This document shows positions 1 through 64,000 of a stretch of 64,000 nucleotides of DNA, piece by piece. Both the position numbers and the translations under genes were made by a program. Location of the stretch: the NCBI RefSeq assembly GCF_036023875.1, contig NZ_CP107931.1:3782001-3846000 (forward strand). The letters are read 5' to 3'. Positions within the stretch are counted from its first letter, which is position 1, and each line of letters opens with the position of its first letter. Under the pieces are notes generated by a model, which ran no database searches, was not told the DNA's origin, and saw only the letters and a list, made by a program, of their open reading frames with translations. The DNA is from Mycobacterium sp. NBC_00419. GTDB lineage: Bacteria > Actinomycetota > Actinomycetes > Mycobacteriales > Mycobacteriaceae.

Positions 1-2271
<2,271 letters not shown>

Positions 2272-2284
2272 TCAGTCACTACGA

Positions 2285-2316
2285 AAAAGCCCCCGGGATT
2301 CGTCCCGGGGGCTTTT
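2285..2316 (+). terminator. Intrinsic terminator after rpoC
   Basis: A perfect 14-bp inverted repeat (AAAAGCCCCCGGGA at 2285-2298, TCCCGGGGGCTTTT at 2303-2316) flanks a TTCG tetraloop. The 3' arm ends in four T residues. It starts 13 bases after the rpoC stop codon and is the classic end of the rpoBC transcript. Confidence 0.9.
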
Positions 2317-2397
2317 CCGTTGCCGGGGCTGCTCGCGATGAATCGAACGGGTATCCGGGGTCTGTCTAGGTGACAGTCGACGACACCGGAGGAACTC

Positions 2398-3045
2398 GTG
2401 ACCCAATTGCTCAGAGTGCAGAACTTCACCGTTTCGGGCGACGGCTTCGGGGCTGGACTCAACCAGAGCCTCGAGCGCCCGTTCGGTGATGCCGACCCCG
2501 GCATGATGATGGCCTGGGCCGGCGCGACGGCAAGCTGGCCCAATCGCACCAAGCCCGGCGGGAGCCGAGGTCTCGACGACTACTTCACCCGCGACTTCAC
2601 TCACAACATCGGCGCCGAAATCATGGGCCGCAACAAGTTCGGGCCTCAGCGCGGCCAGTGGCGCGATCACGAGTGGCAGGGCTGGTGGGGTGAGCAGCCG
2701 CCGTTTCATACACCGGTGTTTGTTCTGACCCATTACGAGCGTCCGTCCTTCACGCTGTCGGACACGACGTTCCACTTCGTCTCGGGTGCTCCTGCGACGG
2801 TTCTCGAGCAGGCCAAGCGGTCAGCTGGCGGCAAGGACGTCCGCCTCGGTGGCGGGGTGTCGACCGTCAAAGAGTTCCTCGACGCAGATCTGGTCGACAC
2901 CCTGCACGTCGCGGTCACCCCGGCCGTGCACATCGGCGCCGGAGAGCGATTGTGGGAGTCCCCGGACGAGCTCGATGACCGCTACTGTCACGAGGTTGTG
3001 CCCAGCGCCAGTGGGGTGACTCATCACCTCTTCTGGCGACACTGA
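2398..3045 (+). CDS. Dihydrofolate reductase / RibD C-terminal family protein
   Basis: This 215-residue protein looks like the RibD C-terminal/DHFR-like fold family, probably an NADPH-dependent reductase of unknown substrate. The N-terminus (LLRVQNFTVSGDGFGAG) matches the usual first strand. MGRNKFGPQRG fits the family's nucleotide-site region, RLGGGVSTVKEFLDADLVD is the typical glycine-rich turn before the last helix, and TLHVAVTPAVHIGAGERLW is the C-terminal core. The GTG start is chosen because GGAGGA sits 5 bases upstream (2389-2394). It lies alone between the rpoC terminator and a palindromic repeat. The family is well supported, the substrate is not. Confidence 0.85.
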   Translation: MTQLLRVQNFTVSGDGFGAGLNQSLERPFGDADPGMMMAWAGATASWPNRTKPGGSRGLDDYFTRDFTHNIGAEIMGRNKFGPQRGQWRDHEWQGWWGEQPPFHTPVFVLTHYERPSFTLSDTTFHFVSGAPATVLEQAKRSAGGKDVRLGGGVSTVKEFLDADLVDTLHVAVTPAVHIGAGERLWESPDELDDRYCHEVVPSASGVTHHLFWRH

Positions 3046-3062
3046 GTCAGCGGGTGAGAAAT

Positions 3063-3128
3063 GCCACGAGCAGGCGCAAAATCGCACTGACTGAGCCAAT
3101 TTCGTGCGAGTTTGCGTCTGCTCGCGGC
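3063..3128. repeat. Palindromic intergenic repeat, 25-bp arms
   Basis: Two 25-base arms (3063-3087 and 3104-3128) are inverted copies of each other with three mismatches, separated by 16 bases. The core reads CGAGCAGGCGCAAAATCGCA on the left and its near complement on the right. It would form a long hairpin in the gap between the DHFR-like gene and endonuclease IV. It has no T-run, so it looks more like a dispersed mycobacterial palindrome than a terminator. Confidence 0.6.
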
Positions 3129-3184
3129 ACGGGGCCCGTTCTGCGGGGAGGCGGCCGTGTCCGTACCCGCCTAGACTGGCCGAC

Positions 3185-3940
3185 GTGCTCATCGGTTCCC
3201 ACGTCCGCTCCGACAACCCGTTGGTGGGTGCGCTGCATGACGATGCCGACGCGGTGCAGTTCTTCCTGGGCGACCCGCAGAGCTGGAAGAAGCCCAAGCC
3301 GCGCGAGGACGCCGACGTGCTGCGGCGCTCGCCGATCCCGCTCTACGTGCATGCGCCCTATCTGATCAACGTCGCCTCGGCCAACAACCGGGTACGTATC
3401 CCGTCGCGCAAGATCCTGCAGGACACCTGCGACGCCGCCGCCGAGGTCGGTGCGACGGCGGTGATCGTGCACGGCGGTCACGCCGACGACAACGACATGG
3501 AGGCCGGTTTCGAGCGCTGGGTCAAAGCCTTGGCGCAGCTCGAGACCGAGGTGCCGGTGTATCTGGAGAACACCGCCGGCGGCGACCACGCGATGGCCCG
3601 CCATTTCGACACCATCGGCCGGCTGTGGGACCACATCGGTGACACCGGAATCGGGTTCTGCCTGGACACTTGCCACGCCTGGGCTGCCGGCGAGGAGCTG
3701 ATCGACGCCGTCGAGCGAATCAAGGCGATCACCGGGCGCATCGACCTGGTGCACTGCAACGACTCCCGCGACGCCAAGGGCTCCGGCGCCGACCGGCACG
3801 CGAATTTCGGTACCGGACAGATCGATCCGCAGCTGTTGGTCGCGGTGGTCACCACCGCCGGCGCACCGGTTATCTGTGAGACGGCCGACGAGGGCCGCAA
3901 GAACGACATCGCCTTCCTCCGCGACAACGTCTCGGGCTGA
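3185..3940 (+). CDS. end: Endonuclease IV (AP endonuclease)
   Basis: This is a 251-residue endonuclease IV (Nfo/End family) that cleaves DNA 5' to abasic sites in base excision repair. Family features are visible in order: the start LIGSHVRSD, the metal-ligand segment [18 protein letters not shown], the metal-ligand glutamate in [21 protein letters not shown], and [18 protein letters not shown]. These carry the three-zinc site ligands. The GTG at 3185 is chosen because the protein then begins like M. tuberculosis End (Rv0670). The frame is open further upstream to 3104, but that extension would run into the palindromic repeat. lpqP follows 2 bases after the stop. Confidence 0.95.
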
Positions 3941-3942
3941 GC

Positions 3943-4815
3943 GTGCGGACCCGAGTCACCGCGCTACTAGGGGTCCTACTACTCGTCGCAGCCTGCGCGC
4001 CGTCCGGATTCGCCGCACCGGCCCCGTTCACCCCGGGAGCCACCGCGCACACGATCACCGTCGGCGGCGTCGACCGCAGCTACCGGCTGTATCTGCCCGC
4101 CGGGCTGCCACCGGCCGCGCCGCTGGTGGTCATGCTGCACGGTGGTTTCGGAAGCGCCGCGCAGGCCGAACGGACCTACGGCTGGAATGACCTGGCCGAC
4201 TCGGCGAAATTCGTGGTGGCTTATCCCGACGGGCTCGGCCGGGCCTGGAACGCCGGAACCGCCGGGCCGCCGACATCGGATAGCGCTGGCAACTGTTGCG
4301 GGCGCTCGAGCCGCGACGACGTCGACGACGTCGGCTTCATCACCGCCGCGGTACGCGACATCGCCGGCAACATCGCCATCGACCCCAGCCGGATCTACGC
4401 CACTGGCATCAGCAACGGCGGCATGATGGCCTACAAACTCGCCTGCAACACAGCGGTTTTCGCCGCCATCGGCCCGGACTCGGCGACCCAGCTCGACAGC
4501 TGCCCGGCGCCGTCTCCGACGTCGGTCGTGCACATCCATGGCACCGCCGATCCGGTGGTCCGCTACGGCGGCCAGCCCGGTCAGGGCTTCGCCCGCATCG
4601 ACGGTCCGGCCGTACCGGAGGTCAACGCCTTCTGGCGTGGCATCGATCGGTGTGCGCCACCGGTGATGACGGTCGACGGGGCGCTGACGACCTCGGCCGC
4701 CGACTGCCCGGACAGGCGAAGCGTCGAGCTGATCACGGTGGCCGGCGGCGGGCACGAATGGCCGGCCTTCGCGACGCAGATGATCTGGGATTTCTTCGCC
4801 GCGCACCCGCGCTAG
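3943..4815 (+). CDS. lpqP: LpqP-like lipoprotein, PHB depolymerase-type esterase
   Basis: This 290-residue protein is an exported alpha/beta hydrolase. A lipoprotein signal peptide ends at the lipobox LVAAC with Cys18. The fold is of the poly(3-hydroxybutyrate) depolymerase/feruloyl esterase type: an oxyanion region VMLHGGFG, nucleophile Ser157 in GISNGG, Asp203 in HGTADPVVRY and a His in GGGHEWP near residue 271. It follows endonuclease IV with a 2-base gap, as in M. tuberculosis (Rv0670-Rv0671), so the two are probably co-transcribed. The natural substrate is unknown. Its last 4 bases overlap the convergent cupin gene. Confidence 0.88.
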   Translation: MRTRVTALLGVLLLVAACAPSGFAAPAPFTPGATAHTITVGGVDRSYRLYLPAGLPPAAPLVVMLHGGFGSAAQAERTYGWNDLADSAKFVVAYPDGLGRAWNAGTAGPPTSDSAGNCCGRSSRDDVDDVGFITAAVRDIAGNIAIDPSRIYATGISNGGMMAYKLACNTAVFAAIGPDSATQLDSCPAPSPTSVVHIHGTADPVVRYGGQPGQGFARIDGPAVPEVNAFWRGIDRCAPPVMTVDGALTTSAADCPDRRSVELITVAGGGHEWPAFATQMIWDFFAAHPR

Positions 4816-5162
4816 CCGGTCAGATACACCTTGCGCAGCGTCTCGGTGACCGTCCACACGGTGCGAGCGCCTTCGGCCAGCCGAACCACGTCACCGGGGC
4901 CCAGCGTCAACGGGGGAGTGCCGTCGTCGAACTCGACGCTCGCCGCTCCGGACAACACGACGAACACCTCGTCGGCCTCGACGTCGCTCATGACTCCCGG
5001 CGTCATCTCCCACACGCCGACTTCGAGTCCGCCGAAGCTCCCGAGTTCTGCGACACCGGTGTGCGGCGCACCACCCAGCGACTGCTCGGCCGGCACCGGC
5101 TCGTGCTCGAGCCACTGGGTGGACGCATGGACGGCGGCATTCGGCTTCACGGCAAGCAGCAT
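4812..5162 (-). CDS. Cupin-domain protein
   Basis: This 116-residue protein is a single cupin domain of the small EutQ/DUF861-like type. The conserved barrel motifs are VWEMTPGVMSDVEADEVFVVLSG (first motif, centred on residues 50-70) and LGPGDVVRLAEGARTVWTV (second motif). Such cupins bind a metal or small ligand, and no function can be assigned. It is convergent with lpqP (4-base overlap) and divergent from the fadE8-like gene, 50 bases away. The start has no strong ribosome binding site, so transcription may be near-leaderless. Confidence 0.75.
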   Translation of the reverse strand: MLLAVKPNAAVHASTQWLEHEPVPAEQSLGGAPHTGVAELGSFGGLEVGVWEMTPGVMSDVEADEVFVVLSGAASVEFDDGTPPLTLGPGDVVRLAEGARTVWTVTETLRKVYLTG

Positions 5163-5212
5163 GCCATATTACGTATCTTGTGCGACTGTCCAGAAGATGT
5201 AACAGTGGGGAT

Positions 5213-6841
5213 ATGTCGGACACCCATGTCGTCACCAATCAAGTCCCGCCGCTGGTCGATCACAATCCGGCTGATTCGCCGGTGCTGGTCGAGGCTCTGA
5301 TCCGCGAAGGCGGCCAATGGGGTCTGGACGAGGTCACCGAACTCGGGGCGCTCTCGGGGAGCGCCCAGGCCCAGCGCTGGGGTGACCTGGCCGACCGCAA
5401 CCGGCCCGTCCTGCACACCCATGACCGTTACGGCCATCGGGTCGACGAGATCGAATACGACCCCGCCTACCACGAATTGATGCGCACGGCGATCGGGCAC
5501 GGACTGCACGGCGCCCCGTGGGCCGACCCACGTCCCGGCGCTCACGTGGTCCGCGCCGCGAAGATGTCGGTGTGGACGCCCGAACCCGGCCACGTGTGTC
5601 CGATCTCGATGACCTATGCCGTCGTGCCCGCACTGCGTCACAACCCGGATCTGGCCGCCGTCTACGAGCCGCTGCTCACCAGCCGCGAATACGACCCGGA
5701 GCTCACGGTGCCCGCGTCCAAGGCCGGGATCATCGCCGGGATGTCCATGACCGAAAAGCAGGGCGGGTCCGACGTTCGGGCCGGCACCACTCAGGCGGTG
5801 CCCAACGGTGACGGCAGCCACCGGGTCACCGGCCACAAGTGGTTCACGTCGGCGGCGATGAGCGACATCTTCCTGGTGCTCGCCCAGGCGCCGGGCGGGC
5901 TGAGCTGTTTCATGCTGCCCCGCGTCCTGCCGGACGGCACCCGCAACCGGATGTTCATCCAGCGGCTCAAGAACAAGCTGGGTAATCACGCCAACGCCTC
6001 CAGCGAGGTGGAGTACGACGGCGCCCACGCCTGGCTGGTCGGCGAGGAGGGCCGTGGCGTGCCGACCATCATCGAGATGGTCAACCTCACCCGGCTGGAC
6101 TGCACACTGGGCAGCGCCACCTCTATGCGCAGCGGCCTGACCCGGGCCGTTCACCACGCTGCGCATCGAAAGGCGTTCGGCGCCTACCTGATCGATCAAC
6201 CCTTGATGCGAAATGTGCTGGCCGATCTCGCGGTCGAGGCGGAGGCGGCCACCATCGTGGCGATGCGGATGGCCGGTGCCACCGACGGTGCGGTTCGCGG
6301 TGACGAACGCGAGACGCTGCTGCGCCGCATCGGCCTGGCGGCTGCCAAGTACTGGGTGTGTAAGCGGGCCACCCCGCACGCCGGTGAGGCCATGGAATGC
6401 CTGGGCGGCAACGGGTACGCCGAGGACTCCGGCATGCCGCGGCTCTACCGTGAGGCGCCGCTGATGGGCATCTGGGAGGGTTCGGGCAACGTCAGCGCGC
6501 TGGATACCTTGCGCGCCATGGCAACCCGGCCGGAGTGCGTGGCGGTTCTGTTCGACGAACTCGGTACCACCGCAGGCCAGGATGCCCGCCTCGACGTCCA
6601 CGTCGCCACCCTGCGGGCCGAGCTGCACGACACCGACGCCGTGGAGTACCGGGCCCGCAAGGTCGCCGAGGACATCTGTCTGGCACTGCAGGGTTCGCTG
6701 CTGGTGCGCCATGGCCATCCCGCAGTCGCCGAGGCGTTCCTGGCCACCCGGATGGGCGGCAACTGGGGCGGCGCATTCGGCACCCTGCCCACCGGGCTGG
6801 ACCTCGCGCCTATCCTCGAGCGCTGCTTGGTGAAGGGATGA
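5213..6841 (+). CDS. fadE8: Acyl-CoA dehydrogenase, AidB/FadE8 type
   Basis: This 542-residue flavoprotein belongs to the AidB branch of acyl-CoA dehydrogenases, which are longer (about 540 residues) than ordinary FadE enzymes. The flavin-binding segment GMSMTEKQGGSDVRAGTTQ and the C-terminal ECLGGNGYAEDSGMPRLYRE and WEGSGNVSALDTLRA motifs are all typical. In M. tuberculosis the same position holds fadE8 (Rv0672), followed as here by echA4. It may act in fatty acid breakdown, but AidB members can instead be linked to alkylation protection. The ATG at 5213 follows a weak GGGG-containing site, and the frame also extends upstream to 5180. Confidence 0.92.
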   Translation: MSDTHVVTNQVPPLVDHNPADSPVLVEALIREGGQWGLDEVTELGALSGSAQAQRWGDLADRNRPVLHTHDRYGHRVDEIEYDPAYHELMRTAIGHGLHGAPWADPRPGAHVVRAAKMSVWTPEPGHVCPISMTYAVVPALRHNPDLAAVYEPLLTSREYDPELTVPASKAGIIAGMSMTEKQGGSDVRAGTTQAVPNGDGSHRVTGHKWFTSAAMSDIFLVLAQAPGGLSCFMLPRVLPDGTRNRMFIQRLKNKLGNHANASSEVEYDGAHAWLVGEEGRGVPTIIEMVNLTRLDCTLGSATSMRSGLTRAVHHAAHRKAFGAYLIDQPLMRNVLADLAVEAEAATIVAMRMAGATDGAVRGDERETLLRRIGLAAAKYWVCKRATPHAGEAMECLGGNGYAEDSGMPRLYREAPLMGIWEGSGNVSALDTLRAMATRPECVAVLFDELGTTAGQDARLDVHVATLRAELHDTDAVEYRARKVAEDICLALQGSLLVRHGHPAVAEAFLATRMGGNWGGAFGTLPTGLDLAPILERCLVKG

Positions 6842-6852
6842 CGTCGGGTCCT

Positions 6853-6909
6853 CGAGTGTGCGGTGTGATACGCCCTCCAAGGCGTGTTGCGTACGAAATC
6901 GCACACTCG
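6853..6909. repeat. Palindromic intergenic repeat (CGAGTGTGCG arms)
   Basis: The 10-base sequence CGAGTGTGCG (6853-6862) is perfectly inverted at 6900-6909, and the 37 bases between contain further partly paired GC-rich segments. It occupies the 88-base gap between fadE8 and echA4. A related half-copy begins at 17801. This looks like a dispersed mycobacterial repeat. Confidence 0.5.
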
Positions 6910-6929
6910 GCCGGGTGTCGGAGGGCGTC

Positions 6930-7841
6930 ATGAGCGAAACCCTCAAGACGATGACCTACGAGGTCACCGACCGGGTCGCCCGAATCACCTTCAACCGCCC
7001 CGAAAAAGGCAATGCGATCATCGCAGAGACCCCGCTGGAGCTGGCTGCGCTGGTCGAGCGGGCCGACCTCGATCCGAATGTGCACGTGATTCTGGTGTCC
7101 GGCCGTGGCGACGGCTTCTGTGCGGGTTTCGACCTGAGCGCCTACGCCGACGGCACCGGATCGGCAGGCGGCTCCGACCGCGCGGGCACCGTGCTCGACG
7201 GTAGGACACAGGCCGTCAACCACCTGCCGAACCAGCCCTGGGACCCGATGGTCGACTACCAGATGATGAGCCGGTTCGTGCGCGGCTTCGCCAGCCTGAT
7301 GCATGCCGACAAGCCCACGGTGGTCAAGATTCACGGTTACTGCGTCGCCGGCGGCACCGACATCGCATTGCACGCCGACCAGGTGATCGCCGCCGCCGAC
7401 GCCAAGATCGGCTACCCCCCGACCCGGGTGTGGGGCGTACCCGCGGCCGGCCTGTGGGCACACCGGCTGGGCGACCAGCGCGCCAAACGCCTTCTGCTGA
7501 CCGGTGATTGCATCACCGGCGCGCAAGCTGCCGAATGGGGGCTCGCCGTCGAGGCACCGGATCCAGCCGATCTCGACGAGCGCACCGAACGCCTCGTCGC
7601 GCGCATCGCGGCGGTCCCGGTCAACCAGTTGATCATGGTCAAGCTCGCCATGAACGCCGCGCTCTACCAGCAGGGCGTGGCGACCAGCCGGATGGTCAGC
7701 ACCGTCTTCGACGGCATCGCCCGGCACACCCCGGAGGGTCACGCATTCGTCGCCGACGCCCGCGAACACGGCTTCCGGGAGGCGGTGCGCCACCGCGACG
7801 AGCCGCTCGGCGACCACGGCCGCCGCACATCCGGGGTGTGA
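6930..7841 (+). CDS. echA4: Enoyl-CoA hydratase/isomerase family protein (EchA4-like)
   Basis: This 303-residue crotonase-fold protein probably hydrates enoyl-CoA in beta-oxidation or acts on a related acyl-CoA. The oxyanion-hole motifs FCAGFDLSAY (around residues 65-75) and HGYCVAGGTDIALHADQ are present, followed by GWCVPAAGL-like VWGVPAAGLWAHRLG. A longer than usual loop of about 40 residues separates the two motifs. The ATG at 6930 is preceded by GGAGGG. It sits between fadE8 and a PaaX-type regulator that overlaps its 3' end, as in Rv0672-Rv0675. It is likely part of a fatty-acid or aromatic acyl-CoA catabolic unit. Confidence 0.88.
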   Translation: MSETLKTMTYEVTDRVARITFNRPEKGNAIIAETPLELAALVERADLDPNVHVILVSGRGDGFCAGFDLSAYADGTGSAGGSDRAGTVLDGRTQAVNHLPNQPWDPMVDYQMMSRFVRGFASLMHADKPTVVKIHGYCVAGGTDIALHADQVIAAADAKIGYPPTRVWGVPAAGLWAHRLGDQRAKRLLLTGDCITGAQAAEWGLAVEAPDPADLDERTERLVARIAAVPVNQLIMVKLAMNAALYQQGVATSRMVSTVFDGIARHTPEGHAFVADAREHGFREAVRHRDEPLGDHGRRTSGV

Positions 7842-8578
7842 GCGTGACGCAGTCGCTATCCCGGATGACCGCGCGCTCAGTGGTGCTCTCGGTCATGCTC
7901 GGCGCCCACCCGGCGTGGGCAACCTCAGCCGAATTACTCCGTCTGACATCAGATTTCGGGATTCGTGAGCAGACGCTACGGGTGGCCCTGACGCGGATGG
8001 TCGGTGCCGGTGACCTGGTGCGTTCCGAAGACGGATATCGGCTCTCCGACCGGCTGCTGGCCCGGCAGCGCAGGCAGGACGACGCGCTCGACCCTCGCAC
8101 CCGGGAGTGGGACGGAACCTGGACCACTCTGGTGATCACCGCCGTCGGCATGGACGCCCGCGCCCGCGCGTCGCTGCGAAATGCTCTGCAGAGCAACCGG
8201 TTTGGGGAACTCAGGGAAGGGGTGTGGCTGCGGCCGGACAATCTCGACCATCATCTGCCCGCCGAGATCGTCGACAGGACGCGGATTCTTCGTGCCCACG
8301 ATGGCGACCCGGGGCAGCTTGCCGTGCGACTGTGGGATCTCGATGTCTGGTCGGCCACCGGCCGTCAGTTGCTCGGCGACATGGCGGCCGCCGATGACAT
8401 TCCGGCACGCTTCGTCGCGGCCGCGGCCATGGTGCGCCACCTGCTCACCGATCCGGTGCTTCCCGAGGAACTGCTACCGCCGGACTGGCCCGGCGCTGCA
8501 CTTCGCAAGAGCTATGCGGATTTCGCCGCCGAACTGGTGGCGCGGCGCGACGAGGGACGATTGGTGGAGGCGAAATGA
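7838..8578 (+). CDS. PaaX-like transcriptional regulator
   Basis: This 246-residue protein matches the PaaX family of GntR-related repressors of phenylacetyl-CoA and acyl-CoA catabolism. The N-terminal winged helix runs through SVVLSVMLGAHPAWATSAELLRL and FGIREQTLRVALTRMVGAGD, then LVRSEDGYRLSDRLL. The middle domain includes WDGTWTTLVITAVGMDARAR. The GTG at 7838 overlaps the echA4 stop by four bases (GTGTGA), and a second GTG lies 6 bases later. It is flanked by echA4 and echA5 on the same strand, so it probably senses a CoA thioester made or used by those enzymes. It corresponds to Rv0674. Confidence 0.82.
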   Translation: MSVTQSLSRMTARSVVLSVMLGAHPAWATSAELLRLTSDFGIREQTLRVALTRMVGAGDLVRSEDGYRLSDRLLARQRRQDDALDPRTREWDGTWTTLVITAVGMDARARASLRNALQSNRFGELREGVWLRPDNLDHHLPAEIVDRTRILRAHDGDPGQLAVRLWDLDVWSATGRQLLGDMAAADDIPARFVAAAAMVRHLLTDPVLPEELLPPDWPGAALRKSYADFAAELVARRDEGRLVEAK

Positions 8579-9348
8579 CAGGCGCGGCATCTGGTGTGCG
8601 AGTAGAGCGCAATGGCGCGGTGACGACGGTGGTCCTGGACCGCCCGCACGCCCGCAACGCCGTCGACGGACCCACGGCCATGGCGCTGCACGACGCCTTC
8701 GAGCAGTTCGACAACGACGACACCGCATCAGTGGCGGTGCTCTGGGGTGATAACGGAACATTTTGTGCCGGAGCCGATCTCAAGGCCATCGGCACCGCCG
8801 ATTCCAACCCTACCCACCGCGACGGACCCGGTCCGATGGGGCCCAGCCGGATGGCGCTGTCCAAACCTGTGATCGCCGCGGTGAGCGGCTACGCGGTGGC
8901 CGGTGGCCTGGAGCTGGCGTTGTGGTGCGACATGCGGGTCGCCGAGGAGGACGCCGTGTTCGGGGTGTTCTGCCGACGCTGGGGGGTGCCGCTCATCGAC
9001 GGCGGCACAGTCCGGCTGCCGCGGCTCATCGGACACAGCCGGGCCATGGACCTGATCCTGACCGGCCGGGCGGTCCACGCCGACGAGGCGCTGGCGATCG
9101 GCCTGGCCAACCGGGTGGTCCCCAAGGGTCAGGCCCGGCAGGCCGCCGAGGAGCTGGCGGCCGAACTGGCGGCCCTACCGCAGGGATGTCTGCGGGCTGA
9201 CCGGCTCTCGGCCATTCACCAGTGGGGTCAATCCGAAGCCGAGGCCATGGACGTCGAGTTCGGCAGCCTGTCCCGGGTGGCCGCAGAATCCCTCGCCGGC
9301 GCCGCTCGCTTCGCCAAGGGCGAAGGGCGACACGGCGCCAAAGCGTGA
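8575..9348 (+). CDS. echA5: Enoyl-CoA hydratase (EchA5-like)
   Basis: This 257-residue protein has the usual crotonase length. The N-terminal RNGAVTTVVLDRPHARNAVD, the oxyanion-hole segment GTFCAGADLKAI and the second motif GYAVAGGLELALWCDMRVA are present, with the position of the catalytic acid in FCRRWGVPLIDGGTVRLPRL. Its ATG overlaps the PaaX-like stop in an ATGA junction, so the two are translated together. It likely hydrates trans-2-enoyl-CoA in the pathway controlled by that regulator. It corresponds to Rv0675. Confidence 0.9.
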   Translation: MTGAASGVRVERNGAVTTVVLDRPHARNAVDGPTAMALHDAFEQFDNDDTASVAVLWGDNGTFCAGADLKAIGTADSNPTHRDGPGPMGPSRMALSKPVIAAVSGYAVAGGLELALWCDMRVAEEDAVFGVFCRRWGVPLIDGGTVRLPRLIGHSRAMDLILTGRAVHADEALAIGLANRVVPKGQARQAAEELAAELAALPQGCLRADRLSAIHQWGQSEAEAMDVEFGSLSRVAAESLAGAARFAKGEGRHGAKA

Positions 9349-9358
9349 GCGGCCCGGA

Positions 9359-9763
9359 TCAGCCCTTGTTGATGGTGTTCCCGGTGCCGAGGTTGTTGAC
9401 CTTCGGCTCGCCGCCCTTGTAGGTGACGGTGTTGTTGAGCCCGACGACCGACAGCTCGTTGCCGATCTTGTCGAACACGATCTTGTTGTCCGCACCGCCG
9501 ATGTTCACCGACGCGCAGGAGCCCTTGACCGTCAGCGTGTTGTTCGACCCGCCGACGTTGAGCGACTTGCCGTCAGCGCAGTCGAGTTCGGTCGTGGTGC
9601 CGAACGAGCCGTAATTGATGGTGTTGCCGACCTCGACCTGGGCACCCGATTTGCCCGCCGTCGCGGTGGGTGAGGTGCTGTCGGTGCTGTTGGATCCGCA
9701 GCCGGCCAGGACCATCGCCGCGGCGAGTGCTCCGATTCCGGCGACCAGGGTGGGGGTGTGCAT
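9359..9763 (-). CDS. DUF3060 lipoprotein
   Basis: This 134-residue putative lipoprotein has a signal sequence ending in lipobox LAGC with Cys22. After a Ser/Thr-rich linker the mature part contains short repeats rich in Gly/Asn such as NVGGSNNTLTVKG, NIGGADNKIVFD and VVGLNNTVTYKGG. This pattern suggests a small beta-solenoid and is the signature of mycobacterial DUF3060 proteins. Function is unknown. It is convergent with echA5 and divergent from a TetR gene. Confidence 0.8.
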   Translation of the reverse strand: MHTPTLVAGIGALAAAMVLAGCGSNSTDSTSPTATAGKSGAQVEVGNTINYGSFGTTTELDCADGKSLNVGGSNNTLTVKGSCASVNIGGADNKIVFDKIGNELSVVGLNNTVTYKGGEPKVNNLGTGNTINKG

Positions 9764-9884
9764 CCGGTGCTACTTCCTAACTGATGTCGTCGTCCACGAT
9801 CACTCCTCGACGGTTGGAGCCTACGTGGAGGTCTCCACGTCAACTACAGTTCTTTTGCTGATCAGACAACTGAAGGGCGAACGC
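9764..9884. promoter_or_regulatory. Divergent promoter region with palindromic operator candidate (9823-9840)
   Basis: ACGTGGAG (9823-9830) and CTCCACGT (9833-9840) form a perfect 8-bp inverted repeat with a 2-base centre in the gap between the DUF3060 lipoprotein and the TetR regulator. Its size and position fit an operator for the adjacent TetR protein, controlling itself and possibly the lipoprotein. No binding data can be inferred from the sequence. Confidence 0.45.
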
Positions 9885-10517
9885 ATGACTAGACCACCGG
9901 AATCGGCGGGCGGTCGGTCGCGCGCCGGAGTCCGGTCGTCGGCGCGTTCGGCCAAGCTCAGTCGCGAGGTCATCGTCAACTCCGCGCTGAACTTCTTGGA
10001 CCGTGAGGGGTGGGACGCGCTCACGATCAACGCGCTGGCCACCCAGCTCGGCACCAAGGGTCCGTCGCTCTACAACCACGTTCACAGCCTCGAGGACCTG
10101 CGCCGCACCGTGCGCATGCACGTCATCGACGACATCCTGCAGATGCTGAGCACGGTCGGGCAGGGCCGCACCCGCGACGACGCGGTGATGGCGATGGCCA
10201 GTGCCTACCGCAGCTACGCCCACCACCACCCCGGCCGCTATTCGGCCTTCACCCGGATGCCGCTGGAAGGCGACGATCCTGAGTTCACCGCCGCCTCGCA
10301 CGCCGCGGCCGCCCCGGTCATCGAGGTTTTGGCGTCTTACGGACTCGCAGGTGAGGACGCCTACTACGCATCACTGGAGTTCTGGGCCGCCCTGCACGGG
10401 TTCGTGCTCCTGGAGATGACCGGCGTCATGAACGAGGTCGACACCGACGCGGTGTTCTCCGATATGGTGCTCCGGCTGGCGGTCGGGATGGCGCACCGCA
10501 AGGGTGCCACCGGCTGA
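9885..10517 (+). CDS. TetR-family transcriptional regulator (Rv0681-like)
   Basis: This 210-residue protein has an N-terminal TetR helix-turn-helix (SREVIVNSALNFLDREGW followed by LATQLGTKGPSLYNHVHS, residues about 30-75) and an all-helical ligand domain. The C-terminal part resembles the TetR_C_33/WHG type. The first 25 residues are basic and Ser/Arg-rich. The ATG at 9885 is preceded by GAAGGGCGAACGC, a reasonable ribosome binding site. It lies just before the str operon, as Rv0681 does in M. tuberculosis. A palindrome 45 bases upstream may be its own operator. Confidence 0.85.
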   Translation: MTRPPESAGGRSRAGVRSSARSAKLSREVIVNSALNFLDREGWDALTINALATQLGTKGPSLYNHVHSLEDLRRTVRMHVIDDILQMLSTVGQGRTRDDAVMAMASAYRSYAHHHPGRYSAFTRMPLEGDDPEFTAASHAAAAPVIEVLASYGLAGEDAYYASLEFWAALHGFVLLEMTGVMNEVDTDAVFSDMVLRLAVGMAHRKGATG

Positions 10518-10601
10518 CGCAGTTCAGGGGAGTTCGGGAACCAGTGCCGACATTCCCGCGTTGACCTGCGGTAAGGCCCTCGAAAAGCCCCGTACACCGA
10601 G

Positions 10602-10631
10602 TTTGGAGGGCTGTGCCGAGCCTGGTATTGT
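10602..10631 (+). promoter_or_regulatory. Candidate promoter of the rpsL (str) operon
   Basis: A TTTGGA hexamer (10602-10607) and a TATTGT hexamer (10626-10631) are separated by 18 bases, matching a SigA-type promoter. This would give a leader of about 195 bases before rpsL. The 316-base gap from 10518 to 10833 shows no coding sequence. Apart from this promoter I see nothing distinctive in it. Confidence 0.5.
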
Positions 10632-10833
10632 GGGAGCTCGTGCCTGGCCAATAGGGGCGCAAGCGGGGACGCATGCGCGCACGCCGGGCAAATTCGCATG
10701 TCCAGTATGCATCGGATTCTCACCGGTGCTCGGTGCGTGCGACACGCCCGGTCGCGGGGTACGCGGCGGGGTGATAACTGCAGTACAGAGACTTGAAGAA
10801 CGCCGAAAGATGACGAGAGTAGAAAGCCGGTAG

Positions 10834-11208
10834 ATGCCAACCATTCAGCAGCTGGTCCGCAAGGGTCGCACCGACAAGGTCGCGAAGGTGAAGACCGCGG
10901 CCCTCAAGGGCAGCCCGCAGCGCCGCGGCGTGTGCACTCGCGTGTACACGACCACCCCGAAGAAGCCGAACTCGGCGCTTCGCAAGGTCGCGCGCGTGAA
11001 GCTGACGACCGGCGTCGAGGTGACCGCCTACATCCCCGGTGAGGGCCACAACCTGCAGGAGCACTCCATGGTGCTGGTGCGCGGTGGTCGTGTGAAGGAC
11101 CTCCCCGGCGTCCGCTACAAGATCATCCGCGGCTCGCTGGACACCCAGGGTGTCAAGAACCGCAAGCAGGCACGCAGCCGTTACGGCGCGAAGAAGGAGA
11201 AGAGCTAA
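10834..11208 (+). CDS. rpsL: 30S ribosomal protein S12
   Basis: This is the 124-residue uS12 of the ribosomal decoding centre. Hallmarks are [11 protein letters not shown] at the start, [17 protein letters not shown] and [19 protein letters not shown]. The two lysines whose mutation gives streptomycin resistance (Lys43 in TPKKPNS and Lys88 in GRVKDLPG) are wild-type. It opens the str operon. The stop codon shares a base with the rpsG start (TAATG). Confidence 0.98.
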
Positions 11209-11678
11209 TGCCGCGCAAGGGCCCCGCTCCCAAGCGTCCCCTCGTCAACGACCCGGTGTACGGGTCGCAGCTGGTCACCCAGCTGGTCAACAAGGTTCTT
11301 CTGGACGGGAAGAAATCGCTGGCCGAACGCATCGTCTACGGTGCGCTCGAGCAGGCCCGCGACAAGACCGGCACCGACCCGGTCGTGACCCTCAAGCGCG
11401 CCATGGACAACGTCAAGCCGGCCCTCGAGGTGCGTAGCCGCCGCGTCGGTGGCGCCACCTACCAGGTGCCCGTCGAGGTTCGTCCCGAGCGGTCGACCAC
11501 GCTGGCCCTGCGCTGGCTGGTCAGCTTCTCCAAGCAGCGCCGCGAGAAGACCATGATCGAGCGGCTGGCCAACGAGATCCTCGACGCCAGCAATGGCCTG
11601 GGTGCCGCCGTCAAGCGACGCGAAGACACCCACAAGATGGCCGAGGCGAACCGGGCCTTCGCGCACTACCGCTGGTGA
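11208..11678 (+). CDS. rpsG: 30S ribosomal protein S7
   Basis: This is the 156-residue uS7, which binds the 3' major domain of 16S rRNA and helps nucleate 30S head assembly. It begins [20 protein letters not shown] and contains the conserved [19 protein letters not shown] and [21 protein letters not shown] blocks, ending in AFAHYRW. It is translationally coupled to rpsL by a one-base overlap, and fusA follows after 89 bases. Confidence 0.98.
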
Positions 11679-11767
11679 CACCGGGCGCCCGGCCGCAGGG
11701 CTGGACGCCTCGGCGCACCGGGCGCAACTGACAGTAATCACGCAAGCGAAAGAGTGGGAAGACTTCT

Positions 11768-13870
<2,103 letters not shown>

Positions 13871-13961
13871 TAGAAGAAAGCCTGGCTCGCCGACCTGGCG
13901 GACCACAACCGAAAACAACAAACTGCTTTAACAGCACCAACAAGTCCAGGAGGACAGAGAA

Positions 13962-15152
<1,191 letters not shown>

Positions 15153-15199
15153 GCTCCGCCTACCAATGGTCTGAGTACCTAGTACCAGCTAAGCGAAAG

Positions 15200-15229
15200 C
15201 GGCGCTCACCTTCGGGTGGGCGCCGTTTT
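15200..15229 (+). terminator. Intrinsic terminator after tuf
   Basis: An 11-bp stem (CGGCGCTCACC at 15200-15210, GGTGGGCGCCG at 15215-15225, one G-T pair) closes a TTCG loop and is followed by TTTT. It lies 47 bases after the tuf stop codon and ends the str operon. Confidence 0.85.
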
Positions 15230-15289
15230 CGTATTTCGGATATGTACCGGGTGCTACGCTGCGGCAACTCTCGAAGTGGGGGAGACGAG

Positions 15290-15565
15290 GTGGACGACGA
15301 CGTCCGGGAGCGGATCTACTCGGTGCCGGTCATGATCGGCGGCGCGGGCCTGGTTGCCGTGCTGACGGCGATCGTCTCGGCGGTCGTGATGGTCAGCGCC
15401 TCCAGTGTCGACGCCGTCCACCGCCGGGCCCCGCTCGCCATCCCCACCGCCACAACGGTATTCGCGCGTCCCGCGTCACCTGCCCCGGCGGCTCCGGTCG
15501 AGCCGAAGGCCATGTTCGGCGAACTGCCGCCGATGCCGGCGCTGGGGCAACTTCTGGCCCCCTAG
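15290..15565 (+). CDS. Small single-pass membrane protein, hypothetical
   Basis: This 91-residue protein is not recognised. A short acidic cytoplasmic start (VDDDVRERIY) is followed by one hydrophobic helix (about residues 12-35) and a Pro/Ala-rich tail likely outside the membrane (RPASPAPAAPVEPKAMFG). The GTG at 15290 is chosen because GGGGGAGACGAG lies directly upstream. An ATG at 15242 is in frame but lies only about 16 bases after the tuf terminator. The next gene also encodes a membrane protein and begins 75 bases downstream. Confidence 0.6.
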   Translation: MDDDVRERIYSVPVMIGGAGLVAVLTAIVSAVVMVSASSVDAVHRRAPLAIPTATTVFARPASPAPAAPVEPKAMFGELPPMPALGQLLAP

Positions 15566-15640
15566 TTGTCGGGCGGCAGCAAAGCCCTCGAAGCCGCTGC
15601 GATGGCGTTAATCTGTCTCCGAACAGGGAGGCACCGCGAC

Positions 15641-16489
15641 ATGTTGGCGCGCTACATCAAGGCACAGCTCATGGTTCTGCTGTGCGGCGGGCTGGTCGGC
15701 CCGATCTTCCTCATCGTCTATTTCGCGCTGGGTCCGATGGCGCAGCCCTACCTCAACTGGATGTTCTGGGTGGGACTTCTCATCACCGCGGCCGATGTGC
15801 TGGTCGCCCTGTGGCTGACCAGCGCGGGCACCAAGAAGGCGGCCAGCCATGAGCAGCTGTCCCACAGCGGTGTTCTCACCCTGGTCCAGATCAACGGAAT
15901 CTCCGACACCTCCTGGTTCGTCAACGACCAGCAGATGATCAAGGTCAACCTGCACTTCGAGGTCCCCGGCTATCCCGGCTTCGACGCGCAGGAAACCATG
16001 GCATCCAGCCCGGCCCGGATGCAGATCATCAACGCCCATCACCTGGTGGCGCTCGTCGATCCCGCCACCCAGAAGTACGAAATCGACTGGAATGCAAGCG
16101 CATTGATCGCCGGAGTGGTTCCGGCCCAGTTCTCCTCGGCCAGTGACAACCGAACATACGACCTGCGCGGCCAGGTCGGTCCGCTCATGGGAATCCTGCA
16201 GATTCTGCGGGCCAACGGCATTCCGATGGACGGCACCATCGACATCCGGTCCAATCCCGTCGTCCGTCAGCAGGTGATGGATATCGTTCGACGGGCCGCG
16301 GCCGGCCATCCGGCCGCTGCCGCCCCGGCTGCGCCGGTCGCGCCCCCGATGCCTGCGCCGTTCATGCCGCAGCCACCGGAGCCGACGACCGCGCAGCGGT
16401 TGCAGGAGCTCGAGACCTTGCGTGCGACCGGCACCATCACCGACGCGGAGTACACCGCCAAGCGTCAGCAGATCCTGTCCGAACTCTGA
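15641..16489 (+). CDS. Membrane protein with C-terminal SHOCT domain
   Basis: This 282-residue protein has two N-terminal membrane helices (about residues 5-30 and 38-60), a soluble middle region, a Pro/Ala-rich linker (APAAPVAPPMPAPFMPQPP) and a C-terminal SHOCT module, LEELRATG-like: LETLRATGTITDAEYTAKR. SHOCT modules are short oligomerisation or anchoring tails and do not reveal function. The ATG at 15641 is preceded by CAGGGAGG. A longer in-frame reading from 15566 is possible but lacks a ribosome binding site. Confidence 0.7.
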   Translation: MLARYIKAQLMVLLCGGLVGPIFLIVYFALGPMAQPYLNWMFWVGLLITAADVLVALWLTSAGTKKAASHEQLSHSGVLTLVQINGISDTSWFVNDQQMIKVNLHFEVPGYPGFDAQETMASSPARMQIINAHHLVALVDPATQKYEIDWNASALIAGVVPAQFSSASDNRTYDLRGQVGPLMGILQILRANGIPMDGTIDIRSNPVVRQQVMDIVRRAAAGHPAAAAPAAPVAPPMPAPFMPQPPEPTTAQRLQELETLRATGTITDAEYTAKRQQILSEL

Positions 16490-16538
16490 CAGCGCCCTCC
16501 GAAGGTCGATGCAGCTCTAGGCGAAGGGAACTGTCGCA

Positions 16539-17786
16539 ATGTCTCAACCGTCCGCCGGCTATGGCGTGCACTCCGAGGTGGGTCAACTACACAAGGTGCT
16601 GGTCTGTTCGCCCGGGCTGGCCCACGAGCGTCTCACCCCGTCCAACTGCGACGACCTGTTGTTCGACGACGTGCTTTGGGTGCAGAACGCCCGCCGCGAT
16701 CACTATGACTTCGTCTCCAAGATGGCTGACCGCGGTGTGGAGGTCGTCGAACTGCACGACATCCTGGCCGAGACCATGCGCATTCCGGCGGCCAAGACCT
16801 GGCTGCTGGATCGGGAGATCGTGCCCAACGAAGTCGGGTTGGGTCTCGTCGACGAGACGCGTGCGTATCTGGAGTCGTTGGAGCCCAGGCAGCTTGCCGC
16901 GTTCCTGATCGGCGGGATGTCCACCCGGGATCTGCCCACCGAGCTCGGGTCGGGGTTCCGCGAAATGGCCGGCGAGGCGACGGGGGTGACCGAATACCTG
17001 CTGCCGCCGCTGCCCAATACGCTCTATACCCGCGACACCACCTGCTGGATCTACGGCGGCCTCACGCTGAACCCGTTGTTCTGGCCGGCCCGTCACGACG
17101 AGACGATGCTGATGAAGGCGATCTACGAGTTCCACCCCGACTTCGTCGGTTCCAGGGTGTGGTGGGGTGACCCCGAAAAGTCTTGGGGGATGGCCACTAT
17201 CGAAGGCGGCGACGTCCTGGTGCCCGGCAACGGCGTGGTGCTGATCGGCATGAGCGAGCGCACCTCACGCCAGGCCATCACCCAGGTGGCTGCGACGTTG
17301 TTCGCCGAGGGCGGTGCGCAGAAGGTCATCGTCGCCGGTATGCCGAAGCTGCGTGCCGCAATGCATCTGGACACCGTGTTCACCTTCGCCGACCGCGATG
17401 TGGTGACGATCTATCCCGACATCGTCGACAACATCCAGACGTTCACGCTGGTGCCCAGCGATGCCGCACCAGGCCTCGAGGTCATCGCGGCGACCAAGCC
17501 GTTCGTGGAGGTGGTGGCCGACTCGCTCGGGCTGCCCGAGTTGCGGGTGGTCGAGACGGGTGGCTCGGCGTATGACTCCGAGCGTCAGCAGTGGGACAGC
17601 GGCAACAACCTGGTCGCCGTGTCACCGGGGGTGGTGTTCGCCTACGACCGCAACACCCACACCAACTCGCTGCTGCGCAAGGCCGGCATCGAGGTGATCA
17701 CCATCGTCGGGGCCGAGTTGGGCCGCGGACGCGGCGGCGGCCATTGCATGACGTGTCCCATCATTCGCGACGGCATCGACTACTGA
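16539..17786 (+). CDS. arcA: Arginine deiminase
   Basis: This 415-residue enzyme hydrolyses L-arginine to citrulline and ammonia. Family motifs are visible: [41 protein letters not shown] (the ExGD region), [18 protein letters not shown] (catalytic His) and the C-terminal [14 protein letters not shown] carrying the nucleophilic Cys. GAAGGG lies about 13 bases before the ATG. It is similar to M. tuberculosis Rv1001. Here it sits near a second arginine-type amidinohydrolase, an ornithine aminotransferase and a permease. No arcB or arcC is adjacent, so the downstream ATP-yielding steps are not encoded here. Confidence 0.95.
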
Positions 17787-17800
17787 CTCAGCTCGGCCTT

Positions 17801-17831
17801 CGAGTGCGCGGTGTCATCCGCGACACGCCGG
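17801..17831. repeat. Half-copy of the CGAGTG repeat with small hairpin
   Basis: The sequence CGAGTGCGCGGTGT at 17801 resembles the left arm of the palindrome at 6853. It contains a small inverted repeat, GTGTC (17811-17815) and GACAC (17822-17826). It fills the short gap between the convergent arcA and DUF2834 genes. It could be a repeat remnant or a bidirectional terminator hairpin. Confidence 0.3.
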
Positions 17832-18194
17832 TCAGGGCGTATGGGGATTCACGCTCGCGGCGGCGGCAGCCAGTGTGCGCTCGCGGGCGATCAGGAACAG
17901 CGGGAACGTCACGCTGATCGCGATGAGCATCCCGCCGATGATGTAGGCCCAGACGTAGGGGATGCGGTACTTGCGGGCCTCGATCACCATCCAGATCGTC
18001 GCCGCCAGGGCGAACAACACGATGTCGATGGTGATGGACCGCGATGCCGCGGTCACCCACGTGTCGGATAGGAAGTCCGCCAGGAAGCCGCCCGGACTGC
18101 CGAAGTAGGCCACATTCTGACTCCATGTGCCGACCAGTGCCACGGCGGCGATGACCGCGTAGACACCACACAGAATCTTCCGGTTCGTCGTCAT
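17832..18194 (-). CDS. DUF2834 family membrane protein
   Basis: This 120-residue protein is predicted to span the membrane three times (about residues 7-27, 46-66 and 75-98), with GTWSQNVAYFG between the first two helices. It matches the DUF2834 family, of unknown function. The ATG at 18194 is chosen because AGGAGG lies a few bases upstream. A much longer open frame continues upstream but is antisense to the SDR gene and is not credible. It is divergent from the mycofactocin-type SDR and may share its regulator through the operator at 18242. Confidence 0.75.
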   Translation of the reverse strand: MTTNRKILCGVYAVIAAVALVGTWSQNVAYFGSPGGFLADFLSDTWVTAASRSITIDIVLFALAATIWMVIEARKYRIPYVWAYIIGGMLIAISVTFPLFLIARERTLAAAAASVNPHTP

Positions 18195-18241
18195 TGCATC
18201 CTCCTGGTATCGGGCTGTGCCAACCGTATCCGCAGGGGATC

Positions 18242-18255
18242 TAGAACACGTTCCA
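18242..18255. promoter_or_regulatory. KstR-like operator
   Basis: TAGAACACGTTCCA matches the published mycobacterial KstR consensus TnnAACnnGTTnnA at every fixed position. It lies between the divergent DUF2834 and SDR genes, 45 bases before the SDR start. KstR is a TetR-family repressor of cholesterol catabolism. A different TetR regulator with a similar site is possible. Confidence 0.5.
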
Positions 18256-18284
18256 ATTGGCTTTGCTAGCCTGACGTGGGCTGA

Positions 18285-19154
<870 letters not shown>

Positions 19155-19157
19155 ACC

Positions 19158-20039
19158 TCAGCCCGGAAGCACCAGCACCGGAACGGGGCTGTGCCGCATG
19201 ATTTTCGTGCCGCGCGAGCCGAGGAACACCCGGGTGATATCGCCGCGCGGTGAGGTACCCAGGGCCAGGATGTCGCCGTCCTGCCACTCGGCGGCGTCGA
19301 GCGCCTGGTCCCAGCCGTTGCCGCTGACCACTGCCAACACCGCGTCCTTGCCGACGACGCCATCGGTGCGCAGCTTGGCCAGCATCTCGCGGGCACTGGT
19401 CTCCCATGCCGCGAGAATCGAATCCTCGGCGTGCAGGCCGACTTCCGGTGGATACATGGTGCGCCCGCGGACTGCGAAGGTGATCACCCGCAGCGGAACC
19501 TCGAGCCGGGTGGCGAGGTCGGCGATCCGTTTCACCACGTGAACCGACTCCGGGGTGCCGGGGTAGCCGCACGTGATGCGGGTCAGCACCCCGGTGCGGG
19601 CGGCACGGTAGCCGCGCGGCGCGATCGCCAGCGGCACCGCCGAGGAATGCAGCAGTCGGTCGGCGGTCGAGCCGACCACCACCTGACCGAGCTGGCCATT
19701 GGACGACGATCCGAGCACCAGCAGGTCGGCGCCGACCTCGCCGATCACGTCGACCAGTCCACCGGACACCGATCGGTGCGCATGGCTGTGATAGGCGATC
19801 TCGACGCCGTCGGCGACGGTCGCCAGGTATCGCTGCGCCTCCTTGGCCGAGTCGGCGCCGAGTTGGTCTGCCCACGAGGCATATTCGGCGTCGATGCGCG
19901 CCGGCGACGGGGTGGTCCACGGTTTGGGCACGATTGTCGCCACCGTCAGCGAGGTGCGCAGCGTGCGGGCGGCACCGACCGCCAAGTTCAGCGGGGCGGT
20001 GCCGCTCTTCCCGGCCAGGTAGCCGACGACGACCGTCAC
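19158..20039 (-). CDS. Universal stress protein, tandem UspA domains
   Basis: This 293-residue protein contains two UspA domains. The first ends in GADLLVLGSSSNGQLGQVVVGSTADRLLH, which carries the ATP-binding G2xG9xGS-type motif. The second ends in the partly degenerate WQDGDILALGTSPRGDITRVFLGSRGTKIM. The GTG start overlaps the rocE stop by four bases (GTGA), so it is the last gene of the ddaH-rocD-rocE-usp operon. It is probably a nucleotide-binding stress protein co-expressed with amino acid catabolism. Confidence 0.85.
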   Translation of the reverse strand: MTVVVGYLAGKSGTAPLNLAVGAARTLRTSLTVATIVPKPWTTPSPARIDAEYASWADQLGADSAKEAQRYLATVADGVEIAYHSHAHRSVSGGLVDVIGEVGADLLVLGSSSNGQLGQVVVGSTADRLLHSSAVPLAIAPRGYRAARTGVLTRITCGYPGTPESVHVVKRIADLATRLEVPLRVITFAVRGRTMYPPEVGLHAEDSILAAWETSAREMLAKLRTDGVVGKDAVLAVVSGNGWDQALDAAEWQDGDILALGTSPRGDITRVFLGSRGTKIMRHSPVPVLVLPG

Positions 20040-21532
20040 GACGCGTCCCTGGGCGGGTTGATGATCTCGACTTCCTCGCCGGCCGCCGCGCCGGCGATCA
20101 CCCCGTCACCGCCGTCGTTCAGTGCGCTGTGATGCCGGCTCCACACCAGGTAGTAGATCAAGGCGACAGTCACCCAGACACTGAACGCGATCCAGGTGTA
20201 CCAGTGCAGGCTGTAGAGGATGTAGCCACAGGCCAGGATGGCCAGGACCGGCGTGACGGGATAGCCCGGCACTTTGAAGCCGCGCGGCAGATCCGGCTCA
20301 CGCACGCGCAGGATGATGACACCCAGCGAGACGATCATGAACGCGACCAGGGTGCCGATCGACACCATGTCGGCCAGTTTGTCCAACGGTACGAAGCCGG
20401 CGAGGATCGAGACCACCACCGCGACGATGACGGTGTTTCCCACCGGCGTCATGGTTTTCGGGTTCACCTTCGCGAACCGGGCGGGCAGCAGGCCGTCGCG
20501 GCCCATGGCGAACAGGATGCGGGTCTGGCCGTACATCACCACCAGCGTCACCGAGAAGATCGAGATCACCGCTCCGGCGGCGAGAACTGTGCTGGCCCAA
20601 GTACTTCCGGTGACGTGGTCCAGAATGGTGGCCAGCCCGGCCTCCTCCTGGTTCTCGAACTCCTGCCACGGCTGGGTGCCGAGCGCTGCCACCGCCACCA
20701 GGACGTACACGCTGGTGACGACCAGCAGTGCGGCGATGATCGCCTTGGGCATCGTGCGCTGGGGGTCCTTGACCTCGTCGCCGGCGGTCGAGACCGCGTC
20801 CAGGCCGATGTAGGAGAAGAAGATCGTGCCCGCTGCCGAGCCGATGCCCGCGACTCCGAACGGTGCGAAGTCGGCGAAGCGGTCGGCCTGGAAGGCGGTG
20901 AACGCGATGATCGCGAACATCGCCAGGACACCGAGCTTGATGACCACCATCACCGTGTTGACCGCAGCGGACTCGCTGGCGCCGCGGATGAGCAACAGCG
21001 CACACATTACGATCAGCACGATGGCGGGCAGGTTGACCCAGCCCGGATCGGAATCCCACGGCGCCGCGGTCACCATGTGCGGTATCTGGACGCCGAACAG
21101 GTTGTCCAGCAGTTTGTTGAGGTAGCCGCTCCAGCCGACGGCGACCGCGGCGATCGACACCCCGTATTCCAGTAGCAGGCAGGCGGCCACACCCATGGCC
21201 ACGAACTCGCCGAGTGTGGTGTAGGCGTAGGAGTAGGTCGACCCGGAAACCGGTACCGCAGAGGCTAGTTCGGCGTAGCAGATCGCCGCGAGCCCGGCGG
21301 CGATGCCCGCGATGACGAACGAGGCGACCACCGCAGGCCCGGCGCTGGGCACGGCAACCGACAGCACGAAGAAGATGCCGGTGCCCACGGTGGCCCCGAC
21401 GCCGAACATCGTCAGCTGGAAGGTTCCGATGGTCCGCTTGAGGTGATCGGACGCACCGTGTGCGACAGGCGCGCCGATGACGGGCCGCCGGCGCAGCATC
21501 TGCTCGGTGAGGGAAATCGACGGGGCCGTCAT
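20036..21532 (-). CDS. rocE: APC-family amino acid permease (RocE-like)
   Basis: This 498-residue protein is a 12-14 helix amino acid-polyamine-organocation transporter of the cationic amino acid type. The first helix has the conserved GVGATVGTGIFFVLSVA, and FVIAGIAAGLAAICYAELAS and GDEVKDPQRTMPKAII are family landmarks. AGGAGG lies 6 bases before the ATG. It is encoded between ornithine aminotransferase and a Usp gene, as the permease of an arginine/ornithine utilisation operon. It corresponds to Rv2320c by context. Confidence 0.88.
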   Translation of the reverse strand: MTAPSISLTEQMLRRRPVIGAPVAHGASDHLKRTIGTFQLTMFGVGATVGTGIFFVLSVAVPSAGPAVVASFVIAGIAAGLAAICYAELASAVPVSGSTYSYAYTTLGEFVAMGVAACLLLEYGVSIAAVAVGWSGYLNKLLDNLFGVQIPHMVTAAPWDSDPGWVNLPAIVLIVMCALLLIRGASESAAVNTVMVVIKLGVLAMFAIIAFTAFQADRFADFAPFGVAGIGSAAGTIFFSYIGLDAVSTAGDEVKDPQRTMPKAIIAALLVVTSVYVLVAVAALGTQPWQEFENQEEAGLATILDHVTGSTWASTVLAAGAVISIFSVTLVVMYGQTRILFAMGRDGLLPARFAKVNPKTMTPVGNTVIVAVVVSILAGFVPLDKLADMVSIGTLVAFMIVSLGVIILRVREPDLPRGFKVPGYPVTPVLAILACGYILYSLHWYTWIAFSVWVTVALIYYLVWSRHHSALNDGGDGVIAGAAAGEEVEIINPPRDAS

Positions 21533-21568
21533 AGGTGCCTCCTGGGTTGCGGCCGAATCAGCCGATTA

Positions 21569-22810
21569 TCAGCCCGCTTCGCTCAATGCGCATGCGAACT
21601 GCTCAACGGCCCAGTCGATCTCTTCGGCGGTGATGACCAACGGTGGGGCGAAGCGCAGCGTCGACCCGTGAGTGTCCTTGACCAGCACGCCGCGTTTGGC
21701 CAACGCGATGCTCAGTTGCTTCCCGGTGCCCAGTCGGGTGTCGATGTCGACGCCGGCCCACAGTCCCATGCCCCGCACCCCGAGCGCACCGTGGCCGATG
21801 AGCGAGCGCAGGCGCGCATGCAGATGAAGGCCCAATTCAGCTGAGCGGGCTTGGAATTCGCCGCGTTGCAGGATACCTACCACGGTGGTGCCGATGGCCG
21901 TCGCCAGCGGGTTGCCGCCGAACGTCGAACCGTGTTCACCCGGATGCAGCACACCGAGCACGTCGCGGTCGGCGACCACCGCCGAGAGCGCAACCACACC
22001 ACCACCGAGTGCTTTGCCCAGCAGATAAATGTCGGGAACCACGCCCCAGTGGTCGCAGGCGAACGTGTGACCGGTGCGGGCCAGCCCGGACTGGATCTCG
22101 TCGGCGATCAGCAGCACATTGCTGTCGGTGCACAGCCTGCGCAACCGCGGCAGGTAGTCGTCGGGCGGGACGATGATGCCCGCCTCACCCTGGATCGGCT
22201 CGACGAGGACGGCCACCGTGTGCTCGTCGATCGCGGCAGCCACCGCGTCGGCGTCACCGAAGGGAACCGAGCGGAATCCCGGAGTGAAGGGCCCGAATCC
22301 GCCGCGTGCGCTCTCGTCGGAGGAGAAGCTCACGATGCTGATGGTGCGGCCATGAAAGTTGTTGTCGGCCACGATGATGTTGGCCATCCCCTCGGGGACG
22401 CCCTTGACGTCGGCGCCCCACTTGCGGGCCACCTTGATACCGCTCTCGACAGCTTCGGCGCCACTGTTCATCGGCAGCACCATGTCCTTGCCGCACAGCT
22501 GGGCCAGTGCCGCGCAGAACGGCCCGAGCCGGTCGGAGTGAAACGCACGGCTGACGAGTGTCACCGCGTCGAGCTGGCGGTGCGCGGTGGCGATGATCTC
22601 GTCGTTGCGATGGCCGAAGTTCACCGCCGAATAGGCGGCCAGGCAATCGAGGTAGCGGCGCCCCTCGACATCGGTGATCCAGGCGCCCTGCGCACTCGCC
22701 GCCACGATGGGCAGCGGTGAGTAGTTGTGGGCGGCGTAGGCGTCGTCGAGTGCGATGGCTGCTGCCGTCGACGAGGGCACCATGCTTGCGACGGTATCGG
22801 CCATGGTCAC
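21569..22810 (-). CDS. rocD: Ornithine aminotransferase
   Basis: This 413-residue PLP enzyme transfers the delta-amino group of ornithine to 2-oxoglutarate, giving glutamate semialdehyde. Class III aminotransferase features include AYSAVNFGHRN, NSGAEAVESGIKVARKWG, NFHGRTISIVSFSSD, LLIADEIQSGLARTG and the PLP lysine in LLGKALGGG. The GTG at 22810 overlaps the ddaH stop by four bases and has GGAGG 7 bases upstream. An ATG 6 bases downstream is the alternative. The gene is intact here, whereas M. tuberculosis H37Rv carries it split as rocD1/rocD2. Confidence 0.92.
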   Translation of the reverse strand: MTMADTVASMVPSSTAAAIALDDAYAAHNYSPLPIVAASAQGAWITDVEGRRYLDCLAAYSAVNFGHRNDEIIATAHRQLDAVTLVSRAFHSDRLGPFCAALAQLCGKDMVLPMNSGAEAVESGIKVARKWGADVKGVPEGMANIIVADNNFHGRTISIVSFSSDESARGGFGPFTPGFRSVPFGDADAVAAAIDEHTVAVLVEPIQGEAGIIVPPDDYLPRLRRLCTDSNVLLIADEIQSGLARTGHTFACDHWGVVPDIYLLGKALGGGVVALSAVVADRDVLGVLHPGEHGSTFGGNPLATAIGTTVVGILQRGEFQARSAELGLHLHARLRSLIGHGALGVRGMGLWAGVDIDTRLGTGKQLSIALAKRGVLVKDTHGSTLRFAPPLVITAEEIDWAVEQFACALSEAG

Positions 22811-23655
22811 GAAAATACCTCCAGTGTGCAACATTTGACCGATCCGCCGCCCTTGAGCAGCTCGGAGAGATCGACGCCGATCGGGTGGAATCCGGCGTCG
22901 TAGAGCTGCTGGGCGAAGCCGGTGGCCTGGGCGGGATGCACGACGTGCTTGCCGTCGGACACCGCGTTGAGTCCCAGTACGTAGGCGTCGGTGCTGGCGA
23001 CCTCGATAGCGTCGGGGAACAGCTGCTGCAGCCGGGTGCGTGCGGCGTCGGTGAACGCGGGCGGGTAGTAGGCGATCGTGGTGTCGTCGAGAACCGTCAG
23101 CGCGGTGTCGAGGTGGTAGAAGCGCGGATCGACGAGCTCCAGCGACACCACCGGCATTCCGGTGTGTGCGGCGATTTCGTGATGCGCCTGCGGGTCGGTC
23201 CGAAAGCCGGTGCCGGCCAGGATTATCGAGCCGACGACGAGCAGGTCGCCCTGGCCCTCGTTGATGTGCCGGGTGTGGACGGGGGTGTGTCCGCGCTGGT
23301 CCATCCAGCCGGCGTAGGCCGCGGACTCGCCGTGGCGTTCGGCGTGCTTGAAGCGGGCGACGATCGCGGCCCCGTTGATGATCAGGCCCGCGTTGGCGGT
23401 GTAGACCATGTCGGGCAGGCCGGGCACCGGGTCGACGAGGTCGACGGTGTGGCCGAGGTTGCGGTAGGTGTCGCGCAGGTTCTCCCACTGGTCGACGGCG
23501 CGCTCGACATTGACGGGGGTGGTGGTGTCCATCCAGGGGTTGATCGCGTACTCGACGGTGAAGAACGTCGGCCTGGTCATGACGTAGTGGCGGAGGCGTT
23601 GGTTGCGTGCGCGCGGCGCCATGGTGGTGGCGGCGACATCGGGGGACATCGTCAT
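22807..23655 (-). CDS. Amidinotransferase-fold hydrolase (dimethylargininase / arginine dihydrolase-like)
   Basis: This 282-residue protein belongs to the guanidine-modifying amidinotransferase superfamily, annotated as dimethylargininase in M. tuberculosis (Rv2323c). The N-terminal VMTRPTFFTVEYAINPWMD, the VYTANAG segment, FYHLDTAL (catalytic His) and the C-terminal GGGSVKCCTLEV (nucleophile Cys) are visible. The residue after TA in VYTANAG is Asn88, where deiminases normally have Asp. Asn at this place is a feature of cyanobacterial arginine dihydrolase (ArgZ/AgrE), which makes ornithine directly. The next gene, overlapping by 4 bases, is ornithine aminotransferase. Exact reaction is therefore open. 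Confidence 0.82.
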   Translation of the reverse strand: MTMSPDVAATTMAPRARNQRLRHYVMTRPTFFTVEYAINPWMDTTTPVNVERAVDQWENLRDTYRNLGHTVDLVDPVPGLPDMVYTANAGLIINGAAIVARFKHAERHGESAAYAGWMDQRGHTPVHTRHINEGQGDLLVVGSIILAGTGFRTDPQAHHEIAAHTGMPVVSLELVDPRFYHLDTALTVLDDTTIAYYPPAFTDAARTRLQQLFPDAIEVASTDAYVLGLNAVSDGKHVVHPAQATGFAQQLYDAGFHPIGVDLSELLKGGGSVKCCTLEVFS

Positions 23656-23680
23656 GAATCAACGATATGGTGGCCCTCTT

Positions 23681-23758
23681 ACGCAATCAATCGATACCTA
23701 TTGCGTCTAGGGGATGACTTTCTTGCGTGGGGGCTATGATAGTGGCGATCTATTGCGT
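23681..23758. promoter_or_regulatory. Lrp-type operator cluster (TTGCGT repeats)
   Basis: The divergent 122-base gap contains ACGCAAT (23681-23687) inverted as ATTGCGT (23700-23706), then TTGCGT at 23723-23728 and ATTGCGT again at 23752-23758. Spacing of about 20-30 bases fits cooperative binding by an Lrp/AsnC octamer. The site would control both the ddaH-rocD-rocE-usp operon and the Lrp gene itself. Confidence 0.55.
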
Positions 23759-23777
23759 ACACAGCTGAGGAGCGGGG

Positions 23778-24224
23778 ATGGACCGTCTCGACGACACCGA
23801 CGAGCGGATCCTGGCCGAGCTCGCCGAGCATGCGCGGGCGACGTTCGCCGAAATCGGCGCCCGGGTGAATCTGTCGGCGCCCGCGGTCAAGCGCCGGGTG
23901 GACCGGATGCTCGACAGCGGTGTCATCCGCGGCTTCACCACCGTCATCGACCGCAGCGCGCTGGGCTGGAACACCGAGGCCTACGTTCAGGTGTACTGCC
24001 ACGGCACGATCGCGCCAGATCAGTTGCGGGCGGCCTGGATTGACATCCCGGAGGTGATCAGCGCCGCCACCGTCACCGGCACCTCGGATGCGATCCTGCA
24101 CGTGCTGGCCCGCGACATGCGTCACCTGGAGGCGGCGCTGGAACGCATCCGCTCGAGTGCCGACATCGAGCGCAGCGAGAGCATCGTGGTGCTGTCGAAC
24201 CTGATCGACCGTTCACCGGCCTGA
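23778..24224 (+). CDS. Lrp/AsnC-family transcriptional regulator
   Basis: This 148-residue regulator has the N-terminal AsnC helix-turn-helix (DDTDERILAELAEHARATFAEIGARVNLS followed by AVKRRVDRMLDSGVIRGFT) and a C-terminal RAM ligand-binding domain. In the latter, the region VTGTSDAILHVLARDMRHLE carries the GxxD-type effector loop. It is divergent from the arginine/ornithine operon and corresponds to Rv2324. Expected effector is arginine or ornithine. A GAGG-containing site lies upstream of the ATG at 23778. Confidence 0.9.
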   Translation: MDRLDDTDERILAELAEHARATFAEIGARVNLSAPAVKRRVDRMLDSGVIRGFTTVIDRSALGWNTEAYVQVYCHGTIAPDQLRAAWIDIPEVISAATVTGTSDAILHVLARDMRHLEAALERIRSSADIERSESIVVLSNLIDRSPA

Positions 24225-24295
24225 TCAGCTAACCGGTCGGTCGGCAAGGTCGGGCTGGCTGACACATTCCGGCGCTGATCATGTAAGAACAGCAC

Positions 24296-25477
24296 GTGAT
24301 CAGTAGCGAGAATGGCATCGTCATCGTCGGCGGGGGACTGGCCGCCGCCCGCACCGCCGAGCAGTTGCGCAAGGCGGAGTACGCCGGCCCGGTCACCATC
24401 GTCAGCGACGAGGTGCACCTGCCTTATGACCGGCCGCCGCTGTCCAAGGACGTGTTGCATGCCGACCTTGACGACGTCGCACTCAAGCCCGCATCGTTCT
24501 ACGAGGACAACAACATCACGCTGCGCCTGGGCAGCGCGGCCCGGTCGCTGGACACCGCCGCGCGTACCCTCACGCTGACCGACGGCTCGGTACTGGCCTA
24601 CGACGAGCTGGTGATCGCGACCGGCCTGATCCCCAAACGCATTCCGTCGTTCCCGGACCTCGAGGGCATCCGGGTGCTGCGCAACTTCGACGAGGCGCTG
24701 GCCTTGCGCACCCATGCGGCCTCGGCCCGCAACGCGGTCATCATCGGCGCGGGCTTCATCGGCTGTGAGGTCGCGGCGAGCCTGCGCAAACTGGGCGTGG
24801 CCGTGGTGCTGGTGGAGCCGCAGCCGGCGCCGCTGGCGTCGGTGCTCGGTGAGCAGGTCGGCAATCTGGTGACCCGGCTGCACCGCGCCGAGGGCGTCGA
24901 CGTCCGGACCGGCGTCGGGGTGGCCGAGGTTCGTGGCGACGACGGCCATGTCGGCACCGTGGTGCTGGCCGACGGCAGCGAACTGCCTGCCGACCTGGTG
25001 GTGGTTGGCATCGGCTCGCGCCCGGCCACCGACTGGCTGGCGGACAGCGGCATCGAGGTGGACAACGGTGTGGTCTGCGACGCGGCGGGGCGCACCAGTG
25101 CCGCGAACGTGTGGGCGCTCGGCGATGTCGCCTCCTGGCGTGATGCCACGGGACATCAAGCCCGCGTGGAACATTGGAGCAATGTCGCCGAGCAGGCGCG
25201 GGTGGTGGTGCCGGCGCTGCTGGGCCAGGACCCGCCCGACGTCGTCGTCGTGCCGTATTTCTGGAGCGATCAGTACGACGTGAAGATCCAGTGCCTCGGT
25301 GAGCCCGAGGCCACCGACGTCGTGCATGTCGTCGAGGATGACGGCCGCAAGTTCCTGGCGTTCTATGAGCGCGACGGGGCGGTGGTCGGGGTGGTCGGCG
25401 GCGGCATGCCGGGCAAGGTCATGAAGACCCGCGCCAAGATCGCCGCCGGCGCACCGATCGCCGACGTCCTGGGCTGA
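24296..25477 (+). CDS. Ferredoxin reductase-type FAD-dependent oxidoreductase (Rv0688-like)
   Basis: This 393-residue flavoprotein resembles the NADH-dependent reductases of ferredoxin/rubredoxin in oxygenase and P450 systems. The FAD motif IVIVGGGLAAARTAEQLR, LPYDRPPLSKDVL, ELVIATGLIPKR, the NAD motif VIIGAGFIGCEVAASLR and the late FAD motif VWALGDVASW are all present. A C-terminal reductase domain follows (VPYFWSDQYDVKIQ). The GTG at 24296 is close to a likely transcription start, possibly leaderless. It is the counterpart of Rv0688. An electron partner is not encoded next to it. Confidence 0.88.
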   Translation: MISSENGIVIVGGGLAAARTAEQLRKAEYAGPVTIVSDEVHLPYDRPPLSKDVLHADLDDVALKPASFYEDNNITLRLGSAARSLDTAARTLTLTDGSVLAYDELVIATGLIPKRIPSFPDLEGIRVLRNFDEALALRTHAASARNAVIIGAGFIGCEVAASLRKLGVAVVLVEPQPAPLASVLGEQVGNLVTRLHRAEGVDVRTGVGVAEVRGDDGHVGTVVLADGSELPADLVVVGIGSRPATDWLADSGIEVDNGVVCDAAGRTSAANVWALGDVASWRDATGHQARVEHWSNVAEQARVVVPALLGQDPPDVVVVPYFWSDQYDVKIQCLGEPEATDVVHVVEDDGRKFLAFYERDGAVVGVVGGGMPGKVMKTRAKIAAGAPIADVLG

Positions 25478-25494
25478 CCTCGACCTACAGCCGG

Positions 25495-26754
25495 CTAGAA
25501 CTGGCCGAGGTAGAAGCGGCCCCCCTGATCGTCGGCGCATTCGGTCATCAACCCGTAGGGCTGCTGGGCCGGTTCGGTGATGATGCGCCCGCCGGCGTCG
25601 TGGACCCGTCCTACGGCAGCGTCGATGTCGGCCACCGTCCACATCGGCACGGTCGACGGCTGGGGTGAGCCGCCCGCGACACCCGCCATCGGCTGGGTGT
25701 CGCCGATCTGCCACCCGTCGTCGACTCGGCCCGGCTCGAAGGACCAGCCGAACAACGCGCCGTAGAAGTCCCGGAACAGTGCCGCCTGGCCGACCTCGTA
25801 GGTGACGTAGGACAGCTCACCCGGCCCGGCCCCGTTGAGCAGCGGCCGGCGCTGGCCCGGCTCCGGGGCGTAGACCCCGAACGGGTTGCCCGCCGGATCG
25901 GTGGCGTCGAACCCCTCGCCGACGGGGAATCGGCGTTGTGCACCGACGCGCCCCCCTGCCGCCGTCACGGCGGCCTGGGCCGCCGCGAGATCGGCGACCG
26001 CGTAGCAGCAGAACAGGGTGCTGGGCTCGCCCGCCGACAGACCAATGCGCTCAACGGAATTCGTCACCTCGCCGCGGGAGTCGACCGTCCAGCCCAGGAC
26101 ATGGCCGTAGAACACCGCAGCAAGATCCACGTCGGGGGTGCAGACGCTGGTGTAGCCGATGTCGCCGGGGCGGATCAGCTCGGCTAGCGGTCCGCTGATC
26201 ATCCAGCGATGGCCGAACGGGTCGCGGATGGTCGCCGAGCGCGACCCGTGTGCCTGGTAGGGCTCGCGCTCCACCCGGGCGCCGTGCCCGCGCGCGCGGG
26301 TCAGCACCGCGTCGGTGTCGGGCACGTGCAGCATCAGGCTGACCGACGTCCACTCCGGCGCCGGCGCCCGCAGCCCCATCTCGATGAACTCGTCGGCGAG
26401 GTAGAGGACACCGCCGCCGATCGCCAGCTCGGCATGCCCGATGCGGCCGTCGTCCATCACGATCGGGTCGCCGAGCAGTTCGGCGGACAGGGCGTCGCGA
26501 TACCAGGCGATGGCAGCGCGCCCATCGGCGACCGTCAGGTACGGCAGCGCCGCGGGCCGCGGCGGCTCGGCGGCCGCCGGGGCGTTTTCGGTCAGCGCGG
26601 TGAGTGCCGATGTGGTGGTGCTCATCTCGACTCCTTGTGATCCGGGTGGCAGGGACAGTGCCGACTCCAGCCGTGCCCGCAGGCGCGCGGCGAAGGCCGG
26701 ATTCGGGGCTACCGGAGGATCTTCGGCGTTCAGCACATTCAACGGATCGGTCAC
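25495..26754 (-). CDS. Triple VOC (glyoxalase) domain protein linked to ECF sigma factor
   Basis: This 419-residue protein begins with a short helical segment (about residues 15-35, PNPAFAARLRARLESAL) and a Ser/Thr/Ala linker. Three VOC/glyoxalase-fold domains follow at about residues 70-190, 198-310 and 318-419. The first keeps the ATIRDPFGHRWMIS ending. The second and third keep FGVYAPEP and MTECADDQGGRFYLGQF endings. The GTG at 26754 overlaps the sigma factor stop by four bases. An internal ATG after the linker could make a shorter form. Coupling to a sigma factor suggests a regulatory or ligand-sensing role. It resembles Rv0690c by position. Confidence 0.8.
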   Translation of the reverse strand: MTDPLNVLNAEDPPVAPNPAFAARLRARLESALSLPPGSQGVEMSTTTSALTALTENAPAAAEPPRPAALPYLTVADGRAAIAWYRDALSAELLGDPIVMDDGRIGHAELAIGGGVLYLADEFIEMGLRAPAPEWTSVSLMLHVPDTDAVLTRARGHGARVEREPYQAHGSRSATIRDPFGHRWMISGPLAELIRPGDIGYTSVCTPDVDLAAVFYGHVLGWTVDSRGEVTNSVERIGLSAGEPSTLFCCYAVADLAAAQAAVTAAGGRVGAQRRFPVGEGFDATDPAGNPFGVYAPEPGQRRPLLNGAGPGELSYVTYEVGQAALFRDFYGALFGWSFEPGRVDDGWQIGDTQPMAGVAGGSPQPSTVPMWTVADIDAAVGRVHDAGGRIITEPAQQPYGLMTECADDQGGRFYLGQF

Positions 26755-27266
26755 TGGACGCCTCCTTCCGGATAGAGGTTTCGAAAGGCCCGGCGGGCCC
26801 GTACCAACAGCGCTTCGGTGGCGTGCACGGTGCGACCCATCAGTCGTGCGCACTCGGGTACCGAACAGTCGTCCATGTAGCGCAGCGCCAGCACCGTGCG
26901 GTGGACGTCCGGCAATCGGGCGAGCACGCTCTCGGCGACGAGCCGGTCCAATTCGGCCTCCCAGCCGTCGTCGGCCTGCGCGTCGGGCACGTCGGCGACG
27001 GTGATGGTCTCGCGGTACTGGCGGCGCCGGTAGTGGTCAGCCAACTTGTGCCGGGCCACCCCGAGCAGCCAGGGCACCGCAATCGGCGGCGGCTGCGGGC
27101 GGCGCGCGGCGTCCATGGCGGCCAGGAACGTCTCGGAGGTGAGGTCCTCGGCGGTGGCGCGGTCCGGGCAGCGGCGCACGAAGTAGCCGTACACCACCGG
27201 AAGTGCGTCGTCGTACAACTGCAGCAGCCGGCGCGGGGCATCGGTGACGTCCGGATCCGCGCTCAC
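26751..27266 (-). CDS. ECF-type RNA polymerase sigma factor
   Basis: This 171-residue protein has sigma region 2 (residues about 15-75, ATAEDLTSETFLAAMDAARR and VPWLLGVARHKLADHYRRR) and region 4 (LDRLVAESVLARLPDVHRTVLALRYMDD, then SVPECARLMGRTVHATEALLVRARRAF). There is no obvious anti-sigma gene. Instead the downstream overlapping gene encodes a triple VOC protein. It starts 48 bases after mftR on the same strand, so the three genes may share a transcript. Confidence 0.88.
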   Translation of the reverse strand: MSADPDVTDAPRRLLQLYDDALPVVYGYFVRRCPDRATAEDLTSETFLAAMDAARRPQPPPIAVPWLLGVARHKLADHYRRRQYRETITVADVPDAQADDGWEAELDRLVAESVLARLPDVHRTVLALRYMDDCSVPECARLMGRTVHATEALLVRARRAFRNLYPEGGVQ

Positions 27267-27314
27267 ACTTCTATCGTCGTCGCGCGGGGCCGAACTCCGA
27301 CGGTCCTGCGCGAT

Positions 27315-27947
27315 TTATTTCGGCGAAGCGACCCGGTCGAGCCCGCCGAGGCCGTGGGCCACCGCGTCGAAGGCGTCGCCGAGTGCTCGCGGCAGCGCCA
27401 CCGACTCGTCGGCGAGCCAGTACTCGTAGGCCGACAGCGCCACCCCGAGCATCAGCCAGGCCACCGACTGCGGCACCAGATCACCGGCTTTGGCGCCGGT
27501 GCGCTCGGCCACGAAGGCCGCCACCACACCGCGCCAGCCGGCATACATGGTCATCGAGTGGGCCTGCAGCTCGGCGGTCTGCAGGATCACCCGCATCCGC
27601 TGGCGGTGGCGCTGCGTCTCGGACTCGTCAAAGGTGTTGAACGCCAGCAGGGCTGCGCGCAGCGCGGCGCCGATGGGCAGCTCGGGGCTGGCTGCGTCGA
27701 GCAGGCTGCGGAAGTGCTGCAGGTGGGAATCGAAGTCGCCCCACGGGATGGCGTTCTTCGACGAGTAGTAGCGAAAGAGCGTGCGCCGCGCGATGCCCGA
27801 GGCCTGCGCGACGTCCTCGACGCTGACCTCCCCGAAGCCGTAGGTGGCGAACAGGTCCAGCGCGACGTCGGTGATGTGGTCCTGGGTGGTGGAGCGCCGA
27901 CGACCGACCCGGGCCCCCGGCTCACCTGCCGAACCACCCGCCATCAA
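27315..27947 (-). CDS. mftR: Mycofactocin system regulator MftR (TetR family)
   Basis: This 210-residue TetR-family protein has the helix-turn-helix [43 protein letters not shown] (about residues 25-70; given here in full family context only as [19 protein letters not shown]). It is divergent from mftA with an 89-base gap, the invariant position of mftR (Rv0691c). MftR is known to repress the mft genes and to respond to long-chain acyl-CoA. The downstream genes on its strand are an ECF sigma factor and a triple VOC protein. Confidence 0.92.
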
Positions 27948-27955
27948 CCCACCTC

Positions 27956-27984
27956 TTCCGTTTCGGCACTCGATGCCATATTCT
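27956..27984 (+). promoter_or_regulatory. Candidate mftA promoter
   Basis: TTCCGT (27956-27961) and TATTCT (27979-27984) are 17 bases apart and fit a weak SigA-type promoter reading into mftA. The TATTCT box lies just before the inverted repeat at 27991-28009. Confidence 0.35.
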
Positions 27985-27990
27985 GGCGAC

Positions 27991-28009
27991 CTCGATCACA
28001 ATTGTCGAG
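27991..28009. promoter_or_regulatory. Candidate MftR operator
   Basis: CTCGA (27991-27995) and TCGAG (28005-28009) are inverted around an inner ACAATTGT palindrome (27998-28005). The element sits between the candidate -10 box and the mftA start, where TetR repressor binding would block transcription. The identification as the MftR site is inferred from position only. Confidence 0.4.
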
Positions 28010-28036
28010 AACCCAGGCAGAGAAAGGGTGCTTTTG

Positions 28037-28132
28037 ATGGAGCCGAGCCAGAACACCGAGGTTGAGAACGAGTTGGTGACCGAGACCCTCGTCGAAGAGG
28101 TCTCGATCGACGGGATGTGCGGGGTCTACTGA
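28037..28132 (+). CDS. mftA: Mycofactocin precursor peptide MftA
   Basis: This 31-residue ribosomal peptide is the precursor of the redox cofactor mycofactocin. It reads [18 protein letters not shown] followed by [13 protein letters not shown]. The C-terminal IDGMCGVY is the invariant signature, and the last Val-Tyr pair becomes the cofactor core. AGAAAGGG lies 8 bases before the ATG. A GTG 9 bases upstream is in frame but overlaps that site. mftB starts 2 bases after the stop. The gene is short enough to be missed by automatic gene calling. Confidence 0.97.
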
Positions 28133-28134
28133 CC

Positions 28135-28449
28135 GTGCCCGCCCACGCTGTGGGCGATCCGGCTGTGGCCGGGTCGAGCTTCGACCCGGCCCGCAGCTGG
28201 CGTCTGCATCCTCAGGTGGCGGTGCGACCCGAGCCGTTCGGTGCACTGCTCTACCACTTCGGCACCAGGAAGCTGTCCTTCCTCAAGAACCGGACGATCC
28301 TAGCCGTCGTCGAGTCGCTGTCCGAATATCCGGACGTGCACTCGGCCCTGCGTGCCGCCGGCGTCGAATCCGACGCCGAGGCGCCCTATCTGCATGCCCT
28401 CGGCGTCCTCGCCTCCTCGAACATGTTGACCTGCAAGGAAACCCAATGA
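28135..28449 (+). CDS. mftB: Mycofactocin peptide chaperone MftB
   Basis: This 104-residue protein is the RiPP recognition element that binds MftA and presents it to MftC. The conserved WRLHPQVAVRPEPFGALLYHFGTRKLSFLKN block (about residues 22-52; core PEPFGALLYHFGTRKLSFLK) forms the peptide-binding winged helix. The GTG start at 28135 lies 2 bases after the mftA stop, and the end overlaps mftC in an ATGA junction. A 5' in-frame extension would overlap mftA and is not needed. Confidence 0.95.
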   Translation: MPAHAVGDPAVAGSSFDPARSWRLHPQVAVRPEPFGALLYHFGTRKLSFLKNRTILAVVESLSEYPDVHSALRAAGVESDAEAPYLHALGVLASSNMLTCKETQ

Positions 28450-29615
28450 CCTCGGTAGCACCGGTACCCCGGCTGATCGAGCAGTTCGAGCACGGCTTGG
28501 ACGCGCCTATCTGCCTGACCTGGGAACTGACCTACGCCTGCAACCTGGCCTGCGTGCACTGCTTGTCCTCCTCGGGCAAACGCGATCCGCGTGAGCTGTC
28601 GACCGACCAGTGCAAAGCGATCATCGACGAGCTCGAGCGCATGCAGGTGTTCTACGTCAACATCGGCGGTGGCGAACCCACGGTGCGCCCCGACTTCTGG
28701 GAGCTGGTCGACTACGCCACCGCCCATCACGTGGGAGTGAAGTTCTCCACCAACGGCGTTCGCATCACCCCCGAGGTGGCTGCGAAGCTGGCCGCCAGTG
28801 ACTACGTCGACGTCCAGATCTCCCTGGACGGCGCGACCGCGGAGGTCAACGACGCCGTACGCGGCCCGGGATCGTTCGCGATGGCCATCCGCGCGCTGGA
28901 GAATCTCGCCGCGGCCGGCTTCTCCGACGCCAAGATCTCGGTGGTCGTCACGCGGCACAACGTCGACCAGCTCGACGACTTCAAGGCGCTCGCCGACCGC
29001 TTCGGCGCAACCCTGCGGATCACCCGGCTGCGCCCGTCGGGCCGCGGTGCCGATGTGTGGGACGAGCTGCACCCCACCGCCGACCAACAGGTCCAGCTCT
29101 ACAACTGGCTGGTGGCCAGGGGCGACGGGGTGCTCACCGGTGACTCGTTCTTCCACCTGTCGGGCCTGGGTGCACCGGGCGCGCTGGCGGGGCTGAACAT
29201 GTGCGGTGCCGGCCGAGTCGTCTGCCTGATCGATCCCGTCGGCGACGTGTACGCCTGCCCGTTCGCCATCCACGACCGCTTCCTGGCCGGAAACATCGTG
29301 TCCGACGGCGGTTTCGATAATGTCTGGAAGAACGCCCCGCTGTTCCGTGAGCTGCGCGAGCCGCAGTCCGCCGGAGCCTGCGGAAGCTGCGGGCACTACG
29401 ACAGCTGCCGCGGCGGCTGTATGGCGGCCAAGTTCTTCACCGGCCTTCCGCTGGACGGTCCGGACCCGGAGTGCGTCGAAGGCTACGGCGCGTACGGGCT
29501 GGCCGCCGAGCGGGACAAGCCCCGACCCAGTGCCGACCACTCCCGTGGCAAGCCGATCATGCTGACGCTGGCCACCCGCCCGCCGGCCAAGCCCTGTAAC
29601 GAAAGTCCGATCTAG
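28446..29615 (+). CDS. mftC: Mycofactocin maturase MftC (radical SAM)
   Basis: This 389-residue radical SAM/SPASM enzyme oxidatively decarboxylates the C-terminal Tyr of MftA and then cross-links it to the preceding Val. The SAM cluster motif CxxxCxxC is at Cys32, Cys36 and Cys39 (TYACNLACVHCLSS). GGGEPTVRP follows as the SAM-binding GGE motif. The C-terminal SPASM cysteines appear in MCGAGRVVCLIDPVGDVYAC and SAGACGSCGHYDSCRGGC. It overlaps mftB by four bases, and mftD starts 2 bases after its stop. Confidence 0.97.
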   Translation: MTSVAPVPRLIEQFEHGLDAPICLTWELTYACNLACVHCLSSSGKRDPRELSTDQCKAIIDELERMQVFYVNIGGGEPTVRPDFWELVDYATAHHVGVKFSTNGVRITPEVAAKLAASDYVDVQISLDGATAEVNDAVRGPGSFAMAIRALENLAAAGFSDAKISVVVTRHNVDQLDDFKALADRFGATLRITRLRPSGRGADVWDELHPTADQQVQLYNWLVARGDGVLTGDSFFHLSGLGAPGALAGLNMCGAGRVVCLIDPVGDVYACPFAIHDRFLAGNIVSDGGFDNVWKNAPLFRELREPQSAGACGSCGHYDSCRGGCMAAKFFTGLPLDGPDPECVEGYGAYGLAAERDKPRPSADHSRGKPIMLTLATRPPAKPCNESPI

Positions 29616-29617
29616 AC

Positions 29618-30808
29618 ATGGCACGTGATACCTGGTTCGAAACCGTCGCAATCGCGCAGGAGCGCTCCAAGAAGCGCCTGCCCAAGTCGGTGTACGCCGC
29701 GCTGATCGCCGGCAGCGAAAAGGGCCTGACGATCTCCGACAACGTCGAGGCGTTCGGCGAGCTCGGCTTCGCCCCCCACGTCATCGGCGCATGCGCCAAG
29801 CGCGATATGGCGACAACCGTTATGGGACAGGATATTTCGCTTCCGGTCTTGATATCGCCGACCGGTGTGCAGGCGGTGCACCCCGACGGTGAGGTGGCCG
29901 TCGCGCGCGCGGCGGCGGCCCGCGGAACCGCGATGGGGCTGTCCTCGTTCGCCAGCAAGCCCGTCGAAGAGGTCGTCGCCGCCAACCCCAAGACCTTCTT
30001 CCAGATCTACTGGCTGGGCGACCGCGACGCCATCGCGGCGCGGGCCGACCGGGCCCGGGCCGCCGGTGCGGTCGGGCTGATCGTCACCACCGACTGGAGT
30101 TTCTCGCACGGCCGGGACTGGGGCAGCCCCAAGATCCCCGAGAAGATGAACCTGGCCTCCATCGTGAAGCTGTCGCCGGAGGGCCTGGTCCGGCCCCGGT
30201 GGTTCCTGGAATGGGCCAAGACGCTGCGCCCACCGGCACTGAGCGTGCCCAATCAGGGCCCACGTGGCGAGGGCGGCCCGCCGTTCTTCCAGGCGTACGG
30301 CGAGTGGATGGGCACGCCCCCGCCAACGTGGGAGGACATCGCCTGGCTGCGTGAGTACTGGGGCGGACCCTTCATGCTCAAGGGCGTGACGCGTGTCGAT
30401 GACGCCAAACGTGCTGTCGATGCCGGTGTTTCGGCGATATCGGTGTCTAACCACGGCGGCAACAACATCGACGGCACCCCGGCTGCCATCCGGGCGCTGC
30501 CTGCGGTGGCCGAGGCAGTCGGTGATCAGATCGAGGTTCTGCTCGACGGCGGCATCCGCCGGGGCAGCGACGTGGTCAAGGCGCTGGCGCTGGGCGCCCG
30601 CGCGGTGATGATCGGCCGGGCCTACCTGTGGGGCCTGGGCGCCGCGGGGCAGGCGGGCGTGGAGAACGTCCTGGACATCCTCTCCGGCGGGATCGACTCG
30701 GTCCTGCGCGGGCTGGGCAAGGCCTCGATCCACGACTTGACTGCCGAGGACGTCTTGATGCCTCCCGGCTTCGCACGAGCGCTGGGCGTGCCGCCGGCCG
30801 CGGACTGA
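29618..30808 (+). CDS. mftD: Mycofactocin FMN-dependent oxidase MftD (LldD1)
   Basis: This 396-residue FMN enzyme of the lactate/glycolate oxidase fold converts the cyclised Val-Tyr product AHDP to premycofactocin (PMFT). Family motifs include LPVLISPTGVQAVHPDGEVA, the segment KGVTRVDDAKRAVDAG (catalytic Lys), ISVSNHGGNNIDGTPA (catalytic His) and VLLDGGIRRGSDVVKALALG. The length equals that of M. tuberculosis LldD1 (Rv0694). It follows mftC directly. A GC-rich hairpin separates it from mftE. Confidence 0.95.
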   Translation: MARDTWFETVAIAQERSKKRLPKSVYAALIAGSEKGLTISDNVEAFGELGFAPHVIGACAKRDMATTVMGQDISLPVLISPTGVQAVHPDGEVAVARAAAARGTAMGLSSFASKPVEEVVAANPKTFFQIYWLGDRDAIAARADRARAAGAVGLIVTTDWSFSHGRDWGSPKIPEKMNLASIVKLSPEGLVRPRWFLEWAKTLRPPALSVPNQGPRGEGGPPFFQAYGEWMGTPPPTWEDIAWLREYWGGPFMLKGVTRVDDAKRAVDAGVSAISVSNHGGNNIDGTPAAIRALPAVAEAVGDQIEVLLDGGIRRGSDVVKALALGARAVMIGRAYLWGLGAAGQAGVENVLDILSGGIDSVLRGLGKASIHDLTAEDVLMPPGFARALGVPPAAD

Positions 30809-30815
30809 GGTCCCG

Positions 30816-30888
30816 GGGGAGCCGGCCCGGTGTGGCTGGCGTGACGGACGGGACGGCGGTGAACCCGCCGGGCCCGCCCAGGCTCCCC
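30816..30888 (+). other. GC-rich extended hairpin between mftD and mftE
   Basis: The 127-base mftD-mftE gap holds nested inverted repeats: GGGGAGCC (30816-30823) with GGCTCCCC (30881-30888), GGCCCGG (30824-30830) with CCGGGCC (30868-30874), and an inner CGGCGG (30854-30859) with CCGCCG (30865-30870). There is no T-run. It may stabilise or attenuate the transcript between the two halves of the cluster. The alternatives cannot all pair at once. Confidence 0.4.
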
Positions 30889-30935
30889 AAAGCGAAAGAA
30901 ATCGGTATCTCTAGCGAACAATTGGCGCATACCAG

Positions 30936-31682
30936 GTGAATTCGGCCTACCATCGGCGCGTGGCGCAGCGGAGCGAGTTGGGTAACTCGACATCGGGACA
31001 ACTCCGCGGCACCTCTCCGACGATCTTGATTCCGGTCGGCTCCACCGAACAGCACGGTCCGCACCTGCCGTTGGATACCGACACCCGGATCGCGACCGCC
31101 GTGGCGTCTACGGTCACCGACCGACTCGACCGCGATACTGACTCCGGCAAGTACCTGCTGGCTCCCGCGATCGCCTACGGCGCTTCCGGTGAGCACGAGG
31201 GCTTCCCCGGCACCGTGTCGATCGGTACCGAGGTGCTGACCGCCGTCCTGGTCGAATACGGCCGCTCGGCGTGCGGCTGGGCTGATCGGATCGTTTTCGT
31301 CAACGGCCACGGCGGCAACCTGGAGGCGATGCGGTCCGCGGTCGCCCAGCTGCGGCGGGAGGGTCGCGACGCGGCCTGGAGCCCGTGCGTCGCGCAGGAC
31401 GGCGATGCCCACGCCGGGCACACGGAAACATCTGTATTGCTACATATTTCGCCTGCCGACGTGCGGACCGAGGACTGGTGTAGCGGGAACCGGGAGCCAC
31501 TGGCTACCCTGTTGCCCCAGATGCGCAGTGGGGGAGTTGCCGCGGTGAGTGAGGTGGGCGTGCTGGGTGACCCGACGACGGCGACCGCGCTCGACGGCGA
31601 ACGCATCTTCAGCCAGATGGTCGCCGACTGTTACCGGCGCGTGCAGCGGTGGAGCCCTGCTCCCGACGGAATGCTCTTATGA
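30936..31682 (+). CDS. mftE: Mycofactocin peptidase MftE (creatininase family)
   Basis: This 248-residue metallopeptidase releases the modified C-terminal dipeptide from MftA. Creatininase-family metal ligands are visible in [32 protein letters not shown] and the Asp/His/Glu set around [16 protein letters not shown]. The GTG at 30936 gives a start (MNSAYHRRV) like that of Rv0695. It has no strong ribosome binding site. It ends in an ATGA overlap with mftF. Confidence 0.95.
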
Positions 31683-33091
31683 GCCAGCACCGGCTGCCTG
31701 ACGGTTTCGCCGTCCAAGTCGATCGGCGGGTGCGCACCCTGGCCTCGGGATCGGCGCTGCTGGGTGGTTCACCCACCCGGCTGCTGCGACTGGCCCCGGC
31801 GGCGCAGACCCTGCTCGACGGTGGACGGCTGGAGGTTCGCGACGCCGTCAGCGCGCAGTTGGCCCGTACCCTGCTGGACGCCACCGTGGCTCATCCCCGC
31901 CCGGCGGGCGGTCCCTCGCACCGGGATGTCACCGTGGTGATCCCGGTGCGCGACAACGCCTTCGGACTGTACCGGTTGGTGATGTCGATGCGCGCCATGC
32001 GGGTGGTGATCGTCGACGACGGTTCCCAGACTCCGGTGTCGGCCAGTGATTTCGAGGGCGCCCGCTGTGATGTCGAGGTCGTTCGACATGGCCGCAGCAA
32101 GGGTCCTGCTGCTGCGCGTAACACCGGATTAGCCTTGTGCACAACAGATTTCGTTGCCTTTCTGGACTCCGATGTGGTGCCTCAGCGGGGGTGGCTCGAA
32201 GCGTTGCTCGGCCATTTCTGCGATCCCGCTGTCGCCCTGGTCGCCCCCCGAATCGTCGGCCTGGGCCACAGCGATCAACTGGTCGCCCGCTACGAGGCGG
32301 TCCGATCGTCGCTCGACCTGGGCGAGCGCGAGGCGCCGGTGATGCCCTACGGTCCGGTGTCCTACGTTCCGAGTGCGGCCGTCATCTGCCGGCGCTCGGT
32401 GCTGCTGGAACTCGGCGGCTTCGACGAGACGCTGCCCTCTGGCGAGGATGTCGACCTGTGCTGGCGCCTGATCGAATCCGGCTCGCGGTTGCGCTACGAA
32501 CCGATCGCCCTGGTGGCCCATGAGCACCGCACCAAGATGCGGGACTGGTTGGGGCGCAAAGCGTTCTATGGAAGCTCGGCGGCCCCGCTGTCGATTCGCC
32601 ATCCGGACAAGACGGCCCCGGTCGTGATCTCGGCCTGGAGCCTGCTGGTCTGGCTGCTGATGGCCCTGGGCTCCTCGCCGGGTTACCTGGCATCGTTGGC
32701 GTTCGCCGGATTCACCACCCGGCGGATGGCCAAGACGATGCAGAACACCGACGCCGGACCGCGCGACGTCGCGATCCTGACGCTGCGTGGAATCGGCGCG
32801 GCAGCCCGGCAGCTGGCCGCCGCGATCTGTCGGCACTACTGGCCGCTGGCGCTGGTGGCCGCACTGTTCTCCCGGCGCTGCCGGCAGGCCGTTCTGGTGG
32901 CTGCGCTGCTCGACGGGGTGCTGGACTGGTTCGCCCGCAACCGCGGCGGCGACGGTGAGAGCAAGCCGGTGGGCCTGGTGGCCTACGTGCTGCTCAAGCG
33001 CCTCGATGACCTCGCCTACGGGGCAGGCCTGTGGACCGGTGTCGTCCGGGAGCGAACCCTGCGGCCGCTCAAGCCCCAAATCAAGACCTGA
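31679..33091 (+). CDS. mftF: Mycofactocin glycosyltransferase MftF
   Basis: This 470-residue family 2 glycosyltransferase adds the beta-1,4-glucose chain to premycofactocin. The catalytic domain is visible in [65 protein letters not shown] and [14 protein letters not shown]. Hydrophobic segments in the last third suggest membrane association. The ATG at 31679 overlaps mftE by four bases. The frame continues past the TGA at 33089 into mftG without a shift, which matters for the mftG start. Confidence 0.95.
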
Positions 33092-33112
33092 TCGACGGGC
33101 CGGGTCGTCGAC

Positions 33113-34537
33113 ATCACTCACAGTGACGTTCTCATCGTCGGCGCGGGCAGCGCCGGATCCGTTCTGGCTGAACGGCTCTCGAGTGACCCCTCGTGCCGTG
33201 TCACAGTGGTCGAGGCCGGCCGCGGACCGGCCGAACCCGGTGTCCGGGCTCTGACGTCCAACGGGCTGCAACTGCCGATCGGCGCCGCCAGCACCGTGGC
33301 CCGCCGTTACCGGACGGCGCTCACCGAGAACCCGGTCCGGACGGCCGACATCGTTCGGGGCGCCACCGTCGGTGGTTCCGGCGCGGTCAACGGCGGATAC
33401 TTCTGCCGGGCCCTGCCCGAGGATTTCGACGGCCCAGGAATACCGGGCTGGTCCTGGGCGCAGGTGAGCGGACACTACCGGGCCGTCGAAACCGACCTCG
33501 ACTTCCCGCACCAGGATGACGGCGGTCCCATCGCGGTCAGGCGTACCCACGAATTCTTCGGCAGCACAGCGACGTTCGTTGATGCCGTGCACTCGGCCGG
33601 GTATCACTGGCTGCCGGACCTCAACGCCGAACCGGTCGGTGACAACACCCCGCCCGGCATCGGTGCCGTTCCGCTGAACATCGTCGACGGTGTCCGCACC
33701 GGCCCCGGCGCGGCGTTCCTCGGGCCGGCCCTCGACCGGCCCAACCTGGCGGTGCTGGCTGGGCACCGGGTACTGCGCCTGCGCCTGAACGGAACGCGGG
33801 TGACCGGAGTGGACGCGATCGGGCCGGGCGGGCCGGTCGCCCTGTCCGCCGATCGGGTTGTTCTCTCCGCAGGCGCTATCGAGTCGGCGCATCTGCTCAT
33901 GCTGAGCGGCATCGGACCTGCCACCGCCCTGCGCGACGCCGGGGTCCGGGTCGTCGCCGACCTGCCGGTCGGTCAGCGCACCTGGGATCACCCCGAGTGG
34001 GTGATTCCGACCACCTGGGCGGTCGCGCCCGGGCGCCCGGTCCTGGAGGTGCTGCTCCTCGACGGGGACGTCGAGATTCGGCCCTATACCGGGGGTTTCA
34101 TCTCGATGGTGGGCGATGGCAGTGCGGGCGCCCCGGACTGGCCGCACCTCGGGGTGGCACTGATGCGGCCCCGCTCCCACGGCCGCGTGACGCTGGTCTC
34201 CGCCGATCCCGCCCAGCCCCCGCTCATCGAGCACCGCTACGACAGCGAACCAGGCGATGTCGCCGAACTGCGTCGCGGACACCAGCTGGCAGTCGAGATC
34301 GCCGGGACGACAACCACACTCGGCGAACCGATGTGGTCGACATCGCAACACCTGTGCGGTACCGCGCCCATGGGTCTCGACGGCGACGAGTACGCCGTGG
34401 TTGACCCGCGCTGCCGGGTCCGTGGTCTCGACGGGCTGTGGGTGGTCGACGGATCGATCCTGCCGAGGATCACCAGCCGGGGCCCGCATGCCACCATCGC
34501 GATGATCGGCCACCGTGCCGCGGAGTTCGTCTGCTGA
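33113..34537 (+). CDS. mftG: Mycofactocin dehydrogenase MftG (GMC family), start codon uncertain
   Basis: MftG is a GMC-type FAD dehydrogenase that oxidises reduced mycofactocin and feeds electrons to respiration. The FAD motif VLIVGAGSAGSVLAERL, the GMC signature region RGATVGGSGAVNGGYFCRAL and the C-terminal HLCGTAPMGLDGDEYAVVDP and WVVDGSILPRITSRGPHAT are all in one frame. However, between the in-frame mftF stop (33089) and the FAD motif there is no ATG, GTG or TTG. The first ordinary start is GTG at 33206, which would delete the FAD motif. The ATC at 33113 (ITHSDVLIVG) is used here as the likeliest start, giving 474 residues. A mutated start or an assembly error is possible. Confidence 0.8.
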   Translation: MTHSDVLIVGAGSAGSVLAERLSSDPSCRVTVVEAGRGPAEPGVRALTSNGLQLPIGAASTVARRYRTALTENPVRTADIVRGATVGGSGAVNGGYFCRALPEDFDGPGIPGWSWAQVSGHYRAVETDLDFPHQDDGGPIAVRRTHEFFGSTATFVDAVHSAGYHWLPDLNAEPVGDNTPPGIGAVPLNIVDGVRTGPGAAFLGPALDRPNLAVLAGHRVLRLRLNGTRVTGVDAIGPGGPVALSADRVVLSAGAIESAHLLMLSGIGPATALRDAGVRVVADLPVGQRTWDHPEWVIPTTWAVAPGRPVLEVLLLDGDVEIRPYTGGFISMVGDGSAGAPDWPHLGVALMRPRSHGRVTLVSADPAQPPLIEHRYDSEPGDVAELRRGHQLAVEIAGTTTTLGEPMWSTSQHLCGTAPMGLDGDEYAVVDPRCRVRGLDGLWVVDGSILPRITSRGPHATIAMIGHRAAEFVC

Positions 34538-34609
34538 TCTCAGGCAGACGGCTATCGGTACCCTTGTCAGGCTGGATCGGGGTGGCATGAGCCGGGGAAG
34601 GAGTGCACT

Positions 34610-35266
34610 ATGGCGGGCCAACGCAGCGACCCGCGGCCGGCGCGCTCCCGCGCGCGGCTGCTGGATGCGGCGACCGCTCTGCTGCGCACCGGCGGCCCCA
34701 GCGCGGTGACCGTCGACGCCGTGACCCGCGGTGCCAACGTCGCCCGTGCCACCCTCTATCGCCACTTTCCCAGTGGCAACGACCTGCTGGCCGCGGCGTT
34801 CAACAGTCTGATCCCGCCGGCACCGATGCCGCAGGAGACCGGCTCGCTACGCGAGCGACTGGTGGCCCTGGTGCAGGCGCAAGCCGAGCTGATCGCCGAC
34901 ACCCCGGTGCTGCTGACCGCCACCTACTGGCTGGCGCTGGGCCCCGACATGGAACGGATTCCCGGTAGCGGCGACGGGGACAGCACCGAGATCAGCACCC
35001 TGCGTGAACGGATCGCCCAGCAGTACGGCGCCCCGTTCGACGCGATCTTCGACAGCCCGGAGGCCGCCGCGGAACTCGGCGAGGTGGACCGGGCGCAGGC
35101 CATCATGCTGCTGATCGGACCGCTGGTCGCCGGACGGATCAGCACCCTGACCGACTTCGACTACCGCGAGTGCGCGCGTAAAGCGGTGGAGGGCTTTCTG
35201 GCCGTCCACCGCAAGCCCGCGCCGCCCGAGGTCACTTCAGCTCGACCCGAATCGGAAGGTGCTTGA
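34610..35266 (+). CDS. TetR-family transcriptional regulator
   Basis: This 218-residue regulator has the helix-turn-helix RLLDAATALLRTGGPSAVTV followed by VTRGANVARATLYRHFPSGN (residues about 15-55) and a helical C-terminal domain of unrecognised ligand. GGGGAAGGAG lies 6 bases before the ATG. It is 72 bases downstream of mftG on the same strand. Its last 35 bases overlap the 3' end of the convergent cytochrome P450 gene, so each gene reads into the other. Confidence 0.88.
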   Translation: MAGQRSDPRPARSRARLLDAATALLRTGGPSAVTVDAVTRGANVARATLYRHFPSGNDLLAAAFNSLIPPAPMPQETGSLRERLVALVQAQAELIADTPVLLTATYWLALGPDMERIPGSGDGDSTEISTLRERIAQQYGAPFDAIFDSPEAAAELGEVDRAQAIMLLIGPLVAGRISTLTDFDYRECARKAVEGFLAVHRKPAPPEVTSARPESEGA

Positions 35267-36482
35267 GGCCGCCGACGAACGTCGTGGCCATCAGTTCCGG
35301 TTTCCCTGCCAGCTCAATGGATTTGATCCGCGGGATCAGTTCGGTGAAGAAGCTGTTCATCTCCATGCGGGCCAGTGAGGCGCCGAGGCAGAAGTGCACG
35401 CCGTAGCCGAACGACAGATGCTTGTTGGGATCGCGGCCGACGTCGAACTTGTCGGCGTTGGCGAAGACCTCTTCATCGCGGTTGGCCGAAACGTAGGTCA
35501 GGTGTACGGCTTCGCCCTTGGCGATCTTCACACCGCGCACCTCGGTGTCCTCCTGGGCGGTCCGCATGAACTCCTTGACCGGCACCACCCAGCGGATCAT
35601 CTCCTCGACCGCGGTACCCATCAGTGACATGTCGTTCTGCAGCCGGGCCAGCTGATCGGGATGCTCCAGCAGCGCCCGCAGGCCGCCGGCGATGCCTGCG
35701 CTGGTGGTGTCGTGACCGGCGCTGGCCACGATGACGTAGTAGGACAGGGTGTCCATGTCCGACAGCGGCTCACCGTTGATCTTGGCGTTGGCGATCGCCG
35801 AGGCGAGGTCCTCGGTGGGGGTCTGTCGGCGCGACGCCGTCAGCGCCGAGAAGTAGTTGAAGAAGTCCATCAGCACCGCCAGCATGTCGTCGACGTCGCC
35901 GCCGCGCTGGAACTCCTCGTCGTTGCCGCCGAACATCTCCTGGGTCAGCTTGAGCATGCGGGGGAAGTCCGAGTCCGGCAGGCCCAGCATGGTCAGGATG
36001 ATGTAGAGCGGGTAGTTGACCGCGATCTCGGTCATGAAGTCGAGTTCCGGCCCCTTCTCGGCCATCTTGTCGACCCAGATCTTGGCCAACTCGTCACAGC
36101 GAGCCTTGAGTGACTTGAGCACCGAGGGCCGGAACCAGTCGGCGCCGACCTTGCGGACATCGCGGTGATGTGGGTCGTCCATGTGGATCAGCGTCCGCAG
36201 TCCGGAACCGGCTTCCAGGTCGCGCAGCAGCTTCTCGTCCGCCTCGGTGATCGCCAGCAGGGGCCGAGGGTAGTTCGTGAACAGGTCGTTCTGCCGTTCG
36301 ATGTCCATGATGTCGGAGTGCTTGGTGATCGCCCAGAACGGCCGGTAGCCCTCGACGTCGACCCAGGACACCGGGGCATGCGCGCGCAGGTGGGCCAACG
36401 CTTCGTGCAGCCGTTTCTCATCGGTGTAGGCCTGCGGGTCGGCCAGAACACGGGCTGCGGGGTCCATGATCCGGGTGGTCAT
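35232..36482 (-). CDS. Cytochrome P450
   Basis: This 416-residue soluble bacterial P450 has the heme-binding motif FGYGVHFCLGASLARM (Cys near residue 365), the oxygen-activation helix SAGHDTTSAG and the ExxR motif in VEEMIRW. A conserved LIHMDDPHHRDVRKVGADWF stretch lies in the N-terminal third. It is of the type abundant in mycobacteria, and the subfamily and substrate are not assigned. The ATG at 36482 is chosen because GAGGAG lies 6 bases upstream. A GTG at 36500 would place that site inside the gene. An inverted repeat at 36512 may be its operator. Confidence 0.93.
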   Translation of the reverse strand: MTTRIMDPAARVLADPQAYTDEKRLHEALAHLRAHAPVSWVDVEGYRPFWAITKHSDIMDIERQNDLFTNYPRPLLAITEADEKLLRDLEAGSGLRTLIHMDDPHHRDVRKVGADWFRPSVLKSLKARCDELAKIWVDKMAEKGPELDFMTEIAVNYPLYIILTMLGLPDSDFPRMLKLTQEMFGGNDEEFQRGGDVDDMLAVLMDFFNYFSALTASRRQTPTEDLASAIANAKINGEPLSDMDTLSYYVIVASAGHDTTSAGIAGGLRALLEHPDQLARLQNDMSLMGTAVEEMIRWVVPVKEFMRTAQEDTEVRGVKIAKGEAVHLTYVSANRDEEVFANADKFDVGRDPNKHLSFGYGVHFCLGASLARMEMNSFFTELIPRIKSIELAGKPELMATTFVGGLKHLPIRVELK

Positions 36483-36511
36483 ACGGGTCTCCTCGCTCAC
36501 TGATGCGCAAA

Positions 36512-36529
36512 ACTTGACGGGTGTCAGGT
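36512..36529. promoter_or_regulatory. Inverted repeat upstream of the P450 gene
   Basis: ACTTGAC (36512-36518) and GTCAGGT (36523-36529) are inverted with one mismatch around GGGT. The element lies 30 bases before the P450 start in the gap shared with the divergent esterase gene. It is a plausible TetR-type operator, perhaps for the regulator encoded at 34610. Confidence 0.4.
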
Positions 36530-36623
36530 TAGTAGTGTGGGTGATGCTCGCCGATAGGGGAAGTCATTTCGGGTGATTGAGGACTGAAGGCCCTGTCCCG
36601 GCTCCCGCGTAGGCTCGATTTCC

Positions 36624-38246
36624 GTGCCCCACCGAACCCCCCGCCGACTCCTGGCGGTCGTTGCGGCCCTGATGAGCCTCCTGCTGGTGACCGGGTGCGG
36701 CCGCGGTGACGGTGAATCGGACTCCTCGGCCGCCGCCACACCGTCGCCCCAACCGACGGTGGTGCACACCAGTGGCGGCGAGGTTCGCGGCGTCGCCGCT
36801 CCGGGATACCGGGTGTTCAACGGAATCCCCTACGCGGCATCGCCAGTGGGCGAGCTGCGCTGGCAAGCGCCCGCGCCGGTGGCGCCGTGGCAGGGCGTGC
36901 GTGACGCCACCAGGCCAGGCCTGCGCTGCCCGCAGGACACCCGTAGCGATCCCGACTACGGGCGTCCGACCGGTGAGGACTGCCTGAACCTCAACGTCTG
37001 GACCCCGGACGGAGCCACCCCGGCCACCCCTCGACCGGTGATGGTCTGGATCCACGGCGGCGGCTTCCTCAATGGCAGCGCCGACATCTACGACGCGCGG
37101 TGGATGGCCACCCAGGGCGACATCGTCGTCGTCACGGTGAACTACCGGCTGGGCACGCTCGGCTTCCTGGCTCACCCGGGGCTGAGCCCACACGGTGACG
37201 CGGGCAACTACGGACTGGCCGATCAGCAGGCCGCGCTGCACTGGGTGCGCGACAACATCGGCGCATTCGGTGGCGATCCGGCCAAGGTCACCATCGCAGG
37301 GGAATCCGCAGGAGCGATGTCGGTGTGTGACCATCTCGTCGCGCCCGGATCCGCCGGGCTGTTTCGCGCGGCGATCCTGCAGAGCGGGCCCTGCCAGACC
37401 CAGGCCGACCGGCCCACCGCACAGCGGGTCAGCCTGGACTACGCCGGCCGGGTCGGCTGCCCCGATCCGGCGACCGCCGCGCAGTGCCTGCGTGCCATGC
37501 CCGTCGACCGCTTGCAGCGTCCGCCGCTGTACGTCGGTTTCGGTGCCGACCGGCTCACCGGTCCGGTCACCGGAACCGACAGGCTGCCCGTCGACCCGAT
37601 GACGGCGTTCGCTCTCGGCAGAGTCCCCCGGGTGCCCGTGCTCATCGGCACCAACACCGACGAGTTCACCCTGTTCGTTGCCGTCGAGTACCTCCGAGGG
37701 CACGGATTGCCGCCGTATCCGAAGCTGCTGGCCGACACGTTCGGTGCCGACGCGGCGGCGGTGGGTGCGCACTATCCGCTGCAGCGCTACGACGGCAGTA
37801 CCGGCGGGGCTTATTCGGCGGCCGTAACTGACGGTGAATTCGCTTGCCCGGCAAATAAAATGGGGGACAGCCTGGCGCGCAGCGGCCCGGTCTACGCCTA
37901 CGAGTTCAACGACCGCACCGCTCCGGCGCCCGACCCGTTCCATCGGGTGCCGTTTCCGGTCGGCGCCAGCCACGGGCTCGACCTGCGCTATCTGTTCGAC
38001 ATCGGTGGGGCGCCGCCGCTGAATCCGGCGCAGCGGGAGCTCTCCGACCAGATGATCGGTTACTGGAGCCAGTTCGTGAAGACCGGCGCCCCAGACGTCG
38101 ACGGCTTACCGGACTGGCCGCAGCTGGGCGCTGATTCGGCCACCGGTCCGCGGTTGTCGTTGCAAACCGGGGCGCCGTCGGTCGTCACCGATTACGCCGC
38201 TCGCCATCAGTGTCAGTTCTGGGCGACGCTCAAGGGCGCGCGCTAG
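36624..38246 (+). CDS. Type B carboxylesterase, lipoprotein
   Basis: This 540-residue protein is an exported carboxylesterase/lipase of the type B family. The signal peptide ends in lipobox LVTGC with Cys25. The mature enzyme has the oxyanion motif VWIHGGGFLNGS, nucleophile Ser228 in IAGESAGAMS, the acidic residue in GTNTDEFTLF and the catalytic His in GASHGLDLRYLFD. It would hydrolyse esters at the cell envelope. It is divergent from the P450 gene. Its stop codon shares CTAG with the convergent TetR gene at 38243. Confidence 0.9.
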   Translation: MPHRTPRRLLAVVAALMSLLLVTGCGRGDGESDSSAAATPSPQPTVVHTSGGEVRGVAAPGYRVFNGIPYAASPVGELRWQAPAPVAPWQGVRDATRPGLRCPQDTRSDPDYGRPTGEDCLNLNVWTPDGATPATPRPVMVWIHGGGFLNGSADIYDARWMATQGDIVVVTVNYRLGTLGFLAHPGLSPHGDAGNYGLADQQAALHWVRDNIGAFGGDPAKVTIAGESAGAMSVCDHLVAPGSAGLFRAAILQSGPCQTQADRPTAQRVSLDYAGRVGCPDPATAAQCLRAMPVDRLQRPPLYVGFGADRLTGPVTGTDRLPVDPMTAFALGRVPRVPVLIGTNTDEFTLFVAVEYLRGHGLPPYPKLLADTFGADAAAVGAHYPLQRYDGSTGGAYSAAVTDGEFACPANKMGDSLARSGPVYAYEFNDRTAPAPDPFHRVPFPVGASHGLDLRYLFDIGGAPPLNPAQRELSDQMIGYWSQFVKTGAPDVDGLPDWPQLGADSATGPRLSLQTGAPSVVTDYAARHQCQFWATLKGAR

Positions 38247-38842
38247 CCCCGCCACCGGGGATGTTCGAGGACGGCGAGTGCGTCCTGCACGTCGCGGGAC
38301 AGCGACCGGCGACGGGTGTGGCCATCGCGCACCCAGCGTTGGAACGCGAAATCTGCTGCTGCCAGCGATAATTGGACCAGCAGGCCGGGCTTGCTGTCTT
38401 CGGCGGGGTCGAGTCCCATCCGGTCGGCGATCAGTTCGACCAGACGGTTGCGGTCCGGGCCGGCGAGCAGGGTCACCCGGTCGAGTAACTCCGGTGCGGT
38501 CAGGATCACCGCCAGCCAGTTCTGCAGGTCGACATCGTCGAAGGACCCGACCCGCCCGATGATGGCTGCCGCCAGCGCGAGGTCGGGTGGTTCCTCCGAC
38601 GGCCGTCGCTGCAGCAGTGCCGCTATCGCCGCGCCGCCGCGGTGGACCTCGCCGAGTAGCAATTCCTCCTTGGTGGCCACGTGACGGAAGAACGTCCTGG
38701 GCGACACCGCCGCCTCGGCCGCGATGTCCTCGGTGGTCACGTTGGCGTAGCCCCGCGCAGCGAACAGGCGGTAGGCCGCGGCGTGGATGTCCGACCGCAC
38801 CTGGGCGCGTTGCCTGTCACGCAGCGAGGGTGTGTCGGTCAC
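38243..38842 (-). CDS. TetR-family transcriptional regulator
   Basis: This 199-residue regulator has a standard N-terminal helix-turn-helix (SDIHAAAYRLFAARGYANVT then IAAEAAVSPRTFFRHVATKE). It starts at GTG overlapping the SDR stop by four bases and is the last gene of a five-gene minus-strand operon, so it probably controls that operon. A CTTAC/GTAAG inverted repeat in front of the first gene (41684-41699) is a candidate target. Confidence 0.85.
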   Translation of the reverse strand: MTDTPSLRDRQRAQVRSDIHAAAYRLFAARGYANVTTEDIAAEAAVSPRTFFRHVATKEELLLGEVHRGGAAIAALLQRRPSEEPPDLALAAAIIGRVGSFDDVDLQNWLAVILTAPELLDRVTLLAGPDRNRLVELIADRMGLDPAEDSKPGLLVQLSLAAADFAFQRWVRDGHTRRRSLSRDVQDALAVLEHPRWRG

Positions 38843-39630
38843 CGGAAGGTTCCCATCCCGCCGTCGACGTGGATGGTCTGCGCGGTGAGGTAGGACGCAT
38901 CCGCGCTGACCAGGAAAGCGACCATCGCGCCGATGTCCTCGTGGGTATCGCCGACGCGTTGCAGCGGGATGCCTTTGACGACCTTGCCGTAGACGTCGGG
39001 GAACGACTCGCTCCATCCCCGCACGCCGTCGGAGTTGGCGAAGGGACAGATCACGTTGACCCGGATGTTGTCGGATCCCCATTCCAGGGCTGCGACCTTC
39101 GACATCCCCCGGATCGCCTCCTTGGCCGCGGCGTAGGCGCCGAACCAGGTTTGCCCGCCGGTGCCGCTGCCAGACCCGAGGTTCACGATCGATCCGCCGC
39201 CCGCGGCCTTGAGCACCGGGTAGGCCGCCTGCATCAGAAAGAAGGTCGCCCGTGGCCCGATATCGAAGACCAGGTCGTAGTCCACCATGGTGATGTCGCC
39301 GAACGGCTTTGGTTCGTTGCTGGCGATGGCGTTGTTGACCAACGCGTCGAGTCCGCCGAAGTGCTGGACCGCGGTGTCGACGATCTGGGAGTAGCTGGTG
39401 CGGTCGCACAGATCAGCGACCAGTCCGACGGCCCGGTGTCCCTCGGCCGCGAACTGGTCGGCCACCTTGGTGACCTTCGGGTTGCGGTCGACCAGCAGCA
39501 CCGCCGCACCGCGTTCCAGCAGGGCCTCGGTGATGCCCCGGCCGACGCCCAGCGCGGCGCCGGTGACGATCGCGCGCAGGCCGGTCAGGGACCTGGGATG
39601 CCAGTATGTCGTCCCGTCATCGGATGCCAC
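38839..39630 (-). CDS. SDR family oxidoreductase
   Basis: This 263-residue short-chain dehydrogenase has the cofactor motif VTGAALGVGRGITEAL, a VNNAIASN segment in place of the usual NNAG, and the catalytic Ser/YAAAK set (NLGSGSGTGG and FGAYAAAKEAIRG). VDRNPK after strand 2 suggests NAD preference. The GTG at 39630 is preceded by GGAGGA. It overlaps the VOC gene by 14 bases upstream and the TetR gene by 4 bases downstream. The substrate is unknown. Confidence 0.88.
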   Translation of the reverse strand: MASDDGTTYWHPRSLTGLRAIVTGAALGVGRGITEALLERGAAVLLVDRNPKVTKVADQFAAEGHRAVGLVADLCDRTSYSQIVDTAVQHFGGLDALVNNAIASNEPKPFGDITMVDYDLVFDIGPRATFFLMQAAYPVLKAAGGGSIVNLGSGSGTGGQTWFGAYAAAKEAIRGMSKVAALEWGSDNIRVNVICPFANSDGVRGWSESFPDVYGKVVKGIPLQRVGDTHEDIGAMVAFLVSADASYLTAQTIHVDGGMGTFR

Positions 39631-40084
39631 GGTGTAGTTCCTCCGATGTCCTTGCCGGCGTTGGGAATTCGATGAATTCGACGGAAGTCCCGTCGGGGTC
39701 TTTGACGAAGAACATCCGCACCCCGGCGATCTCGAAGGGCGCTTGGTCGGGTTCGTGGCCGGCCGCCCGGACCCGGCGATAGGTGTCGTCGAGGTCGGCC
39801 ACCGACAGTGAGATGTTCTGGTTACCCACGATCGACCTGCGGGCCGGGCGGGCCGGGCCGCCCAGTGACAGCAGCTCGAGCATCACCCCGCCGACCAGGC
39901 CACCGACGACCCGCCCCTGCTGGCCTGCGGAGCCGCCGAGTGCCTCGTCGAATGGTTGGCCGGACATGCTTTGGTCGAACACGACGTCCATCCCGAGCAG
40001 GCCCCGGTAGAAGGACAGCGCCCGGTCCATCTCCGTCACGCCGACCACCAGGTGCGAGAACCGTAGGTCGGCAAGCGGTTCCAT
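39617..40084 (-). CDS. VOC (glyoxalase/dioxygenase-fold) protein
   Basis: This 155-residue protein has two beta-alpha-beta-beta-beta modules of the VOC fold. They start at LRFSHLVVGVTEMDRALSFY and NISLSVADLDDTYRRVRAAG and end in FFVKDPDGTSVEFIEFP. A metal-binding His near the N-terminus and a Glu near the C-terminus are in the expected places. It may be an epimerase, lyase or ring-cleaving enzyme. It overlaps the DapB-like gene by one base (TGATG) and the SDR by 14. Confidence 0.83.
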   Translation of the reverse strand: MEPLADLRFSHLVVGVTEMDRALSFYRGLLGMDVVFDQSMSGQPFDEALGGSAGQQGRVVGGLVGGVMLELLSLGGPARPARRSIVGNQNISLSVADLDDTYRRVRAAGHEPDQAPFEIAGVRMFFVKDPDGTSVEFIEFPTPARTSEELHRGIR

Positions 40085-41154
40085 CAGCGGGCCAGGTCGG
40101 GGGCCGCTCGGCCGGCGATGAGCGGCAGGTCCAGGTAGGTCTTGATGCCGGGTGCGGCGTCACACACGTAGGGGATGGCGCTGATGCAGTGGTTGGCGGT
40201 GGCGACCACCCCGGGATTGCGGATCAGCCCTTCGGCGACCGTCTCGGGCTGCAGCCCCTTGAAGGTCAGTGAGACGTCGGGGTCGCCGGTGATCTCGACC
40301 TCGAAGCGTTCCCCTTGCTCGCCCAGAGTCCACGGCGGATCGAGTTCGACTTCGCACATCAGCCAGTTCACCGCCGCGGTGACGACCGGGGTGTCATCGA
40401 CGATGGCCTGCCAGCGGAACCGCCGGGCGGCCACGGTGCCGGCTTCCATCGGCACCACGAGTTCGTCGGTGCCGGTGACGGCGACCGCGACCTCCTGGGT
40501 GGAGCGGATGCGCGGCTCGGCGCGGAATCCCAACTGGTCGGTGACCATCCGCACCGAGGCCTTGAAGCCGGCCTCCAGCAGTGCGGCGATCGGTCCGCTC
40601 ATCGCCTGTTCCGGGGTTAATCCGAACCCCATCACCTCACGCACCACCAGGGGAGCGTTGTAGGTGCGGATGTCGGAGAACTCCTCGGCGCGCACGTGGG
40701 TGATGGCCGAGGACAGCGACGACACCATCAACGGAAAGCGTTCGGTGATGCCGCCGGGGTGGATGCCCGAACCGTGCAGTGTCGCCCCGCCGGCCAGGCA
40801 CGCCTCTTCGATGGCCTGCACCGCCGGGTTCTGCAGGTCGGGGTACACCCAGCCGACCGGCGTGACGACGTTCTTGCCCGACCGCAGGATTGCGGCGACC
40901 ACCTGATCGTCGGGGAGCAGTGGTGAGTACATGACGCAGTCGGCGTCGAGGGCGAGCAGCGCCTCGATGTCGGTGGTGGCCGCGACACCGATCGGCTCCT
41001 GACCGATCAGCTCGCCGACGTCGCGGCCGTTCTTGTCGTCGCTGTGGACCCAGCAGCCGACGAGTTCGAGTTCGGGATGGCGCAGCACGCCCTGGATGGC
41101 CGCCTTGCCGACACCGCCGGTGGCCCACTGGATGACTCGGTACATGCTCGGCAT
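40084..41154 (-). CDS. DapB-like NAD(P)-dependent oxidoreductase
   Basis: This 356-residue protein has an N-terminal Rossmann fold (MYRVIQWATGGVGKAAIQGVLRHPELELVG) of the dihydrodipicolinate reductase/2,4-diaminopentanoate dehydrogenase-like type. Family features include VNVVTPVGW-like KNVVTPVGWVYPDL and the GSGIHPGG loop. Members in actinobacteria lie in lipid or aromatic catabolic operons, and their substrates are mostly unknown. It starts 24 bases after the DUF4442 gene. Confidence 0.8.
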   Translation of the reverse strand: MPSMYRVIQWATGGVGKAAIQGVLRHPELELVGCWVHSDDKNGRDVGELIGQEPIGVAATTDIEALLALDADCVMYSPLLPDDQVVAAILRSGKNVVTPVGWVYPDLQNPAVQAIEEACLAGGATLHGSGIHPGGITERFPLMVSSLSSAITHVRAEEFSDIRTYNAPLVVREVMGFGLTPEQAMSGPIAALLEAGFKASVRMVTDQLGFRAEPRIRSTQEVAVAVTGTDELVVPMEAGTVAARRFRWQAIVDDTPVVTAAVNWLMCEVELDPPWTLGEQGERFEVEITGDPDVSLTFKGLQPETVAEGLIRNPGVVATANHCISAIPYVCDAAPGIKTYLDLPLIAGRAAPDLAR

Positions 41155-41178
41155 GCTATGCCGTTATGGCAGTAACTG

Positions 41179-41673
41179 TCAGCAATTCCGCGCGGGTGTG
41201 ACCCAGGTGGTGATCTCGGCACGGAACACCTCGGTGCCGGCTCGGTCGTAGGCGCTGACCGGCACGACGATCTCGGCGCCCTCGGTGAGGGCGGTGAAGT
41301 CCGGCGGGTCCAGCCGGGCGCAGGCCCGCAGTGACGTCGTGGCCTTGTGCAGGTACTGCACGTCCATCGCCTTCGGGATCCAGCGATGCGTGGTCGGTAC
41401 CGTCGCTTCCATCAGCATCCCCATCGCCATCTCGGCGGCGTTGCACATCGCGATCGCGTGCACGGTGCGCAGGTGGTTGTAGGTCAGGATCCACTTGCGG
41501 ATGCCGACCTCGGCGTATCCGGGTTCCATGCGCACGACGTGGGGCAGGACTGTCGCGAAGAACGGCACCCGGGCGGCCGCCATGGCGGAGAACGCCACCT
41601 TGCCGCCGGGGTAGCAGGACAGTCGTTGCCAGATTCGGTAGGTGCCCGTCGTTGTCCCGGGGGGCGTAGCCAT
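41179..41673 (-). CDS. DUF4442 hot-dog fold protein (thioesterase-like)
   Basis: This 164-residue protein resembles the DUF4442/PaaI-like hot-dog thioesterase family. The features are RVPFFATVLPHVVRMEPGYAEVGIRK, then the helix segment RTVHAIAMCNAAEMAMGMLME, followed by beta strands. Such proteins hydrolyse or bind acyl-CoA. The ATG at 41673 is the first credible start, and a longer frame upstream runs antisense through the S10 promoter. It is the first gene of a five-gene operon and has an inverted repeat 11 bases before its start. Confidence 0.78.
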   Translation of the reverse strand: MATPPGTTTGTYRIWQRLSCYPGGKVAFSAMAAARVPFFATVLPHVVRMEPGYAEVGIRKWILTYNHLRTVHAIAMCNAAEMAMGMLMEATVPTTHRWIPKAMDVQYLHKATTSLRACARLDPPDFTALTEGAEIVVPVSAYDRAGTEVFRAEITTWVTPARNC

Positions 41674-41683
41674 GACGGCCGAC

Positions 41684-41699
41684 CTTACTCCGCGGTAAG
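41684..41699. promoter_or_regulatory. Operator candidate for the DUF4442-TetR operon
   Basis: CTTAC (41684-41688) and GTAAG (41695-41699) are inverted around TCCGCG, directly upstream of the first gene of the operon that ends in a TetR gene. Size and place fit an autoregulatory TetR site. Confidence 0.45.
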
Positions 41700-41759
41700 A
41701 TAACCCGCCGGGCCGGATCGCTGCAGCGCCGGCGCACGTACGCTGAGCAGGCAGTGCAG

Positions 41760-41816
41760 GAATTCGGCTGGCGCTCGAGCGAATTTGGCTGGCGCTCGAG
41801 CGAATTTGGCTGGCGC
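41760..41816. repeat. 21-bp tandem repeat (2.7 copies) in the S10 promoter region
   Basis: Copies start at 41760, 41781 and 41802. The first two are 21 bases each and the third is cut after 15. They differ at one base (TTCGGCT versus TTTGGCT). Each unit begins GAATTTGGCTGGCGC and ends TCGAGC. The unit length equals two helical turns, and the TTGGCT of the last copy is the likely -35 box of the S10 operon. Confidence 0.9.
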
Positions 41817-41834
41817 CGCGATCTGAGGCATACT
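41806..41834 (+). promoter_or_regulatory. Candidate S10 operon promoter
   Basis: TTGGCT (41806-41811) and CATACT (41829-41834) are separated by 17 bases. The -35 hexamer belongs to the last copy of the 21-bp repeat. This gives a leader of about 270 bases before rpsJ. The whole 437-base gap from 41674 to 42110 holds the operator, repeats, promoter and leader hairpins, with no coding sequence. Confidence 0.55.
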
Positions 41835-41893
41835 GTTCGGGTTGCCTTGAGCCGGGTTCGCACCCTGTCGGGAGCGTGCCGCTCAAGGTGTAC

Positions 41894-41922
41894 GACCGGC
41901 GCCCAAACGGGCGCGTCCGGTC
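41894..41922 (+). ncRNA. S10 leader hairpin 1
   Basis: GACCGG (41894-41899) pairs with CCGGTC (41917-41922) and the inner GCGCCC (41899-41904) with GGGCGC (41909-41914) around AAAC, giving a bulged GC-rich stem in the untranslated leader. It may take part in ribosomal protein feedback, as S10 leaders do in other bacteria, though no homology to the E. coli L4 site is claimed. Confidence 0.4.
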
Positions 41923-42068
41923 CCATCCTCGGAGTGCGACGGATTTTCCCGCGCCTTTGAGGCCGCGTGAGGGCGACACACCCGACCGCGGGGGCCGGAG
42001 CACCAGGACAGGTAAAGAGCGGCGGCGACAGCCAGCGCGACGCTTTCGGGCGTAGCGCAGACCACCGT

Positions 42069-42084
42069 GTCCCCTTGCGGGGAC
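42069..42084 (+). ncRNA. S10 leader hairpin 2
   Basis: GTCCCC (42069-42074) and GGGGAC (42079-42084) form a perfect stem with a TTGC loop, 26 bases before the rpsJ start. It could affect ribosome access or transcript processing. Confidence 0.45.
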
Positions 42085-42110
42085 CAAGCAGGAGTGAAGG
42101 TAGGAGAAGC

Positions 42111-42416
42111 GTGGCGGGACAAAAGATCCGCATCAGGCTCAAGGCCTACGACCATGAGGCCATTGACGCCTCGGCGCGCAAGATCGTGGAAACGGTCACT
42201 CGAACCGGCGCCAGTGTGGTCGGCCCAGTGCCGCTGCCGACGGAAAAGAACGTGTACTGCGTCATCCGCTCACCGCATAAGTACAAGGACTCGCGGGAGC
42301 ACTTCGAGATGCGTACTCACAAGCGGCTCATCGACATCCTCGACCCGACGCCGAAGACGGTTGACGCGCTCATGCGCATCGATCTGCCGGCCAGCGTCGA
42401 CGTGAACATTCAGTAG
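42111..42416 (+). CDS. rpsJ: 30S ribosomal protein S10
   Basis: This 101-residue uS10 (also NusE) opens the S10 operon. It begins [20 protein letters not shown] and has the conserved [36 protein letters not shown] region. The GTG at 42111 is preceded by TAGGAGAAGC. The long open frame upstream is leader sequence. Confidence 0.98.
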
Positions 42417-42430
42417 GAGTCGGCGGACAG

Positions 42431-43084
42431 ATGGCTAGAAAAGGAATCTTGGGTACGAAGCTGGGCATGACCCAGGTCTTCGACGAGAACAATCGCGTGG
42501 TCCCGGTGACGGTCGTCAAGGCCGGCCCGAACGTGGTGACCCGCATCCGCACGCCCGAGCGTGACGGCTACAGCGCGGTGCAGCTCGCCTACGGCGAGAT
42601 CAGCCCCCGCAAGGTCAACAAGCCGGTCACCGGCCAGTTCGCCGCCGCCGGGGTCAACCCGCGCCGGCATCTGGCCGAGCTGCGCCTGGACGACGAGGCC
42701 GCGGCCGCCGAGTACGAGGTCGGCCAGGAGCTGACGGCGGAGATCTTCGCCGACGGCGCCTACGTCGACGTCACCGGCACCAGCAAGGGCAAGGGCTTCG
42801 CCGGCACCATGAAGCGTCACGGCTTCAAGGGCCAGGGCGCCAGCCACGGTGCCCAGGCAGTGCACCGCCGGCCGGGCTCGATCGGTGGCTGCGCCACCCC
42901 GGGCCGTGTCTTCAAGGGCACCCGCATGTCGGGCCGGATGGGTAGCGACCGCATCACCACGCAGAACCTGCTGGTGCACAAGGTCGATGCCGAGAACGGC
43001 GTCCTGTTGATCAAGGGTGCGGTCCCCGGCCGCACCGGCGGCCTGGTGATGGTTCGCACGGCGGTCAAACGAGGTGAGAAGTAA
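42431..43084 (+). CDS. rplC: 50S ribosomal protein L3
   Basis: This 217-residue uL3 binds near the peptidyl transferase centre. It starts [19 protein letters not shown] and has the long-loop region [20 protein letters not shown] and [16 protein letters not shown]. The stop overlaps the rplD start by one base (TAATG). Confidence 0.98.
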
Positions 43085-43755
43085 TGAGTCTCAAGATTGA
43101 CGTCCATACCCCGGGCGGCACGAAGGACGGCAGCGTCGAGTTGCCTGCCGAGCTGTTCGACGTGGAAGCCAACGTGGCGCTGATGCACCAGGTTGTCATC
43201 GCGCAGCTGGCCGCCAAGCGTCAGGGCACCCACGCGACCAAGACTCGCGCTCAGGTCTCCGGCGGTGGCAAGAAGCCGTACCGGCAGAAGGGCACCGGCC
43301 GCGCCCGTCAGGGCTCGACCCGCGCGCCGCAGTTCGCCGGTGGTGGTGTGGTGCACGGCCCGCAGCCGCGCGACTACAGCCAGCGGACCCCGAAGAAGAT
43401 GATCGCCGCCGCGCTGCGCGGCGCGTTGTCCGACCGGGCCCGCAACGAGCGCATCCACGCGGTGACCGAGTTGGTCGCCGGCCAGGCGCCGTCGACCAAG
43501 AGTGCCAAGACGTTCCTGGGCGCGCTGGTTCCGGATCGCACGCCCGGCAAGAACACCAAGGTGCTCGTCGTCATCGGGCGCAGCGACGAGGTCGGCGCGA
43601 AGAGCGTGCGCAACCTGCCCGGTGTGCACGTGATCTCGCCCGATCAGCTCAACACCTACGACGTGCTCAACGCCGACGACGTGGTGTTCAGCGTGGAGGC
43701 CCTCAATGCCTACATCGAGCACGCCGCGAAGGCGAAGCAGGAGGTGTCCGCCTGA
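43084..43755 (+). CDS. rplD: 50S ribosomal protein L4
   Basis: This 223-residue uL4 lines the exit tunnel. The tunnel loop [36 protein letters not shown] (core [16 protein letters not shown]) is intact. It is fused tightly to its neighbours by TAATG and TGATG junctions. L4 is the autoregulator of this operon in other bacteria, and whether this holds here is unknown. Confidence 0.98.
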
Positions 43756-44057
43756 TGGCTATCCAGACTGATCCCCGCGACATCATCCTGGCTCCGGTCA
43801 TCTCGGAGAAGTCGTACGGACTGATCGAGGACAACGTCTACACGTTCATCGTCCACCCGGACTCGAACAAGACGCAGATCAAGATCGCCATCGAGAAGAT
43901 CTTCGCTGTGAAGGTCGACTCGGTGAACACCGCCAACCGGCAGGGCAAGCGCAAGCGCACCCGGACCGGCTACGGCCAGCGCAAGAGCACCAAGCGCGCG
44001 ATCGTGACCCTGGCCCCCGGCAGCAAGCCGATCGACCTCTTCGGAGCACCGGCCTAG
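43755..44057 (+). CDS. rplW: 50S ribosomal protein L23
   Basis: This 100-residue uL23 sits at the tunnel exit and docks trigger factor and SRP. Conserved parts are [39 protein letters not shown] and [20 protein letters not shown]. It starts in the TGATG junction with rplD. Confidence 0.98.
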
Positions 44058-44087
44058 CCGGCACGAAAAGAACTCAGGAACCAGAAC

Positions 44088-44927
44088 ATGGGAATTCGCA
44101 AGTACAAGCCGACGACCCCCGGTCGCCGCGGTGCCAGCGTCTCCGATTTCGCCGAGATCACTCGCTCGACTCCGGAGAAGTCGCTGATCCGCCCGCTGCA
44201 CAGCACCGGTGGCCGCAACGCGCACGGCCGGATCACCACCCGGCACAAGGGTGGTGGCCACAAGCGTGCCTACCGCGTCATCGACTTCCGTCGTAACGAC
44301 AAGGACGGCGTCAACGCCAAGGTCGCGCACATCGAGTACGACCCGAACCGCACCGCGAACATCGCTCTGCTGCACTTCCTCGACGGCGAGAAGCGCTACA
44401 TCATCGCCCCGCAGGGACTTTCGCAGGGTGACGTGGTCGAGTCGGGTCCCAACGCCGACATCAAGCCGGGTAACAACCTGCCGCTGCGCAACATCCCGGC
44501 CGGTACCGTCATCCACGCTGTCGAGCTGCGTCCCGGCGGCGGTGCCAAGCTGGCCCGATCGGCCGGCTCGAGCATCCAGTTGCTGGGCAAGGAAGGCGCT
44601 TACGCCTCCCTGCGTATGCCCTCGGGTGAGATCCGCCGTGTCGACGTGCGCTGCCGCGCCACCGTCGGCGAGGTGGGCAACGCCGAGCAGGCGAACATCA
44701 ACTGGGGCAAGGCCGGCCGTATGCGCTGGAAGGGCAAGCGCCCCACCGTCCGTGGTGTCGTGATGAACCCGGTCGACCACCCGCACGGCGGCGGCGAGGG
44801 TAAGACCTCCGGTGGCCGCCACCCGGTCAGCCCGTGGGGCAAGCCTGAGGGCCGTACCCGCAAGCCAAACAAGCCGAGCGACAAGCTCATCGTCCGACGC
44901 CGGCGCACCGGCAAGAACAAGCGCTAG
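44088..44927 (+). CDS. rplB: 50S ribosomal protein L2
   Basis: This 279-residue uL2 is needed for subunit association and peptidyl transfer. Hallmarks are [39 protein letters not shown] and the C-terminal [20 protein letters not shown] with the conserved functional His. Confidence 0.98.
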
Positions 44928-44946
44928 GCAGAGGGAGTAGCCAGAG

Positions 44947-45228
44947 ATGCCACGCAGCCTGAAGAAGGGTCCGTTCGTCGACGACCATCTGCTCAAGAAG
45001 GTCGACGTTCAGAACGAGAAGAACACCAAGCAGGTCATCAAGACCTGGTCGCGTCGTTCGACCATCATCCCGGATTTCATCGGTCACACCTTCGCGGTCC
45101 ACGACGGCCGCAAGCACGTGCCGGTGTTCGTCACCGAGGCCATGGTCGGTCACAAGCTGGGCGAGTTCGCCCCGACGCGGACGTTCAAGGGTCACATCAA
45201 GGACGACCGGAAAGCGAAGCGTCGATAA
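44947..45228 (+). CDS. rpsS: 30S ribosomal protein S19
   Basis: This 93-residue uS19 of the 30S head begins [19 protein letters not shown] and has [20 protein letters not shown] and [33 protein letters not shown] precedes the ATG. Confidence 0.98.
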
Positions 45229-45230
45229 CC

Positions 45231-46528
<1,298 letters not shown>

Positions 46529-46530
46529 TC

Positions 46531-46947
46531 ATGTTGATTCCCCGTAAAGTCAAGCACCGCAAGCAACACCACCCCAGGCAGCGTGGTATCGCCAGCGGTG
46601 GAACGTCGGTGACGTTCGGTGACTACGGCATCCAGGCACTGGAGCACGCCTACATCACCAACCGGCAGATCGAGTCCGCTCGTATCGCCATCAACCGGCA
46701 CATCAAGCGTGGCGGCAAGGTGTGGATCAACATCTTCCCGGACCGTCCGCTGACCAAGAAGCCCGCCGAGACCCGCATGGGTTCCGGTAAGGGTTCACCC
46801 GAGTGGTGGGTGGCCAACGTGAAGCCCGGCCGCGTGCTCTTCGAGCTGAGTTACCCCAATGAGCAGATTGCGCGCGAAGCACTGACCCGCGCAATCCACA
46901 AGCTGCCGATCAAGGCACGCATCGTGACCCGAGAGGAGCAGTTCTGA
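46531..46947 (+). CDS. rplP: 50S ribosomal protein L16
   Basis: This 138-residue uL16 contacts the A-site tRNA. Conserved parts are [39 protein letters not shown] and [20 protein letters not shown]. It ends in a TGATG junction with rpmC. Confidence 0.98.
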
Positions 46948-47180
46948 TGGCAGTGGGCGTCAGCGCCGGTGAACTGCGCGAACTGACCGACGACGAGTTG
47001 GCCGACAAGCTGCGTGAGTCCAAGGAAGAGCTGTTCAACCTGCGCTTCCAGATGGCCACCGGGCAGCTGGACAACAATCGCCGGCTTCGCTTGGTCCGGC
47101 AGGAAATCGCACGCATCTACACGGTGCTGCGCGAACGTGAACTGGGTCTGGCCTCCGGACCCGCTGGTGAGGAATCGTGA
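46947..47180 (+). CDS. rpmC: 50S ribosomal protein L29
   Basis: This 77-residue uL29 has the two-helix core [20 protein letters not shown] and [20 protein letters not shown]. The stop overlaps the GTG start of rpsQ. Confidence 0.97.
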
Positions 47181-47488
47181 TGGCAGAAAACCCTGCAAAA
47201 TCGGCTGGACCCAACTACACCCCGGCGACCGAGAAGCCCCGCGGCCGGCGCAAGACCGCCATCGGCTACGTGGTCAGCGACAAGATGGAGAAGACCATCG
47301 TCGTCGAGATCGAGTCGCGTGCGCAGCACCCCAAGTACGGCAAGATCATCCGGACGACCAAGAAGGTCAAGGCCCACGACGAGGACGGCGTCGCCGGTAT
47401 CGGCGACCGGGTCTCGCTGATGGAGACCCGTCCGCTGTCGGCCACCAAGCGCTGGCGGCTCGTGGATGTTCTGGAGAAGGCCAAGTAG
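47177..47488 (+). CDS. rpsQ: 30S ribosomal protein S17
   Basis: This 103-residue uS17 has the OB-fold core [37 protein letters not shown] and [20 protein letters not shown]. It starts at GTG overlapping the rpmC stop, with an ATG as the second codon being the alternative. It closes the first ribosomal block and is followed by a terminator. Confidence 0.97.
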
Positions 47489-47504
47489 GCCACGCACTTC
47501 ACGC

Positions 47505-47536
47505 AATGCCCATCACCTCACCAGGTGGTGGGCATT
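47505..47536 (+). terminator. Terminator after rpsQ
   Basis: AATGCCCATCACC (47505-47517) and GGTGGTGGGCATT (47524-47536) pair with one G-T, around a TCACCA loop, and GTTTGTT follows. This ends the S10 block before the glycan-type cluster. Nothing else is recognised in the 198-base gap up to 47686. Confidence 0.75.
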
Positions 47537-47686
47537 GTTTGTTATGGCGGCGTTGTTGTGGAGGCACGGACTCCTCCGGCATGCGCCCGCTGACCGGGCG
47601 TTTCGCTTTCGGGATAGCACGGCAGGGGCCTAAGTTGTATGTGAGACTCTTGTGAATTGACGTCCCCGTTAAGCAAGGCGAGCCCG

Positions 47687-49639
47687 ATGCCTCACGTGCA
47701 GAACAGATCATCGCGTTGGTCGGCAATGGCTGTCGCGCTGGTCGCGCTGGCCATGTGGACCGCCCCCGCGGTCACTGCCGAACCGAACGACCCTGTCGCG
47801 CTGTCGAACTCACCCGTCATCGCGCTGGTCGACATGGGTTCGAGCGCACCGCTGGCCTTCTACGGCGACCAGGGCACCGCGACCCTGACCTTCCCGGTAC
47901 CGCAGGGCCTGGTGCCGGTGGCCTTGAATGCCACCGTCGAGGTCCCGATCAACGTCGCCTCCGGCACGCTCAGTGTCACCCAGGACGACCGCACGATCGC
48001 CCGCATCCCGCTGCCGCCGGTCGATCAGGCGCCAATCGTGATCCCGCTTGTCGGGGCGGAGATCATCGACAACTCGGTGACCGTCACCCTGCGCACGTAT
48101 CTGGTCCCGGTCGAGGGCTACTGCCTGGACCCGACGAACCCGCTGCGACTCGTCAACGGTTCGGTCGCGTTCGACGGCATCGAACTGCCGCCGACCACGG
48201 TTGCCGAGTTCCTCCCGCCGGTGCTCCGCAAGCTGACGATCTCGATCCCGGCCAACCCGAGCAAGGTGGAATCCGAAGCCGCTGTCCGGTTGGCCGCGGC
48301 CACCGTCGCCCACTACGGAACCCAGACCACCACCGTCGCGGTGACCACGATCGGTTCCGGGCCGGCAGCGCCGCAGTTTCCCTTCGAGCGGGGCATCGTC
48401 ATCCAGGAGGGTCCCGACACCGGGCTGTCGCTCCAGCCGGGTGACGGCGTCATCCCCGCCCTGCGAATCTCGGGGCCTGCCAACGAACTGACCAATCAGA
48501 CGCGACTGTTGTCCTCGGACATCTCCCGGCTCGCGCTGAGCTCCAAGGCGGTTGCCGGTCCGCTGCGAATCGCCGCGCAGCTGCCCGGCAACGTGACGAC
48601 GTTGCGCGAGTTGGGCCAGAACGGGGTGACGGCCGTGGCGCTCGCGCCTCAGGTCACCGTTGGTCTGGACCAGACCCGGCTGGGCCGCTCGGCGCATAAC
48701 GTGCGGGTCCACCTGATGGGCTCCTACACTCCGGTCCCGCCTTCGGTCAGTGCCCGTCTCGTCGCCCTCGTTGGGGGAGAGACCATCGACCGCTGGCCCA
48801 CCGACACCAGCGGGGTGATCGACCGCTGGGTGAACGTGCCCGATCGGCTGTTGCAGCGCTACACCAATCTCGGAGTGGCACTCAACATCGCGGGCAACAC
48901 CGGGCGGTGCGGGGAATTCCAGCCACTCACCCTGACCGTCGACGGTGACAGCGTGGTCCAGAGCACCCCCGCCACCCCGCCGGTGCCCAGCGGGTTCCAG
49001 TCGCTGCCGCAGTCGTTGATGCCCCGGGTCCAGGTCGGCATCGGCTCCGACGCCTTCGCCGACACCGTGCGGGCCGCCACGATCATCGTCGGTCTGCAAC
49101 GGCTCAGTGCCCTGCCCATCGACGTCGCCGTCACCGACGTGCAGGCTGCCGTCAACAGCAGGTTGCCCGCGGTGATCGTCGCTGCCGACGGCTGGAAGTT
49201 CAACAAGGTCACCCTGCCCGTCAGCCCCACCAACGGCAGGCTGTCGCTGGAGGGGGTCGACAGCGCCGGTGAGCCGACCACGTTGACCCTCGACCCGGCC
49301 ATCATGTTCGGGTCCCTGCAGACGGTGTTCGACGGACAACGCTCGATGCTGGTCGCAACGTCCAACGGCGCACCCGAACAACTCGACGAGCTGCTGCGCT
49401 GGCTCAGCAGCGACCCACGTCGATGGTCGAGGCTCACCGGAACGGCGCTCGTCGCGACACCGGGCCACAGCCCGGTCACTGTGGGTCCGCAGCCGGGAGT
49501 CGCCGCCGAGGAGGCGCCAGCCGCCACCGAGGACCGCAAGACGTGGGCGTGGGCATTGGGTGGCGGCATCGTCGCCGTGGCCGCCATCGGAACCGCGTTG
49601 ATCCTGGTGCGTTCCCGCAGAGGCGAATCCGGCGACTGA
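47687..49639 (+). CDS. BcsB-like secreted/membrane-anchored protein
   Basis: This 650-residue protein has a cleavable signal peptide (about residues 1-31, ending MWTAPAVTA) and one C-terminal membrane helix (WALGGGIVAVAAIGTALILV) followed by a short basic tail. The extracytoplasmic part has a repeated beta-rich layout. FYGDQGTATLTFPVPQGLVP and a later second set suggest the BcsB family, the periplasmic partner of cellulose synthase. The ATG at 47687 gives a sensible signal peptide. A TTG 30 bases upstream is in frame. It opens a four-gene run ending with a GT2 synthase and a GT-C-type protein. Family call is moderate. Confidence 0.62.
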   Translation: MPHVQNRSSRWSAMAVALVALAMWTAPAVTAEPNDPVALSNSPVIALVDMGSSAPLAFYGDQGTATLTFPVPQGLVPVALNATVEVPINVASGTLSVTQDDRTIARIPLPPVDQAPIVIPLVGAEIIDNSVTVTLRTYLVPVEGYCLDPTNPLRLVNGSVAFDGIELPPTTVAEFLPPVLRKLTISIPANPSKVESEAAVRLAAATVAHYGTQTTTVAVTTIGSGPAAPQFPFERGIVIQEGPDTGLSLQPGDGVIPALRISGPANELTNQTRLLSSDISRLALSSKAVAGPLRIAAQLPGNVTTLRELGQNGVTAVALAPQVTVGLDQTRLGRSAHNVRVHLMGSYTPVPPSVSARLVALVGGETIDRWPTDTSGVIDRWVNVPDRLLQRYTNLGVALNIAGNTGRCGEFQPLTLTVDGDSVVQSTPATPPVPSGFQSLPQSLMPRVQVGIGSDAFADTVRAATIIVGLQRLSALPIDVAVTDVQAAVNSRLPAVIVAADGWKFNKVTLPVSPTNGRLSLEGVDSAGEPTTLTLDPAIMFGSLQTVFDGQRSMLVATSNGAPEQLDELLRWLSSDPRRWSRLTGTALVATPGHSPVTVGPQPGVAAEEAPAATEDRKTWAWALGGGIVAVAAIGTALILVRSRRGESGD

Positions 49640-49641
49640 CG

Positions 49642-51159
49642 ATGACGGCGACGGCAGCGACACCGGCGCACGTGGCCGAACCGCCCACGCCGTGGCTGCA
49701 TGGACTGCGGCCGATCTATCGGCTGGTGTTCCGGTGGGCTTTCATCGCGGTGCTGACCGTGTTCGCGTTCCACGAGTCCCTGGAATCGCTGCTCGAGTCC
49801 AGCCGGGCGGGCAGTCTCAACGGCTACGTCTGGGTGGTGCCGATGGCCGCCATCATGGCCGCCATCGGGGTAGCGCGCCGGGAGCGCACCGAACTGCCGA
49901 TCCACGACCGTCAGACCGACATCATCGTCGGCATCATCGGCATGGGCGTGGCCCTGATGGTGCACGGCGTTCTGCTGCAACGGTATGCGAGCTATTTCCA
50001 CCTGCTGCGGCTCGACCTGCTGGCCATGTGGTTCTTCGTGGTCAGTTCCAGCGTGGTGTTGTTCGGACTGCGGCCGGTGACCCGATTCGCATGGGTGTGG
50101 GCACTGCTGTTGGCCGTTTTTCCGCTGCCCTACCAGATCGTGGTCATCCTCCTCGGCGGCAGCCGGGTGGCTGCCGGCGGGGCGGTGCTGATCATCGCCG
50201 CCAGTGCCACCGCGATCGCCGTCGGCCGCACCAGAAGCCGGGCCGTGGTCGGCGCGGTGGGTTCCTGGGGTGTGGGCCTGATCGTTCTGATGGGCATGGC
50301 CGTCGTACGGCCCAACGGACCGGTGTTCGCGTTCCAGATGATTCCGTCGGTCACTGCGATCGCCCTGGTCGGGTTGGCCCTGTACTTCCGCGCGCGTCGT
50401 GGTGCCCCCAAGCGCGTCCTGGACCGCCGGATGGAACCCCTTGCCGCCAAGGAGGTCTGGTCCGGTCTGGTGTTGGTGCTGGCCGTCGCGGTCGCCTTGT
50501 CGCTGGTGTCGCTGCCCGGTAGTACCAACCCGCCGGCGACCCAGGTTTCCTGGATGACGTTCGGGCGCCCGCTGGACGCGCCGGTCGGCTGGCACACCAC
50601 TGAGCAGATCGAGTTCAACTGGGTCCGCCGGCTCTTCGGCCGCGACTCCACGCTGCTCCGCCAGGAAATGGTTGCCGATACGGGAAATCCCAAGTGGGAC
50701 AAGTTCGCCCGCCCACGCACCGTCATCGTGGACTCCACCAACACCTGGCGGCCGTTCTCCTTGAACGTCTATCCGTCCGTGGTGCTCTACGACGTCGCCT
50801 CCAGCCGGTTGAGTGAGCCGCGCCGGGTGGATCTCGGCCACGGAGTCACCGGCTTCATGTACAGCATCATCGACGACCAGCTTCTGGTGACCTGGAACAC
50901 CGTGGTATTCGAGTGGCGCAACAAGGACTCGGCGCAGCGGGTTCTGATCGGCTCGGTGGACAACCACGAGGCCGAAGCGCCGTTCCCGGAACCCAACGGC
51001 GCACTGCTGCCCACGTTGGGCACGCTGTTCACCGTGCTGTTCCGCGGTAACTCCGTCACGACCAACAAGGATCCGGAGTTCAAGGACGCCGAGATGCTCA
51101 CCCAGTTCGGCCGGGGTCTGGTGGATGCCCAACTCAAGAGCTCGGAGAGCCTGGGATGA
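49642..51159 (+). CDS. Polytopic membrane protein with exosortase-like topology and extracytoplasmic C-terminal domain
   Basis: This 505-residue protein has about nine hydrophobic helices in residues 25-290 and then a soluble domain of about 215 residues likely outside the membrane. The helix order and the segment WALLLAVFPLPYQIVVILLG resemble the N-terminal half of exosortases, and the tail is placed like the EpsI domain of exosortase fusions. However, the protein contains no cysteine, so the exosortase nucleophile is absent. It may be a structural or export subunit. It starts 2 bases after the BcsB-like gene and overlaps the GT2 gene in an ATGA junction. No firm function. Confidence 0.55.
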   Translation: MTATAATPAHVAEPPTPWLHGLRPIYRLVFRWAFIAVLTVFAFHESLESLLESSRAGSLNGYVWVVPMAAIMAAIGVARRERTELPIHDRQTDIIVGIIGMGVALMVHGVLLQRYASYFHLLRLDLLAMWFFVVSSSVVLFGLRPVTRFAWVWALLLAVFPLPYQIVVILLGGSRVAAGGAVLIIAASATAIAVGRTRSRAVVGAVGSWGVGLIVLMGMAVVRPNGPVFAFQMIPSVTAIALVGLALYFRARRGAPKRVLDRRMEPLAAKEVWSGLVLVLAVAVALSLVSLPGSTNPPATQVSWMTFGRPLDAPVGWHTTEQIEFNWVRRLFGRDSTLLRQEMVADTGNPKWDKFARPRTVIVDSTNTWRPFSLNVYPSVVLYDVASSRLSEPRRVDLGHGVTGFMYSIIDDQLLVTWNTVVFEWRNKDSAQRVLIGSVDNHEAEAPFPEPNGALLPTLGTLFTVLFRGNSVTTNKDPEFKDAEMLTQFGRGLVDAQLKSSESLG

Positions 51160-52631
51160 GCGGGCGCGCGGTGCGCAATCACGACGACGCGACCGAGGAG
51201 GAGAAGCAGCGGGCGCTGCATCGCGCGGTCGAGGGTCTGCGCGAAGACGATCCGATGCGCTCGGCCTCCAATCCGGTGATGGGCTGGCAGCGCGCGGTGC
51301 TGTGGGCGCTGTTGGTGGTGACCGTCGGCTTCGCGATCTGGGTGCCGATGCAGACCGCGGTCGCGCTGATCGGGCTGTGCACCTTCGGTTATGTGTTCAC
51401 GATGCTCGACCGGGTGCTCATCTTCAAACAGGGCCTGGCCTCTGCTGCCCTGGTGATCTCCGACGAGAAGGCCCGCGCCATCCCCGACGACCAGCTGCCC
51501 GCCTACACGATTCTGGTTCCGGCCTACAACGAACCGGAGGTGGTGGCCGACCTGCTCGGCGCCATGGCGGCCATGGAATATCCGGCGGACAAGTTGCAGG
51601 TGCTGCTGCTGCTCGAAGCTGATGACGATGTCACCATCAGGGCCGCCGAAAGCTGCGCCGACTCCGAGACGATCACCATCGTGCTCGTACCGCCGGCCGA
51701 GCCCAGGACCAAACCCAAGGCCTGCAACTACGGGCTGGAATTCGCCTCCGGTGAGATCGTCACCATCTACGACGCCGAAGACCTCCCCGAGCCGCTGCAG
51801 CTTCGCCGGGTGGCGGCGGCGTTCCGGGAACTGCCCGACAACACCGCATGTGTGCAGGCGAAACTGGCCTACCACAACGGGCACCAGAATCTGCTGACCG
51901 GATGGTTCACCGCCGAGTACGGCCTGTGGTTCGGCTATCTGCTGCCCGGCATGATGCGCAGCAATTCCCCGATCCCGCTCGGTGGCACGTCCAACCACCT
52001 CCGTCGTGACGTGCTCGACCGCATCGGTGCGTGGGATCCGTTCAACGTCACCGAGGACGCCGACCTCGGGCTGCGGATCGCCGCCTCCGGTTATCAAACG
52101 GCTGTGCTGGACTCGGTGACGCTGGAGGAGGCCAACAGCGACCCGATCAACTGGGTCCGGCAGCGCTCGCGGTGGTACAAGGGTTATCTGCAAACCTGGC
52201 TGGTCCACATCCGGCGGCCTCGGCAGTTGTTGCGCACCATCGGTATACGAAGTTTCATCCGGTTCAACCTGGTGATGGCGGGCACCCCGATCATCGCGGT
52301 GCTCAACCTGCTGTTCTGGTTCATCACGGCGCTGTGGTTCCTGGGGCAGCCGGCCGTCGTCGAGGCGGTCTTCCCCTGGTACATCTACTTTCCCGCGCTG
52401 GCGGCCCTGATCCTGGGCAATGGGGCCACGCTCTACATGAACCTGATCGCGCTGCGTGAGGATGATCGCGCGGATCTGCTGGTAGCCGGGCTGACGGTCC
52501 CGGCGTTCTTCGTGATGATGAGCGTCGCCGCGGCCAAGGGCACCTATCAGCTGATCCGCAATCCCTCGTACTGGGAGAAGACGTTCCACGGTCTGTCCCA
52601 GAAGCCGGACGCCGAGTCCGCGGTCTCATGA
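51156..52631 (+). CDS. Membrane family 2 glycosyltransferase (cellulose synthase-like)
   Basis: This 491-residue protein is a processive-type GT2. Two N-terminal helices (about residues 46-88) precede the catalytic domain with TILVPAYNEPEVV (residues 119-131), the divalent-metal motif YDAED (205-209), TEDAD (299-303) and QRSRW (336-340), the last being typical of processive synthases such as BcsA and hyaluronan synthase. Further membrane helices follow (about 365-470). No PilZ domain is present. It overlaps both neighbours by 4 bases, so it is translated together with the BcsB-like, polytopic and GT-C-type proteins. It likely polymerises or extrudes an envelope glycan. Confidence 0.85.
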   Translation: MSGRAVRNHDDATEEEKQRALHRAVEGLREDDPMRSASNPVMGWQRAVLWALLVVTVGFAIWVPMQTAVALIGLCTFGYVFTMLDRVLIFKQGLASAALVISDEKARAIPDDQLPAYTILVPAYNEPEVVADLLGAMAAMEYPADKLQVLLLLEADDDVTIRAAESCADSETITIVLVPPAEPRTKPKACNYGLEFASGEIVTIYDAEDLPEPLQLRRVAAAFRELPDNTACVQAKLAYHNGHQNLLTGWFTAEYGLWFGYLLPGMMRSNSPIPLGGTSNHLRRDVLDRIGAWDPFNVTEDADLGLRIAASGYQTAVLDSVTLEEANSDPINWVRQRSRWYKGYLQTWLVHIRRPRQLLRTIGIRSFIRFNLVMAGTPIIAVLNLLFWFITALWFLGQPAVVEAVFPWYIYFPALAALILGNGATLYMNLIALREDDRADLLVAGLTVPAFFVMMSVAAAKGTYQLIRNPSYWEKTFHGLSQKPDAESAVS

Positions 52632-54301
52632 GTGCACTCACCGATCGACGCCTCAAGATCCTGGCATGGGCCGCGACGTTCGTGCTGTACGCGGCGGTGG
52701 GCTACTGGCTGCAGGTGAAGAACGGCTTCATCCTCGGTGACGCACTGTCGAGGGTATCGGCAGCCCAAAGCGTATTGTTCAGCCGCTCACCGCATTTGGC
52801 TGCCATCGGCTTCATCTTCACCCCGTTGACCGCGATGGTGCAGATCCCGGTGATCGCGGCGAGCCCGATCTTCCCGGACCTGGCGGCGCGGGCCTTCGCC
52901 GGATCGATCATGTCCGCGGCCTTCATGGCCGGGGCGGTGGTGCAGATCCTGTCGATGGGCACCGACCGCGGCCTGCCGCGCTGGTACGCGTTGACGATCG
53001 CAGCTTTGTTCGGCCTCAACCCGATGATCATCTTCTACGGTTCCAACGGCATGAGCGAGGCGCCGTTCATCTTCTTCATCTCCTGGGCGGTGCGCCGACT
53101 GATCCTGTGGATGGTCGACGACGACGTGCACCACCTGGTCGTCGCCGGTGGCATCGCGATGGGCCTTGCCTACCTGACCCGCTATGACGCCGTCGCGTGC
53201 GTGGCGGCCGCCGGCTTCGTCGTCGGCACCACCACCTACCTGCGGGCGCGACGTCCCCCGCGAAAGCGCCGCGCCCTACTGGACCTCATGCTGGTCAGCG
53301 CTCCGGGATTCATCGCGTTCATCGGCTGGGCGGCCGCGAGCTGGCTGATCACCGGTGAGGCATTCGCCCAATTCACCTCGCAGTACGGCAATTCGGCGAT
53401 CCTTCGACAGTCCGGCGCCGAGCAGGCCGGCCCGGCCAGCGGCATGCTGTTCGCCGCCACCTGCACTCTGCTGCTGGCGCCCACCCTGATCCCGATCGGG
53501 GTGTGGGCCGGACTCATCCGCTGGCGACGGCCGAACTGGACCATGCTGATTCCGCCGCTCGCCATCTACGGTGCGGCGCTGTCCTTCCAGGCGTTCACTT
53601 TCGCGGCCGGCTCGACATTCCCGTTTCTGCGCTTCTACATCATCGCGATTCCGTTCGCGGCCTGCCTGGCAATGCTGGCCGTTCCCGACGGCGCCTTCGT
53701 GACACCGAAACGGCGCGGCCGCCACGCGCCGGCGCCCTCGCCCGTGCGCTCGACTCGCACTCGCGCCGGATACGCGGCGGTGGCACTGGCTCTCGCGGTC
53801 AGCGTGCCGGCGGCCGCCTGGGGGATGAGCCTGCCGCAGTACGCGCCCCAGGAGTACGCGCTGGGGGCGGTGATCAACCCAGCACCCGACAGCACCAGTC
53901 CGCAAAAGGCCGTCGAACATCGCATCGCCAGCACCTTCTCGACCGAACGGACGATCGCCGCCTACCTCGACGACCTCGACCTCCCGCACAGTTCGGTCAT
54001 CACCGACACCGTCTACGGCTTCGCGGTCGTCGCCGCATCGCGGCACCCGCGAACGTTCGTCGTGCCGTCGGACCCGGACTTCGTCCGGCTGCTCAACAAT
54101 CCGTCCGGCAACGGCATCAAGTACCTCCTTGCGGTGCCGCCGACGGGCCGCGGGGTGTCCGATGCCCTCAACCAGAGGTACCCGACGCTCTACGACACTG
54201 GCGCGGATGTGGCCACACTCGAGCTGGAGATCCCCAATGACGGCGTCGGCCAACCGAACTGGCGACTCTACCGGGTCAACGAACCGGTCCCCGAAGCCTG
54301 A
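52628..54301 (+). CDS. GT-C-type membrane glycosyltransferase (ArnT/PMT-like)
   Basis: This 557-residue protein has about ten membrane helices and a soluble C-terminal part of about 150 residues. The first loop contains an Asp in FILGDALSRVSAAQS, in the place of the catalytic acid of GT-C enzymes using polyprenyl-phosphate sugars. GLAYLTRYDAVACVAAA resembles the conserved loop after helix 6. It overlaps the GT2 gene in an ATGA junction and ends the four-gene run. It could glycosylate a lipid, protein or the polymer made by the GT2. Donor and acceptor are unknown. Confidence 0.65.
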   Translation: MSALTDRRLKILAWAATFVLYAAVGYWLQVKNGFILGDALSRVSAAQSVLFSRSPHLAAIGFIFTPLTAMVQIPVIAASPIFPDLAARAFAGSIMSAAFMAGAVVQILSMGTDRGLPRWYALTIAALFGLNPMIIFYGSNGMSEAPFIFFISWAVRRLILWMVDDDVHHLVVAGGIAMGLAYLTRYDAVACVAAAGFVVGTTTYLRARRPPRKRRALLDLMLVSAPGFIAFIGWAAASWLITGEAFAQFTSQYGNSAILRQSGAEQAGPASGMLFAATCTLLLAPTLIPIGVWAGLIRWRRPNWTMLIPPLAIYGAALSFQAFTFAAGSTFPFLRFYIIAIPFAACLAMLAVPDGAFVTPKRRGRHAPAPSPVRSTRTRAGYAAVALALAVSVPAAAWGMSLPQYAPQEYALGAVINPAPDSTSPQKAVEHRIASTFSTERTIAAYLDDLDLPHSSVITDTVYGFAVVAASRHPRTFVVPSDPDFVRLLNNPSGNGIKYLLAVPPTGRGVSDALNQRYPTLYDTGADVATLELEIPNDGVGQPNWRLYRVNEPVPEA

Positions 54302-54373
54302 GGACACGGCCGAATTTCCACAGGTGATTCCTACCCAGCACAGGTAGTCTCGCCTCGACGATAGGGGCAGCTG

Positions 54374-56722
54374 ATGGCAGCGGAATTCAACGGCAAGGTC
54401 GAACTCGACATTCGCGACTCCGAACCGGACTGGGGGCCGTATGCCGCGCCGAAGGCGCCAGAGAACGCACCCAACGTCCTGTACGTAGTGTGGGACGACG
54501 TCGGCATCGCCACCTGGGACTGCTTCGGCGGATTGGTCGACATGCCCGCGATGTCGCGGATCGCCGAGCATGGTGTCCGTTTCTCGCAGTTCCACACCTC
54601 CGCGCTCTGCTCGCCGACTCGGGCCGCGCTGCTGACCGGACGCAACCCCACCACCGTGGGCATGGCGATGGTCGAAGAGTTCACCGAGGGCTTCCCGGGT
54701 AACAACGGGCGCATCCCCGACGAGACCGCGCTGATCTCCGAAGTGCTGGCCGAGCGGGGCTGGAACACCTACTGCGTCGGCAAGTGGCACCTGACCCCCA
54801 TCGAGGAGTCCAATCTGGCTGCGACACGGCGGCATTGGCCGCTGTCGCGCGGGTTCGAACGGTTCTACGGATTCCTGGGCGGCGAGACCGACCAGTGGTA
54901 TCCCGAACTGGTCTACGACAACCATCCGGTGGAGGCGCCCGCGACACCGGAGGAGGGCTACCACCTGTCGAAAGATCTCGCGGACAAGACCATCGAGTTC
55001 ATTCGCGACTCCACGATGGTTGCCCCGGACAAGCCGTGGTTCACCTATCTGTGCCCTGGTGCCGGTCACGCCCCGCACCACGTCTTCAAGGAATGGGCCG
55101 ACAAATACGCCGGCCGGTTCGACATGGGCTACGAGGACTACCGCGACATCGTGCTGGCGAACCAGAAGAAGCTCGGCATCGTCCCGCCCGACACCGAACT
55201 GTCCGGGGTCAACCCGTACGCCGACGTCACCGGACCCAACGGCGAACCGTGGCCGCTGCAGGACACGGTGCGGCCGTGGGATTCGTTGTCCGACGACGAG
55301 AAGCGGCTGTTCGCCAGGATGGCAGAGGTGTTCGCGGGCTTCCTGTCCTACACCGACGCCCAGATCGGCCGGGTACTGGACTACCTCGAGGAGTCTGGGC
55401 AGCTGGACAACACCATCATCGTGGTGATCTCCGACAACGGCGCCAGCGGCGAAGGCGGCCCCAACGGATCGGTCAACGAAGCCAAATTCTTCAACGGCTT
55501 CATCGACACCGCCGAGGAGAGCCTGCGGTTCTTCGACGAATTGGGTTCTCCCGCAACCTACAATCACTACCCGATCGGGTGGGCGATGGCGTTTAACACG
55601 CCCTACAAGCTCTACAAGCGCTACGCCTCCCATGAAGGTGGCATTGCAGACACCGCAATAGTGTCCTGGCCCAACGGAATCAAGGCCCACGGTGAGGTGC
55701 GGGACAACTACGTCAACGTCGCCGACATCACCCCGACCATCTACGAGCTGTTGGGAATCGAACCGCCGCAGACCGTTCGAGGTATCGCCCAGAAGCCGCT
55801 TGACGGAGTGAGTTTCAAAGCCGCCCTTGAGGATCCGAACGCCAACACCGGCAAGGACACCCAGTTCTACACGATGCTGGGCACCCGGGGTATCTGGCAC
55901 GACGGCTGGTTCGCCAACACCGTGCACCCCGCTGCACCGTCGGGGTGGTCGCACTTCGCCGATGACAGCTGGGAGCTCTACCACATCGAGTCCGACCGCA
56001 GTCAGTGCCGCGACCTGGCCGCCGAGCATCCGGAGAAGCTCGAGGAGCTCAAGGCGATGTGGTTCGCCGAGGCGCACAAGTACAACGGACTGCCCCTGTC
56101 CGACCTCAACGTCTTCGAGATGGTCGGGCGCTGGCGGCCCGGCCTCGCCGGCGACCGGTCGAGCTACATCTATTACCCGCACACCGCCCCGGTGGCGATG
56201 GGCGCCTGCGTGATGATCGGGGGTCGCTCCTTCTCGGTCCTGGCCGACGTGACCGTCGATGGCCCCGATGTGGAAGGCGTGATCCTCAAACAAGGCGCCG
56301 GCCACGGCGGCTACGTGCTGTTCGTCGCCGACGGGAGGTTGCAGTTCGTCTACAACTTCTTCGGCGAGGAGGAGCAGCGGGTGATGGCACCCGACCCGGT
56401 GCCGCTGGGCCACCACATCCTCGGTGTCGGCTATTCGCGCACCGGGGTGGAGGGCACCCACACGCCCGTCGGGGACGCCACCCTCTACGTCGACGGTGCC
56501 GCGGTGGCGACGCTGCCGGGTGTGAAGGCGCATCCCTTCACATTCGGGTTGGCCGGCGGTGGGGTCAGCGTGGGCCGCAATCTGGGCCAGCCGGTGTCGA
56601 CGGCCTACCGGGCGCCGTTCGAGTTCCGCGGTGGCTCCATCCACCGTGTCGTCGTCGATGTCTCCGGAAGCGCCTACATCGACGCCGAGCGTCAACTCGC
56701 CGCGGCTTTCGCCCGGGACTGA
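54374..56722 (+). CDS. atsA: Arylsulfatase
   Basis: This 782-residue enzyme hydrolyses sulfate esters. The sulfatase signature SALCSPTRAALLTGRNP has Cys79, which must be converted to formylglycine (CxPxR context C79-S-P-T-R83). Metal ligands include Asp41-Asp42 in VVWDDVG and the later VVISDNGASGEGG. GKWHLTP is the second family signature. A C-terminal beta-rich region of about 200 residues follows. Length and order match AtsA (Rv0711). The required formylglycine-generating enzyme is two genes downstream. Confidence 0.95.
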   Translation: MAAEFNGKVELDIRDSEPDWGPYAAPKAPENAPNVLYVVWDDVGIATWDCFGGLVDMPAMSRIAEHGVRFSQFHTSALCSPTRAALLTGRNPTTVGMAMVEEFTEGFPGNNGRIPDETALISEVLAERGWNTYCVGKWHLTPIEESNLAATRRHWPLSRGFERFYGFLGGETDQWYPELVYDNHPVEAPATPEEGYHLSKDLADKTIEFIRDSTMVAPDKPWFTYLCPGAGHAPHHVFKEWADKYAGRFDMGYEDYRDIVLANQKKLGIVPPDTELSGVNPYADVTGPNGEPWPLQDTVRPWDSLSDDEKRLFARMAEVFAGFLSYTDAQIGRVLDYLEESGQLDNTIIVVISDNGASGEGGPNGSVNEAKFFNGFIDTAEESLRFFDELGSPATYNHYPIGWAMAFNTPYKLYKRYASHEGGIADTAIVSWPNGIKAHGEVRDNYVNVADITPTIYELLGIEPPQTVRGIAQKPLDGVSFKAALEDPNANTGKDTQFYTMLGTRGIWHDGWFANTVHPAAPSGWSHFADDSWELYHIESDRSQCRDLAAEHPEKLEELKAMWFAEAHKYNGLPLSDLNVFEMVGRWRPGLAGDRSSYIYYPHTAPVAMGACVMIGGRSFSVLADVTVDGPDVEGVILKQGAGHGGYVLFVADGRLQFVYNFFGEEEQRVMAPDPVPLGHHILGVGYSRTGVEGTHTPVGDATLYVDGAAVATLPGVKAHPFTFGLAGGGVSVGRNLGQPVSTAYRAPFEFRGGSIHRVVVDVSGSAYIDAERQLAAAFARD

Positions 56723-56743
56723 CCCCCGCGTCATACTGGACGG

Positions 56744-57448
56744 GTGACTCGGCTGGTGTGGGCCGCCTCGGCGGTGGTGATGCTGGCCGTCCCGTTTGTT
56801 GCCGGCTGCGACCGCGACAGCGCGGGAAGCGCAGTCCGCGGCGAGTCGTCGGTCTCGGTGTCGGCCACGACCACCACGACGACGCCGGGCTCCGCGACGG
56901 CAACCGACACCCCGGAGTCCTCGGAACCCGGGGTGGTGGAGACCACTCGGGTCCCGGTTGCGCCGAATGCGACGGTCTGCCCTCAGACGCCGGCCGGACC
57001 GACCACGGTGGCGGCGGTGGCCGATCCGGCCGCCCCCACGATCACCGTCGCCGTCCCCGACGGGTGGACCGCGAGCCCCGGTGCCGGCGAGGTCGGAGCC
57101 CGGCTGGCCGGCCCGGACGAGATGCAAGCCGAGATCAGGATCACCGCCACCCCGCTGGACCCCGCCGCCGCGTTCGGCAGGTACTCCGACGACCTGATGG
57201 CCAAGTACCCGATCAGCACGCTGAGCCTGCTGCCGGCCGACCTGTGCGGCTTCAGCGGGCAGAAGCTGATGGGCACCTGGGCCGACGACCCCGACGAGTC
57301 GATTCAGTACCAGGACCGGATCGCGCACATCTGGACCAACTCGAAGAACTACCTGGTCGCCATCCATGTCGAAGCACCCTCGGGCGCACCAGGTTTCGAT
57401 GCCGCAGCTGACGAGCTGACCGGTGACTTCGGCATCGTCATACCCTGA
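56744..57448 (+). CDS. Lipoprotein, LpqN-like
   Basis: This 234-residue protein has a lipoprotein signal (lipobox FVAGC, Cys22), a Thr/Ser-rich linker with seven consecutive Thr-rich residues (SATTTTTTPG), and a globular domain of about 160 residues (ITVAVPDGWTASPGAG, YQDRIAHIWTNSKNYLVAIH). The domain resembles the LpqN/LpqT/Mtc28 family, whose role is unknown. It sits between arylsulfatase and its activating enzyme with short gaps. It may therefore work with sulfated substrates at the envelope, but this is only inferred. Confidence 0.7.
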   Translation: MTRLVWAASAVVMLAVPFVAGCDRDSAGSAVRGESSVSVSATTTTTTPGSATATDTPESSEPGVVETTRVPVAPNATVCPQTPAGPTTVAAVADPAAPTITVAVPDGWTASPGAGEVGARLAGPDEMQAEIRITATPLDPAAAFGRYSDDLMAKYPISTLSLLPADLCGFSGQKLMGTWADDPDESIQYQDRIAHIWTNSKNYLVAIHVEAPSGAPGFDAAADELTGDFGIVIP

Positions 57449-57449
57449 C

Positions 57450-58337
57450 ATGGTGCGCACCGAGCTTGTCGAATTGCCCGGCGGATCGTTTCGCATGGGC
57501 TCGGTCAGCTTCTACCCCGAAGAGGCGCCGATCCATACCGCGACCGTCGCGCCGTTCGCGATCGAACGGCACCCGGTGACCAACGCCGCCTTCGCCGAGT
57601 TCGTCGCCGACACCGGCTACCTCACCGTCGCCGAGCGGCCACTGGACCCGGCGCTGTACCCCGGGGTGGCCGAAGCCGACCTGCTGCCCGGTGCGCTGGT
57701 GTTCCGGCCCACGGCCGGCCCGGTGAACCTGCAGGACTGGCGGCAGTGGTGGGACTGGGCGCCCGGCGCCCACTGGCGTCAGCCGTTCGGGGCCGGCAGC
57801 GACATCGCAGGCAAGGAGAGCCACCCGGTGGTCCAGGTGGCCTATCCCGACGCGGCGGCGTACGCGGCGTGGGCCGGCCGACGGCTGCCGACCGAAGCCG
57901 AGTGGGAGTACGCGGCGCGTGCCGGCAGCGACACCACCTATGCCTGGGGGGAGCAGCCGACCGTCGACGGCGCCCTGATGGCCAACACCTGGCAGGGCCG
58001 GTTCCCGTACCGCAACGACGGGGCGCTGGGCTGGACGGGGACCTCCCCGGTGGGCAGCTTCCCGGCCAACGGGTTCGGCCTGCTCGACATGATCGGCAAC
58101 GTCTGGGAGTGGACCACCACCAGGTATTCCCCACATCACCAAGGGGCGGCGCAGCAGAACGCCTGTTGCCCGCCGCCGGCGGACCCGGATCCGAGCGTCA
58201 GCCAGGCCCTCAAGGGCGGCTCACATCTGTGCGCGCCGGAGTACTGCCACCGCTACCGGCCGGCCGCGCGCTCGCCGCAGTCGCAGGACACTTCCACCAC
58301 GCACATCGGTTTCCGCTGCGTGGTCAGCGCCGCCTGA
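57450..58337 (+). CDS. Formylglycine-generating enzyme
   Basis: This 295-residue copper-dependent oxidase converts the active-site Cys of type I sulfatases to formylglycine. The SUMF1/FGE fold is clear: VELPGGSFRMGSVSFYPEEAP at the start, AWAGRRLPTEAEWEYAARAG, GLLDMIGNVWEWTTTRYSPH, and the C-terminal KGGSHLCAPEYCHRYRPAAR with the two catalytic cysteines. It is nearly identical in layout to M. tuberculosis Rv0712. The ATG at 57450 lies 1 base after the lipoprotein stop. Its natural target is the arylsulfatase two genes upstream. Confidence 0.95.
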   Translation: MVRTELVELPGGSFRMGSVSFYPEEAPIHTATVAPFAIERHPVTNAAFAEFVADTGYLTVAERPLDPALYPGVAEADLLPGALVFRPTAGPVNLQDWRQWWDWAPGAHWRQPFGAGSDIAGKESHPVVQVAYPDAAAYAAWAGRRLPTEAEWEYAARAGSDTTYAWGEQPTVDGALMANTWQGRFPYRNDGALGWTGTSPVGSFPANGFGLLDMIGNVWEWTTTRYSPHHQGAAQQNACCPPPADPDPSVSQALKGGSHLCAPEYCHRYRPAARSPQSQDTSTTHIGFRCVVSAA

Positions 58338-58448
58338 CGCCGAGCCTGTAGCTGTCGACATCTCCACTCACCACTTGACTTTGAGTCGCCTATGTTCGCG
58401 ATAACGACAGCCTGGACGGGTCCTTCACCTCGCCTGACGCCGAGCCTG
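58331..58448. repeat. Direct repeat, 18-bp copies 100 bases apart
   Basis: CGCCTGACGCCGAGCCTG occurs at 58331-58348, overlapping the stop codon of the FGE gene, and again at 58431-58448. The two perfect copies enclose 82 bases. This may be a duplication scar from an insertion or deletion next to the ribosomal promoter. Confidence 0.75.
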
Positions 58449-58468
58449 ACGTCGTGAACTGCGCTGAT

Positions 58469-58497
58469 TTGGAGCTACGCGGCCCGTCACCTAGTAT
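58469..58497 (+). promoter_or_regulatory. Candidate promoter of the rplN operon
   Basis: TTGGAG (58469-58474) and TAGTAT (58492-58497) are separated by 17 bases, a good SigA-type match. The leader to rplN is about 160 bases. Just before the gene, AGATC (58647-58651) and GATCT (58658-58662) could form a weak hairpin with the ribosome binding site in its loop. No coding sequence is seen in 58338-58663. Confidence 0.6.
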
Positions 58498-58663
58498 TTA
58501 GGGGTTGCCTAGGGCAGACCTCGGCTGGCCGGATTCGATTTTCTCGCGATTCAGGTCGGCCCTGCGTGCCCCTTCGGTGACAAAGACCGCGCACGTCAAG
58601 TTCCTTGTGGCCTGTCCAGATGGGTTTTGCCGTGCACACAGTTACCAGATCCAAGGAGATCTA

Positions 58664-59032
58664 GTGATTCAGCAGGAATCGCGACTCAAGGTCGCCGACA
58701 ACACGGGCGCCAAGGAGATCTTGTGCATCCGCGTGTTGGGTGGCTCGTCGCGGCGCTACGCCGGCATCGGCGATGTCATCGTGGCGACCGTCAAGGACGC
58801 CATCCCCGGCGGGAACGTCAAGCGTGGTGACGTCGTGAAGGCCGTCGTCGTGCGCACCGTCAAGGAGCGTCGTCGCGCAGACGGCAGCTACATCAAGTTC
58901 GACGAGAACGCCGCCGTCATCATCAAGGCCGACAACGACCCGCGTGGCACCCGCATCTTCGGCCCGGTCGGGCGCGAGCTGCGCGAGAAGAAGTTCATGA
59001 AGATCGTCTCGCTGGCCCCGGAGGTGTTGTAA
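58664..59032 (+). CDS. rplN: 50S ribosomal protein L14
   Basis: This 122-residue uL14 lies at the subunit interface. It begins [20 protein letters not shown] and has [20 protein letters not shown] and [20 protein letters not shown]. The GTG at 58664 is preceded by CAAGGAGATCTA. The frame upstream is leader. Confidence 0.98.
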
Positions 59033-59350
59033 ATGAAGGTCAAAAAGGGCGACACCGTGCTGGTTATCTCCGGCAAGGACAAGGGCGCCAAAGGCAAGGT
59101 GCTGCAGGCCTTCCCGACGCGTAACCGGGTGCTGGTCGAAGGCGTCAACCGGATCAAGAAGCACACCGCGCAGTCGGCCAACGAGCGTGGCGCGTCCTCG
59201 GGCGGCATCGTCACTCAGGAGGCGTCCATCCACGTCTCCAACGTGATGGTCGTCGACTCCGACGGCAAGCCGGCCCGCGTCGGCTACCGCCTCAACGAGG
59301 AGACCGGCAAGCGCGTTCGAGTTTCCAAGCGCAACGGCAAGGACATCTGA
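59033..59350 (+). CDS. rplX: 50S ribosomal protein L24
   Basis: This 105-residue uL24 has the KOW motif [20 protein letters not shown] and [19 protein letters not shown]. Its ATG directly abuts the rplN stop codon. Confidence 0.98.
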
Positions 59351-59352
59351 CG

Positions 59353-59916
59353 ATGACAACTGTGGAGAAAGTTCAGCCCCGGCTGAAGGCGCGCTACCGC
59401 GAGGAAATCAAGGACGCGCTCAACAACGAGTTCAACTACGCCAACGTGATGCAGATCCCCGGCGTGGTCAAGGTCGTCGTCAACATGGGTGTCGGTGACG
59501 CCGCCCGCGACGCCAAGCTGATCAACGGTGCGGTCAACGACCTGGCGCTGATCACCGGTCAGAAGCCGGAGATCCGCAAGGCCCGCAAGTCCATCGCCCA
59601 GTTCAAGCTGCGCGAGGGTATGCCGATCGGCGCTCGGGTGACCCTGCGCGGCGACCGGATGTGGGAGTTCCTCGACCGCCTGGTGTCGATCGCCCTGCCG
59701 CGTATCCGCGACTTCCGCGGCCTGTCGCCCAAGCAGTTCGACGGCCACGGCAACTACACCTTCGGGCTTGCCGAGCAGTCGGTGTTCCACGAGATCGACG
59801 TGGACTCCATCGATCGCCCCCGCGGCATGGACATCACCGTCGTCACGTCGGCGACGAACGACGACGAAGGTCGGGCGCTGCTGCGGGCGCTGGGCTTCCC
59901 GTTCAAGGAGAACTGA
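59353..59916 (+). CDS. rplE: 50S ribosomal protein L5
   Basis: This 187-residue uL5 binds 5S rRNA and contacts the P-site tRNA. Conserved parts are [40 protein letters not shown] and GRGNYTFGL-like [15 protein letters not shown]. Confidence 0.98.
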
Positions 59917-59920
59917 GCAG

Positions 59921-60106
59921 ATGGCAAAGAAGGCTCTGGTCAATAAGGCCAACAAGAAGCCGAAGTTCGCCGTGCGGGGCTACACCCGCTGCAACAGGTG
60001 CGGCCGCCCGCACGCCGTGTATCGCAAGTTCGGCCTGTGCCGGATCTGCCTGCGCGAGATGGCGCACGCCGGCGAACTGCCCGGTGTGCAGAAGTCCAGC
60101 TGGTAA
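59921..60106 (+). CDS. rpsZ: 30S ribosomal protein S14 type Z (zinc form)
   Basis: This 61-residue uS14 has two CxxC pairs (CNRC and CRIC in [20 protein letters not shown] and [10 protein letters not shown]), so it is the zinc-dependent C+ form. Mycobacteria often carry a zinc-independent paralogue elsewhere under Zur control. It starts 4 bases after rplE. Confidence 0.97.
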
Positions 60107-60188
60107 AGACCCCCAGACCCATTTTGAAGAACAGGTGCGCAGCAGGCCCGTACGGGAACCGCTGCGAGGAAGGTAGACAGGCCCAGTC

Positions 60189-60587
60189 ATGACTATGACG
60201 GACCCGATCGCAGACTTCTTGACACGTCTGCGCAACGCCAATTCGGCGTATCACGACGAGGTGACCTTGCCGCACTCGAAGATCAAGGCGAACATCGCCG
60301 AGATCCTCAAGCGCGAGGGTTACATCACCGACTTCCGCACCGAGGATGCCCGGGTCGGCAAGGCGCTGGTCGTTCAGCTCAAGTACGGCCCCAACCGCGA
60401 GCGAAGCCTCGCCGGTCTGCGCCGGGTGTCCAAGCCCGGCCTGCGGGTCTATGCGAAATCCACCAGTCTGCCGCGCGTGCTCGGTGGCCTGGGCGTGGCG
60501 ATCATCTCCACGTCCTCAGGCCTGCTCACCGACCGCCAGGCAGCCCGTCAGGGCGTGGGCGGCGAAGTCCTCGCGTACGTCTGGTAG
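60189..60587 (+). CDS. rpsH: 30S ribosomal protein S8
   Basis: This 132-residue uS8 begins [20 protein letters not shown] and ends with [30 protein letters not shown] is the conserved C-terminal RNA-binding part. An ATG 6 bases downstream is the alternative start. GAGGAAGG lies upstream. Confidence 0.97.
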
Positions 60588-60608
60588 CGGGATAGGAGAA
60601 GTAGGACT

Positions 60609-61148
60609 ATGTCGCGTATTGGAAAGCAGCCGGTGCCGGTTCCCTCCGGTGTCGATGTCACGATCGATGGGCAGAACCTGTCGGTCAAGGGCCCCAAGGG
60701 CACGCTCGCTCTGGAGGTCGCCGAGCCGATCACGGTGTCGCGCGATGACGCGGGTGCCATCGTGGTGGCCCGGCCCGACGACGAACGTCGTAGCCGTTCG
60801 CTCCACGGTCTGTCCCGCACGCTGGTCGCCAACCTGGTGACCGGAGTGACCGAGGGATACGTCACCAAGATGGAGATCTTCGGCGTCGGCTACCGCGTGC
60901 AGCTCAAGGGCAGCAACCTGGAGTTCGCGCTCGGATACAGCCACCCGGTGGTCATCGAGGCTCCTGAGGGCATCACCTTCGCGGTGGAAACCCCCACCAA
61001 GTTCTCGGTCTCGGGTATCGACAAGCAGAAGGTCGGTCAGATCTCCGCGAACATCCGTCGGCTGCGTCGCCCGGACCCGTACAAGGGCAAGGGCGTGCGC
61101 TACGAGGGTGAGCAGATCCGCCGCAAGGTCGGAAAGACAGGTAAGTAA
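60609..61148 (+). CDS. rplF: 50S ribosomal protein L6
   Basis: This 179-residue uL6 begins [17 protein letters not shown] and has [20 protein letters not shown] and [20 protein letters not shown]. It binds near the sarcin-ricin loop. GATAGGAGAAG precedes the ATG. Confidence 0.98.
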
Positions 61149-61151
61149 GTC

Positions 61152-61556
61152 ATGGCTCAAGCACAGACCGCCACCGAGCACAAGCCGGTCGGCACCAGCG
61201 CTTCGGCGGCCCGCCGGGTGTCCCGGCTGCGCCGGCACTCACGGCTGCGCAAGAAGGTCGTCGGCACCGCCGAACGGCCGCGCCTCGTGGTCAACCGCTC
61301 CTCGCGGCACATCCACGTGCAGGTGGTCGACGACGGCACCGGCACCACGCTGGCCGCTGCGTCGTCCATCGAGGCCGACGTCCGCGCCGTCGAGGGCGAC
61401 AAGAAGGCCCACAGCGTCCGCGTCGGCCAGCTGATCGCCGAGCGCGCCAAGGCCGCAGGCATCGAGGCCGTCGTGTTCGACCGTGGTGGCAACACCTACG
61501 GCGGCCGCATCGCCGCTCTCGCCGACGCCGCCCGCGAGAGCGGACTCAAATTCTGA
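61152..61556 (+). CDS. rplR: 50S ribosomal protein L18
   Basis: This 134-residue uL18 binds 5S rRNA. Conserved parts are [37 protein letters not shown] and [20 protein letters not shown]. Confidence 0.98.
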
Positions 61557-61584
61557 TGAAGACGTACAACGGAAGGACCGCATA

Positions 61585-62295
61585 ATGGCGGACCAGACTT
61601 CTGAGGCCCCGGTCTCGAACACCGGCGGTCCCAGCGCCGGCACCCGCACCGACGAGCAGCGCGGTGGGCGCGACGACCGCGGTGGCCGCGGCCGCCGCGA
61701 CGACCGTGGTGACCGCGGTGGACGCGGTGGACGCGACGGCGGTGAGAAGAGCAACTACATCGAGCGCGTGGTCACCATCAACCGCGTGTCCAAGGTGGTC
61801 AAGGGTGGTCGCCGGTTCAGCTTCACCGCGCTGGTCATCGTCGGCGACGGCCACGGCCTGGTCGGCGTTGGCTACGGCAAGGCCAAAGAGGTGCCCGCGG
61901 CGATCGCCAAGGGCGTCGAGGAAGCTCGCAAGAACTTCTTCCGCGTCCCGCTGATCGGCGGCACCGTTACCCATCCCGTCCAGGGCGAAGCCGCGGCCGG
62001 TGTCGTGATGCTGCGTCCGGCCAGCCCGGGTACCGGCGTCATCGCCGGTGGCGCGGTGCGTGCGGTGCTGGAATGCGCCGGCGTGCATGACGTGCTGGCC
62101 AAGTCGCTGGGCAGCGACAACGCGATCAACGTGGTGCACGCCACCGTTGCCGCGCTCAAGCTGCTGCAGCGTCCCGAAGAGGTGGCCGCCCGGCGCGGTC
62201 TGCCCATCGAAGACGTCGCGCCGGCGGGCATGCTGCGCGCACGTCGCGAAAGCGAAGCGCTGGCCGCTGCGGCAGCGCGTGAGGGAAGCGCATAA
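61585..62295 (+). CDS. rpsE: 30S ribosomal protein S5 with RGG-rich N-terminal extension
   Basis: This 236-residue uS5 has the conserved core [20 protein letters not shown] and [20 protein letters not shown]. In front of it are about 53 residues of disordered sequence, with the Arg/Gly/Asp-rich stretch [20 protein letters not shown] at about residues 25-44. Actinobacterial S5 proteins often have such tails. The start at 61585 is chosen since GGAAGGACC lies just upstream. Confidence 0.97.
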
Positions 62296-62297
62296 CC

Positions 62298-62480
62298 ATG
62301 GCAGAACTGAAGATCACCCAGGTGCGCGGCACCGTCGGCACGCGCTGGAACCAGCGTGAGAGCCTGCGGTCGTTGGGCCTGAAGAAGATCCGGCAGTCGG
62401 TGGTCCGTGAGGACACCCCGCAGACCCGCGGGCTGATCAGGGTTGTCCACCACCTCGTCGAGGTTGAGGAAGTCAAATGA
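62298..62480 (+). CDS. rpmD: 50S ribosomal protein L30
   Basis: This 60-residue uL30 reads [20 protein letters not shown] at its start and has [20 protein letters not shown]. The stop overlaps the rplO start in an ATGA junction. Confidence 0.97.
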
Positions 62481-62920
62481 GTGTCATCAAGCTGCACGAC
62501 CTGAAGCCGGCCAAGGGGTCCAAGACCAAGAAGACCCGTGTCGGCCGCGGTGAGGCCTCCAAGGGCAAGACCGCCGGTCGCGGTACCAAGGGAACCAAGG
62601 CGCGCAAGAACGTGCCGGTGACCTTCGAAGGCGGCCAGATGCCGATCCATATGCGGCTGCCCAAGCTCAAGGGCTTCCGCAACCGGTTCCGCACCGAGTA
62701 CGGCGTGGTGAACCTCGGCGACCTCAGCCGGGTGTTCCCCGAAGGCGGCACCGTAGGTGTCGACGAGCTGGTGGCCAAGGGCCTGGTTCGCAAGAACGTG
62801 CTCGTGAAGGTCCTCGGCGACGGCAAGCTCACCGCCAAGATCGACGTGACCGCGCACAAGTTCAGCGGCAGTGCCCGTGAGGCCATCACCGCAGCGGGCG
62901 GCTCGGCCACCGAGCTCTGA
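62477..62920 (+). CDS. rplO: 50S ribosomal protein L15
   Basis: This 147-residue uL15 has the N-terminal [40 protein letters not shown] and [20 protein letters not shown]. It ends the ribosomal block and is followed by a strong terminator. secY is not in this window. Confidence 0.98.
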
Positions 62921-62935
62921 TCCGCTAACGCTCAC

Positions 62936-62970
62936 AAAAGCTCCCGCACGCCTGGCGTGCGGGAGCTTTT
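62936..62970 (+). terminator. Intrinsic terminator after rplO
   Basis: AAAAGCTCCCGCACG (62936-62950) and CGTGCGGGAGCTTTT (62956-62970) form a perfect 15-bp stem around a CCTGG loop. One more T follows. Its position lets it serve both rplO and the convergent FAD monooxygenase gene. Confidence 0.9.
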
Positions 62971-62977
62971 TGCTTGG

Positions 62978-64000
62978 TCAGGATGCCGATACCGGGTAAT
63001 GGGGCAGTTCGTCGGCTCGAGTCGCGGGCGCCGTGAACCGCTCGGCGAGAGCCCGTGCCGGTCGGGACCCCGCCAGCCGCAGCACCCGGCGAGTCAGCGC
63101 GAGCCCCGCTCGACTGCGGGGATGGGCCAGTCGCGGGGTGCCGGGTGGCAGCTTCTGGGCCCGGTCGACCAGCGGTCGCATCCGCCGTTCGTATCCGGCC
63201 ACCGCGGCCGCAGGCGAAGCGGCGCAGGCGATTTCGCCGGCCAGAATGTAGGCGCCGGTAAGGGCCAACGTGGTGCCGACGCCGGATACCGGGGTGGCGC
63301 ACCATGCGGCGTCACCGCAGAGGATCACCCGGCCTCGCGCCCACCGCGGAGCCAGCACCTGGGTCAGGTAGTCCAAGTAGAACTCGTCGCTGCCGGCGAG
63401 TGCGGCGACGATCCGGGGCGCCTTCCAGCCGACGTCGGCGAATGCGGCGGCGACCGCTCTGCGTTGCCCGGCGCCGTCGAGATCCTGCAGCCCGGCATTC
63501 TCGGACAGGAACGACAGCGCGACCCGGGTGGTGCCGACGTTGTCGGGTCGCACGGTGATCGCCCGGCCGCCGACCGCGTTGTACCAGGTCCACCAGCTGT
63601 CATCGGTCCGGTCGCGGGGGATGGTGCCGAAGGCGGTGTAGAGCCCTAACTCACGCAGGACGACGTCGTCGAACACCAGGCTCCGGGTTCGCGACCGCGC
63701 TCCCTCGGCGACGATGAGCAGGTCACCGCTGTAGGTGCGGCCCCCGGCCGTGGTCGCCGCAACGCTGTCGGCGTCCTGCTCGATCCGCTCGATCTGGTCG
63801 CCGTACACGTAGGAAACCTCGCCCACACCCGCGTCGACGAGCGTGCGGGCAAGTGCACCCCTGAGGATCTCGATCTCCGCGGTGGCACCGGCACTGTCGC
63901 CCCGGCCGGCCGGGAATTCGGCCAGGATGCTGTCCTCATCGACGAAGCGCAGGCCCACCTCTCCTGTCGTCTGTGCGGCCACCGCCGCCTCGAGATTCAT
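62978..64000 (-). CDS. FAD-dependent monooxygenase (N-terminus outside window)
   Basis: This partial protein (340 residues seen) belongs to the group A flavin monooxygenases of the PHBH fold. The second FAD motif GRVILCGDAAWCATPVSGVG and the following GTTLALTGAYILAGEIACAA are present. The middle segment GDLLIVAEGARSRTRSLVF contains the DG-like motif (here AEGARS in place of ADGxxS). The N-terminal Rossmann motif GxGxxG is missing, so the coding region continues beyond base 64000 and the Met at the edge is probably internal. The substrate is unknown. Confidence 0.85.
   Translation of the reverse strand: MNLEAAVAAQTTGEVGLRFVDEDSILAEFPAGRGDSAGATAEIEILRGALARTLVDAGVGEVSYVYGDQIERIEQDADSVAATTAGGRTYSGDLLIVAEGARSRTRSLVFDDVVLRELGLYTAFGTIPRDRTDDSWWTWYNAVGGRAITVRPDNVGTTRVALSFLSENAGLQDLDGAGQRRAVAAAFADVGWKAPRIVAALAGSDEFYLDYLTQVLAPRWARGRVILCGDAAWCATPVSGVGTTLALTGAYILAGEIACAASPAAAVAGYERRMRPLVDRAQKLPPGTPRLAHPRSRAGLALTRRVLRLAGSRPARALAERFTAPATRADELPHYPVSAS

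Follow-up and report, generated by a model that had tools for sequence, protein, structure and literature searches.

A four-gene block downstream of rpsQ

The window, by which we mean the whole stretch of 64,000 nucleotides analysed here from Mycobacterium sp. NBC_00419, carries four open frames on the forward strand between rpsQ (47177-47488) and an arylsulfatase frame (54374-56722; PF00884). Gene A (47687-49639; 650 aa) encodes an exported, BcsB-like protein with a membrane helix near the C terminus and runs from an ATG at 47687 to a TGA at 49639, with an in-frame TTG also at 47657. It is followed by gene B (49642-51159; 505 aa), encoding a pseudo-exosortase composed of a polytopic domain and an extracytoplasmic C-terminal domain, by gene C (51156-52631; 491 aa), for a processive-type family 2 glycosyltransferase without a PilZ domain, and by gene D (52628-54301; 557 aa), for a candidate GT-C-type membrane glycosyltransferase resembling PMT_2 proteins. 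The gap between A and B is 2 bases, B and C overlap by the 4 bases ATGA and C and D likewise by 4 bases; the frame coordinates bear out the gene order and tight spacing described in an earlier, sequence-only reading. A terminator-like stem-loop (47503-47538, forward strand; 16 pairs, a loop of 4 and a T-rich tail, a consensus match only) lies between rpsQ and A, and transcription from the ribosomal operon therefore probably does not reach the block. According to that reading, rpsQ and atsA are adjacent in M. tuberculosis.

The sequence-only reading expected the four genes to co-occur in other genomes, and this is what we find: A, B, C and D stand together on one strand in 73 of the 80 named loci, so that the neighbourhood is conserved beyond chance, and six of the seven incomplete loci are cut by a contig end. 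The unit spans Mycobacterium/Mycolicibacterium, Williamsia, Gordonia, Nocardia and Rhodococcus; some relatives have an additional B gene, or B and A in exchanged order. Among the 148 genomes of a genus sample, D occurs in 45, so that the block is accessory, as the earlier reading had it, and A lies at most 7 kb from D in 47 of the 50 longer D matches. As A is present in 90 of the same genomes and is commonly found without D, it may have partners beyond the four-gene unit. Neither A nor D has a match among the known plasmids of PLSDB.

Two connections to described loci were considered and dropped. A lone A gene adjoins metG in many mycobacteria, and we rejected its identification with Rv1006 of M. 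tuberculosis from published descriptions available in excerpt, in which an Rv1006 peptide resembles a lipoprotein start, unlike A (PMC8006519), and Rv1006 is listed as a glycosyl transferase (PMC3087520). The fgd1-pta locus of M. smegmatis, as a putative site of the cluster, was set aside; the literature on MSMEG_0778 to 0782, as far as its excerpts go, concerns the nitrogen response, GntR regulators and macrophage survival.

Synthase-like components and a linked hydrolase

Analysis of an AlphaFold2 model of A (pLDDT 82.2, pTM 0.78) predicts a full-length BcsB fold, as had been proposed. Every one of the top 22 Foldseek rows is an entry for BcsB or bacterial cellulose synthase, the best being 9fmt_E (E 7.9e-29, prob 1.00, TM 0.57). 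At the level of sequence, Pfam BcsB (PF03170) has no match in A or anywhere else in the window genome and matches weakly in 10 of 34 relatives (best 4.6e-5), and a profile search of the PDB with A returned nothing. Hydrophobic segments are found at residues 11-31 and 620-643.

The assignment of C as a processive-type family 2 enzyme with QRSRW is well founded. It matches PF13641 at 8.9e-28, Pfam otherwise reporting GT2 families only and no PilZ domain, whose absence had been remarked upon, and the best PDB matches of its family profile are BcsA structures (E 2e-17). The motifs EADDD, YDAED, TED and QRSRW are located at the places expected for D,D,D,QxxRW, and TED and QRSRW are invariant in 22 rows. 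The stretch of C aligned with FFCGS of BcsA, the acceptor motif of cellulose synthases, reads PLGGTSNH, and C scores 75.6 bits against TIGR03030 (CelA), for which the cut-off is 699.1.

Gene D encodes a protein with about 10 hydrophobic segments, several of them overlapping. PF13231 (PMT_2) is matched in 14 of 22 relatives (best 1.6e-7) and PF02366 in five of the 22, neither being matched by the window protein itself; D38 and R42 are invariant in 22 rows. A profile search of the PDB gave no match below E 0.1 and a single one at E 0.14. The family matches in relatives and the polytopic topology support the earlier suggestion that D is a GT-C-type enzyme, a class that uses polyprenyl-phosphate sugars as donors.

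A secreted, mannanase-like hydrolase, putatively of family GH5, is linked to the block by neighbourhood and co-occurrence. It is present in 20 of the 24 non-mycobacterial loci examined and directly adjoins the block in 19, while the copy of the window genome lies far from it (G000:C1:37355-38440). Within the genus sample it was found in 10 of 148 genomes, all ten of which have the block and belong to the 25 with a close-type D (Fisher p 3e-9 against these 25 and 3e-6 against all 45 genomes with D, kinship uncorrected); it is missing from the remaining 15 of the 25. The hydrolase profile matches 11 solved structures at E 0.01, every one of which bears the name mannanase, mannosidase or Man5A, and the sole Pfam match, to the general GH5 family PF00150 ("Cellulase"), was obtained for one of four hydrolases at 21.0 bits, below the cut-off of 23.5. 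E204, within GEPE, and E317 are invariant in 10 rows and are the putative catalytic residues. BcsZ is linked to cellulose operons in a similar manner, and the statement that the locus lacks BcsC and BcsZ needs amending: the block indeed holds no BcsC-like gene, but the genome encodes a candidate BcsZ-like hydrolase at an unlinked site, so that the absence of BcsZ is only local.

These likenesses to BcsA-BcsB could be taken to mean that C and A form a true cellulose synthase whose product, β-1,4-glucan, would be the missing source of the cellulose in mycobacterial biofilms. The predicted fold of A and the closeness of C to BcsA fit such an assignment, and automatic annotation names a protein 92 per cent identical to A as BcsB. 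In the parts of the literature available, cellulose and other exopolysaccharides are reported in mycobacterial biofilms and the synthesis machinery is stated to be unknown (PMC6364259, PMC12167362; see also PMC7952908), and putative cellulose-synthase components are mentioned in M. neoaurum and M. cosmeticum (PMC6364259, PMC7952908), so that BcsB or cellulose-synthase parts have already been noted in some mycobacteria. We nevertheless regard this explanation as unlikely, since C has no PilZ domain, falls far short of the CelA cut-off and carries a replaced FFCGS motif, and since, as judged from solved structures, the linked hydrolase comes closest to mannanases, even though its sub-cut-off Pfam match bears the name cellulase. 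The block further departs from BcsA-BcsB in having two extra subunits, B and D.

A different proposal, to which we likewise give a low probability, is that C and then D act sequentially on a lipid carrier or lipoglycan to build a lipid- or wall-linked glycoconjugate, with A merely binding the glycan and no long polymer being exported. Mycobacteria make many lipoglycans by sequential glycosyl transfer of the lipid carrier type, and the donor use of the GT-C class would suit D to such a pathway; however, QRSRW, TED and the BcsB-type partner indicate a processive, chain-extruding synthase, and a linked secreted hydrolase of the endo type suits a polymer.

Relation of gene B to exosortases

The sequence-only reading ascribed an exosortase-like topology to B. 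The relation to exosortases stands, but it goes beyond topology, as profile and motif alignments show B to be a remote exosortase homologue from which the catalytic motifs have been lost. In hhalign comparisons, B aligned with exosortase L128 at 97 per cent over 407 columns and with a five-member set at 95 and 90 per cent over 123 and 130 columns; hmmsearch scored three exosortases at 47.5, 87.9 and 146 bits, while plain BLAST of B against L128 found nothing. In L134, L137 and L138, the exosortase regions homologous to B comprise the membrane half at the N terminus as well as the C-terminal domain, an arrangement reminiscent of EpsH carrying an EpsI-like C-terminal domain; EpsI regions fused to EpsH have been described (PMC1569441, available in part). 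C-x-G, N-x-x-R and H-x-x-x-G are all present in these three exosortases and all absent from the 11 B rows aligned, each of which lacks the catalytic Cys and Arg; the row of locus L083 has a lone His in the column of the His motif, and the Arg-His stretch aligns poorly. The window protein contains no cysteine, and no column is at least 85 per cent Cys among 34 B proteins.

Family and fold searches gave little for B. PF09721 has no match in the window genome and NCBIfam none for the window protein; TIGR04178 is absent from the listed family matches of set A12, one of whose 11 members matches XrtD (TIGR04152) at E 0.93. Foldseek returned no match for B at E 0.001 or better, and the rows of VIA-align lie mostly on the C-terminal domain, so that the membrane part was barely probed by fold. 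An exosortase-family protein encoded with the same broad GT2 class is also a feature of the XrtG- and XrtP-associated glycosyltransferase systems (TIGR03111 and NF053846), but C reaches only 30.0 and 29.5 bits against these models, far under cut-offs of 364 and 520, and we know of no BcsB partner in those systems.

In locus L138, from another family, the same C-D-hydrolase module adjoins an exosortase with all three motifs intact and two secreted proteins that, by eye, end in a VPE motif, a hydrophobic stretch and basic residues. Neither this module nor that of L139 has a recognisable A within the 19-20 kb read, and A is therefore not needed beside every version. That B itself is an active exosortase attaching cargo proteins to the glycan of C and D, as its homology and the gene content of L138 might suggest, is very improbable given the motif loss throughout the aligned rows and the dearth of cysteine, and for the window the absence of the catalytic motifs led us to reject such an activity. 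In an unsystematic look beside the block, cargo genes with sorting signals were not noticed.

A candidate glycan synthase and its possible origin

We consider it probable that A-D constitute one synthase-dependent machine for the assembly and export of a β-linked surface polysaccharide, with a pseudo-exosortase as a subunit. This explanation draws on the families and folds, the gene unit, the motif loss and the hydrolase link, each established by sequence comparison or modelling. In such a machine, C, like BcsA, would build the chain from sugar nucleotides at the inner membrane face and extrude it, and A, on the outer face, would receive or guide it in the manner of BcsB. B, derived from an exosortase and devoid of its catalytic motifs, could act as a scaffold in the membrane or help to handle the chain, while D would add or transfer sugars at the outer face from a polyprenyl-phosphate donor, and the hydrolase, unlinked in the window genome, may trim or release the product, a role that BcsZ has in the case of cellulose. 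We infer that the four proteins form a complex acting in this order and that the polymer is similar to β-mannan or glucomannan. Against this explanation stand the frequent occurrence of A without D, the modules of L138 and L139 that have no recognisable A, the lack of the hydrolase in 15 of the 25 genomes with a close-type D, the variant B arrangements of some relatives and the failure of Pfam BcsB to match A of the window. The broader claim that the locus could encode an unrecognised surface-glycan system is in part supported by the four-gene unit, the predicted BcsB fold and the GT2 and GT-C enzymes, while what had been said of B and BcsZ does not hold as worded. No description of the four-gene block appears among the literature matches listed, and searches for literature joining Mycobacterium, BcsB and exosortase found none.

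More tentatively, and with real doubt, the modules of L138 and L139 allow a history to be proposed. An active exosortase with a C-D-hydrolase module would have come first and perhaps attached cargo proteins to the C/D glycan, as in L138; the Cys would then have been lost, as in L139. The BcsB-like A would have joined the system in ancestors of Mycobacterium, Rhodococcus, Nocardia, Gordonia and Williamsia, and the exosortase would have become a subunit without catalytic activity in a glycan exporter driven by BcsB.

For environmental mycobacteria and their relatives, the block is a concrete candidate for a synthase of the BcsAB-like kind, and a widespread one, and the linked hydrolase may prove a useful tool for identifying the polymer. 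An exosortase scaffold without catalytic motifs inside a glycan synthase operon also bears on the question of which glycan exosortases work with. If the proposed history is true, this glycan would be the acceptor long sought for this branch of exosortases, and the block of mycobacteria would represent a widespread, undescribed pathway for a β-glycan that crosses the mycomembrane.

The rpsQ-proximal block and its encoded proteins

In the window (G000:C1:3782001-3846000, G000 being the host genome), the four plus-strand frames claimed by the sequence-only reading were reproduced exactly, together with the single 2-base gap and two 4-base overlaps between them: gene A (BcsB-like, 47687-49639), gene B (a pseudo-exosortase, 49642-51159), gene C (GT2, 51156-52631) and gene D (GT-C, PMT_2-like, 52628-54301). 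Upstream of gene A lies rpsQ (47177-47488), separated from the block by a terminator-like stem of 16 pairs (47503-47538), and downstream of the block come a sulfatase gene (PF00884) and the gene of an FGE-type enzyme. Between these two lies a small lipoprotein-like frame (56744-57448) that gave a weak LpqN match (E 0.0046, far below cut-off), and the LpqN fold class is also the one suggested for the end of gene B.

Structural modelling, together with Pfam matches in its relatives, predicts the BcsB fold along the full length of the gene A product. When the AlphaFold2 model (pLDDT 82.2, pTM 0.78) was compared with the PDB by Foldseek, the 22 top chains were BcsB or cellulose synthase (E 7.9e-29 to 8.2e-21, TM 0.45 to 0.58), and beyond these the best E was 1.9e-7. 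The Pfam BcsB family matched 10 of 34 relatives of A (best 4.6e-5) and had no match in the window protein or in the G000 genome. The closest protein in a public set, 92 per cent identical and from Mycobacterium sp. DL592, is automatically named cellulose biosynthesis cyclic di-GMP-binding regulatory protein BcsB; this name predates our analysis.

Gene C matches GT2 families in Pfam, a search that detected no PilZ domain in it, and by family profile its nearest solved structures are those of BcsA (E 2e-17). The EADDD, YDAED, TED and QRSRW motifs are all placed as expected, and 22 aligned rows show no variation in TED, QRSRW or KPKACN. PLGGTSNH is found where BcsA has FFCGS, a mark of cellulose synthases, and the CelA score, 75.6 bits, falls short of the 699 cut-off. 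Gene C putatively works like BcsA, and we do not claim cellulose-synthase identity for it. For gene D, no Pfam family matched the window protein; among its relatives PMT_2 was matched in 14 of 22 (best 1.6e-7) and PMT in 5, and two residues, D38 and R42, do not vary across 22 rows. Membership of the PMT/GT-C class suggests that D is a GT-C enzyme that would use a polyprenyl-phosphate sugar as its substrate.

Distribution and gene order

Named species genomes were scanned with the D alignment and the best 80 of 176 loci were kept, of which 73 have A, B, C and D grouped on a single strand. Of the seven incomplete loci, six have D no more than 3.1 kb from the locus start, which is a contig end, and the other, L026 from a metagenome bin, has D alone. 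Carriers include Mycobacterium/Mycolicibacterium, Williamsia, Gordonia, Nocardia and Rhodococcus. Across the 80 loci, rpsQ lies upstream of the block in 36, atsA lies within 1 kb downstream in 23 and both conditions hold in 18, with no rpsQ or atsA match seen at the Williamsia, Gordonia, Nocardia or Rhodococcus loci. A sample of 148 genomes of the genus contained D in 45 and A in 90; after exclusion of five fragments from 55 D places, A starts within 7 kb of D at 47 of the remaining 50.

The order B-C-A-D distinguishes a second, more distant type (L018, L019, L020, L013 and L016, where gene B of L016 is truncated because the stretch ends there). Judging by neighbour names read from sequence, L018, L019 and L020 have this type next to a pta-like gene, and two of them, L018 and L020, also have an fgd1-like gene on the opposite flank; in L013 and L016 the genes nearby are of exopolysaccharide type. 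Gene A also occurs without C or D nearby, between rpsQ and atsA in L009 and L011 and, in other copies, near different polysaccharide-type genes; at 12 of the 20 mycobacterial loci that were retrieved (L101 to L104, L107 to L111, L113, L114 and L120) it lacks a GT2 neighbour and adjoins a TetR-like gene and genes resembling metG, tatD and rpfB.

Several Mycobacterium and Mycolicibacterium loci have gene B duplicated upstream of A, in the order B-A-B-C-D (L031, L036, L044, L053, L055, L057 and L080), or moved before A, as B-A-C-D (L047, L050, L059, L062 and L067), and L054 reads A-B-A-B-C-D. The records L066 and L077 bear the labels Kitasatospora and Acidobacteria. Their copies resemble the window block about as closely as do the copies from Williamsia muralis and from Mycobacterium, and both records are possibly mislabelled or contaminated assemblies.

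A linked hydrolase and exosortase-bearing relatives

Among the 80 loci 29 are non-mycobacterial, and 24 of them were taken for the hydrolase count; the remaining five (L064, L066, L069, L081 and L086) are near-duplicates or short. When the frames were clustered, a secreted protein of ~385 aa was identified at 20 of the 24. It directly adjoins the block in 19, following D in 15 and preceding A in 4, and in L096 it lies ~5 kb downstream of D. Pfam GH5 matched one of four of these proteins, below cut-off, and the hydrolase profile matched 11 solved structures at E 0.01, named as mannanase or mannan mannosidase, with one entry as mannosyl-oligosaccharide glucosidase or Man5A; a single-sequence search also reached a putative beta-xylosidase (E 0.047). 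Where relatives are named, the automatic names among the 120 of 231 matches listed are mostly beta-mannosidase, mannan endo-1,4-beta-mannosidase or hypothetical protein. The window genome encodes a 53 per cent homologue, GH5-like, mannanase-like and secreted, far from the block (G000:C1:37355-38440, equivalent to 7356-8441 of the fetched region L124).

At E 1e-10 the hydrolase was present in 10 of the 148 genus genomes. All 10 belong to the set of 25 genomes whose D is of the close type (at least 752 bits, a cut that we set), and the other 15 of this set lack it. The co-occurrence gave a Fisher p of 3.2e-9 for close D and of 3.1e-6 for all 45 genomes with any D, both uncorrected for kinship. 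An order-level sample of 121 genomes had the hydrolase in 10, at 11 places, seven of which are covered by six newly fetched regions. Genes C and D lie beside it in four of these (L138, L139, L141 and L142, the last apparently the same contig as the named locus L081) and not in L140, a short contig, or L143, a weak match.

L138, from another family of the order, holds within 4889-19263 two hydrolase genes, D and C (35 and 46.5 per cent identical to the window genes), next to an exosortase that has all three motifs (C-x-G, N-x-x-R and H-x-x-x-G) and to two further frames. Read by eye, the tails of these two frames consist of VPEAA or VPEIP, a hydrophobic segment and Arg residues; no sorting-signal family of NCBIfam matched the L138 frames above cut-off, and A was not found within 20 kb. 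In 11 of 11 aligned rows of B from the block type none of the three motifs is present, although one row, L083, has a lone His in the His column. L139 (8807-14647) has the order hydrolase-B-C-D, its B protein carrying Leu in the Cys column and keeping the Arg, and A was not found within 19 kb. L138 is apparently an exosortase-dependent relative of the block, and L139 possibly an intermediate form. Their arrangements suggest that the C-D-hydrolase module formerly worked with an active exosortase, the motifs having been lost where A is now present.

A putative exopolysaccharide synthase

Cellulose synthase components of M. neoaurum and M. cosmeticum are referred to in passages of PMC6364259 and PMC7952908, according to which M. 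tuberculosis appears to encode neither BcsA nor BcsB; a passage in the former describes the pathway as yet to be identified, and one in PMC12167362 describes the machinery as uncharacterised. M. neoaurum ATCC 25795 has the block (L050), and no literature on this gene combination was found among the matches listed.

Computation shows the folds, families, linkage and motif loss, and the best reading of the block is a BcsAB-like synthase. C would polymerise the chain and extrude it, A would take it up outside, D would decorate it and the hydrolase would trim the product, with B serving as a putative non-catalytic subunit. Complex formation, direction and polymer are what we infer, and mannan or glucomannan is our leading guess for the polymer, the hydrolase being the sole reason. 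We file the block with the synthase-dependent exopolysaccharide systems, and not under the cellulose synthases or the exosortases.
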